Shown here one piece after another: positions 1 to 41,309 of a stretch of DNA of 41,309 nt (positions are counted from its first letter, which is position 1; each line of letters begins with the position of its first letter). The position numbers and the translations under genes are program-made. The notes beneath the pieces were generated by a model. It did not search any database and was not told the origin of the DNA. It was given only the letters and a program-made list of their open reading frames with translations. Source of the stretch: Elusimicrobia bacterium CG_4_9_14_3_um_filter_62_55 (GTDB lineage: Bacteria > Elusimicrobiota > Elusimicrobia > UBA1565); assembly GCA_002790095.1 (NCBI GenBank), contig PFUL01000018.1:1-41309 (forward strand), written 5' to 3'.

Positions 1-46
1 CACGCCGCGTTGGCAAGGTAGCGTTCTACCATTGAACCACGCCCGC
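1..46 (-). tRNA. tRNA-Gly (anticodon GCC), 5' part only, cut by window start
   Basis: Read on the minus strand from 46, the bases fold as the 5' half of a glycine tRNA: acceptor strand GCGGGCG (46-40), D-stem GTTC/GAAC (37-34 and 26-23) around a GGTA-containing D-loop, then anticodon arm CTACC followed by loop TTGCCAA (16-10) with anticodon GCC. The window ends before the variable and T arms. Odd point: the nine bases after the loop (9-1, CGCGGCGTG) should begin GGTAG to close the anticodon stem and do not, so either the last bases are an assembly-edge error or the gene is broken there. Confidence 0.72.
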
Positions 47-70
47 GTGGACAACCGACGGTAGGCTTCG

Positions 71-76
71 ATTCTA
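71..76 (-). promoter_or_regulatory. -10 box for tRNA-Gly
   Basis: TAGAAT on the minus strand, 24 nt upstream of the mature tRNA 5' end. This is a plausible distance for a short 5' leader. No convincing -35 is visible. Confidence 0.4.
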
Positions 77-123
77 GCAAAAAAAGCGACGCGCGAGAGG
101 TGGGCGACGGCCGCTTGCGCCCT

Positions 124-453
124 TCAGCCGCCTTTGGATTCCTCACGGTACAACGTGTCGGCGAGGGCTTGGGCGCGGCTTACCAAGCGTCCGTAGCGGA
201 CGTTGACGAAGCGGGCGTGCCATCGTCTCAGCCAGGAGCCTGATTCGGGCAGCAGCGAGAAATCCGTGATGCTCCCCATGCCGCCGAACGCCGAGCGAAA
301 ATGCTCGACCCCGCGGAAATCGCTGTTTCGAAGGAGGCGGACATCCTCCTCCAGCCAGGCGACCCAATGTCCTTCGCCGTGGTAGCGGCGAAGCAGGGCG
401 ATCCACTTTTCGAGGAGGGAAATTAGCTCGACGATATCGGGGTGAAGGGTCAT
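124..453 (-). CDS. DUF6966-like small protein
   Basis: 109 residues, no signal peptide or membrane segment. The N-terminal half is helical (leucine-rich residues 5-22, then HWVAWLEE at 29-36). The middle carries the GGMGSITDF stretch (57-65), which resembles the FGGMGS-containing family DUF6966 of unknown function. The recognition is from memory of the family pattern, so moderate. The start ATG at 453 is supported by a TAAAAT box seven nt upstream and no Shine-Dalgarno sequence, a leaderless arrangement repeated elsewhere in this window. A longer frame runs through on the same strand but has implausible, arginine-rich composition upstream of this Met. Confidence 0.72.
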   Translation of the reverse strand: MTLHPDIVELISLLEKWIALLRRYHGEGHWVAWLEEDVRLLRNSDFRGVEHFRSAFGGMGSITDFSLLPESGSWLRRWHARFVNVRYGRLVSRAQALADTLYREESKGG

Positions 454-460
454 GGGGCGT

Positions 461-466
461 ATTTTA
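461..466 (-). promoter_or_regulatory. -10 box of the DUF6966-like gene
   Basis: TAAAAT on the minus strand, 7 nt before the ATG at 453. Transcription would begin at or next to the start codon. Confidence 0.42.
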
Positions 467-488
467 ATTAAAGAACAAAATCGCCGCC

Positions 489-508
489 GAAGGCGTGGAA
501 ACGCCTTC
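489..508 (-). terminator. Inverted repeat downstream of the Ntn-hydrolase gene
   Basis: A 7-bp perfect stem (GAAGGCG / CGCCTTC) with a 6-nt loop lies just beyond the hydrolase stop codon. On the minus strand a T-rich stretch follows, but about nine bases further on, so it is a weak intrinsic-terminator candidate. Confidence 0.3.
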
Positions 509-515
509 CCTGTCG

Positions 516-1913
516 TCAGTCGAACAACTTGCAGCGGTACGCCGTCATTTCCGCCATGCTCAGGCCGTTGCCTTTGGACAGATACTCGGCGGTCGACGCA
601 TGGTAGCGGCTGGCGTGCGCGAAGTTGTTCACGAGGGCCTGGCTGTTGATCTTCGTGAGCGTCGGATAGCGCAGCGACGGGTAGTCGATTAGATTGTAGG
701 CGTGCCCCGTCAACTTGCCGTCGAGATCCCAGACGCGCGTGTTCTTGAGCTCCCGGCAGCTGTGGGCGAGCGTTTTCTCGTGCTTGAGGCTTACGGTGCC
801 GTGTCCTTTGTGCAGCCCCTTGCACTTGTCGGGGTTCTTGTCCGGGTCGATCGCCTTCCAGTACGCGCGCTTGAGCTTGGGAAGGTAGACGATCTGCCAG
901 CGCGTGCTGTCGTTGCAGACCTCCTTGGCCATCGTGTGGAACCCGTAGCCCGCGGCGGTCTTCGCGTGCTTCATGTCGGGCGCGGCCTCGGCCTTGGCCG
1001 TCGCCATGATGAAGCGCCGCGTCGATTTGGCGCTGTCCTTGACCCGATCGGTGATCTTGCCGCAGGCCGCTCGGCAGGCCTGCTGTTCCGGGCTCGTGTT
1101 TTCGCCCTTGACGCATGCAGTCCCCTGAGGAAGCGCCAGATACTTGTCGAGACAGTCCGCGTCGCTCGCCGCGAAGTTGTTCGCGAGAACCGGCACGCGG
1201 GGGAGGTCGACGGTCGCAGGGTGGGGGGACACGCTGTCGGGACCGAACGGCAGTTCCCCGCTCGGATAGTTCTTTTTCGGCATCGCCTTCGTCCACGCAT
1301 GATCGCGGCTGATGAGGAGCCTGTGGTCGCGGTATTCGAAGACCCGGCAGGTCCCGTGTGCGTTGCAGACCAGGTAGTGAACGGGATCGATGTCGAAGAG
1401 CTTCTGGTAGTAGTTCTTGCCGCCGATCCGGAATTCCGGAGAGGCGTGCACCGATTTCGCCAGCTTCACCGCGGCATTAAGACCGTCCGCCTTGTCGAGG
1501 ATGTACTGCACCCACTGAACCTGGTTGATCGCGCGCTTCTTCCCTTGTTTCGATGCGAGCGGGTAGTCCTCGGCCGCGCTCCGATCGGCCTTGAAGTCGC
1601 CTACCTTCATGATCTCTACGACCAACCCCTTCTCGTTCATGCCGCCCATCGGCATGTTCATGCCCCATTGATTGAACGTCACGCTCTGGTAGGAGGAAAC
1701 CCACGTCAAGGGATCGGGAACCCCGATCGCCGTCTTGAGCAGATGCACCTGATTGACGACGACGTATCCGTCGCTGTTGTCCCAGTCGTAGCTCTTCACG
1801 ATGATCGGTCCCACATGGGCGAGATTGCGCGTGGCCGCGGTGGTGCACGCGGGCGCCTGAACCGGAGAGGAAAGGACCGCGAGCGCGGCGACGAGCGCGA
1901 GAGTCTTATTCAT
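516..1913 (-). CDS. Exported linear-amide C-N hydrolase (choloylglycine/penicillin acylase type Ntn-hydrolase)
   Basis: 465 residues. A signal peptide (MNKTLALVAALAVLSS...) ends just before Cys23, which would become the N-terminal nucleophile after cleavage, the hallmark of this Ntn-hydrolase superfamily. Downstream motifs fit: a KSYDWDN segment at the usual GRTMDW/KNYDW position and a GGMNEKGLVVE segment characteristic of the central beta-sheet. The C-terminal half is longer than in classical bile-salt hydrolases (about 320-350 residues) and contains several cysteines. It probably cleaves an amide of a fatty or aryl acid outside the cytoplasm; the substrate cannot be read from sequence. The start at 1913 is preferred over one six codons upstream because it gives a clean signal peptide with GGCGGA upstream. 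Confidence 0.75.
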   Translation of the reverse strand: MNKTLALVAALAVLSSPVQAPACTTAATRNLAHVGPIIVKSYDWDNSDGYVVVNQVHLLKTAIGVPDPLTWVSSYQSVTFNQWGMNMPMGGMNEKGLVVEIMKVGDFKADRSAAEDYPLASKQGKKRAINQVQWVQYILDKADGLNAAVKLAKSVHASPEFRIGGKNYYQKLFDIDPVHYLVCNAHGTCRVFEYRDHRLLISRDHAWTKAMPKKNYPSGELPFGPDSVSPHPATVDLPRVPVLANNFAASDADCLDKYLALPQGTACVKGENTSPEQQACRAACGKITDRVKDSAKSTRRFIMATAKAEAAPDMKHAKTAAGYGFHTMAKEVCNDSTRWQIVYLPKLKRAYWKAIDPDKNPDKCKGLHKGHGTVSLKHEKTLAHSCRELKNTRVWDLDGKLTGHAYNLIDYPSLRYPTLTKINSQALVNNFAHASRYHASTAEYLSKGNGLSMAEMTAYRCKLFD

Positions 1914-2061
1914 CGTCGGATCCGCCGTCAAGCCCGTCGGTTTCGACGGTGCCGCCGGACTGCGGGCCGGGGGGATTGGGATCGACCGCTCCGCCGTCGT
2001 CGGCGTTCGGGTCGGACGCTTCGCCTCCGGTCAGTCCGAATCCGCCCGTCCGGCCGCTCAC
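1906..2061 (-). CDS. Possible small acidic Asp/Gly/Pro-rich ORF
   Basis: A GTG-initiated frame (about 51 residues) ending in TAA, whose last bases overlap the hydrolase start (ATGAATAA), as in translational coupling. Composition is low-complexity and acidic (DPNADDGG, LDGGSDDE). There is no recognisable domain or Shine-Dalgarno. It could instead be the out-of-frame tail of the upstream GWGEI-repeat protein, or non-coding GC-rich DNA. Low confidence. Confidence 0.2.
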   Translation of the reverse strand: MSGRTGGFGLTGGEASDPNADDGGAVDPNPPGPQSGGTVETDGLDGGSDDE

Positions 2062-2137
2062 TGAGTCGTGAGGAGGGGTCAGGCAGGTGCGATGGCGTTC
2101 GTCGGCCTCGTTTGCGGACAAGGGTTCGTTGGCAACG

Positions 2138-2731
2138 TTACGGCCTTTTGGTCCGCCGCAGTTCAACGAGCGAGGTTTTCGATTCCTGGGCAATCTCGCT
2201 CCAGGGCGCGCCGTTCTCGCGCAGCGCCGTGATCTCCTCGAGCGGGAGGCCGTTCTTTTTCCGAATGGCGAGCGCGTGGTCGATCTCACCCCAGCCGTAG
2301 TCCAGTTCGTACATCGCGCGGATCGCCTCGATACGGTCGGCGCGGCGCGCCGCGGAGAGCTCCGGCGCCTCCGGCGCGTCCATCCCGCCGCCGACGGAGT
2401 CGCGCAGTGTTTCGGCGTGCGGCAACCGCTGCGCTCCGATTATCTCGTTGAGCGCGATGCCGCGGGCCTGGGCGATCTCACCCCATCCCATGCCGGACTC
2501 GCGCATCGCGAAGATGTCGCTCAGCGATACCGACGCGCCGTCTGCCAAAGCGAAGGCGGCTTTAATCTCGCCCCAGCCCATGCCGGACTCCCGGAGTTCC
2601 CCGACGCGCGAAGCGTCGCCGCCCCGCACGGGCGGTGGGACCGGATTGTTCGAAACCGCGAGGGAGGAGCGCGCAACCGCCAGGAGCGCGGCAATCAGTA
2701 CGGCGATGTGGCGGTTCCGGGTGGTCGTCAT
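2138..2731 (-). CDS. Exported protein with four GWGEI-type helical repeats
   Basis: 197 residues. Starts MTTTRNRH with a hydrophobic signal segment (IAVLIAALLAVARSSLA). ATG at 2731 is preceded by GAGGGGG, a good ribosome site. The mature part holds four related units of about 25-35 residues, each with a pattern like LRESGMGWGEI followed by a second short helix ending in LxEI or LxDI: around residues 46-80, 80-106, 130-163 and 164-190, the last degenerate (GAPWSEI). I do not recognise a named family. The repeats look like paired helices and suggest a binding rather than catalytic role. It lies upstream of, and on the same strand as, the Ntn-hydrolase. Confidence 0.62.
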   Translation of the reverse strand: MTTTRNRHIAVLIAALLAVARSSLAVSNNPVPPPVRGGDASRVGELRESGMGWGEIKAAFALADGASVSLSDIFAMRESGMGWGEIAQARGIALNEIIGAQRLPHAETLRDSVGGGMDAPEAPELSAARRADRIEAIRAMYELDYGWGEIDHALAIRKKNGLPLEEITALRENGAPWSEIAQESKTSLVELRRTKRP

Positions 2732-2899
2732 GGCCGTGCCCCCTCGGGCGGGGCCGGGGTCTCGCACCGGCCGTGCCGCTGCACTTAGTATGCCGCGCCT
2801 GCCGCTGCGGGGTCTAAACCCGAGGTAAAATCCGTCTGAAATGTCGTTCTCTTCCCGCTCTTGGTTCCGTCGTCGGCGCGGGGTTTCGTCCTGGGGGGC

Positions 2900-3352
2900 C
2901 TACTTGTTTTGAAAGCCCCGGCGGCCGACGGTCTGCTCGACCTTTTCCTTGAAGCCGGGGTTTTCGGCGAGGAATTTAGTGAATTCCTTCTTCAGCAGCA
3001 CGAACAAGCGGGTCGGTCCGATGGCCCGCACCGTCGCGCTGCGCTTCTCTTTCGAGAACAGGGCCATCTCGCCGAAAAAGCCTCCGGAGCCGAGCGTCGC
3101 GACGGTTTTCGCGAACAGGCCGAGCGGGAACTTCGAGACCCGCACCTCGACCTTGCCGTCGAGCACGATGAAGAACGCGTCGCCGTCCTCGCCCTGTTTG
3201 AATACCCGCTCGCCGTCGTCGTAGCCGAAAAGGAGAATATAGGGAATCGCTTTCGCGAGTTGGTCGAGGCTGAGCGGCTGGAAGAAATCGACGCGGCGGA
3301 GGGTCTTCGCGAGTTTGTCGTAGTCGGCGTTGGCGATCTCGAGCGGGCGCAT
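2900..3352 (-). CDS. Cyclic-nucleotide-binding domain protein
   Basis: 150 residues, essentially one CRP/cNMP-binding domain: ERVFKQGEDGDAFFIVLDG (beta-roll start), then GSGGFFGEMALF with the GE of the phosphate-binding cassette, followed by KRSATVRA carrying the Arg that contacts the cyclic phosphate. There is no DNA-binding helix-turn-helix after it, so it is probably a protein-interaction or sensor module, not a transcription factor. Its ATG overlaps the stop of the GAF/HD-GYP gene by one base (TGATG), so the two are translationally coupled. This is the last gene of the operon that starts with tryptophanase. Confidence 0.85.
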   Translation of the reverse strand: MRPLEIANADYDKLAKTLRRVDFFQPLSLDQLAKAIPYILLFGYDDGERVFKQGEDGDAFFIVLDGKVEVRVSKFPLGLFAKTVATLGSGGFFGEMALFSKEKRSATVRAIGPTRLFVLLKKEFTKFLAENPGFKEKVEQTVGRRGFQNK

Positions 3353-4494
3353 CAGGCGGTGCCGCCGAACTCGCCGGCGCCGGTCATGTGGCCTTCATCG
3401 GCCATCAGTTCCTCGATCCGCGGGCGGCAGCGGACGAAGGCCTCAATGATCGACGGGTCGAACAGGCGGCCGCTTTGTTCGAGCATGTATGAGAACGTGT
3501 CGTCGACGCTCCAGGCGCCTTTGTACACCCGGCGCGTGGTCAGCGCGTCGAAGACGTCGACGACCGAGACGATGCGGGCCTCGAGCGGGATGTCCTCGCC
3601 TTCGAGGCCGTCCGGGTAGCCGGTGCCGTCCCAGTGTTCGTGATGGGCGCTGGCGATGTTGCGTGCGAGCTTGAGCAGCCGCGACTCGGCGTTTTCCAGC
3701 ATGCGCGCGCCGTAGACCGGGTGCTTCTTCATTTCCTCGTATTCGTCGGGCGTGAGCTTGCCGGGTTTGAGCAGAATGGAATCGGGGATCGCGACCTTGC
3801 CGATGTCGTGCAGCGGGCTCGCGTAGCGAAGGTCCTCGATCAGGTCCAGCGGCAGGCCGATCTCGGCGGCGACGAGGCCGGTGTATTTGGAAATGCGGTG
3901 CAGATGGGAGGCGGTGTCGTGCTGATCGCGGTATTCGGCGACCATGGCCATGCGGTAGATGGTCTCGAGATGGGACTTGCGCAGGTTCTCGTAGAGCCGG
4001 GCGTTTTCGATCGCCGAGGCGGCGATCGTCGCGAGGATGCGCAAAAAGCCCTCGTCCTCTTCGTTGAACGCCCCCTTTCCTTTATTAAGGACCTCGAAGA
4101 CGCCGAGCGGCTTGCCGTCGCGGTCCTTGAGCGGGACGGCGAGCACGGTCTTGGTCTGATAGCCGGTGATCTTGTCGAAGTCCTGCGTGAAGCGCGTGTC
4201 GCGGTAGGCGTCGCGGATGTTGACCGCGGAGCCGGTCTTGCAGACGAAGCCGGCGATGCCTTGGCCGATGGGGATGCGCAGCACCTTTTCACCGACGCCG
4301 AGCGCGACCTTCGTCCACAGTTCCTTTCTGGCGGAATCGAGCAGGAACACCGAACAGCGGTCGGCGTTGAGGATGTGGCGGACCTCCTCGGCGATGATCG
4401 TGAGGAGGTTGTCGATGCGGGTTTCGGGGGCGATGCGGCGGCCGAAGCGGGCCAGCAGCATCTGCCTTCGTTCAAGTTCCTGTCGTCGTCCCAT
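3352..4494 (-). CDS. GAF domain plus HD-GYP domain, probable cyclic-di-GMP phosphodiesterase
   Basis: 380 residues. The N-terminal GAF domain (about residues 20-170) includes DRCSVFLLD and the GIAGFVCKTG segment. The C-terminal HD-GYP domain (about 180-360) has its metal and GYP motifs intact: LHDIGKVAIPD, then HHEHWDGTGYPDGL. HD-GYP enzymes hydrolyse c-di-GMP to GMP, and GAF domains bind small ligands or gate activity. It is six bases downstream of glcF and overlaps the cNMP-binding gene, so ligand sensing, c-di-GMP turnover and the catabolic genes are transcribed together. Confidence 0.9.
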   Translation of the reverse strand: MGRRQELERRQMLLARFGRRIAPETRIDNLLTIIAEEVRHILNADRCSVFLLDSARKELWTKVALGVGEKVLRIPIGQGIAGFVCKTGSAVNIRDAYRDTRFTQDFDKITGYQTKTVLAVPLKDRDGKPLGVFEVLNKGKGAFNEEDEGFLRILATIAASAIENARLYENLRKSHLETIYRMAMVAEYRDQHDTASHLHRISKYTGLVAAEIGLPLDLIEDLRYASPLHDIGKVAIPDSILLKPGKLTPDEYEEMKKHPVYGARMLENAESRLLKLARNIASAHHEHWDGTGYPDGLEGEDIPLEARIVSVVDVFDALTTRRVYKGAWSVDDTFSYMLEQSGRLFDPSIIEAFVRCRPRIEELMADEGHMTGAGEFGGTA

Positions 4495-4500
4495 GGGCTT

Positions 4501-5787
4501 CTATGTCCGTTTCGGCAGGGACTCGTCGACCCATTGGGACAGGTGGACGACCCTGCAATCAGGATAATAAACCTTCAGTCCCCGCACAAGCTGAAGCAGG
4601 CAGGAGGTCGACGAGGCCAAGACGGTTCGGGCCTGGGCGTCGGCGATCGAGGCGATCTTCGAACGCAAAAGCTCGTCGGAAAGCTCCGGATGGGCGAAGG
4701 CGAAGGCGCCGGCTCCCCCGCAGCAGTCTCCGGCTTTTTCCAGCTCCCGGCATCGGTCCCCGGCGAGCGCCCGCACCGCCGCGCGGGGCTCGGACACGAC
4801 TCCCTGGCCGTGCCTCGCCCGGCAGGCGTCGTGGATCACGACGACGCCGTTCCCCGCCCCGGCGCCCCCGGGCAGCGCCTCGGGGTCGAGCGTCTGGGCG
4901 AAATCCAGCACGCGGGACGCGTAGCGCTCGGCGCGGATGCGCCATTCGGGCTCCCCTAAAAAGAGCTGCGGATAGGATTTCAAAAAGGCGGCGCACGACG
5001 AACAGTCGACGACGACGGGCGAATCCTCCGGGAGGGTTTCGGCCTCGAAGCGTTCGATGTTCCGGCGGGCGAGGGCGCGGGCGTCGTCGAGCGATCCGTA
5101 GTTGAAGGATAACAGCCCGCAACAGGGGTTTTCCAGGATTTTCCCGGCTCCGCGCGTAAAATGGAGCACGCGAAGCGACGCCTCCCCGACTTCGGGGAAG
5201 AGGAGGTCGGTGCCGCAGGCGGTGAAATAGCCCCAGGCGTCGCCGCGCGGAGGGGGGGAGGCGGCGAGCCGGTCCCGGAGCAAAGAATCCGGCGCGGTGT
5301 CGAGTTGAGCGGCGGCCTGCTCCAGCGCGCCCAGTCCGAGGAAGTTCAAAATTCCCGTTTTCGCGACAAGGCCGGCGACGCCCCAGCGGATCATTCGGTT
5401 CCCCCAGCGCACGAAGGATCGGAATAGAGGAGGGTTTTCAACGAGAAGTTTCGAGGCGAGCCGGGGGATCCAGTGCGGGGAATCGAGGCGCAAGAATCTT
5501 CGGCCTTCGAGAACTAAATCGGCGGTCGGCACATGCGCCGGGCACACCGTCGTGCAGGCGCCGCAAAGCAGGCATGAGGACAACGCCTCAAACGCAGAAC
5601 CCGGGTCCTCGATCTTTCCTTCGATCAGCAGCCGCACCAGTTGGTTGCGCCCTCGGGGCGAGTGCGTCTCTCGGCCGGTCGCGACGTAGGTGGGACAGGC
5701 CTGTTCGCAATAGCCGCATCGGGAGCACTGGCTCGCCGCGTCGTAGCCGCTGCGCTCGCCGAGATCGGTCAATAACCGATCAAGCAT
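4501..5787 (-). CDS. glcF: Glycolate oxidase iron-sulfur subunit GlcF
   Basis: 428 residues. Two N-terminal 4Fe-4S motifs are clear: CSRCGYCEQACP and CLLCGACTTVCP. Two CCG-type domains follow (NPCCGLLSF near the middle and CCGGAGAFAF near residue 345), as in GlcF and related lactate/glycolate oxidase subunits. It takes electrons from the flavin subunit encoded immediately upstream; the start overlaps the end of that gene by 8 nt. The substrate could be glycolate or D-lactate, and sequence alone does not separate them. Confidence 0.9.
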   Translation of the reverse strand: MLDRLLTDLGERSGYDAASQCSRCGYCEQACPTYVATGRETHSPRGRNQLVRLLIEGKIEDPGSAFEALSSCLLCGACTTVCPAHVPTADLVLEGRRFLRLDSPHWIPRLASKLLVENPPLFRSFVRWGNRMIRWGVAGLVAKTGILNFLGLGALEQAAAQLDTAPDSLLRDRLAASPPPRGDAWGYFTACGTDLLFPEVGEASLRVLHFTRGAGKILENPCCGLLSFNYGSLDDARALARRNIERFEAETLPEDSPVVVDCSSCAAFLKSYPQLFLGEPEWRIRAERYASRVLDFAQTLDPEALPGGAGAGNGVVVIHDACRARHGQGVVSEPRAAVRALAGDRCRELEKAGDCCGGAGAFAFAHPELSDELLRSKIASIADAQARTVLASSTSCLLQLVRGLKVYYPDCRVVHLSQWVDESLPKRT

Positions 5788-7786
5788 CCGAGTCCTCGAG
5801 AATCCAGCCGTTGAGCAGGCGATGCGGATCGAAGGCGTTTTGCAGGCGGGCGAACACGGGACCGGGAGTCGGCTTCGGGGGAATCGGAAATTCGTTGGGG
5901 ATGTCGGGCCGCGCCGCCAACAGCTTCAGCGTGACTTCGAGAATGATCGCGAGCGTTCCCCAGGAGCCGAGCAGCAGTTTCGCAACGTCGTAGCCGGCGA
6001 CGCTCTTCACGACCTTCGAACCGACCTCGACGACTTCCCCGGTCGGCAAGAGCAGCTTCATCGCCAGCACCGCTTCGCGAAGCGGCAGCCACGGACAGGT
6101 CGCGAGCAGGCCTCCGACGGTTCCGAGGGTCAGGGGAATCGGCACGAAGAAGCCTTCCGCTTCGAGTTCGGCCTTGAGCGCGCGAACGGCGACGCCCGAT
6201 TCGACGGTCACGATGAAATTGCCGCGATCGAGCGCGACGATTCGGTCGAGCACTTTTGTGGACAGCACTTCGCCTCGTCCACGCAGGTTCTTGGGACATT
6301 TCGTACCGGAGCCGATCACCGTGAGCGCCTCCCCGCGCGCGGCCTTCTCGCGCACGCGCTCGACGAAGGCGTTTTGCGCGTCGGAGGGGGCGGGCGGAGC
6401 GGGACGGATCAGTCCTTCCGGGGGAGGTTCGCCTTCAAGAGGGAAGAGCTTGTCCGGGTTGGCGAGGTCCCGGGGATCGAAGGCGCGCTTGATGCGCCTA
6501 AACAACGCGAGCGTCTCTTCCGAGAACAGCCACGCCATCGCGCGGCGCTTGTCGATGCCGATGCCGTGTTCTCCCGAGATCGAGCCGCCGAGTTCGACGC
6601 ACATCTTGAGAATTTCAAAGCCGCCGGCCTTCACGCGCCGGGTCCATTCGGCGTCGCGTTCGTCGAAGATCACGTTCGGGTGCAGGTTCCCGTCCCCGGC
6701 GTGAAAGAGCAGCGCCGGTTCGATCGAGTGGCGCTTGGCGATCTCCTTGATGCGCCGCGCCGCCTCGGGCAGTTTATCGCGCGGAACGACCCCGTCTTCG
6801 ACGAGAACGTTCGGGGCGAGACGCGCGAGCGCGGCGTAGGCGCTGCGGCGGCCTTCCCACAGCTTTTCGCGTTTGGCCGGATCGGTCGCGAGCCGCAGGT
6901 CACCGGAGCCGCGGGCTTCGCAGAGCTTCGAGACTTTTTCGAGTTCGCGCTCGATTTGCCGTTTTGAGCCTTCCACTTCAATGAGCAGCACCGCCTCCGC
7001 CGAGGGAAGTCCGCACGGAAGATAAGCCTCGATGGAATCGATCGTCATGCGGTCCATCGCTTCGAGGACGCGGGGAACGACGCCGGCGGCGATCATGTCG
7101 GAGACGCAGCCCATCGCCGCGTCGATCGAATCAAACGAGGCGAGGATCGTCGTGATCGATTCCGGGAGCGGAAGAATCTTAACGCGCGCCCGTGTGACGA
7201 TGCCGAGCGTCCCCTCGGCGCCGGTGATCAGGCTGGCGAGTTGAGGTCCCCGATCTTCCAAGGAGAACCGCTCCAAAGATCCGTCGGGCAGCACGACGTC
7301 GAGACCCAGGATGTGATGGGTCGTGGTCCCGTATTTGAGGCATCGCGGTCCGCCGGCGTTCTCACCGATGTTGCCGCCGAGGGTGCAGACCTTAAACGAC
7401 GCCGGGTCGGGCGCGTAGAAAAAACCCAAGGGAGCCAGCGCGTTCTGCAGATGAAGGTTGACGACGCCGGGTTCGACGACGGCCTCCCTCTTTTCGGTGT
7501 CGATGGAGACGATCTTATCGAGCTTGGCCAGCGAAACGACGACGCCCCCGCGGAGGGGAACGCAGCCGCCCGAGAGGTTGGTCCCCGCGCCTCGGGCGAC
7601 GAAGGGGACCTTGCGTTCGGCGCACCAGGCGACCGTGCGGCGGACATCCTCCGCCGAACGGGCGACGACGACGGCGTCCGGGCGCGAGCGGTCAAGCGCG
7701 GCGTCGTAGGCGTAGGTCAGCAGTTCCGCCTCGCCGGTATAGAGCTCCCCGCGAAGCCTCTCGCGCAGCGTATGGAATTCGATCAC
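5780..7786 (-). CDS. glcD: Fused GlcD-GlcE FAD-linked oxidase
   Basis: 668 residues. Residues 1-460 are a complete GlcD-type flavoprotein: FAD-binding GAGTNLSGGCVPLRGG, GGNIGENAGG, the C-terminal FHAGDGNLHPNV and SGEHGIG motifs, ending KRAFDPRDLANPDKLFP. After a Pro-rich linker, residues about 475-668 are a second FAD-binding half like GlcE (GSGTK, GTVGGLLATCPW, VVKSVAGYDVAKLLLG). It is shortened, and closes with a second copy of the terminal signature (LQNAFDPHRLLNG). GlcD and GlcE are normally separate subunits of glycolate oxidase, so this is a natural two-flavin fusion paired with GlcF. ATGA overlap with the upstream kinase gene. Confidence 0.88.
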   Translation of the reverse strand: MIEFHTLRERLRGELYTGEAELLTYAYDAALDRSRPDAVVVARSAEDVRRTVAWCAERKVPFVARGAGTNLSGGCVPLRGGVVVSLAKLDKIVSIDTEKREAVVEPGVVNLHLQNALAPLGFFYAPDPASFKVCTLGGNIGENAGGPRCLKYGTTTHHILGLDVVLPDGSLERFSLEDRGPQLASLITGAEGTLGIVTRARVKILPLPESITTILASFDSIDAAMGCVSDMIAAGVVPRVLEAMDRMTIDSIEAYLPCGLPSAEAVLLIEVEGSKRQIERELEKVSKLCEARGSGDLRLATDPAKREKLWEGRRSAYAALARLAPNVLVEDGVVPRDKLPEAARRIKEIAKRHSIEPALLFHAGDGNLHPNVIFDERDAEWTRRVKAGGFEILKMCVELGGSISGEHGIGIDKRRAMAWLFSEETLALFRRIKRAFDPRDLANPDKLFPLEGEPPPEGLIRPAPPAPSDAQNAFVERVREKAARGEALTVIGSGTKCPKNLRGRGEVLSTKVLDRIVALDRGNFIVTVESGVAVRALKAELEAEGFFVPIPLTLGTVGGLLATCPWLPLREAVLAMKLLLPTGEVVEVGSKVVKSVAGYDVAKLLLGSWGTLAIILEVTLKLLAARPDIPNEFPIPPKPTPGPVFARLQNAFDPHRLLNGWILEDSDA

Positions 7787-9957
7787 TGGAGGGGCGGAGC
7801 CCCGCCGTGCCGGGCTTCATGGGGGCTATCGGGACGCCCGGCCTGGGGGGGCCTGGGCACCGGCGTATGCGGACTGGGAGTCGTCGTCGGCGTCATCGGC
7901 CCGTTGGCTTGCGCGCGGGGGCGGGACGGAGCCGTCGGGGGAGTGAAGGCTTGGCCTTGGGGAGCGCCTTGAGCGGCCCGCTGCGAACTTGCGGGCGGCG
8001 TTTTCGGCGTCGGGACGGTAAAGTAAAACACCGAACCCTTCCCGAGTTCCGAGTCGACGCCCATGCCGCCGCCGTGGGCCTTCACGATCTCTTGGGAAAT
8101 CTTGAGGCCGAGACCGAAGCCGGCGCGGCGCATCTTCTGCGCGTTCTCCGCTTGGAAAAACCGTTCGAATACGCGGGGCAGATCTTCCTTCGAGATGCCG
8201 ATGCCGGTGTCGCGTACGCTGATTTTGATGATCTTGGGGCCGGCATCCACCTTGATGAACACGGAGCCCTTTTCCGAGGTGTACTGGATCGCGTTCGTCG
8301 AGAGATTTTGGATCACCTGCCCTAGGCGAAGCGGATCGCCCTGGATGATCGGCAACTGCGGGGGGAGTTCCATGTGCAGCTTGATTTCGCGCTTGTCCGC
8401 CGCGACCTTCACGCGCGAGAACACGTCGTTGGCGACCTGCAGCAGGTCGCAGTCCTCGAGGTTGACGCGAAGTTTGCCGTTCTCGATCGCGGCGAGGTCG
8501 ACGAGATCGGAGATCAGCCCTTCCAGCGTTTTTGAGGAGGATTGGATATGCGTCACGCACTTGAGCAGATCCGGCTGCTTGATCTTCCACGATAAAAGCT
8601 CGGCGTAGCCGCGGATCGCCGTCAGCGGGTTTTTAACGTCGTGGGCGACCATCGAGAAGAACTTCTGCTGAAACGCGATCAGCTGTTCGTTTTCCTCGTT
8701 CATTTCCGCGAGTTCTTCCCGCTGCTGCCGGTTTTCGATAAGCAGGCGGCGGCGTTCGAGCGCGCGGCTGATCGAGAACCGCAGCCGGGACGGCTCGACG
8801 GGCTTGATCAAGCAGTCGTCGAGTCCGACTTCGATGACCTGGCTCACGCCCTGCATCGCGGCGTTGAGCGTCATTCCCAAGGCGTCGATCATCAAAATGA
8901 TGCGGATATCCGGGTCCATCTCGCGCATCTTCTGGGCCAGTTCTCCGCCCGTATGCTGGGCGTGGGCGATGGCGGCTCCGACGACGGCGATGTGCATCTT
9001 GTCGCTTTGCACGACCTGCAGGCTTTCCTCGACGTCTATGCAGGCGGAGACTTCGTAGCCTTCGCTGATCAGCGCGGCCGTCTGCTGAATCAGCATGGGC
9101 TTGAAATTATCGACGAGCAGGACGCGTCCGCCGACGGACCCCGACAGCACCTCGCGGCCGGTCAAAAGCGGGATGGCGTGCTCGGCGAGGTCTCGGGACA
9201 AAAACGCCGGCCGCGATAGGCGCAGAGCGCGCTCGGCATTGTGCGCGGCGCTCGCGCTGGAGATCAAAAACACCCGGCAGTTGGGAATCTGGGCCGCGAG
9301 GCGCTGCTGCACCGGCTGGGCGTCGAACGCATCCCCCTTCCAGAGGACGATGGCGCTCTTTCCGTAAACGCCCTGCGGCGCGTGGGCGGCCTCCGGTTCC
9401 TCTTTCTTGCGGGTCAGTTTCGACCACAGCGATCCGGCGTCGTCCGAGGCGCGGCCCGCCGCCTCGCTGCTCTGCGCTTGCGCGAGCATCTCCGGCAAAC
9501 CGACGGTGGACTCCACGATCATCGGGGCGATGCCGATCGATTGCAAACGGGCTTGGAGCATTCCCGTTAAAAACAGGGTTTGGTCCGCCAGGAAAATCAG
9601 CGGTTCGTTCTGCAGGGTCTGCAGGGCGGCCAAAAATTCGGCGCTCAGCGGCCAGCGCAGGCGGGTGACGGTTTCCATCGGGCTTCTCGGATCCGGGATC
9701 CCGGGCGGATCGAGCGTGATGAGTTTCGGGGCTCCGGGTTTGCAGTGATATTGCAGGAGTTCAAACTTCTGCTGCGGGTTCAACGATACCGCGTCTCCGA
9801 CGACGCCGAGCAGCCGGGTTTCCTCGTCGGTCCAAAGTTTCCGGGCCTCGACGGGCGTCTTGACGATGGAACAGAGGATCTTTCGCCGCTCCGCGGTTTT
9901 CGTCAGGACCTCCGAGAGGGCGGGATCGGCGGTGACGACGATCAGTCGGGATTTCAT
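7783..9957 (-). CDS. Hybrid histidine kinase with degenerate receiver-like domains
   Basis: 724 residues. The C-terminal kinase core is complete: H-box MVAHDVKNPLTAIRGY with His439, N-box IQNLSTNAIQYT, G1 DTGIGISKEDLPRVFERFF and G2 GFGLGLKIS. It is preceded by a coiled-coil linker (about 395-430). The N-terminal 390 residues look like three tandem CheY-like folds (about 1-115, 118-265, 272-395). The third is clearest: VLLVDNFKP, a conserved Lys in LIKPVE, but VVG where the phospho-acceptor LLD should be. A Pro-rich tail of about 70 residues ends the protein. No transmembrane segments, so it is cytoplasmic. ATGA overlaps link it to tryptophanase upstream and GlcDE downstream. Confidence 0.85.
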   Translation of the reverse strand: MKSRLIVVTADPALSEVLTKTAERRKILCSIVKTPVEARKLWTDEETRLLGVVGDAVSLNPQQKFELLQYHCKPGAPKLITLDPPGIPDPRSPMETVTRLRWPLSAEFLAALQTLQNEPLIFLADQTLFLTGMLQARLQSIGIAPMIVESTVGLPEMLAQAQSSEAAGRASDDAGSLWSKLTRKKEEPEAAHAPQGVYGKSAIVLWKGDAFDAQPVQQRLAAQIPNCRVFLISSASAAHNAERALRLSRPAFLSRDLAEHAIPLLTGREVLSGSVGGRVLLVDNFKPMLIQQTAALISEGYEVSACIDVEESLQVVQSDKMHIAVVGAAIAHAQHTGGELAQKMREMDPDIRIILMIDALGMTLNAAMQGVSQVIEVGLDDCLIKPVEPSRLRFSISRALERRRLLIENRQQREELAEMNEENEQLIAFQQKFFSMVAHDVKNPLTAIRGYAELLSWKIKQPDLLKCVTHIQSSSKTLEGLISDLVDLAAIENGKLRVNLEDCDLLQVANDVFSRVKVAADKREIKLHMELPPQLPIIQGDPLRLGQVIQNLSTNAIQYTSEKGSVFIKVDAGPKIIKISVRDTGIGISKEDLPRVFERFFQAENAQKMRRAGFGLGLKISQEIVKAHGGGMGVDSELGKGSVFYFTVPTPKTPPASSQRAAQGAPQGQAFTPPTAPSRPRAQANGPMTPTTTPSPHTPVPRPPQAGRPDSPHEARHGGAPPLQ

Positions 9958-11333
9958 CGCGCAGGCTCCAAACGCGCGCCGAAATGATTGACATGCTCGA
10001 AGCCGTCGAGGCGCCGGAGGCCGGGAATGCCGGCCGAGCGGGACAGGATGTCGCCGACGACCTCGGCGACATAGTCGAGATGGCTTTGGGAGTAGGCCCG
10101 TCGCGGCACGGCGAAGCGCACCCATTCCATCCTAGCCGATTCGGCGGACCCGGGGCGTCGGCGGGGAAGCGGCGCGCTGATCGCGACGCCCCGCACGCCG
10201 CCCGAACGGAACGCCTCGCAGGCGAGCGTCGCCGCCGGGTGCAGGTCGACGGGAAGATCGGGAAACACGCGCGCCGCGTCGACGAAGACGGCGTGCCCGC
10301 CCGGGCGTTCGACGATCGGGGCGCCAGCGGCGCGCAGCGCTTCGGCGAAGCGTTCGAGTTGTCCGATCCGGTGTTCAAGATAGCGTGGGTCCAGGACTTC
10401 CGTGAATCCGATCGCGATCGACTCCAGATCCCGCCCGGCCAGGCCCCCGTAGCTGGGGTAGCCTTCGACGGTGACGAGGCGTTCCCGCAAGCGGCTCGCG
10501 AGGTCTTCATCGCGCAGCGCGATCACTCCTCCGATGGAGGAAAGGCCGTCCTTCTTCGCGCTGATCCAGCACCCGTCCGCCAACTGGAATGTTTCCCGGG
10601 CGATGTCTTCGGCGGTTCGGCCGTGCGCGCCCGGTTCCCGCAGTCGGATGAGGGCGGCGTTTTCCGCGAAGCGGCAGGCGTCGAGAAAGAACGGAACTTT
10701 GTAGTGCCGACAGATTTCCGACGTGTCCCGCAGGTTGCGGATCGACACGGGTTGTCCGCCGACGGAATTGTTCGTGACGGTCATCACGACCAAGGGGATG
10801 CGCTCCGGGTGCTGACGCAGTTCGGCTTCCAGAGAAAGCGTGTCGATATTTCCCTTAAACGGATCGCTGCGTTCGAAGGCGAGCGATTCGAGGACGGGAA
10901 CGTCGAAGGGTTCCGCCCCCGAGGCGAGGATGTTCGCCCGAGTGGTGTCGAAAAGGCCGTTGGAAACGATGCGTTTCCCCTCTCCGCCGAACTCCGAGAA
11001 CAGCAGGTGTTCGGCGCCGCGTCCTTGGTGAACCGGGATAATCTCCCGCATGTCGGTCAGGTCGCGCACCGCGGATTCAAGGCGAGTCCAGCTTCTCGAT
11101 CCGGCGTAGGACTCGTCCCCGCGGGCGAGTCCGGCGGTTTGCTCCGCGGAGAGCGCCGAGGTTCCCGAATCGGTCAGCAGATCGATGACGATTTTTTCGG
11201 CCGGGATGCGGAATAGGTTGTAGTCGCAGGCCCTGAGCAAAGCCTCGCGTTCCGCTGCGGTGCTGCTTCCGAGAGGTTCGATCGTCTTCGCGCGATAGGG
11301 CTCGAAGGCGGTTTTCCAGCGTTTTGCCGTCAC
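9954..11333 (-). CDS. tnaA: Tryptophanase-family beta-eliminating lyase
   Basis: About 459 residues, the normal family length. The PLP-lysine region ISAKKDGLSSIGG matches the SAKKD of tryptophanase. The C-terminal NHFGARL aligns with the RHFTAKL of E. coli TnaA, keeping the His that tyrosine phenol-lyase replaces with Phe; this favours tryptophan to indole, pyruvate and ammonia. Start: an ATG at 11339 directly abuts a -10 box, so the GTG two codons later (11333), six nt after that box, fits the leaderless pattern of this genome better; the difference is two residues. First gene of a six-gene operon. Confidence 0.85.
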   Translation of the reverse strand: MTAKRWKTAFEPYRAKTIEPLGSSTAAEREALLRACDYNLFRIPAEKIVIDLLTDSGTSALSAEQTAGLARGDESYAGSRSWTRLESAVRDLTDMREIIPVHQGRGAEHLLFSEFGGEGKRIVSNGLFDTTRANILASGAEPFDVPVLESLAFERSDPFKGNIDTLSLEAELRQHPERIPLVVMTVTNNSVGGQPVSIRNLRDTSEICRHYKVPFFLDACRFAENAALIRLREPGAHGRTAEDIARETFQLADGCWISAKKDGLSSIGGVIALRDEDLASRLRERLVTVEGYPSYGGLAGRDLESIAIGFTEVLDPRYLEHRIGQLERFAEALRAAGAPIVERPGGHAVFVDAARVFPDLPVDLHPAATLACEAFRSGGVRGVAISAPLPRRRPGSAESARMEWVRFAVPRRAYSQSHLDYVAEVVGDILSRSAGIPGLRRLDGFEHVNHFGARLEPAR

Positions 11334-11339
11334 GGGCAT

Positions 11340-11368
11340 AGAGTAGCCGGGCCGGTTCCGGCTGTCAA
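11340..11368 (-). promoter_or_regulatory. Sigma-70-type promoter of the tnaA operon
   Basis: TTGACA (11368-11363), a 17-nt spacer, then TACTCT (11345-11340) on the minus strand. This is the best -35/-10 pair in the window. It places the transcription start near 11333, at a GTG codon in the tryptophanase frame. Confidence 0.65.
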
Positions 11369-11437
11369 CCGGGAGAGTATTAAGAGGAAGGAGGCGTTTC
11401 GGGCCGGTCCTCCAGCAGCCCCCACGAAGACCGGCAC

Positions 11438-11457
11438 AACGGGACTTCCGTCCCGTT
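11438..11457 (-). terminator. Hairpin at the end of the DUF971 gene
   Basis: Perfect 8-bp stem AACGGGAC / GTCCCGTT with a 4-nt loop. It overlaps the stop codon of the DUF971 gene and separates it from the tnaA promoter. There is no proper T-run, so termination is plausible, not certain. Confidence 0.4.
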
Positions 11458-11749
11458 AGGGACAGGCCTTGCGGAGCAGTTCGAAGGTGTAGACCCCGGT
11501 GTTGTGCCCGTCGGAAAAATGGAAGGCCATCGCGTAGTTTCCGACGAGTTCTGCCTTGTCGGCCTTTAGTCCCGCGGGGACCGTCTCGGGATCGAGGATC
11601 TGCTTTCCCGACCATTCGTCCTTGCAGAGCGCGCAGGGACATATTTGCCGAAGCAGCCGGAAGGGGAAAATTCCCCGTTTTCCGTCGGACCAGACGATTC
11701 GAAGGGCGTCGTCGTTGACCTTCTCTATTTTCTCCGGAACCGTTTCCAT
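11456..11749 (-). CDS. DUF971 domain protein
   Basis: 97 residues. Contains the DUF971 pattern: LRIVWSDGKRGIFPFRLLR, then CPCALC, an internal insert, and a C-terminal GNYAMAFHFSDGHNTGVY stretch followed by LLRKACP. The same domain forms the N-terminus of gamma-butyrobetaine hydroxylases and occurs alone in many bacteria, often near Fe-S assembly genes. The CxxC pair suggests metal binding. The ATG at 11749 is preceded at 7 nt by TATACT and has no Shine-Dalgarno. Confidence 0.8.
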   Translation of the reverse strand: METVPEKIEKVNDDALRIVWSDGKRGIFPFRLLRQICPCALCKDEWSGKQILDPETVPAGLKADKAELVGNYAMAFHFSDGHNTGVYTFELLRKACP

Positions 11750-11756
11750 CGGAGGC

Positions 11757-11762
11757 AGTATA
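11757..11762 (-). promoter_or_regulatory. -10 box of the DUF971 gene
   Basis: TATACT on the minus strand, 7 nt before the ATG at 11749, in an AT-rich stretch unlike the surrounding GC-rich DNA. Confidence 0.5.
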
Positions 11763-11791
11763 GAAAAAATGTTGTAAATACTGATATTTAT

Positions 11792-11815
11792 TTCAGTCTC
11801 CGGACCCAGACTGAA
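11792..11815. repeat. Inverted repeat between divergent genes
   Basis: TTCAGTCT, 8 nt, AGACTGAA: a perfect 8-bp inverted repeat in the 132-nt gap between the divergent DUF971 and HKD-domain genes. It lies just upstream of the DUF971 -10 box, a position that suits an operator. No known binding motif recognised. Confidence 0.4.
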
Positions 11816-11881
11816 TTGGGCCCTATACCAACGCCCCTGTGGGTCCTCTGCCCTAGGTGAAAAACCGCTTGCCCCGATACC

Positions 11882-14878
11882 ATGATGGGGATGCGCCAGG
11901 TCGCTCTTCTTCTCTCGGTGCTGATTGCCGCGCCGCCCGCTTGGGCGGGCCCTGTCGTCCGTTCGGCGAACGTTCCCGCCGGGCAAGTGGGCGTCCAGAC
12001 CGTTCCCGTTTTGAATGTCTCCGCTCCCGGCATCGTTGTTCCCGGAGCGGCCCTCGCCGCGCCGAGCTTCGATTCCGCACTGCCGTCGCTGCCGTCTCTC
12101 ACTCCGTTGACCCCCTCGCCCGCCGAATCGGCCGCGACGTCCGCGCCCGTCCTTCGACCGGTCGCTCCGCGCGCGGCCAATCCGGCCTCCCCCGAAGCCC
12201 CTTCCGCCCCGAAGCGGACGACGCTGAAGTTGGTTTCCGACGCGCTCGGAGGCGCGGCGAAGGCCGCCCAAAAACTCCCGGGACTCGCGGCGCTCGGCGC
12301 GAAAATCGCCGCGCCCTCCGCCGATTCCAACGCCGCCGATGCGCGGCAGGCGAGCGAACGATTCTTCAACCTGAAGGCCGGTTTCGGCGATCAGCGGGAG
12401 CTTGAAGAGGCGATCGACGCGGTCGAAGCCGCCGATTCGGCGCCCCTGCGCCCCTCCGATTTCTTCACCGAAGCCGCCGCCGGCGCCCGAGGACGCGGCG
12501 CCGTCTCCAAGGGCCGTGAGAAGTCGCGCCCGACCCCCCGCTACTCCGCGCGCCGGGTCAAGTTCAACGGGAAAACCTTCCCCTCGGTCGGGTTTCGCCC
12601 GGACCGGCCGCTGCAGGATCATCTGATCGAGGCGATCGACGCGGCCGAGACCTCGGTTACGCTCGCCGTCTATGAGTTTAAAAACCGCGACGTCCTCAAC
12701 GCGCTGCGGCGCGCGCGGGACCGCGGCGTTGCGGTGAAGGTGCTCGTCGATTTCTCGAACGCCTTCCCGTTTAAACGGGAGGATTCCGATTATTGGCCGC
12801 AGCGGTCGTTGGAACTCCAGTCTTTGACGATGGAGCGCGGTTTCGAGGTGAAGGTCGTGCGAGGACTTTGGCGCTACGGCATCATGCACAACAAGGTCGG
12901 CGTGTTCGATGGAAAGTTCGGGTTCTTCGGTTCCTACAACCTCACGCGCTATGCCGAGCACAACCACTTTGAGAACATCAATTTCGTCGATGACGAGAGG
13001 CGCGTCGGCGCGCTCGCCGCGGTTCAGGCGCATCTGGAATCCGTATCCGTTCCCTTCGATGAGGCGCTCACGCATCCGTGGACCGGCGAAGCGCCGCCGC
13101 CGCCGGCTCCGCCGGCGCCCGACATCCGCTTTAACGGCGTCGATTTGCCCGCCTGGATGTTCACGCCGAACCCCGAGGCCGAAGACTTCGTGATCCGGGG
13201 CATCGACGCGGCGAAGAAGTCGATCGATCTCTCGATGTTTACTTATACCTCGCCGAAGATCACAAAGGCGCTGGTCGCCGCACACGAGCGCGGGGTGAAG
13301 GTTCGCGTGCTCTTGGACGAATCCCAGACCGGGCGCAGCTATCAGAAGCCCTACGCCGAGTATCTCGCGTTCCACGGAATTCCGGTCAAGACGCTCGCGG
13401 GCCCCAATCCCGACGGTCCGAAATACGCCGAGAAGAACCACAACAAGTTCATGGTGCTCGACGGTAAGCTCGTCTATACGGGCTCCTTCAACTACACCAA
13501 GAGCGCCGCCTACACCAATTACGAGAATATTTTCCTGCTCGACCATAAAACCGACGCGAAGGCCTATGAGGCCTATTACGGCGACATGTTCGCGATGGGC
13601 CGCGCCGCGCGGGTCGTTCCGCCGACCGCCGAACCCCAACTGGGCGATGACGACGAACTCGTCGAAAGCCTGCGCGGTCCTCCGACGCCCATCCCCGCGC
13701 CCCCGGTTTGGGACGCGCTGCCGGCCGCGCGCACGATCGAGTTCAACGGCGAGAAGTTCCCGTCGGCGCTGGTCCGCCCCCAAAATCCCGTCTCAGAAAT
13801 CCTGATCAAGGCGATCGACTCTTCGAAGGAGAGCATCGACCTCGCCCTCTACGAGTTCAATCTGGAGCCGCTTATGGAGGCGGTGCGCCGCGCAAAGGCG
13901 CGCGGCGTCAAGGTTCGCGTGGTGATCGACTACCAGCATGTATTCCCGAAGGGGACGCGGTCCGACGGGGAAGACGCCCGCCGTTCGGCCAACGTCGAGG
14001 CGCTGATCGCGGAGGGATACGAGATCAAGGTGCTGCGGGGCGTGCGCGCTCAGGGGATCATGCACCAGAAGATCGCGATTTTCGACGGCAAGATGATTAA
14101 TTTCGGCTCCTACAATTGGGCCAAATCCGCCGAACAAAGCCACTTCGAATCGATGATGTTCGACGACGAGAAGCCGCGCGTCGACTTCTACAAGAGCATG
14201 TACGAGTGGCTCTGGGATTATGCGGTCGAGGTCGACGAGGCCGAAGAGCATCCCTGGTCGAAAGAGCGCCCCGCGCACGGGCCGATCGACGAGGACATGG
14301 CGATCGAGCATAACGGTGAGCGCTTCCCGCGCCAGGCGTTTTCGCCCGAGGGATTGATCGAGGAGACGATTTTACGGGCCATCCGCGCCGCGGACAAGAC
14401 CATCGATATCGCGATGTTTAGTTTCTACTCCGCCCGAATCGCCGAGGAATTGCTGATCGCCAAAAACCGCGGAATCGCGGTGCGCTTGGTGTTCGACAAG
14501 ATGCAGTCGAAGCTGATGAAGCTCGACAATTGGTTCGCCTATTACGGCTTCGACGTGAAGATGATCGCCGGCCCGAATCCGTTCGGGAACGTGTTCTGGG
14601 AAAAGAACCACAACAAGTTCATGATCGTGGACAACAAGCTGATGGAAATCGGCTCCTACAACTACACGAAGAACGCCGAGGTCAACAGCTACGAGAACGC
14701 GAACTTCTACTACGATTCTCCCGAAGTGGCCTTCTTCGCGGCCTATTTCGAAATGCTGCACCGGACCGGCTGGAAGCCGATGACGCCGAAGACCCCGCCC
14801 GACGGCTTCCCCACCCCCGAGGACTTCTTCAACCCCGAACGCCTCGAAGCCCTGCTCGGCGACTCCGCCGAGTTTTAG
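11882..14878 (+). CDS. Exported protein with four phospholipase-D-type HKD domains
   Basis: 998 residues. A signal peptide (RQVALLLSVLIAAPPAWA) is followed by an Ala/Pro-rich spacer to about residue 200. Four PLD-like domains follow, each opening with a FNG or HNG motif and each with an HxKxxxxD site: His336 (HNKVGVFD), His520 (HNKFMVLD), His728 (HQKIAIFD), His910 (HNKFMIVD). Each is followed by GSYN or GSFN. Domains 1 and 3 resemble each other, as do 2 and 4, so an ancestral pair was duplicated. Two HKD motifs make one active site, giving two likely centres for phosphodiester cleavage (phospholipid or nucleic acid). It lies next to phoB but lacks a visible Pho box. The first of three nearby in-frame Met codons was chosen; a start three codons later is equally possible. 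Confidence 0.85.
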   Translation: MMGMRQVALLLSVLIAAPPAWAGPVVRSANVPAGQVGVQTVPVLNVSAPGIVVPGAALAAPSFDSALPSLPSLTPLTPSPAESAATSAPVLRPVAPRAANPASPEAPSAPKRTTLKLVSDALGGAAKAAQKLPGLAALGAKIAAPSADSNAADARQASERFFNLKAGFGDQRELEEAIDAVEAADSAPLRPSDFFTEAAAGARGRGAVSKGREKSRPTPRYSARRVKFNGKTFPSVGFRPDRPLQDHLIEAIDAAETSVTLAVYEFKNRDVLNALRRARDRGVAVKVLVDFSNAFPFKREDSDYWPQRSLELQSLTMERGFEVKVVRGLWRYGIMHNKVGVFDGKFGFFGSYNLTRYAEHNHFENINFVDDERRVGALAAVQAHLESVSVPFDEALTHPWTGEAPPPPAPPAPDIRFNGVDLPAWMFTPNPEAEDFVIRGIDAAKKSIDLSMFTYTSPKITKALVAAHERGVKVRVLLDESQTGRSYQKPYAEYLAFHGIPVKTLAGPNPDGPKYAEKNHNKFMVLDGKLVYTGSFNYTKSAAYTNYENIFLLDHKTDAKAYEAYYGDMFAMGRAARVVPPTAEPQLGDDDELVESLRGPPTPIPAPPVWDALPAARTIEFNGEKFPSALVRPQNPVSEILIKAIDSSKESIDLALYEFNLEPLMEAVRRAKARGVKVRVVIDYQHVFPKGTRSDGEDARRSANVEALIAEGYEIKVLRGVRAQGIMHQKIAIFDGKMINFGSYNWAKSAEQSHFESMMFDDEKPRVDFYKSMYEWLWDYAVEVDEAEEHPWSKERPAHGPIDEDMAIEHNGERFPRQAFSPEGLIEETILRAIRAADKTIDIAMFSFYSARIAEELLIAKNRGIAVRLVFDKMQSKLMKLDNWFAYYGFDVKMIAGPNPFGNVFWEKNHNKFMIVDNKLMEIGSYNYTKNAEVNSYENANFYYDSPEVAFFAAYFEMLHRTGWKPMTPKTPPDGFPTPEDFFNPERLEALLGDSAEF

Positions 14879-14886
14879 TCCGATTA

Positions 14887-14913
14887 GTCACGAAAGCGTC
14901 ATGAAATCGTCAT
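14887..14913 (+). promoter_or_regulatory. Pho-box-like direct repeats upstream of phoB
   Basis: GTCAC at 14887, GTCAT at 14898 and GTCAT at 14909: three units at exactly 11-bp spacing with A-rich spacers. The E. coli Pho box is built the same way (CTGTCAT repeats with 11-bp periodicity). This predicts PhoB autoregulation. Confidence 0.75.
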
Positions 14914-14945
14914 GCTGCGACGAGGACGAGGGCGGATCATTTCGG

Positions 14946-14951
14946 TACAAT
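14946..14951 (+). promoter_or_regulatory. -10 box of phoB
   Basis: TACAAT, 37 bp downstream of the last GTCAT unit and exactly 6 nt before the ATG at 14958. No -35 box is visible, as expected for a promoter activated by PhoB. Predicts a leaderless phoB message. Confidence 0.65.
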
Positions 14952-14957
14952 GGGCGC

Positions 14958-15650
14958 ATGAGCGGACACAAGATCTTGGTGGTCGAGGATGAGAAGGATA
15001 TCGTTCGCCTGATCAAGTACAACTTCGAGAAGGACGGGCATAAGGTGGTCGCCGCGCATGACGGCGAGTCCGGGCTGGCGCTCGCGCGCAAGGAAAAGCC
15101 GGATTTGATTATTCTCGATATCATGCTTCCTAAGATGGACGGCTTGGAATTCTGCCGCACGTTCCGTCAGGAGTCTCAGGTCCCGATCCTGTTCTTGACC
15201 GCGAAGAAGAGCGAGGTGGATCGAATTCTGGGCCTGAAGCTCGGCGCCGACGACTACGTGACGAAACCGTTTTCCGTCGGGGAGTTGATCGCTCGCGTGG
15301 AGGCGGTGCTCCGACGGGCGGGTTCCGCCGCGGTCAAGGAGCCGGTAGCGGCCGTCCTGAGGGCGGGGGAACTCGAGGTGGATGCCGAGCGGCACGAGGT
15401 GCGAATCAAGGGGCGGCCGACGACATTGACGCCGAAGGAATTCGAATTTCTGCGCTTGTTGTTCCGTGCGGACGGCAAGGTGCTTTCCCGAGACACGCTG
15501 CTCGAGCGGATTTGGGGCTACGACAAGTCGATGGACATCGACACGCGCACCGTCGACCAGCACATCGCGCGCCTGCGCAAAAAACTTCGCTCCGAGGGCC
15601 AGCGCATTCTGACGGTGACCAACGCCGGCTACCGCATCAAGCTGGACTGA
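14958..15650 (+). CDS. phoB: PhoB-type phosphate response regulator
   Basis: 230 residues. Receiver domain with the acidic pair VVEDE, phospho-acceptor Asp54 (LIILDIMLP), FLTAK and the VTKPF lysine. A winged-helix OmpR/PhoB DNA-binding domain follows (LTPKEFEFLRLLF, ending RTVDQHIARLRKKL and GYRIKLD). It is seven bases upstream of phoR, and the Pst system follows. A longer frame exists upstream, but its codons cover the promoter and Pho box, so the ATG at 14958 is the start. Confidence 0.93.
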   Translation: MSGHKILVVEDEKDIVRLIKYNFEKDGHKVVAAHDGESGLALARKEKPDLIILDIMLPKMDGLEFCRTFRQESQVPILFLTAKKSEVDRILGLKLGADDYVTKPFSVGELIARVEAVLRRAGSAAVKEPVAAVLRAGELEVDAERHEVRIKGRPTTLTPKEFEFLRLLFRADGKVLSRDTLLERIWGYDKSMDIDTRTVDQHIARLRKKLRSEGQRILTVTNAGYRIKLD

Positions 15651-15657
15651 GAACGCC

Positions 15658-17451
15658 TTGATCAAGCGCCCGAGGCAATCGTTTCTGACGCGGCTGATTT
15701 TGGCGTCGGCGCTGTTGACCGCCGTGACGGCGGGTCTCGTGGGAGTCGCCGCGTCCCGCATCGCCCGCAATCATCTGATCGATGAGGCCGCGGCGAAGCT
15801 GCGCTCCCAGGGGTCGCTTTTGGTCGGACGGGTCCCTCCAAAAGAGCTGCGCGCCGGGGACAGGAAGGGCGTCGATGCGCTCGCCGACGGTCTGGGCGCA
15901 GCCGTCGGGGAGCGCGTCACGATCACGGGGCCGGACGGAACGGTGCTCGGCGACTCGGAGGTTTCTCTTCCGGAGTTGGAGGGGGTCGAGAATCATGCCG
16001 CGCGTCCGGAAATCAGAGGCGCGCAGGCGTCCGGTTTCGCTACGGCGATCCGCCGGAGCGCGACGCTCGGAACCGATTTTCTTTACGCGGCGATTCCCGT
16101 GGTCGACGGGAGAAATGCAATCGGAACCCTTCGTCTGGCGACGCCGCTTTCCGGAGTCGAGGAGAAGATACGCGGACTTCAGAAGACGATCGCTTTGTGG
16201 GCGGCGTTTTGCCTGCTTGGGGCTCTCGCGCTTTCGATTTACGTTTCGCGTTCGATACATGGTCCGATCGGAGATCTCGCGGCCGCGGCCGAACGCATCG
16301 CCGGCGGGGATTTCGCCGCTCGCGCGAAGTCGGGGACCGGTGACGAGATCGGACGCTTGGGCGAAGTGCTTAACGCGCTTTCCAGGCGCGTGTCCGAAAC
16401 GATCTCCGCGCTGTCGGCGGAAAAGATGCAGCTGCAGGCCACCTTCGACAACATGGTCGAAGGCGTCGCGCTTGTCGCCGTCGACGGCCGGGTCGAGGAC
16501 TTAAATCCGGTGATGGAGCGCTTGTTCGGCGTTGAGGCGGGAACCGCCCGGGGAAAGCGCTTCGTCGAGATCGTGCGGCAGGCCCCTTTGGAGGACCTCC
16601 TGAAGCGTTCCTTGGAACTCCGGACCCCCCAACAGGGAGAATGGACGCTCTTTACCCCCGAGGAGCGCACTTTCGAGGCGCACGCCAATCCGATCGTCGG
16701 CGAAGCGGGCCTTCAGGGCGCGGTGCTGGTGCTCCACGACATCACGCGCCTGCGCCGCTTGGAGGAGGTGCGCAAGGAATTCGTCGCGAATGTTTCGCAC
16801 GAATTGCGCACGCCGCTCGCGTCGATCAAGGGTTTCGCGGAAACGCTGCGGCGCGGCGGAGTCGACGACCCGGAGCATCGAATGGAATTCGTCGAAACGA
16901 TCGAGCGGCACGCGGACGGCTTGACCCGGCTCGTCGAAGATTTATTGGAGCTGGCGTCGATCGAATCCGGCAAGCGCGGCCTGCGCCGCGAGCGCGTCGC
17001 GCTGCGCGCGTTCGCCGACGAGATCTGGCAAAGCATCCGGCCGATCGCGGAAAAGCGCGGGGTCTCGCTCGTCAACGAAGCAGCCGGGGAGCTTGCGGTC
17101 TGGTTCGACAAGGGGGCGCTGCATCAGGTGCTTCAGAATCTTCTCGCCAACGCGGTGAAGTACAACCGCAGGAACGGAACGGTGACGCTGCGCGCGGTGC
17201 GCGAGGACGGCGGTGCGCGGCTGCGCGTCTCCGTCGAGGACACCGGCATCGGCGTGCCCCGGGCGGACCTTCCGCGGGTGTTCGAGCGCTTCTATCGCGT
17301 CGACAAGGCGCGCTCCCGCGAGCTCGGCGGCACGGGGCTCGGGCTTTCGATCGTCAAGCATCTGGTCGAGAGCCACGGCGGCAAGGTCGGGGCTGAAAGC
17401 TCCGAGGGGAAGGGCTCCACCTTCCACTTCGTCGTTCCCGCCGAAAGTTGA
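15658..17451 (+). CDS. phoR: PhoR-type membrane histidine kinase
   Basis: 597 residues with a TTG start, coupled to phoB. Two membrane segments (about 10-32 and 178-200) bracket an extracytoplasmic domain. Then come a HAMP domain (SRSIHGPIGDLAAAAERIAG), a PAS domain (about 258-360), the phospho-accepting His381 in NVSHELRTPLASIKG, and a catalytic domain with NLLANAVKYN, DTGIGVPRADLPRVFERFY and GTGLGLSIVKHL. It senses phosphate status, normally through PstSCAB and PhoU encoded downstream, and phosphorylates PhoB. The large periplasmic domain is longer than in E. coli PhoR but common in other phyla. Confidence 0.92.
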   Translation: MIKRPRQSFLTRLILASALLTAVTAGLVGVAASRIARNHLIDEAAAKLRSQGSLLVGRVPPKELRAGDRKGVDALADGLGAAVGERVTITGPDGTVLGDSEVSLPELEGVENHAARPEIRGAQASGFATAIRRSATLGTDFLYAAIPVVDGRNAIGTLRLATPLSGVEEKIRGLQKTIALWAAFCLLGALALSIYVSRSIHGPIGDLAAAAERIAGGDFAARAKSGTGDEIGRLGEVLNALSRRVSETISALSAEKMQLQATFDNMVEGVALVAVDGRVEDLNPVMERLFGVEAGTARGKRFVEIVRQAPLEDLLKRSLELRTPQQGEWTLFTPEERTFEAHANPIVGEAGLQGAVLVLHDITRLRRLEEVRKEFVANVSHELRTPLASIKGFAETLRRGGVDDPEHRMEFVETIERHADGLTRLVEDLLELASIESGKRGLRRERVALRAFADEIWQSIRPIAEKRGVSLVNEAAGELAVWFDKGALHQVLQNLLANAVKYNRRNGTVTLRAVREDGGARLRVSVEDTGIGVPRADLPRVFERFYRVDKARSRELGGTGLGLSIVKHLVESHGGKVGAESSEGKGSTFHFVVPAES

Positions 17452-17561
17452 TCGCCGTCAACTATATTTTCAACACATGATCGTTGCCCGGCGGACACCC
17501 CGAGCTCCGCAAACTATCCTAAAGTCGCTTCGCCGTAATCGGAACACATCATGGGGGTGCA

Positions 17562-18761
17562 ATGAAACACCGAGTCCTCGCCGCGCTGAGCGCGATCCTT
17601 TTCATCGGATCGTCCCGCGCGGACGCTCAAGTCTTGAAACTGCGAACGACGGTCATCAACGACCAGCGCCAGAATCTCATCGAATCCGTGAAGTTGTCCG
17701 GAGACGTCCGGCTTCGCCACGAAACCTTCAATAAGCGAACGGGAACCAACGCGGCGCGCCAGCGCCAGCGCTTTCGCTTCCGTTTGGGAAGCGCGGTCGC
17801 GCTTCCTTACTACTTCAGCGTCAACGCCAAGCTCGCCAGCGGAGTCGGCGAGCAGGTGTCGACGAATCAGAGCTTCGACGACCTGGGCAGCCAAAAGGGA
17901 ATCTTCATCGATCAGCTCTACCTTAAGTACAAGCCCTACCTTTCCGACGAGGGAAGCCTGAGCTTCGCCGCCGGAAAGATCAAGAACCCGATGTGGATGC
18001 CGTATTCGGCCGACGCGGTGTTCGACGGGGATTGGAATCCGGAGGGCATGTCCCAGTCGATCGAGTGGTTCGTCGCGCCGTTGGGCGGAATTTACTTCGC
18101 CAACGCCCTGCAGACCGCCGTCGACGAGGATTCCTCGTCGGAAGCGGACCAGTACCTGTTCTCGACCCAAATCGGCGCCGAATACCGCCTGCCGTTCCAG
18201 ACGCGTCTGCGCGTCGCCGGCGCGTTCCATGAATGGGTCAACGAGCGGGCCTCCACGCTCGGACAGACCGCGCTTAACGAGGGCAACCGGCGGATCACGA
18301 CCGCTCCGAACGCCGGCGCGCTCGCCAACGACTTCGGAGTCGCCGAGATCAGCGGGGAGTTTACCGCGTGGCCGAGGGGCTCCCAGCTGCGGGCGCAGGG
18401 AACCTGGATCAAGAACACCGCGCACGTTTCCACCCGGCTCGGCGCGGGCGACACGGCCCGCGACGACATGGGCTATCAGGTCGGTGCGATTCTCGGCGAG
18501 GCCAGCCTCGCGAAGACCTGGGAGTTCGGCTACTTTTACAAGTGGCTTGAAACCGACGCGACCGTCGCCGACGCAGCCGACTCCGACTTCGGGGACGGCG
18601 GAACGAACCGCCGCGGACATCTCGGCTGGATCGCGTACAGCCCTCTGGATTGGATGCAGATCAAGGCGAAGTTTTTCTACGTGAAGGTAATCGACGAGAT
18701 GTTGGCGCCCGGCAAGGACGACATCAACCGGACGCAGCTCGACCTCGTCGTGAAGTTCTAA
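17562..18761 (+). CDS. Putative outer-membrane porin (Porin_5-like)
   Basis: 399 residues. A signal peptide ends near DAQ (MKHRVLAALSAILFIGSSRADA). The rest is rich in alternating beta-strand patterns (KLSGDVRLRHETFN, RFRFRLGSAVALPYYFSV, GEYRLPFQ-like strands) and ends in DLVVKF with a terminal Phe, the usual signal for beta-barrel insertion. It resembles the 'putative porin' family. It sits between phoR and pstS with only 19 nt to pstS, so it likely serves phosphate or phosphate-ester entry, comparable in role but not in sequence to PhoE/OprP. GGGGGTG precedes the ATG. Confidence 0.8.
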   Translation: MKHRVLAALSAILFIGSSRADAQVLKLRTTVINDQRQNLIESVKLSGDVRLRHETFNKRTGTNAARQRQRFRFRLGSAVALPYYFSVNAKLASGVGEQVSTNQSFDDLGSQKGIFIDQLYLKYKPYLSDEGSLSFAAGKIKNPMWMPYSADAVFDGDWNPEGMSQSIEWFVAPLGGIYFANALQTAVDEDSSSEADQYLFSTQIGAEYRLPFQTRLRVAGAFHEWVNERASTLGQTALNEGNRRITTAPNAGALANDFGVAEISGEFTAWPRGSQLRAQGTWIKNTAHVSTRLGAGDTARDDMGYQVGAILGEASLAKTWEFGYFYKWLETDATVADAADSDFGDGGTNRRGHLGWIAYSPLDWMQIKAKFFYVKVIDEMLAPGKDDINRTQLDLVVKF

Positions 18762-18780
18762 TCGGAACGGAGGCTAAAAC

Positions 18781-19806
18781 ATGAAATCAATGAAATCCAT
18801 CTTGGCGGCGCTGCTCTTGGCCGCGGGGTCCGCCGGCGCGGCCTCGGCGGAACAGCGGCTCAACGGAGCGGGTGCGACCTTCCCGTTTCCGATCTACTCG
18901 AAGTGGTTCGACGCGTACAATAAGAAGACCGGAGTGAAGATCAACTACCAGGCGATCGGTTCCGGCGGCGGCATCCGTCAGGTGACGAAGAAGACCGTCG
19001 ATTTCGGCGCGTCCGACGGCCCGATGACCGACAAGCAGATGTACCAGATCGACGGGAAGATCCACCACATCCCGACGGTGCTCGGCGGCGTGGTGCCTGC
19101 GTTCAACTTGAAGGACGCCGAAGGCAATAAGGTCAGCGACCTGAAGCTGACCGGGAAGGTTCTTGCCGACATTTTCCTGGGCAAGATCACAAACTGGGAC
19201 GATCCGGAAATCGCGGATCTCAATCCGGGAGTGGGCCTGCCGGGCAACCCGATCATCGTAATCCGGCGTGCGGACGGCTCCGGAACGACCTACGCCTTCA
19301 CCGACTACCTCAGCCAGGTCAGCAAGGACTGGAAGAAGACCGTCGGACGCAACACCTCGGTGCAGTGGCCGGTGGGACTGGGCGGCAAAGGAAATCCCGG
19401 TGTTGCGGCGCTGGTGGTTCAGACGCCCAACTCCATCGGCTACCTCGAAGCGATCTATGCGATTCAAAACGATCTCCCGTACGCGTCGATGAAGAACAAG
19501 GCGGGGGAATTCGTGAAGGCCTCGATCGCCTCGGTCAACGCGGCGGCGGCGGGTTCGGCGAATTCGATGCCCAAGGATTTCCGCGTCTCGATCGCGGACG
19601 CCGACGGGCGGGGAGCCTACCCGATCTCCACCTATACCTGGCTTCTCGTATACGAGAAGAACCGGGACGGAAAGGGGGAGTTGATCCGAAATTTCCTCGA
19701 ATGGATGGTGGAGGACGGGCAGGCTTTGGCTCCGGAACTCGGTTACTCCCAACTGCCCGGGCCGGTTCGCGCGATGGTGAAGGAAACGATTAAGAAAGTT
19801 AAATAA
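18781..19806 (+). CDS. pstS: Phosphate ABC transporter substrate-binding protein PstS
   Basis: 341 residues. A signal peptide (MKSMKSILAALLLAAGSAGAASA) has no lipobox, so the protein is a soluble periplasmic binder. Typical PstS motifs: NGAGATFPFPIYSKWF, the phosphate-contacting SGGGIRQV and FGASDGPM, RADGSGTTYAFTDYLS, and the C-terminal YTWLLVYEK. GGAGG lies well placed upstream of the ATG. Cotranscribed with the porin and closed off from pstC by a strong terminator, which would allow pstS to be made in excess over the membrane complex. Confidence 0.95.
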   Translation: MKSMKSILAALLLAAGSAGAASAEQRLNGAGATFPFPIYSKWFDAYNKKTGVKINYQAIGSGGGIRQVTKKTVDFGASDGPMTDKQMYQIDGKIHHIPTVLGGVVPAFNLKDAEGNKVSDLKLTGKVLADIFLGKITNWDDPEIADLNPGVGLPGNPIIVIRRADGSGTTYAFTDYLSQVSKDWKKTVGRNTSVQWPVGLGGKGNPGVAALVVQTPNSIGYLEAIYAIQNDLPYASMKNKAGEFVKASIASVNAAAAGSANSMPKDFRVSIADADGRGAYPISTYTWLLVYEKNRDGKGELIRNFLEWMVEDGQALAPELGYSQLPGPVRAMVKETIKKVK

Positions 19807-19833
19807 ATTCGGAAGAAATCGACCTCCTTCCGG

Positions 19834-19865
19834 GGGCCGGCCGGGCGTCTCGGCCGGCCCTTTTT
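19834..19865 (+). terminator. Rho-independent terminator after pstS
   Basis: A 10-bp perfect stem (GGGCCGGCCG / CGGCCGGCCC) with a 7-nt loop, followed directly by TTTTT. The best intrinsic terminator in the window. Confidence 0.88.
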
Positions 19866-19866
19866 C

Positions 19867-19904
19867 GTCATAAAACCGTCAAATAGGGTTCGCGCGGCCG
19901 TCGC
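19867..19904 (+). promoter_or_regulatory. Pho-box-like repeats upstream of pstC
   Basis: GTCAT at 19867 and GTCAA at 19878 with A-rich spacers, then in the same 11-bp phase a degenerate unit at 19889 and GTCGC at 19900. The first strong pair lies 37 bp (from 19878) before the -10 box, exactly as at phoB, and GTCGC lies 15 bp before it. It begins one base after the terminator T-run, so pstCAB-phoU has its own PhoB-dependent promoter. Confidence 0.72.
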
Positions 19905-19914
19905 AGCCCCGGGG

Positions 19915-19920
19915 TACAAT
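19915..19920 (+). promoter_or_regulatory. -10 box of pstC
   Basis: TACAAT, 6 nt before the ATG at 19927. The same box, same spacing to start codon and same phase to the Pho repeats as phoB. Confidence 0.65.
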
Positions 19921-19926
19921 CAGGCG

Positions 19927-20901
19927 ATGCCCGTCGCCGAGTCCTCCGCCCCGCTCGCCATTGTCCGCGCCGCGCCCTCCGCGCGGACCGTCCCCGCCGA
20001 GCGGGCCGCCGACCGCTTCTTTCGCTGGATGATATCGGGTTTCGGACTTTTGGTCGTCGCGCTCGCGGTCGGCCTCGCCGCAATGCTGTACCTGCAGTCG
20101 CGCGGGACCTGGCACGAATTCGGACTTTCGTTCATTACGAGTTCAGAATGGAATCCGGTCGAGGGGCGGTTCGGCGCATGGCCGTTCATCTTCGGGACGC
20201 TCTACTCCTCGGCGCTCGCGCTGCTGATCGCGGTGCCGCTCGGCGTCGGTTCGGCGATTTTCCTCGCCGAACTCGCCCCGAAGCGCGTATCCGCGGTTTG
20301 CACCTTCCTGATCGAACTGCTTGCCGCGATCCCGAGCGTCGTGCTCGGACTGATGGGCGTTTTCGTTCTCGTTCCCGCCATCCGCTCCGTCGAGCCGTGG
20401 ATCAACAAGACGCTGGGCTTCATCCCGCTGTTTAAGGGCGCGCCGTACGGCGTCGGCATGTTCGCCGCCGCCCTGATTCTTTCGATCATGATTTTGCCGT
20501 TCATCACCAGCATCGCGCGGGACGTCCTGCTCGCCGTGCCGCGCCCTCTTAAGGAGGCGGTGTTGGCGCTCGGAGCGACCCGCTGGGAAATGGTCGTCAC
20601 GGTTTGCCTCCCTCATGCCAGGGCGGGGATCCTCGGCGCGGTGTTCCTCGCGCTCGGCCGGGCGCTCGGCGAGACGATGGCCGTGACGATGGTGATCGGC
20701 AACATGGTGCGCGTCTCGTGGTCCCTGCTCGATCCGGGCTACACGATGGCGGCCGTCATCGCCAACGAATTCGCGGAAGCCGTGGAAGACGCGCACGTGA
20801 AGGCTTTGATCGCGATCGGACTGTGCTTGTTCGGCATCACGGTGATCGTCAACGGTCTCGCCCGCCTTCTCATCTATAAAACCGTGAGAAAAACCTCGTG
20901 A
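19927..20901 (+). CDS. pstC: Phosphate ABC transporter permease PstC
   Basis: 324 residues. A short polar N-terminus is followed by six predicted membrane segments. It contains the binding-protein-dependent permease loop (GRALGETMAVTMVIGN, the EAA-type motif that contacts PstB) and the PstC-typical SEWNPVEGRFGAWPFIFGT. Forms the channel with PstA. Its stop overlaps the pstA start (GTGA). No Shine-Dalgarno precedes the ATG; the promoter position suggests leaderless translation. Confidence 0.95.
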   Translation: MPVAESSAPLAIVRAAPSARTVPAERAADRFFRWMISGFGLLVVALAVGLAAMLYLQSRGTWHEFGLSFITSSEWNPVEGRFGAWPFIFGTLYSSALALLIAVPLGVGSAIFLAELAPKRVSAVCTFLIELLAAIPSVVLGLMGVFVLVPAIRSVEPWINKTLGFIPLFKGAPYGVGMFAAALILSIMILPFITSIARDVLLAVPRPLKEAVLALGATRWEMVVTVCLPHARAGILGAVFLALGRALGETMAVTMVIGNMVRVSWSLLDPGYTMAAVIANEFAEAVEDAHVKALIAIGLCLFGITVIVNGLARLLIYKTVRKTS

Positions 20902-21737
20902 AGCGCCGTAAAGTCGTGAACGCGGCGATGCTCACGCTGACCGGCGTCTGCGCTCTCCTCTCGTTGTCCGCCCTGTTCGCGATTTTGGGATACATCGCTT
21001 GGAAAGGCGCGGCCGCGATCAACTGGGGATTTCTGACGCAGCTTCCCAAGCCCGTCGGCGAGACCGGCGGCGGGATCGCGCATTCGATCGTCGGTTCGGC
21101 CAAGGTCGTCGGGTTGGCCGCATTGTTGGGGATTCCCGTAGGGGTTCTGGCGGCGGTGTATCTGGCCGAATACGGGAACAATAAGCTCGGGTTCTTGGTT
21201 CGCTACGCGGCCGACGTGCTCAACGGCATTCCGTCGATCGTGATGGGAATATTCGCCTACGCGCTGGTGGTCGTTCCGTTCAAGGGGTTCAGCGCGCTCG
21301 CGGGCAGCGTCGCGCTCGCGGTCATTTTGATTCCGATGGTGACCCGTTCGAGCGAGGAGTTCATCCGCATGGTGCCGGGTTCCATCCGCGAAGCCGCGCT
21401 GGCGCTCGGCGTTCCGCAGTGGAAGGTGATCCTGTTCGTCGTTCTTCCGACCGCGTCGCGCGGCATCATGACCGGCGCGATTCTGGCCGTTTCCCGCATC
21501 GCCGGAGAGACCGCCCCCTTGATCTTCACCGCGTTTGGAAACCGCTTTTGGGACGAAGGTTGGACGCACCCGATCGCGGCGCTTCCGCTGACGATTTACA
21601 ACTACGCGATATCTCCGTACCGGGATTGGCACGAGCAGGCGTGGGCCGCGGCGTTTCTCCTGCTGATGTTCGTGCTCGCCGTGAACGTGACCGCGAGGAC
21701 ATTGCTGCGTCCGCGCGGAGGAGCCGCGCAAGGATGA
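20898..21737 (+). CDS. pstA: Phosphate ABC transporter permease PstA
   Basis: 279 residues, GTG start overlapping pstC. Six membrane segments. Motifs: [19 protein letters not shown], a cytoplasmic loop with [21 protein letters not shown], and [17 protein letters not shown], the EAA-loop that docks on PstB. Partner of PstC in the inner-membrane channel. ATGA overlap with pstB. Confidence 0.95.
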
Positions 21738-22576
21738 AGATGACGATGATAGAGCCGATTGAAACCGAAAAGTCGCTTCGCCGTCCCGAGGTGGGGGCCG
21801 CAGGGAGCGCGCCGGTCTCCGGAGGGAAGCCGGTGATGGACGTGCGGGAATTGCGCGCGGGCTACGGGTCCGGGGACGTGCTGCACGGCATTTCTTTGGC
21901 CGTCCCCGAGCGAAGCGTTACCGCGATCATCGGTCCTTCCGGCTGCGGGAAGTCGACCTTTATCCGGTGTCTCAACCGCATGCACGAGGTCGCCCCGGGC
22001 GCGGAATGCCGCGGGCAAGTCCTGCTCGGGGGGCGGGACATTTTCGCCATGGACGCAGTGGAGCTGCGCCGCGAGGTCGGGATGGTGTTTCAAAAGCCTA
22101 ATCCCTTCCCGACGATGTCGATCTACAAAAACGTCGCCGCGGGATTGACGCTTAACGGCGTCCGCGACAAGGCCGTGGTCCGGGGCCGCGTCGAAGAGAG
22201 TTTGCGGGGGGCGGCCCTGTGGGATGAGGTCAAGGACCGCCTCGACGGTCCCGCGACCGGACTCTCGGGCGGCCAGCAGCAGCGCCTGTGCATCGCTCGG
22301 GCGCTGGCCGTTGAGCCGAAGATTCTTTTGCTCGACGAGCCGTGTTCGGCTCTCGACCCCAGCGCAACGGCCCGGGTCGAGGAGTTGATTCACGCGCTGC
22401 GCAAGCGGCTTTCGATCGTCATCGTCACGCACAACATGCAGCAGGCGGCGCGGGTGTCCCAGCGCACCGCCTTCTTTCTGATGGGGGAACTCGTGGAGTA
22501 CGACGATACGAGAAAAATCTTTACCAACCCGTCCGACAAGCGGACCGAGGACTACGTGACCGGGAGGTTCGGGTGA
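21734..22576 (+). CDS. pstB: Phosphate ABC transporter ATPase PstB
   Basis: 280 residues. Walker [12 protein letters not shown]-loop [17 protein letters not shown], signature LSGGQQQR, Walker [14 protein letters not shown] and the switch His in VTHNMQQA. The N-terminus is about 25 residues longer than usual before the first strand. It powers phosphate import through PstCA. A GTGA overlap links it to phoU. Confidence 0.96.
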
Positions 22577-23286
22577 GCGTGGAGCGGCATTTCGACCGGG
22601 ACTTGGACGGACTGCGCGAGGCGATTCTGCGCATGGGAGGGCTTTGCGAGGGAATGATCCACTCCGCCGTGAAGCTCGTGATCGAAAGCGACCCCTCCTT
22701 GCTCCCCGGCATCACGGAGCGCGAGGACCGCGTGAACGGGCTTCATTTGGAGATCGACGAGTTGTGCCTGAACCTGCTGGCGCTTCACTCCCCGGCCGCC
22801 GGCGATCTTCGCCTGGTGGCCGCCGCGCTGAAGGTGAACTCGGACCTGGAGCGCATCGGCGATCAGGCGGTCAACGTCGCCGAAACGGGCTGCTTCCTTT
22901 CGAATCTGCCGCAGATGAAGCTGGGCGACGTGCCGCGGATGGCCGAACTAGCCGTGGCGATGCTTAAGGACAGCCTCGACGCGTTCGCGAAGAAGGACGT
23001 GGAACTCGCGAAATCGGTGATCCGGCGCGACGACGAGGAAGATCGGCTGAAGAGTCAAACCTTCAACGAACTGCGCTCTCTGATGCAGTCCGACGCCTCG
23101 ACGATCCAGCGCGCGCTCGACATGATCTTGATTTCGCGCAACCTGGAGCGGATCGCCGACCATGCTACCAACATCGCCGAGGACGTGATCTTCATGGTGC
23201 TCGGCCAGGACATCCGCCACGGCGTCGTGCCCGTCGACGATGTCGGCGACGAGACGAGAGCCGCCGCTCCAAAATCCGGAAGTTAA
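22573..23286 (+). CDS. phoU: Phosphate signalling protein PhoU
   Basis: 237 residues from the GTG overlapping the pstB stop. An all-helical protein of two PhoU repeats (about 10-110 and 120-220). [20 protein letters not shown] in the first and [18 protein letters not shown] in the second are the metal-binding helices. PhoU links the transporter to PhoR and keeps PhoB off when phosphate is plentiful. Ends 8 nt from the convergent plcP/agt ORF with no obvious terminator between. Confidence 0.95.
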
Positions 23287-23294
23287 CACGCCGC

Positions 23295-24671
23295 TTAGGC
23301 GGCCAGCGCCAGCGCGTCGGGATCCGGCGGCGCGTACCAGGGGCGCGGCTCCAGCAGCGCCGCGAAGCGTTCCGCGACGCTCGCCCAGGAATAGGAAAGC
23401 GCGTACTCCCGGCAGCGCTCCGGGTCCAAGCTCAGAGCGGTCCGCACGGCGCGCCCGAGATCCTCGTCGAGGCAGCCGACCGCCGGGTCGGTGACCGCGT
23501 CGCGCGGGCCGGCGACCGGAAACGCCGCCACCGGGACCCCGGAGGCGAGGGCTTCCAGCAGCACGAGGCCGAAGTCGGTACGGCTCGGAAAAACGAACGC
23601 GTCGGCGTCGGCGTAGCATCGCGCGAGTTCCTCGCCGCGCTTTGCCCCCAAGAACCGGACTCCGGGATAGCGCCGCTTGAGTCCAGGAAGGCTGGGGCCG
23701 TCTCCAACGACGACCTTCGTCCCCGAAAACTCCAAACCCAGGAAGGCTTCCAAATTCTTCTCGACCGCGACGCGTCCCACATTGAGCAGAATCGGGTGGG
23801 GGAGGTCTAAATAACCTTTGGGCCGGGGGCGAAACAGCACGGCGTCGACGCCGCGGCTCCAAAGCTTGAGGTTTTCGAACCCGCGCCCCTCGAGTTCGGC
23901 GATCAGCGAGGGAGTGGCGGCGAGCACGCGCGACGCGGGACGATGGAACCATCGCATAAAGCGAAATCCGACCTCGACCGGAAGTCCGGTGCGGCGCTTC
24001 ACGTAGTCGGGAAAGCGGGTGTGAAACGCGGTCGTAAACGCGACGCCGCGGTCGAGGCAGATCCGACGCGCGGCGAGGCCGAGAGGGCCTTCAGTCGCGA
24101 GATGCACCGCATCCGGAGAGGCCGCGTCGAGAATACGTTCCAGGCGGCGGCGGGGGGCGACGGCCAATCGGATTTCCGGGTAGCCGGGACAGGGAAGCGA
24201 CGCGACGCGAAGCGGCCGGGCTCGACGACCTCGACCAGATGCCCTCTCCGGCGCAGTTCGTGTATCGTGTATTCGAGCGTGCGCGACGACGCCGTCGAAC
24301 TGGTCGCCGTGGATGACCAGCAGCCGCCGTCCGTCGGCGGTCTTGTGGACCGCTTCTCTGACGACGCGTACGCCGCCGAAGCGCAATCCCAGAAAATCCC
24401 GCATGCCCTCGTCGTGGTTTCCCGGGACGTACACGACCTTCGTTCCCTTGCGCGCCTTTCGCAGCACCTTTTGAATCACGTCGTTGTGAGCCTGCGGCCA
24501 GTACCAGCTTTTCTTGAGGGCCCAGCCGTCGATGATGTCGCCGACGAGGTAGAGGCGGTCGGATTCGTTGTTCTTTAGGAAGTCGAGCAGGTAGTCCGCC
24601 TTGCAGCCGCGAGTACCCAGATGAATGTCCGAGAGCCAGATCGTCCGGTAGCGCTTCGGCGTGGTCTGCAT
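23295..24671 (-). CDS. PlcP-type metallophosphoesterase joined to GT4 glycosyltransferase (Agt-like), chimeric ORF
   Basis: 458 residues. Residues 1-135 are the front of a calcineurin-like phosphoesterase (WLSDIHLG, GDIIDGW, PGNHDE, IHGDQFDG) with the KKSWYWPQAHND signature of PlcP. PlcP is the phospholipase C that removes head groups under phosphate starvation; LpxH is the distant alternative. The C-terminal GHxH metal motif is missing. From about residue 160 on it is a GT4 glycosyltransferase (PCPGYPEIRLA, TEGPLGLAARR, FHTRFPDY, NVGRVAVEKN, FGLVLLEALA), lacking its first 40 or so residues in frame. In other bacteria plcP and agt are adjacent separate genes making glycolipids. Here they are merged, with about 25 junction residues read out of the GT4 frame (see findings). 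GAGGAGGGAGG precedes the ATG. Confidence 0.72.
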   Translation of the reverse strand: MQTTPKRYRTIWLSDIHLGTRGCKADYLLDFLKNNESDRLYLVGDIIDGWALKKSWYWPQAHNDVIQKVLRKARKGTKVVYVPGNHDEGMRDFLGLRFGGVRVVREAVHKTADGRRLLVIHGDQFDGVVAHARIHDTRTAPERASGRGRRARPLRVASLPCPGYPEIRLAVAPRRRLERILDAASPDAVHLATEGPLGLAARRICLDRGVAFTTAFHTRFPDYVKRRTGLPVEVGFRFMRWFHRPASRVLAATPSLIAELEGRGFENLKLWSRGVDAVLFRPRPKGYLDLPHPILLNVGRVAVEKNLEAFLGLEFSGTKVVVGDGPSLPGLKRRYPGVRFLGAKRGEELARCYADADAFVFPSRTDFGLVLLEALASGVPVAAFPVAGPRDAVTDPAVGCLDEDLGRAVRTALSLDPERCREYALSYSWASVAERFAALLEPRPWYAPPDPDALALAA

Positions 24672-24686
24672 GCGGCCTCCCTCCTC

Positions 24687-24806
24687 TTATTTGCGGCCGG
24701 GGATCACCAAAAGCAGCGCGGCGGCCAAAGCGAGGATGAGAACCCCGACGAACAGGTCGATCAGTCCTCCTCGCCAGTCCTCCGCCGCGTCTCCCGGTCC
24801 GTTCAT
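24687..24806 (-). CDS. 39-residue single-span membrane protein upstream of plcP
   Basis: Encodes a short acidic head (MNGPGDAAEDWRGG) and one hydrophobic span (LIDLFVGVLILALAAALLLV) ending IPGRK. The positive end suggests an N-out or N-in single-pass anchor. Support: TAAACT exactly 6 nt before the ATG, a stop codon 15 nt before the plcP ATG, and a strong ribosome site in between. I do not recognise a family. The position at the head of a lipid-remodelling operon suggests a small regulator or membrane partner, which is inference only. Confidence 0.6.
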   Translation of the reverse strand: MNGPGDAAEDWRGGLIDLFVGVLILALAAALLLVIPGRK

Positions 24807-24812
24807 GACCTT

Positions 24813-24818
24813 AGTTTA
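24813..24818 (-). promoter_or_regulatory. -10 box of the small membrane protein/plcP operon
   Basis: TAAACT on the minus strand, 6 nt before the ATG at 24806. The minus-strand GTCAC of the central operator starts 60 bp upstream of it. Confidence 0.5.
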
Positions 24819-24873
24819 AAGGAAAGGCAGGCGGGGACCCATTGCGGGCGGGTCAGCGTTTTGTAAGAACGGC

Positions 24874-24889
24874 GTGACGAAAGCGTCAC
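24874..24889. promoter_or_regulatory. Symmetric Pho-like operator between divergent lipid operons
   Basis: GTGACGAAAGCGTCAC: a GTGAC/GTCAC pair with an 11-bp start-to-start spacing, sharing ACGAAAGCGTCA with the phoB Pho box. On each strand the GTCAC begins exactly 60 bp upstream of that strand's -10 box (24945 on plus, 24818 on minus). Likely a shared control site for both operons. PhoB is the obvious candidate, though classic Pho boxes are direct rather than inverted repeats. Confidence 0.5.
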
Positions 24890-24944
24890 AAATCAGCCAA
24901 GAGATCACTACCCCCTCTCCATCGCGTGCGCCGAGAGCGGCGGC

Positions 24945-24964
24945 TACAATGGAAAAAAAGGAGG
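24945..24964 (+). promoter_or_regulatory. -10 box and ribosome site of the nucleotidyltransferase gene
   Basis: TACAAT at 24945-24950, then an A-rich leader with GGAGG at 24960-24964, six bases before the ATG at 24970. Unlike phoB and pstC this message has a short leader and a strong Shine-Dalgarno. Confidence 0.6.
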
Positions 24965-24969
24965 ATGGG

Positions 24970-25914
24970 ATGAACCAGCACGCGCAAAGCAGAAAAATAT
25001 GGGCATTGGTCCTCGCCGGAGGGGAAGGCAAGCGCATGGAGCCGTGGATCCGCGGTTGGCTCGGCGAGGCGCGTCCGAAGCAGTACTGCGCGTTCACCGG
25101 GGAACGGACGATGCTCGAGCATACGATGGAGCGCGCGGTCGCGGCGGCCGGTTCGACGCGCGTCGTGACGGTGATCGGAAAGGGTCACTGGCGCTGGCTC
25201 GATGAACCGCGGCGCCTGTTCGTGCCGGGGCGCATCGTCGAACAGCCGGAAAATCGCGGCACCGGGGTCGGTCTGCTGCTGGGTCTCGCGCATATTTTGG
25301 CTGAGGACCCCGAGGCCGACATCCTGGTGCTTCCCTCGGACCATTTCGTCCACTCGTCCTCGCGCTTCCTTGATTACGCGGCGGCCGCGGTCGACCTGGC
25401 AAACCTCCGGGAAGAGTCTCTGGTGATGATGGCGGCCCGTCCCGACCGCGCGGAAACCGAGTACGGATGGATCGAACCGCGCGGTCGGATCGTGTCGGGC
25501 CGCTACCCCGGAGCGCGCGGCGTCGCGCGGATGCTGGAGAAGCCGGGCCGTGCCCGCGCGCGTGCGATGTACGAGGAAGGCTGCCTATGGAACACGATGG
25601 TGCTCGCGTTCCGAGGGCGCGCCTTTTGGAAGCTTTTCGAGGAGCTGCACCCGTGGGTGGTCGGCCGATTCGACCCCTTGTTGGGCGTGCGCGGCGGGCG
25701 CGTGGACGGGGAGGCGCTCGCGGCTTTGTACCGGACCCTGCCGGAAGTAGATCTCTCCCGGGACGTCCTGCAGCGGGTTCCGGCGCGCTCGCTGGTGCTC
25801 CCGATGGAGGGCGTTCTGTGGTGCGACTGGGGTCGGCCCGAACGCTTGAAGGCCACGGTCGAGGAATTGGGCCTGAGCGCGAACTACCCGCGTGAAGCCG
25901 AGATGACGGTCTAA
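24970..25914 (+). CDS. Sugar-1-phosphate nucleotidyltransferase (mannose-1-phosphate guanylyltransferase-like)
   Basis: 314 residues. Nucleotide-binding ALVLAGGEGKRM, the RPKQYCAF lysine motif, a Mg/sugar-site LPSDHFVH, and the product-site EYGWIEP and EKPGR, all in the usual order. LWNTMVLAFRG and WCDWGRPERL match ManC-type enzymes. It activates a hexose-1-phosphate to an NDP-sugar. It heads an operon with the olsB-like and plsC/olsA-like genes and is divergent from plcP/agt, so it may supply the sugar donor for the glycolipid glycosyltransferase (inference). An in-frame ATG seven codons upstream is possible, but the GGAGG favours 24970. Confidence 0.85.
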   Translation: MNQHAQSRKIWALVLAGGEGKRMEPWIRGWLGEARPKQYCAFTGERTMLEHTMERAVAAAGSTRVVTVIGKGHWRWLDEPRRLFVPGRIVEQPENRGTGVGLLLGLAHILAEDPEADILVLPSDHFVHSSSRFLDYAAAAVDLANLREESLVMMAARPDRAETEYGWIEPRGRIVSGRYPGARGVARMLEKPGRARARAMYEEGCLWNTMVLAFRGRAFWKLFEELHPWVVGRFDPLLGVRGGRVDGEALAALYRTLPEVDLSRDVLQRVPARSLVLPMEGVLWCDWGRPERLKATVEELGLSANYPREAEMTV

Positions 25915-25925
25915 AGGAGAAACCC

Positions 25926-26446
25926 ATGAGGATGACGATCGCCGCCGACGTGACACCGTCCGTACTCAAGCAGGCCGAAGTTTTTGTCGAGTTCGACTCG
26001 TTTCGTCCGAAGCGCGCCGTCGACGCGACGGTGGGCCGTTACCGCATCAAGACCGCGGAGTCCCCGGGCGAGCTTTTAGCCGCTCTGCGCCTGCGCCACG
26101 AAGTATTCTTTCGCGAACGGCTGGGACGGACGCTTCCCGGCGAGATCGACTTCGACCGCTTCGACCTGTTCGCCGATCATCTGATCGTCGTCGACGAGGA
26201 AGCGAACCGCTTGATCGCGACCTACCGGATGCTTTGCTCGAATTTCGCGAGACGGTTCTACTCGGAGACGGAATTCGAGATCGAGGGTTTTCTCGCGGCG
26301 GGCGGCGTGAAGCTCGAATTGGGGCGCGGGTGCACGGTTTCCCGGCGCTGGATCGGACGTTCCAGAGCACCGATTTCTTCACGGTGCTGGATTTTGAGAA
26401 TATGACCCCGCGCTTCGCCGCGCGCTTCATGAAGGAGCGCGCGTGA
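25926..26446 (+). pseudogene. OlsB/hemolysin-like GNAT N-acyltransferase, internally deleted and frameshifted
   Basis: AAGGAG precedes the ATG. Residues 1-134 match the front of Acetyltransf_5/OlsB-type acyltransferases (RYRIKTAESPGELLAALRLR, HEVFF, FDLFADHLIV, TYRML, KLELGR). The frame then breaks at about 26322-26335. In the next frame the sequence resumes with the family's C-terminus (GARVHGFPALDRTF, then TDFFTVLDFENM, ending MKERA at 26446). That end overlaps the next gene by GTGA, confirming it is the true end. About 100-110 central residues are missing. Read straight through, the first frame stops at 26405. In other bacteria OlsB makes lyso-ornithine lipid. Confidence 0.7.
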
Positions 26447-27213
26447 TCCGCCGTTCGGCGAAGTTTGTCGTCGTTCTGGGAACGATCGGCGTCTTCGCCG
26501 CGCACGCGGCGCTGCTGCCGCTGTGGATGCGCAGCCGGTGGCGCCGGATGCGCGCGCTGGCGGTGCTCGCGCACCGCTACTCGGCGTTCGCCTGCCGCGT
26601 GATGGGAATTCGGGTCCGAGTCGACGGGACGCTGCGTCCGCGCGCGGGCAACGTGATGTTGGTCTCCAATCACCTGTCCTACGTGGACATGCTCGTCATC
26701 GCCTCGCAGATCCCGAGCTGCTTCGTCACTTCCATGGACATGCGGGCGACGATGGGCATCGGTCATCTGTGCCGCGCGGCCGGCTGCCTGTTCGTAGATC
26801 GCAGGCGGATGTGGAATCTGAAAAACGAGATCGCCGAAATCGCCGAAGCGTTGGAAGAGGGGCTCGACGTGGCCGTATTTCCCGAAGCGACCAGCACCAA
26901 CGGCGCGGGAGTTATGCCGTTTCGCCGCGCGCTCTACGAAAGCGCGGTAAAGAGCCGCCGTCCGGTGCAGCCCGTATGCCTGAACTACGAGGCGATCGAC
27001 GGCCGTTCGCTCGACGTGGAGAATCGGGATCGGGTTTACTGGTACGGCGACATGACCTTTCTCCCGCATCTGTGGGAGCTCGTTTCCGTTCGCGAGATCA
27101 CCGTCACGCTCAACGCGTTCGAGCCGCTGCGCGGCGAAAGCGTGGACGCGAAGCGTTTGGCGTCGCGCAGCTACGAGCTGGTCAAAAGCCGCTTCGTGCC
27201 TTGTCCGGCGTAG
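26443..27213 (+). CDS. 1-acyl-glycerol-3-phosphate-type acyltransferase (PlsC/OlsA-like)
   Basis: 256 residues, GTG start overlapping the OlsB-like gene. An N-terminal membrane anchor (FVVVLGTIGVFAAHAALLPLW) is followed by the acyltransferase motifs: NHLSYVDML (His77 and Asp82 of the HX4D site), CLFVDRRR, and VFPEATSTNG in place of the more usual FPEGTRS. Transfers an acyl chain to a lyso-lipid. Pairing with an OlsB-like gene suggests the OlsA step of ornithine-lipid synthesis; ordinary phosphatidate synthesis is the alternative. Converges on the phytase-like gene with one base between stop codons. Confidence 0.82.
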   Translation: MIRRSAKFVVVLGTIGVFAAHAALLPLWMRSRWRRMRALAVLAHRYSAFACRVMGIRVRVDGTLRPRAGNVMLVSNHLSYVDMLVIASQIPSCFVTSMDMRATMGIGHLCRAAGCLFVDRRRMWNLKNEIAEIAEALEEGLDVAVFPEATSTNGAGVMPFRRALYESAVKSRRPVQPVCLNYEAIDGRSLDVENRDRVYWYGDMTFLPHLWELVSVREITVTLNAFEPLRGESVDAKRLASRSYELVKSRFVPCPA

Positions 27214-27214
27214 G

Positions 27215-28240
27215 CTAAGGCAAAAGCAAACGGAAGAAGTAGGTCGGGACTTCGGGTTCGAAGTCGTTGTCGACGGCGACCCAAAGCGTCCGCCCGCCCC
27301 GGGCCGGGACGCCCCAGGCGATCGATTCGAATTTGACGGGCAGCGTTTCGGGGTCGAGCCCCCCGGTTTTCAGGACCGCGAGAAGATCGAGGGAGCGGAT
27401 TCGAACGGTCTTTCCCTTCTTCAATTCCGCCCAAACGACGCTCTTGTAGGCCGGCATCCGGCTCCGGCCGGGATCGGCCCCGAGGCCCCGGTTGTCGCGT
27501 TCGAGCAGCAGGAAGGCCGTATTGGAAACACCCTCGCACTCATTGAACGCCAGGTCCTTGCGGCTCAGCGGCGGCTCGGCGTCGACGGCGGCGGGGTCGA
27601 GTCTCGGAACGCGAAAATCCTTTGGGGACTTTTTCATGTCGGCGGTTTCGTAAACCAGCATTCGGGAGAATTCGCCGGCCTTGCCGCCGTCCTGTTTCAG
27701 CGGACTCTGCAGGAGCACCGCAAGCCGCGAACCGTCCGGGCTGGAGCAGACGCCTTCAAAGCCGCGGTTGTTCGTGCGGCCCGAGTTCTCGCCGGGGAGA
27801 TAATGATCCGGAGGGAGAATCCGGTCGAGCAGTTTCCCGTCCCGTGAGAAATGATACAGCGCCGGTGCGTACTCGTCGCCGACCCACAGCGTCCCGTCGG
27901 GGGCGATCCCGAGTCCTTCGGCGTCAAGCTTGCTTTCATCGGTGTCGATCAGCCCGCTGAACGGCCGGCCCTCCGCGTCCCGGAAGAGAGTCGTGGAGGC
28001 CAATTCCAGCGACACCCCGCCGTCGCCGGTTTCATGGACGCGGAATTCGTGGAAGCGGGGGGCGTACGCCTTCTTCCCGTCGTCCTGGCCGCGGTCGGGC
28101 AGCGCGACGAGCAGCTCGCGTTTCGCGTCCCAACGCAGAGATGAGATTCCGCCGAGGCGTCCGCCGAGCGCATCGGTCGCCGTTCCCGGAAAGACCGCGA
28201 ATCCGGCGAGAACGGCTCCCAGCAGCGCGGCTTCAGTCAT
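27215..28240 (-). CDS. Phytase-like beta-propeller protein (esterase-like activity of phytase family)
   Basis: 341 residues with an N-terminal hydrophobic export segment (EAALLGAVLAGFAVF). Motifs of the phytase-like family: GLIDTDESKLDAEGLGIAPD, WVGDEYAPALYHF, NNRGFEGVCSSPDG, NECEGVSN. The family has a propeller fold and is associated with phosphate-ester hydrolysis, though activity is shown for few members. Overlaps the upstream MFS-DUF2252 gene by 8 nt and so is controlled by the Pho-box-like promoter ahead of that gene. Fits phosphate scavenging. Confidence 0.8.
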   Translation of the reverse strand: MTEAALLGAVLAGFAVFPGTATDALGGRLGGISSLRWDAKRELLVALPDRGQDDGKKAYAPRFHEFRVHETGDGGVSLELASTTLFRDAEGRPFSGLIDTDESKLDAEGLGIAPDGTLWVGDEYAPALYHFSRDGKLLDRILPPDHYLPGENSGRTNNRGFEGVCSSPDGSRLAVLLQSPLKQDGGKAGEFSRMLVYETADMKKSPKDFRVPRLDPAAVDAEPPLSRKDLAFNECEGVSNTAFLLLERDNRGLGADPGRSRMPAYKSVVWAELKKGKTVRIRSLDLLAVLKTGGLDPETLPVKFESIAWGVPARGGRTLWVAVDNDFEPEVPTYFFRLLLP

Positions 28241-31154
28241 CGGTTTTCTCCTCGGAAGAAAGTTTACGCAAATAGCGACGGTGCGCGGCGGTCAATTCGC
28301 GCTTGATCGCGGCCGCGGAGGCGACGAGTTCGTCCCAGTGATCCCGCAGATGCGCTTCGAGAAAGTCCGGCGCTGCGCTTTGCAGCGAGAGCCGGTGGCC
28401 CCGGCCGAGTTGAGAGCCGACCGCGCCCGCGAGGTCGGCGAGTTCCTTCGCTCCCAGCGCGCGCTTGAGCTTCGCGTTCTGCGTCGGGATCCGGCGTCCG
28501 GACCAGACCTTTCCTTCATAAAGGGTCCAGCCGGGTCCGTCGGCCCAGCCGGGGGCGTACAGTTCCGACGCGCGCAGCATCCGCTCTCCATCGGAGGGGA
28601 AGGGAGTCGCGAACCAGCGGTCGTCGGGATCGTTTCGGTTTTCCTTCAAATCGAGCAAAATCCAGTCGGCGCGGGAATGCGCGTCGCGGGGCTTGAGCAA
28701 AAGGACGATGCGCTCCCGCTCGCCCATGGAGCCGACTCCGAGCCCGGCCTCGGCGATGAAGAAATCCTCGAGCAGTTCCGGCTCGCCGCGGTTTGCGGCG
28801 TAGCCGGCGAGCAGCGCGGCGACGCGCGCGTCGTCAACCGCTAACGGGCGCGCGCGCATCTCTTCGACCCATTTCAGTCCGCCTTCGACATAGGCGCGGG
28901 TCGAGCGTTCTTCCCGCGTCGGCTTGGTTTTGCGGAGTTTCTTCATTTCGCGATAGCCTTTCTCGGGACGGCGAAAACCCGCGAGGTAGCCCTCGCGCAG
29001 TGCGGCGAGGGTTGCCTCCGGAAGTAATTCGCTCCCCGGGCGCTTCTGAGAGATTGATAGCGAGACGAGGAAGCGGAGCAGATCCCAGGCGTATGGACCG
29101 ACGCGCGAGCGGTCGAAATCGACCATTGCCGCGCCGTGATGGGTTTTCGCGTAGTTGTCCAGATGCGGGTTGCCGTGCAGGAACACGCGCGGCATCGCGT
29201 CGAGTTCGAACAACTGCGCGAAGCGCTTCTGCATCGGAAAGAAGGCGTTGCGGAAGTAGAACTCGAGACCGCGCCGTTTCTTGCGGTAGTTCGCGCGAAG
29301 CCGCTCGGAGTCTCCCTCGGGGTCTTTGTCGAAGAGGTTGTCCGGGGATGCTTGTGCGTCGGCGGCGTTGAGGCGCGGCGGGGCGGAGGCGGTTTTCCCC
29401 GCGCGATAGGCCAGCAGCGCTTGAACCACGGCGGCGGCGGCTAGGCCGGCTCCGATCCAAACGAAGGCCGCGTGCGCGCCGACGGCGGCCGCGAACGCGG
29501 CTCCGACCAGCGCTTTGACGCCCATCGCGCTGAGGTTCACGCTGAAGCGGGTTGCGCCGAGCACGCGTCCGGCGGCGCCGGGCGGCGCGCGGGATTGCAA
29601 AGTCGAGAGCGCAAAGAGCCGAGCCGTGACGTTCGCCGCCGCGAACAGGAAGATGGCGGTCGCCAGGAGCGGAAGGGACGCGGGGGCCCAGGCGAGCGCG
29701 AGCCCTAGGGTGCCGGCCGAGCTCACGCCGAGCCAGAGTCCGGGGGGTGCGCGCCGGTGGAAACGGCGATACAGCGCCGCGCCGACGAGGCCGCCGAGCC
29801 CGAACATGCCGACCAGCCAGGCCGCCGAGGTGGAGTCGTGCAGAAGCGATTCGGCGTAAGCCGCCGGGAGGACGCTTCGCAGCGGGTACAAAGTCAGCGA
29901 GACCGCGGCCAGAAACGCGAGAGAGGTCTTCGGGTCGCGCAGCAGCGCGCGGACCGTCTCAACGACGCCGATGAGCGGGGCTGCGCCGTTCGCGTCGGGT
30001 CCGACGGCTCGCGGCGCCATCGGGCGGTTCGGGATCAGCGCGAACGCGGCGGACGACAGGGCGAACGCGGCCGGGACGAACCATAGGGCCCCGGTGGTGC
30101 CGGTCATCAACATCATCCCGCCGACTGCGAACGGCCCGATAAGCGCGCCCCCCTCGAAGAAGGTTTGATAGCGGGAGTTGAACGCGTCGAGCGCATCCCT
30201 TTCCGATCCAGTCAGCGACAGCGGCAGTGCGTGGCGGGCGGTGTCCGCGATTCCGCGCGCAAGCGCGTCGGCGAGCACGACGCCGGCCGCGACCGGCAAG
30301 GTCAGCGAATCGGCGGCGAGCAGCGCGGGCAGCGCGAAAAGCGCGGCGGCGCGGGCGGCCGCGGCGGCGGTCAGGAGATGTTTCGAGTGGACGCGGTCGG
30401 CGAGCCATCCTCCGATCAAAGTCCCGGCCGCATCGGCCGCGCCGGCCAGGGCGATGACGACGGCGACCGTCGAGAACGCGGCGCCTGCGCCCAGCAACGC
30501 GATCGGCAGCGCGACATGAAGCGCGTTGTTTCCAACCTGGGAGGCGAAGGTTCCCCCGAGAAACGCCCCGATCGGCGAGGGCGGGACGGCCGGAGCGCGT
30601 CCCGAAGAGGCTTCGCCCGCGGCCGCGAGGCTGGAAAATCGCACACCGCGGCGACGAGGGGCGTCCGAAAAAACGGGGTCGAGCGGGGCGTCGGCGGCCG
30701 GCAGAGAGAAATCAAGTTTGCGCCAATGCTCGCCCGCGCGTCCCGGGGCGGCGAGCGCGGCGGCGGCCGATTTCGCGGCGGAGTCGAGCCGCGGTTTCGC
30801 GCCTTCGCGGGGGGACTGCGTCCCGGTGCGTTTTTGCCCCAGCGCGCGCGGGGCCTGCGGGTTCTTAAAAGCGGCGGGCGCGAGCCGAAGGCCGGAAATC
30901 GCCGCGGGGCGCGCCGTCGGCATTGGGGCAATCGGGAGCAAGGACGCCGCCGGCAGCGGCAGCAAACCGGAAATCGAGGGTGCGGCGAGCGGCCCGGGCG
31001 CTAGGGTCGGAGCATTTAGCGCCGCAATCGGGACAGTCAACGAGGGCGGCGCCGTGCCTGCGTGCGAGAGCGGGACCCGGGCCAGCGCGGCCCATACCGG
31101 CGTTCCGGTTCCGTGCAGCAGCAGCAGGGAAAAAAACCAAGCGGCTCGGCGCAT
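28233..31154 (-). CDS. MFS-type membrane domain fused to DUF2252 (kinase-like fold), with exported-type N-terminus
   Basis: 973 residues. A signal-like start (MRRAAWFFSLLLLHGTGTPVWA) and an Ala/Pro/Leu-rich spacer of about 150 residues come first. About residues 185-580 hold some ten to twelve hydrophobic spans of MFS type (IGAFLGGTFASQVGNNALHV, GGWLADRVHSKHLL). About residues 600-960 are a DUF2252 domain (FLHGNPHLDNYAKT, AAMVDFDRSRVGPYAWDLLR), resembling aminoglycoside-phosphotransferase/kinase folds. The DUF2252 part would face one side of the membrane. I know of no characterised example of this combination. Pho-like repeats precede it and the phytase-like gene follows in the same operon. 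Confidence 0.8.
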   Translation of the reverse strand: MRRAAWFFSLLLLHGTGTPVWAALARVPLSHAGTAPPSLTVPIAALNAPTLAPGPLAAPSISGLLPLPAASLLPIAPMPTARPAAISGLRLAPAAFKNPQAPRALGQKRTGTQSPREGAKPRLDSAAKSAAAALAAPGRAGEHWRKLDFSLPAADAPLDPVFSDAPRRRGVRFSSLAAAGEASSGRAPAVPPSPIGAFLGGTFASQVGNNALHVALPIALLGAGAAFSTVAVVIALAGAADAAGTLIGGWLADRVHSKHLLTAAAAARAAALFALPALLAADSLTLPVAAGVVLADALARGIADTARHALPLSLTGSERDALDAFNSRYQTFFEGGALIGPFAVGGMMLMTGTTGALWFVPAAFALSSAAFALIPNRPMAPRAVGPDANGAAPLIGVVETVRALLRDPKTSLAFLAAVSLTLYPLRSVLPAAYAESLLHDSTSAAWLVGMFGLGGLVGAALYRRFHRRAPPGLWLGVSSAGTLGLALAWAPASLPLLATAIFLFAAANVTARLFALSTLQSRAPPGAAGRVLGATRFSVNLSAMGVKALVGAAFAAAVGAHAAFVWIGAGLAAAAVVQALLAYRAGKTASAPPRLNAADAQASPDNLFDKDPEGDSERLRANYRKKRRGLEFYFRNAFFPMQKRFAQLFELDAMPRVFLHGNPHLDNYAKTHHGAAMVDFDRSRVGPYAWDLLRFLVSLSISQKRPGSELLPEATLAALREGYLAGFRRPEKGYREMKKLRKTKPTREERSTRAYVEGGLKWVEEMRARPLAVDDARVAALLAGYAANRGEPELLEDFFIAEAGLGVGSMGERERIVLLLKPRDAHSRADWILLDLKENRNDPDDRWFATPFPSDGERMLRASELYAPGWADGPGWTLYEGKVWSGRRIPTQNAKLKRALGAKELADLAGAVGSQLGRGHRLSLQSAAPDFLEAHLRDHWDELVASAAAIKRELTAAHRRYLRKLSSEEKTDD

Positions 31155-31173
31155 GACCGTAGTCTACGCGAAC

Positions 31174-31214
31174 GTTATAGAGGAAGGGTTTCAGCGCGGT
31201 GACGTTTTAGTGAC
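31174..31214 (-). promoter_or_regulatory. Pho-box-like promoter of the MFS-DUF2252/phytase operon
   Basis: On the minus strand GTCAC starts at 31214 and again at 31203 (11 bp apart, spacer TAAAAC) with GAAAC in the next phase. TATAAC (31179-31174) lies 24 bp beyond the second unit and 19 nt before the ATG. It occupies the 77-nt gap after the ychJ-like gene. Confidence 0.62.
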
Positions 31215-31231
31215 GGCGGCCGGGAAAAGCC

Positions 31232-31729
31232 CTACTGACCGTGGCACTTCTTGAACTTCTTTCCGGAGCCGCAGGAGCAGGGGGCGTTGCGGCCCGGGGC
31301 GGGCGAGTCGTTGACGATCGTTCGCGGGACCGGATGGCGGCCTTCGACGAAGAGCCACGAATCGCCGTCCTTGCGAAAAACGCCGATTTCCTGGTGTTCG
31401 TGCTCTTCACCGTTCTGTTTGTAGCGGGCGATGAAGCTGACGGTTCCTGTCGCGTCCCCGGGGCCGCCGTCCTTTTTTGAAACGATGTTCAGTCCCAGCC
31501 ACTCGCTTTCCTTCGCCCACTTTTCCGAGCCTGCACGGTCGAAATTACCGCGGCCTTCCGGGGCTTGGGACCGCTCGATGAAATCGATCGCGCCGGTCGC
31601 GTAGCTGGAATAACGCGCCCGCATCAGCGCCTCGGCGGTGGGGGCGGTCGTCTTCCCGGAGATGATGGGGCCGCAGCAGCCGCCGAAGGTTCGGGTGGTC
31701 CCGCAGGGACAGTCGCGTTCGTCTTTCAT
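31232..31729 (-). CDS. YchJ-family SEC-C metal-binding protein
   Basis: 165 residues. The N-terminal YchJ motif CPCGTTRTFGGCCGP and the TAEALMRARYSSYATG segment are followed by an NTF2-like domain (SFIARYKQNGEEHEHQE). A C-terminal SEC-C zinc motif closes it (GRNAPCSCGSGKKFKKCHG). Function unknown; E. coli YchJ has the same order and similar length. The ATG at 31729 has TATACT eight nt upstream and no clear ribosome site. Confidence 0.88.
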   Translation of the reverse strand: MKDERDCPCGTTRTFGGCCGPIISGKTTAPTAEALMRARYSSYATGAIDFIERSQAPEGRGNFDRAGSEKWAKESEWLGLNIVSKKDGGPGDATGTVSFIARYKQNGEEHEHQEIGVFRKDGDSWLFVEGRHPVPRTIVNDSPAPGRNAPCSCGSGKKFKKCHGQ

Positions 31730-31737
31730 ATTCAGAG

Positions 31738-31743
31738 AGTATA
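31738..31743 (-). promoter_or_regulatory. -10 box of the ychJ-like gene
   Basis: TATACT on the minus strand, 8 nt before the ATG at 31729. Confidence 0.5.
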
Positions 31744-31756
31744 GCGAAAAGGCGGT

Positions 31757-32212
31757 TCAGGGGGATTCGGGATGCACGAACAGGAAAATCCGTTCGTAGC
31801 CGAGCGCCGCGCCGGCCCAAAGCGGCGCGTAGTCGAGCCGTATCACGCCCTGCACCGCCCAGCGCGCGTTCCCGTAGTCCCACGGACAGGCGCCGGTCGC
31901 GAGGCGAAGCCCCCAGCCGGTGAGATATTCGACGAGGAAAATCCCGGCGGTATACAGCCCCGCGCGCGCCCACCACGGTTTCCTGCCGAGTACCGGCCGG
32001 AGATAAACAAACGCCGGGTACAGAAGCGCGTAGATCGGAAACATCCAGAGGTAGCTCTTGCCCATGAGCCGCCAGCTTCCGCTGGAGGAAAACTCCATCA
32101 AAGAAGTGAACGCGACCTCCATCGCGACGCCGACGCAGGCGAGTACGAACGCGCCGAGCACCGCACGCTGCCTTAGCGTCCGGCACAGCGCCCCTGCCGG
32201 GGCCGCTGGCAT
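31757..32212 (-). CDS. Small integral membrane protein (CmpB/PF06541-like)
   Basis: 151 residues with about four hydrophobic spans (LGAFVLACVGVAMEVAF, YLWMFPIYALLYPAFVYL, GLYTAGIFLVEYLTGWGL, LWAGAALGYERIFLFV). The CPWDYG and the EYLTGW segments resemble the putative ABC-transporter type IV family PF06541, but no ATPase or partner is nearby, so transport is not implied. The ATG overlaps the stop of the MEMO gene by one base (TGATG), so it is translated with it. Confidence 0.65.
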   Translation of the reverse strand: MPAAPAGALCRTLRQRAVLGAFVLACVGVAMEVAFTSLMEFSSSGSWRLMGKSYLWMFPIYALLYPAFVYLRPVLGRKPWWARAGLYTAGIFLVEYLTGWGLRLATGACPWDYGNARWAVQGVIRLDYAPLWAGAALGYERIFLFVHPESP

Positions 32213-33450
32213 CACGGGCGGAACACCTGCGAGGCGAAGGTCACCTCGCCCCCCGCGGGGTCCGCGGCGTGCGCGTAATGAAGCGTCCTTCCTGCGACGC
32301 CGGGGAACAGACGCTTGTGCAGTTCGGCGAAGGCGTACAGCGCGCTGACTCCGCAGACCTTGCGTTGGTTGTCGTCGAACTGGACCGAATCCAAGAATCC
32401 GTCGGCGTCGACTTCCTCGAGTCTCGCAAGGCTGACAAGGTCCTCGCGCTGCGTTCTCTCGAGAAACTCTCCAACGGCGGGTTCGGCGTCTCCGAAGCGA
32501 GGGCCGATATGCGCGAAGTCCACGCCGGCGAGCAGGCAGATCCGTCCCCTGTAGGAAGCGAGCGCGTCGGCGAGACGGTCGAGAAAGACCCGCGTCCGGT
32601 CCCCGGGATCGTTTCCGTTTAGATCGCACGAGGAGCAGAGAATCGGAAGGATTTTGGCGTCTCCATCGAGACCGAGGCGTTTCGCGCAGTAGCGCAGATA
32701 CACCGCCTGAAATTCGATTGAATGTTCCGAGCGATGGGTCAGTTCGTCCGCGCGGGCGTCGAATGGGAGCTTCTTTTCCAGCGCTTCGACCAAGGCCGCG
32801 TCGGTGCGGGCGCTCCCGAACGGCGTCCCGTAGTCCTTGCGCGTAAGCACAAACGGGGTTTCCGGCGTGCGGTGGGCGACGCCCAGGATCACCGTAAGCT
32901 CGGGCATCCCCGAACGGAGTATTTCTCGGTAGGCCCACGCGTAGCCCGCTTTCCCCCGGTTGAAATCGATGTGGGGGGAGACGAGCCCGGTCGGCGGCTT
33001 CGCCGAACCCGGCTTCCCGGCGTCGCCGGGTCCGTCGGGCAGTTCGAAGTAGGAATCGAGCGCCGCGGCGAGCTTCACGGGACGTGCGGGATAGCCGACG
33101 CCGGCCAGATGCGCCGGGCGTTCGGGGGCGTCGCGGAACCCTTCCAAAATCGCGCGGCGGGCGCGTTCGAACCGGTCGTTCTCCAGCAGCAGGTTTTCGT
33201 CCAAGACCCGCCGCAGTTCCCGCAGCCGGGTGACGGGAAACTCCTTCGCGCCGACCTGGCGCGCGAGTCGGGCCAGTGCCTGCTTCTCGGTCGTCCGGCC
33301 GTCGAAGCACCCGGCGATGATCGCGTCAAGAGAAGAGAGAAGAACGACCTGCTCCGAAAAGCCGTCGTCGTCGCGAAGCGCAAGATAGGTCGTCCCCCCT
33401 TCTTCGACGGGAAAGGCATCGACGGCGCGAAGTCGCGGAAGCGGCTCCAT
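32212..33450 (-). CDS. MEMO-family protein (AmmeMemoRadiSam system protein B)
   Basis: 412 residues. Residues 1-115 form an extra N-terminal helical, winged-helix-like region (DDDGFSEQVVLL, then repeated LARLAR/LRRVL helices). The rest is the MEMO domain: GLVSPHIDFNRG, GVAHRTPETPF, HRSEHSIEFQAVYL, LLAGVDFAHIGPRFGD and VCGVSALYAF. These hold the conserved His/Asp/Cys cluster of a dioxygenase-like metal pocket. In many genomes MEMO is beside AMMECR1 and a radical SAM protein; neither is here. AGGA precedes the ATG, and TATGCT lies 11 nt further up. Confidence 0.85.
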   Translation of the reverse strand: MEPLPRLRAVDAFPVEEGGTTYLALRDDDGFSEQVVLLSSLDAIIAGCFDGRTTEKQALARLARQVGAKEFPVTRLRELRRVLDENLLLENDRFERARRAILEGFRDAPERPAHLAGVGYPARPVKLAAALDSYFELPDGPGDAGKPGSAKPPTGLVSPHIDFNRGKAGYAWAYREILRSGMPELTVILGVAHRTPETPFVLTRKDYGTPFGSARTDAALVEALEKKLPFDARADELTHRSEHSIEFQAVYLRYCAKRLGLDGDAKILPILCSSCDLNGNDPGDRTRVFLDRLADALASYRGRICLLAGVDFAHIGPRFGDAEPAVGEFLERTQREDLVSLARLEEVDADGFLDSVQFDDNQRKVCGVSALYAFAELHKRLFPGVAGRTLHYAHAADPAGGEVTFASQVFRP

Positions 33451-33461
33451 CGCCGCATCCT

Positions 33462-33467
33462 AGCATA
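33462..33467 (-). promoter_or_regulatory. -10 box of the MEMO gene
   Basis: TATGCT on the minus strand, 11 nt before the ATG at 33450, nearly overlapping the divergent mgtE promoter. Confidence 0.35.
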
Positions 33468-33468
33468 G

Positions 33469-33477
33469 TGGTACAAT
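33469..33477 (+). promoter_or_regulatory. Extended -10 promoter of mgtE
   Basis: TGGTACAAT, a TGN-extended -10, placed 6 nt before the ATG at 33484. Same TACAAT box and spacing as phoB and pstC. No Mg riboswitch fits in the 33 nt available. Confidence 0.62.
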
Positions 33478-33483
33478 GGTCTA

Positions 33484-34851
33484 ATGCGGACCATTCAGCT
33501 CTTCCTCGCGGATCTCAAGGAACTGCTCGCCAACCGCGAATTCGGCTCGCTGCGCAAGGCCCTTCGGCAAATCAGCCCGATGGATCTTTCGGAGGGCTGG
33601 GATCAGTTCGAGACGGATGAGCAAAAGGTCCTGTTCAAGCTCGCGCCGCGCCAGCGCGCGCTGCAGTTGTTCGAGGAACTCGATCCGGAGCATCAGGAAG
33701 AACTGCTCGGCGCGCTGCGCAAAGAAGAAATCGAGGAACTCGTCGAGGATCTCGACCCGGCGGAGACCAGCCGCATTCTGCGCGAACTGCCCACGCCGCT
33801 GGTGCGCCAATTGGAAGGACTCCTGCGTCGCCAGGGCGAGAAGGGCGAGGAAGTCGAGCGCTACCTGCGCTACCCGGAAGAAAGCGTCGGCGCGATGATG
33901 CGCACGAATTTCTTCTCGATCAACTCGAAGTGGAGCTGCCGGCAGGCGCTGGACATGATTCAGCGCGGCGTGCGCCTGCGTCTGATCGAAACGGTCTATC
34001 TCGACACGCTTTTCGTGGTGGACTCCGAGGAGCGGCTCGGAGGCATCGTTTATCTCAAGGAGCTGGTCGTCGCTCCTCCGGAAATGGTCGTTTCGGAGTT
34101 GATGAACCCGGAGCCGGTCGAGCTCAAGCCCGAGATGGACCAGGAGGAGGCCGCGCAGCTCTTCAGCCATTACCGGTTCGGCAGCGCGCCCGTGGTGGAT
34201 TCGCGGCGGCGTCTGCTCGGGGTCGTGCTCGATACCGACATCGTCGAAGTCGTCGAAGAGGAAACCGAAGAGGATCTGGCTAAAATCGTCGGTACCGCCG
34301 TTGAGGAATTCGAAGAGGCCTCGGTGCTGGAGTCCGCGTGGCACCGCATGCCCTGGATGGCGATCGCGGGGCTCGGACAGCTCATCGTCGCTGCGGTGAT
34401 CTGGAGTTTCGAAGGGACGCTTTCCAAGATCGTCGCGATCGTCACCTTTATGCCGCTGATTTCGGCGCTTTCAGGAAACGTGAGCTCTCAGTCGGCCATC
34501 ATCATGGTGCGCGAACTCGCCTCCGGGGAAGCGAACGCATCTAAGGCGATGGAAAAGATCATGAAGGGCTTCAAGATCGGACTGCTGCTGGGCGTCTCAA
34601 CCAGTCTGATCCTGGTCTTGGTATCGCATCTCTTTTACGGCGATCGTTTCGGCTGGGATTTTTCGCTGGTGACCGGGACGGGAGTGCTGGTTTCGATGAC
34701 GATCGCCGCGACTTTGGGGACCTTGGTCCCGGTGGTCTTCACGCGCGTCGGCATCGATCCGGCCACCGCGACCGGCCCGATCGTCTCGACCTTGACCGAC
34801 ATCGTCGGCACGGTCACCTATTTGGGAATCGCGACCTGGTTTTTGCTTTAG
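33484..34851 (+). CDS. mgtE: Magnesium transporter MgtE
   Basis: 455 residues, full family length. An N-terminal superhelical domain (LRKALRQISPMDLSEGW, EEIEELVEDLDP, PEESVGAMM) is followed by two CBS domains (about 140-260: GIVYLKEL, VSELMNPEP, FGSAPVVDSRRRLLGVV) that sense cytosolic Mg, a linker helix, and five membrane spans with MPLISALSGNVSSQSA and GTLVPVVFTRVGIDPATATGP forming the pore. Imports Mg2+. Convergent with the downstream SEC-C gene, four bases apart. Confidence 0.95.
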   Translation: MRTIQLFLADLKELLANREFGSLRKALRQISPMDLSEGWDQFETDEQKVLFKLAPRQRALQLFEELDPEHQEELLGALRKEEIEELVEDLDPAETSRILRELPTPLVRQLEGLLRRQGEKGEEVERYLRYPEESVGAMMRTNFFSINSKWSCRQALDMIQRGVRLRLIETVYLDTLFVVDSEERLGGIVYLKELVVAPPEMVVSELMNPEPVELKPEMDQEEAAQLFSHYRFGSAPVVDSRRRLLGVVLDTDIVEVVEEETEEDLAKIVGTAVEEFEEASVLESAWHRMPWMAIAGLGQLIVAAVIWSFEGTLSKIVAIVTFMPLISALSGNVSSQSAIIMVRELASGEANASKAMEKIMKGFKIGLLLGVSTSLILVLVSHLFYGDRFGWDFSLVTGTGVLVSMTIAATLGTLVPVVFTRVGIDPATATGPIVSTLTDIVGTVTYLGIATWFLL

Positions 34852-34855
34852 GCTC

Positions 34856-35287
34856 TCAGCCCTTCGCGCAGCACTTCTTGTACTTCTTGCCGGAGCCGCA
34901 ATTGCAGGGATCGTTGCGGCCGATCTGCGGGCCGTCGTTGACGATGGTGACCGGTTTCTGATTATCGGGCGCGTCGGGCAGCTTGCCGGACATGAGAAGC
35001 GCCTTGTTCTTCTCGATCCAGGCCTGGACGGCCTTCTGATCCTTCACGTTGACGCCTTCGGCCGCCATCCGCGCGGCGACGGCTTTCATCTGCTTCATGA
35101 ACGCCGGGTTCTTCCAGTGGCGGAAGAATTTGCCCATCATGCCCTGCTTCTCGAGTTCTTTGAGATCGGGCATGGAGCCGCCCATCGCCGAGGCGGCCTT
35201 CTCCATCTCGGCGGTCGTCGCTTGCGGGGGCTTCTCGGCGCCGCCGGCGAATTTCTCTCTAAGCTTCTTAATCGGGTTCCAATCCAT
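34856..35287 (-). CDS. SEC-C motif protein
   Basis: 143 residues. A charged helical N-terminal part ([27 protein letters not shown]) is followed by a C-terminal zinc-binding SEC-C motif ([18 protein letters not shown]), as at the end of SecA. There is no other domain. It may be a small SecA- or ribosome-associated factor, which sequence cannot show. GGAG precedes the ATG. Confidence 0.78.
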
Positions 35288-35317
35288 CGGGGTCTCCAGA
35301 AAGGCAAGTCTGAACGG

Positions 35318-35323
35318 ATTCTA
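35318..35323 (-). promoter_or_regulatory. -10 box of the SEC-C gene
   Basis: TAGAAT on the minus strand, about 30 nt before the ATG, leaving room for a leader with GGAG. A contrast to the leaderless promoters. Confidence 0.45.
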
Positions 35324-35344
35324 TCAATTCCGGAGAAGGCGGGG

Positions 35345-37180
35345 TTAGCGCCGGTCCAGAACAGCGCGGGCCTTGCGCAGCAGGCTGTCGGGAGCGAAAG
35401 GCTTCTCCAGAAAGGCCTGGCCGTTTTCAAGAATCTCGTCGCGCACCACGGCGGCCCCGGTGCAGCCCGAGATGAACAGGACCTTCAACTTCGGCCGCAG
35501 GCTCTTCGCGCGTTTGGCGATTTCGGCGCCGTTCATTCGAGGCAAAAGCGCATCAACGAGCATAAGGTGAATCGTGTCCTTGTGGCGCTCGCAAAACTTG
35601 AGGGCCTCAGGGGCGCTGATCGCGTCCAATACGGTATACCCTCGCTCGACGAAGGCGAGGTGCATGAGCTTGCGCACCAAGTCGTCGTCGTCCACGAGCA
35701 GAATCGTCTCGTTTCCTGTCAGCGGTTCATCCCGCTTTTCTTCGGGGAGCGGGGCGTCAATGTCCTCTTCGACGCGCGGAAAGTAGATTGTGAAGGTCGC
35801 TCCCTTGCCGGGCTCGCTGTGGACGACGATGGCCCCGTCGTTCTGCCGGACGATTTCCCGGACCGTGGAAAGCCCCAATCCCGTTCCCTTGCCGAACTCC
35901 TTCGTGCTGAAAAACGGCTCGAAGATTCGCTCCATCGTTTCCGGAGAAATGCCGCTCCCATCGTCTTGGGCCGTCAGCATCACATGCCGGCCGGCGGACA
36001 GCCCCGGATGGGATTCGGCGAAGTCCCCGCTCAGCGCGGCTTCTCCGGTCTCCAAATGCAGCGTGCCGCCGTCGGGCATCGCATCGCGGGCGTTCACCGC
36101 CGAATTCACGATGATCTGTTCCAGTTGGCCGGGATCGATTTTAAGATTGCCCACGCCTGCGCCCAGCACGGTCTGCAGTTCGATTTCATCTCCGATCACG
36201 CGGCGAAGGAACTTGTCCATGTTCCGGAGGGCGTCGTTTAAATTCAACACTCTGCGTCCAAGCGCGCGTCGGTTGCTGAAGGCCAGGAGCTGCCGCGTCA
36301 GTGCCGCGGCGCGGTCGCCCGCATGCCGGATCTCCCGGACATCGGTCTTGACCTCCTCATCCGCCGAGGGGTTTTCCAGGACGAATTCGACGAGGCCCAG
36401 GATGCCGGTCAGGATGTTGTTGAAGTCGTGGGCGATGCCGCCCGCCAGTCTCCCGACGGCCTCCACTTTCTGCGCGTGAAGAAACTGCCGCTGGATTTCG
36501 TCGCGCTCGTCCTCGGCCCTTTTAACGCGCAGGAGCTGGGTCGTCATCCATTCCATACGTTTCGCCTGACGGGCCTCCGGGTCTTTCTCGATGAGCAGGT
36601 CCGGCGGCACATAGTGGAAATTCGGGCAAAGGTCGGAATCGATGGCGGCCAGCCGGTGGGTATTGAGAATCCCGCTCAGCGTTTCGGGGGGGCATTCCGC
36701 CTTCGGGTACTGGCACATCCCGACCATCCGCTTGCCGATGAAAAACAGGTCGAGCAGGGCTTCGTAATAGACGACGTCCTCATACTCCCGATGCGGCCCG
36801 ACCTGCCATGAAACGTCGCCCGCGGCCCGCAGGGCGGAGAAGCCTTCGCTGAGAGCCCCGTCGTAGGCCTGCTGCAGAAAGCCGAGCATTTTCTCGGTGC
36901 GCCAATGGTCGTTGTCGAGGTAGTCCCGATCGCTGCTTAGGACCAGGCGCCCCTTTTTCTGCTGGTTTTCGAGGTCGACTCCGGCGTCCTTTAAGCCTTC
37001 GCGGACGGCTTCCACGGCGGAGGGGTCTCCAACAAAGAGGCTTTGCTCGTTGCGCTCTAGGCCGAGGGACAAAAACGGCACCGTCGCGCGCAACTGGTCT
37101 TCAGCGGAGCTGAAAAGCAGGCAGCAATGGTCGCCGTGACCGAGGGCGGGAAGCTCCTCTCGCAGCGTCGTTGCGGGCAT
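35345..37180 (-). CDS. MEDS-domain hybrid histidine kinase with receiver
   Basis: 611 residues, no membrane spans. N-terminal MEDS domain (HGDHCCLLFSSAEDQL, VPFLSLGLERNEQSLFV), a small-molecule sensor first described in DcmR and methanogen proteins. Then a coiled coil, H-box GIAHDFNNILTGI, N-box NSAVNARDAMPDG, G-boxes DDGSGISPETMERIFEPFFS and GTGLGLSTVREI. A C-terminal receiver has DDDD and phospho-acceptor VDALLPRMNG, then a KPF lysine. The kinase would phosphorylate its own receiver; the lone receiver at 38038 is a possible further partner. Confidence 0.9.
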   Translation of the reverse strand: MPATTLREELPALGHGDHCCLLFSSAEDQLRATVPFLSLGLERNEQSLFVGDPSAVEAVREGLKDAGVDLENQQKKGRLVLSSDRDYLDNDHWRTEKMLGFLQQAYDGALSEGFSALRAAGDVSWQVGPHREYEDVVYYEALLDLFFIGKRMVGMCQYPKAECPPETLSGILNTHRLAAIDSDLCPNFHYVPPDLLIEKDPEARQAKRMEWMTTQLLRVKRAEDERDEIQRQFLHAQKVEAVGRLAGGIAHDFNNILTGILGLVEFVLENPSADEEVKTDVREIRHAGDRAAALTRQLLAFSNRRALGRRVLNLNDALRNMDKFLRRVIGDEIELQTVLGAGVGNLKIDPGQLEQIIVNSAVNARDAMPDGGTLHLETGEAALSGDFAESHPGLSAGRHVMLTAQDDGSGISPETMERIFEPFFSTKEFGKGTGLGLSTVREIVRQNDGAIVVHSEPGKGATFTIYFPRVEEDIDAPLPEEKRDEPLTGNETILLVDDDDLVRKLMHLAFVERGYTVLDAISAPEALKFCERHKDTIHLMLVDALLPRMNGAEIAKRAKSLRPKLKVLFISGCTGAAVVRDEILENGQAFLEKPFAPDSLLRKARAVLDRR

Positions 37181-37188
37181 TAAGGCTG

Positions 37189-37217
37189 AGTTTAATGGTT
37201 TCTCCGATCGAGATCAA
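37189..37217 (-). promoter_or_regulatory. Promoter of the MEDS kinase gene
   Basis: TTGATC (37217-37212), 17-nt spacer, TAAACT (37194-37189) on the minus strand, 8 nt before the ATG at 37180. Confidence 0.52.
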
Positions 37218-37255
37218 GTCCGCTGTTTTGGCATAAATATTGCTCCGCGCAGGAT

Positions 37256-37969
37256 ATGCGTGCATTGGGGCTGACGGCGGTGTTGATGATGGTGAGCGGC
37301 GCCTCTTTGGGGCGGGCGGGCGGGCCCCCTGCGGAAACCGTCTATTTGCTGCACGGCATGGGCCGGACCCGCGCGTCGATGCTGCTGTTGTCGCTCCGGC
37401 TGGAGAAGGCGGGCTATAGGACAGTGAATTTCCGCTACAGCCAGACGACGCATTCGCTCGATGAAATCACCGAGCGCCTTCTCGAGTCCGTCGAGCGTGA
37501 CGCCGGCGGCGGAAAGTACCATTTGATCGGGCATTCGCTGGGTAATATCGTCATTCGCAACGGGTTCAAGACGGGCTTTCCTCCGGGGCTGGGCCGAATC
37601 GTGATGCTCGCGCCGCCGAACCGTCCGGCGGCCTTAGCCGCGAGGTTCAAGGGGAATGTCCTGTACCACTGGATCACGGGTGACAGCGGACAGAAGTTGT
37701 CCGAGGCGGAATTCTACGACTCTCTGCCGGTTCCGAGCGCAGAATTCGCGGTGATCGCGGGAACGAGGGGTACGACGCTGCTGTCCGGGGCTCCCAACGA
37801 CGGGATCGTGCTGGTGGAGTCGACGAAATTGGCGGGGATGAAGGATTTCGCCGAGTTGCGCCATGCGCACACCTTCATTATGAACGCTCGGGACACCTTC
37901 GAGCTCTGTCGCCGGTTCCTGAGTGTGGGTACCTTCTCCGTCCCGATTCCCGGCCATGTCCGTAAATAA
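37256..37969 (+). CDS. Exported alpha/beta-hydrolase (lipase/esterase-like)
   Basis: 237 residues with a short signal peptide (MRALGLTAVLMMVSGASLGRAG). LLHGMGRT near the front is an oxyanion-hole motif; nucleophile Ser94 sits in IGHSLGN; an Asp in APNDGIV and a His in HAHTFIMN complete the likely triad. It resembles small secreted lipases. Divergent from the MEDS kinase with 75 nt between. The substrate is unknown. Confidence 0.8.
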   Translation: MRALGLTAVLMMVSGASLGRAGGPPAETVYLLHGMGRTRASMLLLSLRLEKAGYRTVNFRYSQTTHSLDEITERLLESVERDAGGGKYHLIGHSLGNIVIRNGFKTGFPPGLGRIVMLAPPNRPAALAARFKGNVLYHWITGDSGQKLSEAEFYDSLPVPSAEFAVIAGTRGTTLLSGAPNDGIVLVESTKLAGMKDFAELRHAHTFIMNARDTFELCRRFLSVGTFSVPIPGHVRK

Positions 37970-38025
37970 TTTTAATGAATGGATCATTATCAGTTTATCT
38001 ACTATGTGAAACTTAGCTTTCCCGG

Positions 38026-38031
38026 CATACT
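38026..38031 (+). promoter_or_regulatory. -10 box of the lone receiver gene
   Basis: CATACT exactly 6 nt before the ATG at 38038, in an AT-rich gap after the hydrolase gene. Confidence 0.48.
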
Positions 38032-38037
38032 GTAGGC

Positions 38038-38478
38038 ATGCGGAATCGGAGTTCAACCAAAGAGAAACCCTCTCTCCGGAAGCCGAATTTGAGTTCGCGG
38101 GAGACGGGGAAGCCGCCGTGCGTGATGGTCATCGACGATGACGGCGAGATTCGCGATACGCTTCAAGCCGCGCTCGGAAGGGAGTACGAGATCATCTGCC
38201 TGGACGGCGGGGAAGAGGCCGTCGACATGATCGAAAGCTTCAAACCGAAGCTGCTGATCCTGGACATTAATATGCCCGGAAGCGACGGTTTTGAGGTGTG
38301 CGCGGCGGTTCGGGCGCATGCCAAAAGCAGGAATCTTTCCATCCTGTTTATGACCGCCCGCGAAGACGATATGAGTTTTTTGAGAAGCCTGCAGGTCGGG
38401 GGGGATTCCTATATCACAAAGCCCTTCGAAATGTCGGACCTGCGGGATCGAATCTCGTACCTCTTAAAAAACCCTTAA
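38038..38478 (+). CDS. Single-domain response regulator
   Basis: 146 residues: a basic 28-residue N-terminal extension, then one CheY-like receiver with VIDDDGE, phospho-acceptor Asp76 (LLILDINMPG), FMTARED and the ITKPFE lysine, all conserved. No output domain. Likely a phospho-relay or protein-interaction switch, possibly serving the nearby MEDS kinase. Confidence 0.87.
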   Translation: MRNRSSTKEKPSLRKPNLSSRETGKPPCVMVIDDDGEIRDTLQAALGREYEIICLDGGEEAVDMIESFKPKLLILDINMPGSDGFEVCAAVRAHAKSRNLSILFMTAREDDMSFLRSLQVGGDSYITKPFEMSDLRDRISYLLKNP

Positions 38479-38519
38479 TCGGCCGCAAATAGGGCGGATG
38501 ATCGGTCGATCGTTCGCTT

Positions 38520-38567
38520 GGGCGGAGCACGCCCCGCCGCGCGGCCAAGAGCCGCGGACCTCCGCCC
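38520..38567. other. GC-rich nested hairpin in the gap between receiver and rhodanese-like genes
   Basis: An outer 8-bp stem (GGGCGGAG at 38520-38527 with CTCCGCCC at 38560-38567) encloses an inner 6-bp stem (CGCGGC / GCCGCG) with a CAAGA loop. No T-run follows. It could be a terminator stem, a small RNA or a repeat element. The rest of this 248-nt gap is AT-rich (38580-38640) and then has CATACT near 38653, which may be the promoter for the next gene. Confidence 0.35.
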
Positions 38568-38726
38568 GTCCCCTTGAGTGAATTTCAGAGTAATAGATTT
38601 TCTAGATGAACATAATGCCGAATATCTAATTTTAAAAATACGGCCCGGGTGTCATACTCAAAGTCGGCTGTCGGGAGGCGTCGCGGCGATGCCTGCGGGC
38701 CGCGCCGGACGCAAAAGGAGAAATTT

Positions 38727-39077
38727 ATGAAGACCGGAGAGAAATTTAAAACGATCGATCGCGCCGGGCTCAAAGCCAAGATCGATAAGAACGAAAAAAT
38801 GCATCTTTGGAACGTACTCGACGGCGCCCACTACAAGCCGGAGTCGGTCATCGCCGGGTCGAAGTGGATTCCGTTCGATACCCTCACCGAAATTAAGGTC
38901 GGAGAAATCGTCTCCGAAAAAACCGAAACCATAGTCGTGTACGGCGGCGGGGACGAGAACGATTCTACGAAAAGCGCCTCTGGAAAGCTGGCGTCTTACG
39001 GATATACGGGCGTATTCGCTTACGAAGGAGGCCTCAAGGATTGGTCCGAGGCCGGATTCCCTCTCGTCAAAGCCTAG
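38727..39077 (+). CDS. Rhodanese-like protein lacking the catalytic cysteine
   Basis: 116 residues. Rhodanese-type fold features: an early LWNVLDGAHY (the LIDVR/H position), AGSKWIPFDTL, TIVVYGGGDENDST at the active-site loop, LASYGYTGVFAYEGG and LKDWSEAGFPL. In active enzymes VVYC begins the loop; here the Cys is Gly, so sulfur transfer is unlikely. GGAG precedes the ATG by seven bases. Probably a binding or scaffold role. Confidence 0.75.
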   Translation: MKTGEKFKTIDRAGLKAKIDKNEKMHLWNVLDGAHYKPESVIAGSKWIPFDTLTEIKVGEIVSEKTETIVVYGGGDENDSTKSASGKLASYGYTGVFAYEGGLKDWSEAGFPLVKA

Positions 39078-39115
39078 ACGGCGAAAGCAAATCGCAATTC
39101 AAGGGGGGTAATGAG

Positions 39116-39493
39116 ATGAAAATAAAACCGAGAACAATGAATCAAACGAATCGGAGCGGACGCGGCGCGGACCGCATTTCAAGCGACCGCAAGCGCGAAC
39201 GCGCGGCCGTTGCGGCCAAGCGGGGCGTGGTGCTGGACTACCCGCGGGAAGGCGAGGTTATCTCGTCGACGGAATACGCCTTCAGGGTCGGCGCTCCCGA
39301 GGGCGCCGCGGGCGTCGAAGTCAGCATCAACAACGGACCCTGGCACGGCTGCCGCAAGGCTTCCGGGTTCTGGTGGTACGACTGGTCGCAGTACCGTTCG
39401 GGCGGATACAAGGCGGTCGCCAGGATTAGGCCTCAAAGTGGAAAGGATACCGCTACCGAAAGCCGGAATTTTCTGGTGGTCTTGGAGGATTAA
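39116..39493 (+). CDS. Small Ig-like domain protein
   Basis: 125 residues. A basic, disordered N-terminus (about 1-38) is followed by an immunoglobulin-like domain: VVLDYPREGEVISS, VEVSINNGPWHGCR, GFWWYDWSQYRSGGYKAVAR. The pattern resembles the dimerisation/Ig-like domains of sulfite-oxidase and related carbohydrate-binding modules. There is no signal peptide. AAGGGGGG lies upstream of the ATG at 39116; an ATG five bases earlier is followed at once by a stop. Just downstream of the rhodanese-like gene and probably cotranscribed. Confidence 0.65.
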   Translation: MKIKPRTMNQTNRSGRGADRISSDRKRERAAVAAKRGVVLDYPREGEVISSTEYAFRVGAPEGAAGVEVSINNGPWHGCRKASGFWWYDWSQYRSGGYKAVARIRPQSGKDTATESRNFLVVLED

Positions 39494-39580
39494 CCGTCTT
39501 CACCTCCGTGTTTCATGCGCTCAGGAGGGCGTCATGATAAAACTTTCCTCCCTGGCCTCGGGGAGCTCCCCCTGACGTGC

Positions 39581-40255
39581 GTGAGGAGGCCTCGTATTTT
39601 CATCGGGATCCTGTGTCTCCTGCTCCCTTCGTCCGCGATCGCGAGGGACGGAGATTTGAGCGGGCTGCGGGAGTTCCCGATGGATTTACTCCACGGCGTC
39701 AGGGAGGAACTGCGCCCCGAGGGGATTCTAACGTTGCTGACCGCCGGCGCCGGCGCCGGCATCGCCCGGTACGGGGATACGGCGCACTTCGATGATTTCA
39801 GCGCCGCCGCTACTCTGCCGCGCAGCAGGCCCTTGGGCGGAGCCGCCACGAAGACGGGGGCCATTATCGGATATCCCGCCTATCTCCTGCCGGCCATGGG
39901 CGCGACCTATTTCGCGGGCTGGTATTTCGACGCGGAGCGGACCCAGGAGATCGGATTGTTGGGTTTCGAGGCGCTTTCGTTGGCTGGACTTCAGACCTTG
40001 ATTCTCAAGGCCAGCGTGCGGCGCATTCGTCCGGACAGCACGAGCCTTGACGCCTTCCCGTCGGGGCATACCTCGGCGTCGTTTTCGTTGGCCGCGGCGG
40101 GCGCATCGAAGTGGGGATGGAAGGCCGGTGTCCCCGCCCGCCTGCCTGTTGGCGGGGTTTGTCGGCTATACGCGCATGGAGCGCAGTTTTTGATACGGAC
40201 CGGTCTCCCGAGAACAAACTGTTCTACCGGATGGCCAACAATATGCACACTCTGA
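39581..40255 (+). pseudogene. PAP2-family phosphatase, frameshifted and truncated
   Basis: GTG at 39581 gives a good signal peptide (RRPRIFIGILCLLLPSSAIA). The first two PAP2 motifs are present: KASVRRIRPD and PSGHTSASFSLAAAG. At 40135-40142 a tandem CGCC CGCC shifts the frame. Removing four bases restores a family-like AGFVGYTRMER segment, which then runs into a stop at 40191-40193 and the next gene remnant. The third motif with the catalytic His is gone. Uncorrected, the frame runs to 40255 with non-PAP2 residues. PAP2 enzymes dephosphorylate lipid phosphates. Confidence 0.65.
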
Positions 40256-41309
40256 CGCGCGACTCCGTCATCGAGCGCGAGTTGCTTTTCAAGGTCGGTG
40301 ACCGCTACGACCCCGCCTTGGTCGCGGAGACGGAGCGCAATCTTCGGCGGCTCCCGTTTATCCGGCGGGCCGAGGCCGCCGCCATGATCAACCCGGACGG
40401 CGCCGTGGACGTGCTCGTGCGGACTTACGACTCCTGGACTCTTGAAGTGGTCGCAAGCTTTAAGCGCGCCGGCGGCCAGACGAGCGGCAGCGCGGGGCTC
40501 ACCGATCATAATCTCATGGGATACGGCAAAACCCTCTCCGCCGTCTATCGTCGCCATGGAACGTCGAACTCCCAAACCTTCGGCTGCCGGGATCCGCAGT
40601 TCCTGGGAAAAGAGCATTTGGTGTACGCGATGCGGGCGGAGTCCGCCCCGGACAGCCGGCTCTACTCGCTGTCTTTGGACCGCCCTTTTTTCGCCTCGAT
40701 CGCGCGTACGGCGCTGGGCAGCACCTTCCGCTATGGGGAATATACGAGTACGGATTATTCGGGAAGGGCCGGGGCGAGCCCGTTTCGCGCACGCGTGATT
40801 GAATCAGGACTCACCTACGGCGTCACCTTGGCGACCTCCACGGAGCGCGCGCGGCATGTCACGTTCGGCGTGCTGGGGCACCGTACCGATTACAGCGGTA
40901 TCCCGGGCCTATCCTCCGGTCCGGACCCCGATCATCGGCATCTGGGATTTCTTCAATTATCCGGTGATTGGGAGGAGCTGGACTTCATTAAGGTGCATCG
41001 CATCCAGAAATTCACGCATGCCGAGGACTACAACCTGGGGCTCGGGGTGTTTCCGTCCGTGTAGTGGGCGCCTCATTTTCGGCCCCTGTCGACGACGGAG
41101 TCGGAAATCCTGCCCGGGTTGGCGGTGAGCAAGGGCTTCGCCTGGTCAAAGCAGCTTCTGCTCTTCAACTCCGACTACCGTTCGCGGTACGTAAACGGCG
41201 GAAACGGGGACCGAGTCGCCTCGACATCGGCGCGGTCGTCTTTTTCGACTCGGGATATGTGTGGCCGGCGTCGAGCCGGGTGCAGCCCAACGACATGAAG
41301 AGCAGCGTC
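40186..41309 (+). pseudogene. POTRA/beta-barrel outer-membrane protein (BamA/Omp85-like), missing start, with nonsense codon and frameshift
   Basis: From 40186 the frame reads FDTDRSPENKLFYRMANN, then a POTRA-like segment (VIERELLFKVGDRYDP, RRLPFIRRAEAA, DVLVRTYDSWTLEV) and barrel strands (GLTDHNLMGYGKTLSAVY). No start codon or signal peptide belongs to it; the 5' end is fused to the PAP2 remnant. An in-frame TAG at 41062-41064 interrupts it, with coding continuing in the same frame (ILPGLAVSKGF, NSDYRSRYVNGG). Near 41220 a one-base slip is needed to reach IGAVVFFDSGYVWP. It runs off the window end. Confidence 0.62.

Follow-up and report, generated by a model that had tools for sequence, protein, structure and literature searches.

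A probable Pho promoter links an MFS-DUF2252 fusion to phosphate stress in Elusimicrobiota

DUF2252 has essentially no assigned function, and a literature search found no phosphate role for it. Regulators of the PhoB type recognize direct repeats of 11 bp and act as activators when phosphate is limiting. In a contig of 41,309 nucleotides from an Elusimicrobia bacterium, which was analyzed at full length and is referred to here as the window, repeats of this type stand in front of a gene encoding a major facilitator superfamily (MFS) transporter fused to a DUF2252 domain. Do these repeats place the fusion in the phosphate response and, if so, what might a kinase-like domain do at the end of a transporter? 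A preliminary description had proposed a link to phosphate stress from GTCAC-N6-GTCAC repeats and a downstream TATAAC. Here we find that this link is strongly supported by a shared promoter geometry, by the Pho island around the gene and by orthologous operons, and we judge from the sequence that the fusion is very probably under Pho control.

The repeats are confirmed: GTCACTAAAACGTCAC at 31214-31199 on the minus strand, upstream of the fusion, is an exact GTCAC-N6-GTCAC. It forms a PhoB-type box, GTCACTAAAAC GTCACCGCGCT (31199..31214, minus strand), with half-sites 11 bp apart, and the minus strand here reads ...GCCGTCACTAAAACGTCACCGCGCTGAAACCCTTCCTCTATAACGTTCGCGTAGACTACGGTCATG..., with an ATG at 31154 that opens a 973-codon open reading frame. 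TATAAC, named as the -10 in the preliminary description, is present (31174..31179, minus strand) but is probably not the -10. That role probably belongs to TAGACT (31161..31166, minus strand), 48 nt from the first half-site and 6 nt before the ATG in what would be a leaderless promoter, because Pho genes here and in relatives share a TAnnnT hexamer 6 nt before the start codon; TATAAC was dropped on the same grounds. A TAT at +35, the same distance as TATAAC, is kept in most fusion promoters of the relatives and may belong to a further half-site.

Aligning the promoters of the window and its relatives revealed a shared layout, GTSAY-N6-GTSAY-N32-TAnnnT-N6-start codon, in which TAnnnT lies 48 nt from the first half-site in pstC, ppk1 and the fusion, and the same distance is counted from the second half-site in phoB. 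The whole layout, derived from phoB, pstC, ppk1 and the orthologues before the genome was searched and hence not a blind model, is found with at most one mismatch four times in the 4.3 Mb of the genome: at phoB, pstC, ppk1 (on another contig) and the fusion. Nothing in the rule forced the search to yield Pho genes only, and the reversed control returned no site in the same 4.3 Mb. A box with an A-rich spacer, GTCAYNAAANNGTCAY, has eight matches in the 4.3-Mb genome at one mismatch, five of them in the 41-kb window: two before phoB and one each before pstC, the nucleotidyltransferase and the fusion.

Could the repeat before the fusion be a chance match? The bare motif proves little alone, because with two mismatches the window has 23 matches, no more than shuffles give (26), and exact GTCAC-N6-GTCAC is present also within some coding regions of the genome. 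Since the bare motif is not enriched, geometry and conservation were used as evidence. The chance of a GTSAY pair matching at 10 of 10 positions in 150 nt of upstream DNA is about 0.0004-0.0014, and that of a pair matching at 9 or more is about 3 %. With the full layout at only four genome sites, three of them core Pho genes, and the repeats kept in orthologues, coincidence is extremely improbable.

Of 263 genes in the window and related loci, 28 carry a TAnnnT-type hexamer precisely 6 nt ahead of their first start codon; most other distances from the start yield about 2-3. Leaderless transcription looks common in these Elusimicrobiota, a subject on which a literature search found no paper.

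The window contains a whole Pho island comprising phoB, phoR, pstSCAB, phoU, a plcP/glycosyltransferase remnant and olsB/olsA. On the plus strand, a phoB-like response regulator (14958..15650, start corrected to the ATG at 14958), whose best match among solved structures in the PDB is RegX3, is preceded by a Pho box at 14887-14913 and followed by a phoR-like histidine kinase with HAMP-PAS-HisKA-HATPase architecture (15658..17451), a Porin_5 family outer-membrane porin (17562..18761), a pstS-like phosphate-binding protein (18781..19806) and the pstC and pstA permeases (19927..21737). The pstC promoter, with its box at 19867-19882 and TACAAT 6 nt before the ATG, is laid out as in the fusion. The pstB ATPase (21419..22576) and phoU (22342..23286) come next on the same strand, both given as open reading frames with true starts further in. 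A sugar-nucleotidyltransferase (24874..25914, plus strand) has the Pho box GTGACGAAAGCGTCAC at 24874-24889. Two further genes were observed in the window: directly upstream of phoB, a 998-aa protein with PLD-like repeats and a TrmB-like segment (11882-14878, plus strand) and, at 35345-37180 on the minus strand, a hybrid histidine kinase with an N-terminal MEDS domain.

This set resembles the PhoB/RegX3-type Pho regulon in its GTCA-type repeats spaced by 11 bp, its PhoB-family regulator, PhoR, PstSCAB, PhoU and polyphosphate kinase. It differs from that regulon in its seemingly leaderless promoters, whose TAnnnT stands precisely 6 nt ahead of the start codon and whose box lies 48 nt before the -10, and in counting a transporter-kinase-fold fusion among its members. 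Features that mark a gene as a member of a Pho regulon are found together for the fusion: 11-bp direct repeats of GTCA type in its promoter, a geometry common to undoubted Pho genes and rare elsewhere, PhoB, PhoR and Pst encoded by the genome, and repeats kept before its orthologues.

The island also carries genes of membrane lipid synthesis. A minus-strand remnant (23295..24671) joins the N-terminus of a PlcP-type metallophosphoesterase to a GT4 glycosyltransferase that has lost its own N-terminus, with a deletion and a frameshift relative to the relatives. Acyltransferases resembling OlsB and OlsA of ornithine-lipid synthesis follow at 25926..27213 on the plus strand, of which olsB (25926-26405) has lost about 95 codons internally and carries a frameshift, intact copies being found in relatives. 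The damage to plcP-agt and olsB may be gene decay or assembly error. Both PlcP/Agt lipid remodelling, as a Pho-controlled process, and ornithine lipids have an established function in phosphate starvation (PMC4796936), and the island is like that system in that it combines Pho boxes with plcP-, glycosyltransferase- and ols-like genes. It is unlike that system in that plcP-agt and olsB appear broken, the window having no intact pair of plcP and glycosyltransferase.

Is the promoter kept beyond the window? A whole-protein search of the genome contigs gave no match, and a domain profile afterwards found named relatives; all genomes compared are metagenome assemblies. The fusion-type DUF2252 domain is present in 13 of 341 genomes of the phylum, on contigs labelled Elusimicrobia or Elusimicrobiota where named. 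The 12 other Elusimicrobiota belong to another family of the same order and encode a longer homologue, an MFS-thymidylate-kinase-like-DUF2252 protein of about 1200-1240 residues where complete, with corrected starts. Other members of the window's own family, one of the same genus included, are without the fusion gene. The domain tree, which puts the window on a long, poorly placed branch, neither shows nor excludes horizontal transfer of the fusion from the other family.

Downstream in the relatives lie an ApaH/Pnkp-like metallophosphatase, a second MFS and often polyphosphate kinase 1, in genes whose ends often overlap or nearly touch; nearby are genes for CYTH, PHO4 phosphate permease, PhoU-like, SixA-like, PlcP, OlsA/B and PhoBR proteins. 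Eight fusion-operon heads were readable (L033, L035, L036, L038, L040, L041, L042 and L044), and six of them have a Pho-type pair matching at 9 or more of 10 positions. Heads L036 and L041 reach 8 of 10 at the best-scored site, with a second site upstream of L036 reaching 9. Many of the background genes with high scores in these loci have phosphate functions of their own (ppk1, plcP, PhoU-like, phoB, olsB and nucleotidyltransferase). Thus, orthologous operons in another family keep the repeats, and operons with neither repeats nor phosphate genes, which the preliminary description had named as the observation that would tell against it, were not found among the relatives.

Searching nine related genomes for the layout gave few matches, among them the fusion promoter of genome G038, and the same search found none in two family members without the fusion. 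In two other related genomes the layout matches at a gene preceding the fusion. This gene encodes a protein of about 510 aa without a Pfam match, directly before the MFS-TMPK-DUF2252 gene (L038:6534-8069 and L042:12433-13977), and judging by its promoter layout it would be another, uncharacterized Pho gene.

The middle domain of the relatives is like thymidylate kinase (PF02223; PDB 2plr and others) in its intact Walker A motif, GLDGSGKST, and a DR-type motif. It is unlike thymidylate kinase in being fused between MFS and DUF2252, in genomes that also encode a separate housekeeping Tmk. This P-loop domain is missing from the window's fusion, where the junction is cleanly in frame; its absence needs caution because the damage to plcP-agt and olsB may be assembly error.

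What, then, does the promoter control? The fusion (28233..31154, minus strand; 973 aa) consists of a signal-like N-terminus with an A/P-rich disordered segment (residues 1-194), an MFS part (195-589) and a DUF2252 kinase-fold domain (about 600-973). The MFS assignment rests on a Pfam MFS_1 match (4.5e-17, residues 200-543) together with a 12-helix fold in the full-length model. Motif A (GGWLADR) and the positive loop charges place the MFS C-terminus, and with it the DUF2252 domain, in the cytoplasm. The start is signal-peptide-like and about 165 Ala/Pro-rich residues follow before the MFS part, an arrangement that appears hard to reconcile with the cytoplasmic MFS N-terminus implied by motif A; the available sequences suggest that this extension is widespread in MFS proteins of Elusimicrobiota. 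Another MFS fusion of 1002 aa, with a C-terminal WD40-like beta-propeller, was observed in the same genome (L047:5859-8867, contig C50 of G000).

The nearest NCBIfam models of the MFS part are drug and siderophore exporters, namely the H+ antiporter TIGR00900, EntS and Tap. Together with an APH profile that likewise matches the fusion, these would suit a drug-efflux or resistance pair, a DHA3-type MFS with an aminoglycoside-phosphotransferase-like domain, merely located in a Pho island. However, the curated cut-offs of the three models are not reached (74.7 bits against 319.6, and similar), the gene has its own promoter of the type common to phoB, pstC and ppk1, and the repeats and the phosphate context are kept in relatives of another family, so that we regard this explanation as very improbable. 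In a tree of MFS domains, that of the window falls within the group of fusion and second-MFS proteins, apart from the other tested Elusimicrobiota MFS.

The MFS part could instead be a lipid or lysolipid flippase that aids phospholipid replacement in phosphate starvation, acting with the adjoining PlcP/glycosyltransferase and ornithine-lipid genes. The plcP-agt remnant and olsB/olsA adjoin the fusion, intact plcP and ols genes lie near the relatives' copies, and Pho control of PlcP/Agt remodelling is established (PMC4796936). In addition, the MFS part of one relative weakly matches the MFS-acyltransferase family PRK08633 (1.3e-5), and SPNS2 is among the Foldseek matches of the full-length model. 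Those matches are nonetheless all generic MFS proteins, the profile matches are likewise generic and weak, the operon partner in several relatives is Ppk1 rather than lipid genes, and plcP-agt and olsB look broken in this contig; a flippase is accordingly an unlikely reading.

The DUF2252 assignment of the C-terminal domain is well above the Pfam cut-off (PF10009, protein-kinase clan; 4.4e-12, 46.2 bits against 22.3). An AlphaFold2 model of the fusion-type domain is confident (mean pLDDT 86) and, in the numbering of the modelled domain, the catalytic-loop motif H71-G-[SN]-P-H-x-D-N78 and DFD (90-92) precede the beta sheet that bears the invariant Lys248. Motif order and modelled elements thus agree on a permuted kinase fold, with C-lobe motifs before the N-lobe sheet, as in other DUF2252 proteins, whose flipped lobes have been noted (PMC9758233). 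Foldseek gave no significant structural match for this model, which is expected because the fold is permuted, and a PDB profile search with DUF2252 gave none either.

The preliminary description had suggested that this domain acts on a phosphate-containing substrate moved by the MFS part. Its kinase-like fold is upheld, in permuted form, but each of the 16 members seen has Ser or Asn in place of the catalytic Asp, which makes phosphorylation of the substrate less probable. The subfamily has the motif HG[SN]xHxDNYAK, with HGN in the window and HGS or HGN in relatives, in place of the GDxHxxNF that ordinary DUF2252 proteins of the phylum retain; the Asp expected in the HGD/HRD-type loop of an active APH or protein-kinase-type enzyme is absent. 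A Pho-regulated, active small-molecule kinase phosphorylating a solute imported by the MFS part is therefore unlikely, although a kinase-like fold is fused to a transporter, Asn, the DFD-type Asp and the beta-sheet Lys are invariant, the APH profile matches too, and the relatives add a P-loop kinase domain with an intact Walker A. Fusion to MFS, and to TMPK, also sets the subfamily in Elusimicrobiota apart from other DUF2252 proteins. Stand-alone subfamily members were found in one myxobacterial, one gammaproteobacterial and one Legionellales genome, again with Ser or Asn for Asp. The Legionellales member (L084:9944-12306; HGS motif) shares 4 nt with the start of an MFS gene, in what appears to be an unfused version of the MFS and DUF2252 pairing.

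Eight nucleotides of the fusion's end overlap the next gene (27215..28240, minus strand), which encodes a 341-aa phytase-like protein. The match to PF13449 is strong (1.2e-50, 173.4 bits against a Pfam cut-off of 27.6), though as a profile match it makes the activity putative, and no solved structural relative of the protein was found. A member of this family is strongly induced by phosphate limitation in Nodularia (PMC9846622). The overlap had been taken as support for a phosphate role of the operon, and it is real; as support it is weak, the gene not being found in 52 relatives, and a conserved partnership with the fusion was rejected for the same reason.

The sequence itself shows the promoter architecture, its conservation, the gene context, the domain make-up and the loss of the catalytic Asp. 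From these we infer PhoB binding, induction, nucleotide binding, gating, and the direction and substrate of transport. On the whole the best explanation is probably a PhoB-dependent two-gene unit encoding a phosphate-stress transporter with a cytosolic, ligand-binding, altered kinase-fold domain. PhoB would bind the box and induce the fusion and the phytase-like gene during phosphate starvation, in one regulon with phoB, pst and ppk1. The product would be a 12-helix MFS carrier whose cytoplasmic C-terminus bears the lobe-permuted DUF2252 domain, with a thymidylate-kinase-like P-loop domain between the two in relatives. The ligand of the cytosolic domain or domains may be a nucleotide or a phosphorylated compound, and their task either the control of transport or a reaction other than ordinary phosphotransfer; together with Ppk1 and phosphatases, the system may serve to salvage or store phosphate, or to turn over polyphosphate. 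It is quite likely that the fusion serves phosphate or polyphosphate handling and not something incidental; a regulatory-domain mechanism is put forward only tentatively.

In the eukaryotic SPX-MFS phosphate transporters (VPT1/PHT5), an MFS carrier with a cytosolic ligand-sensing domain acts in phosphate and polyphosphate homeostasis. The comparison concerns a possible way of working only, as the fusion proteins have kinase-fold and P-loop domains without SPX and are homologous in the MFS fold alone. A more speculative and rather doubtful extension would unite MFS-(TMPK-like)-DUF2252 with the ApaH/Pnkp-like phosphatase, the second MFS and Ppk1 in a previously undescribed membrane system of Elusimicrobiota under PhoB control, linking transport with the turnover of nucleotides or polyphosphate, DUF2252 having left ordinary phosphotransfer for sensing or other chemistry.

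With the promoter rule, the Pho genes of Elusimicrobiota can be listed easily, and the absent catalytic Asp poses a sharp biochemical question. The fusion is very probably a new part of these bacteria's response to phosphate shortage, and a transporter-fused DUF2252 subfamily tied to the Pho regulon and to polyphosphate kinase provides a first testable physiological setting.
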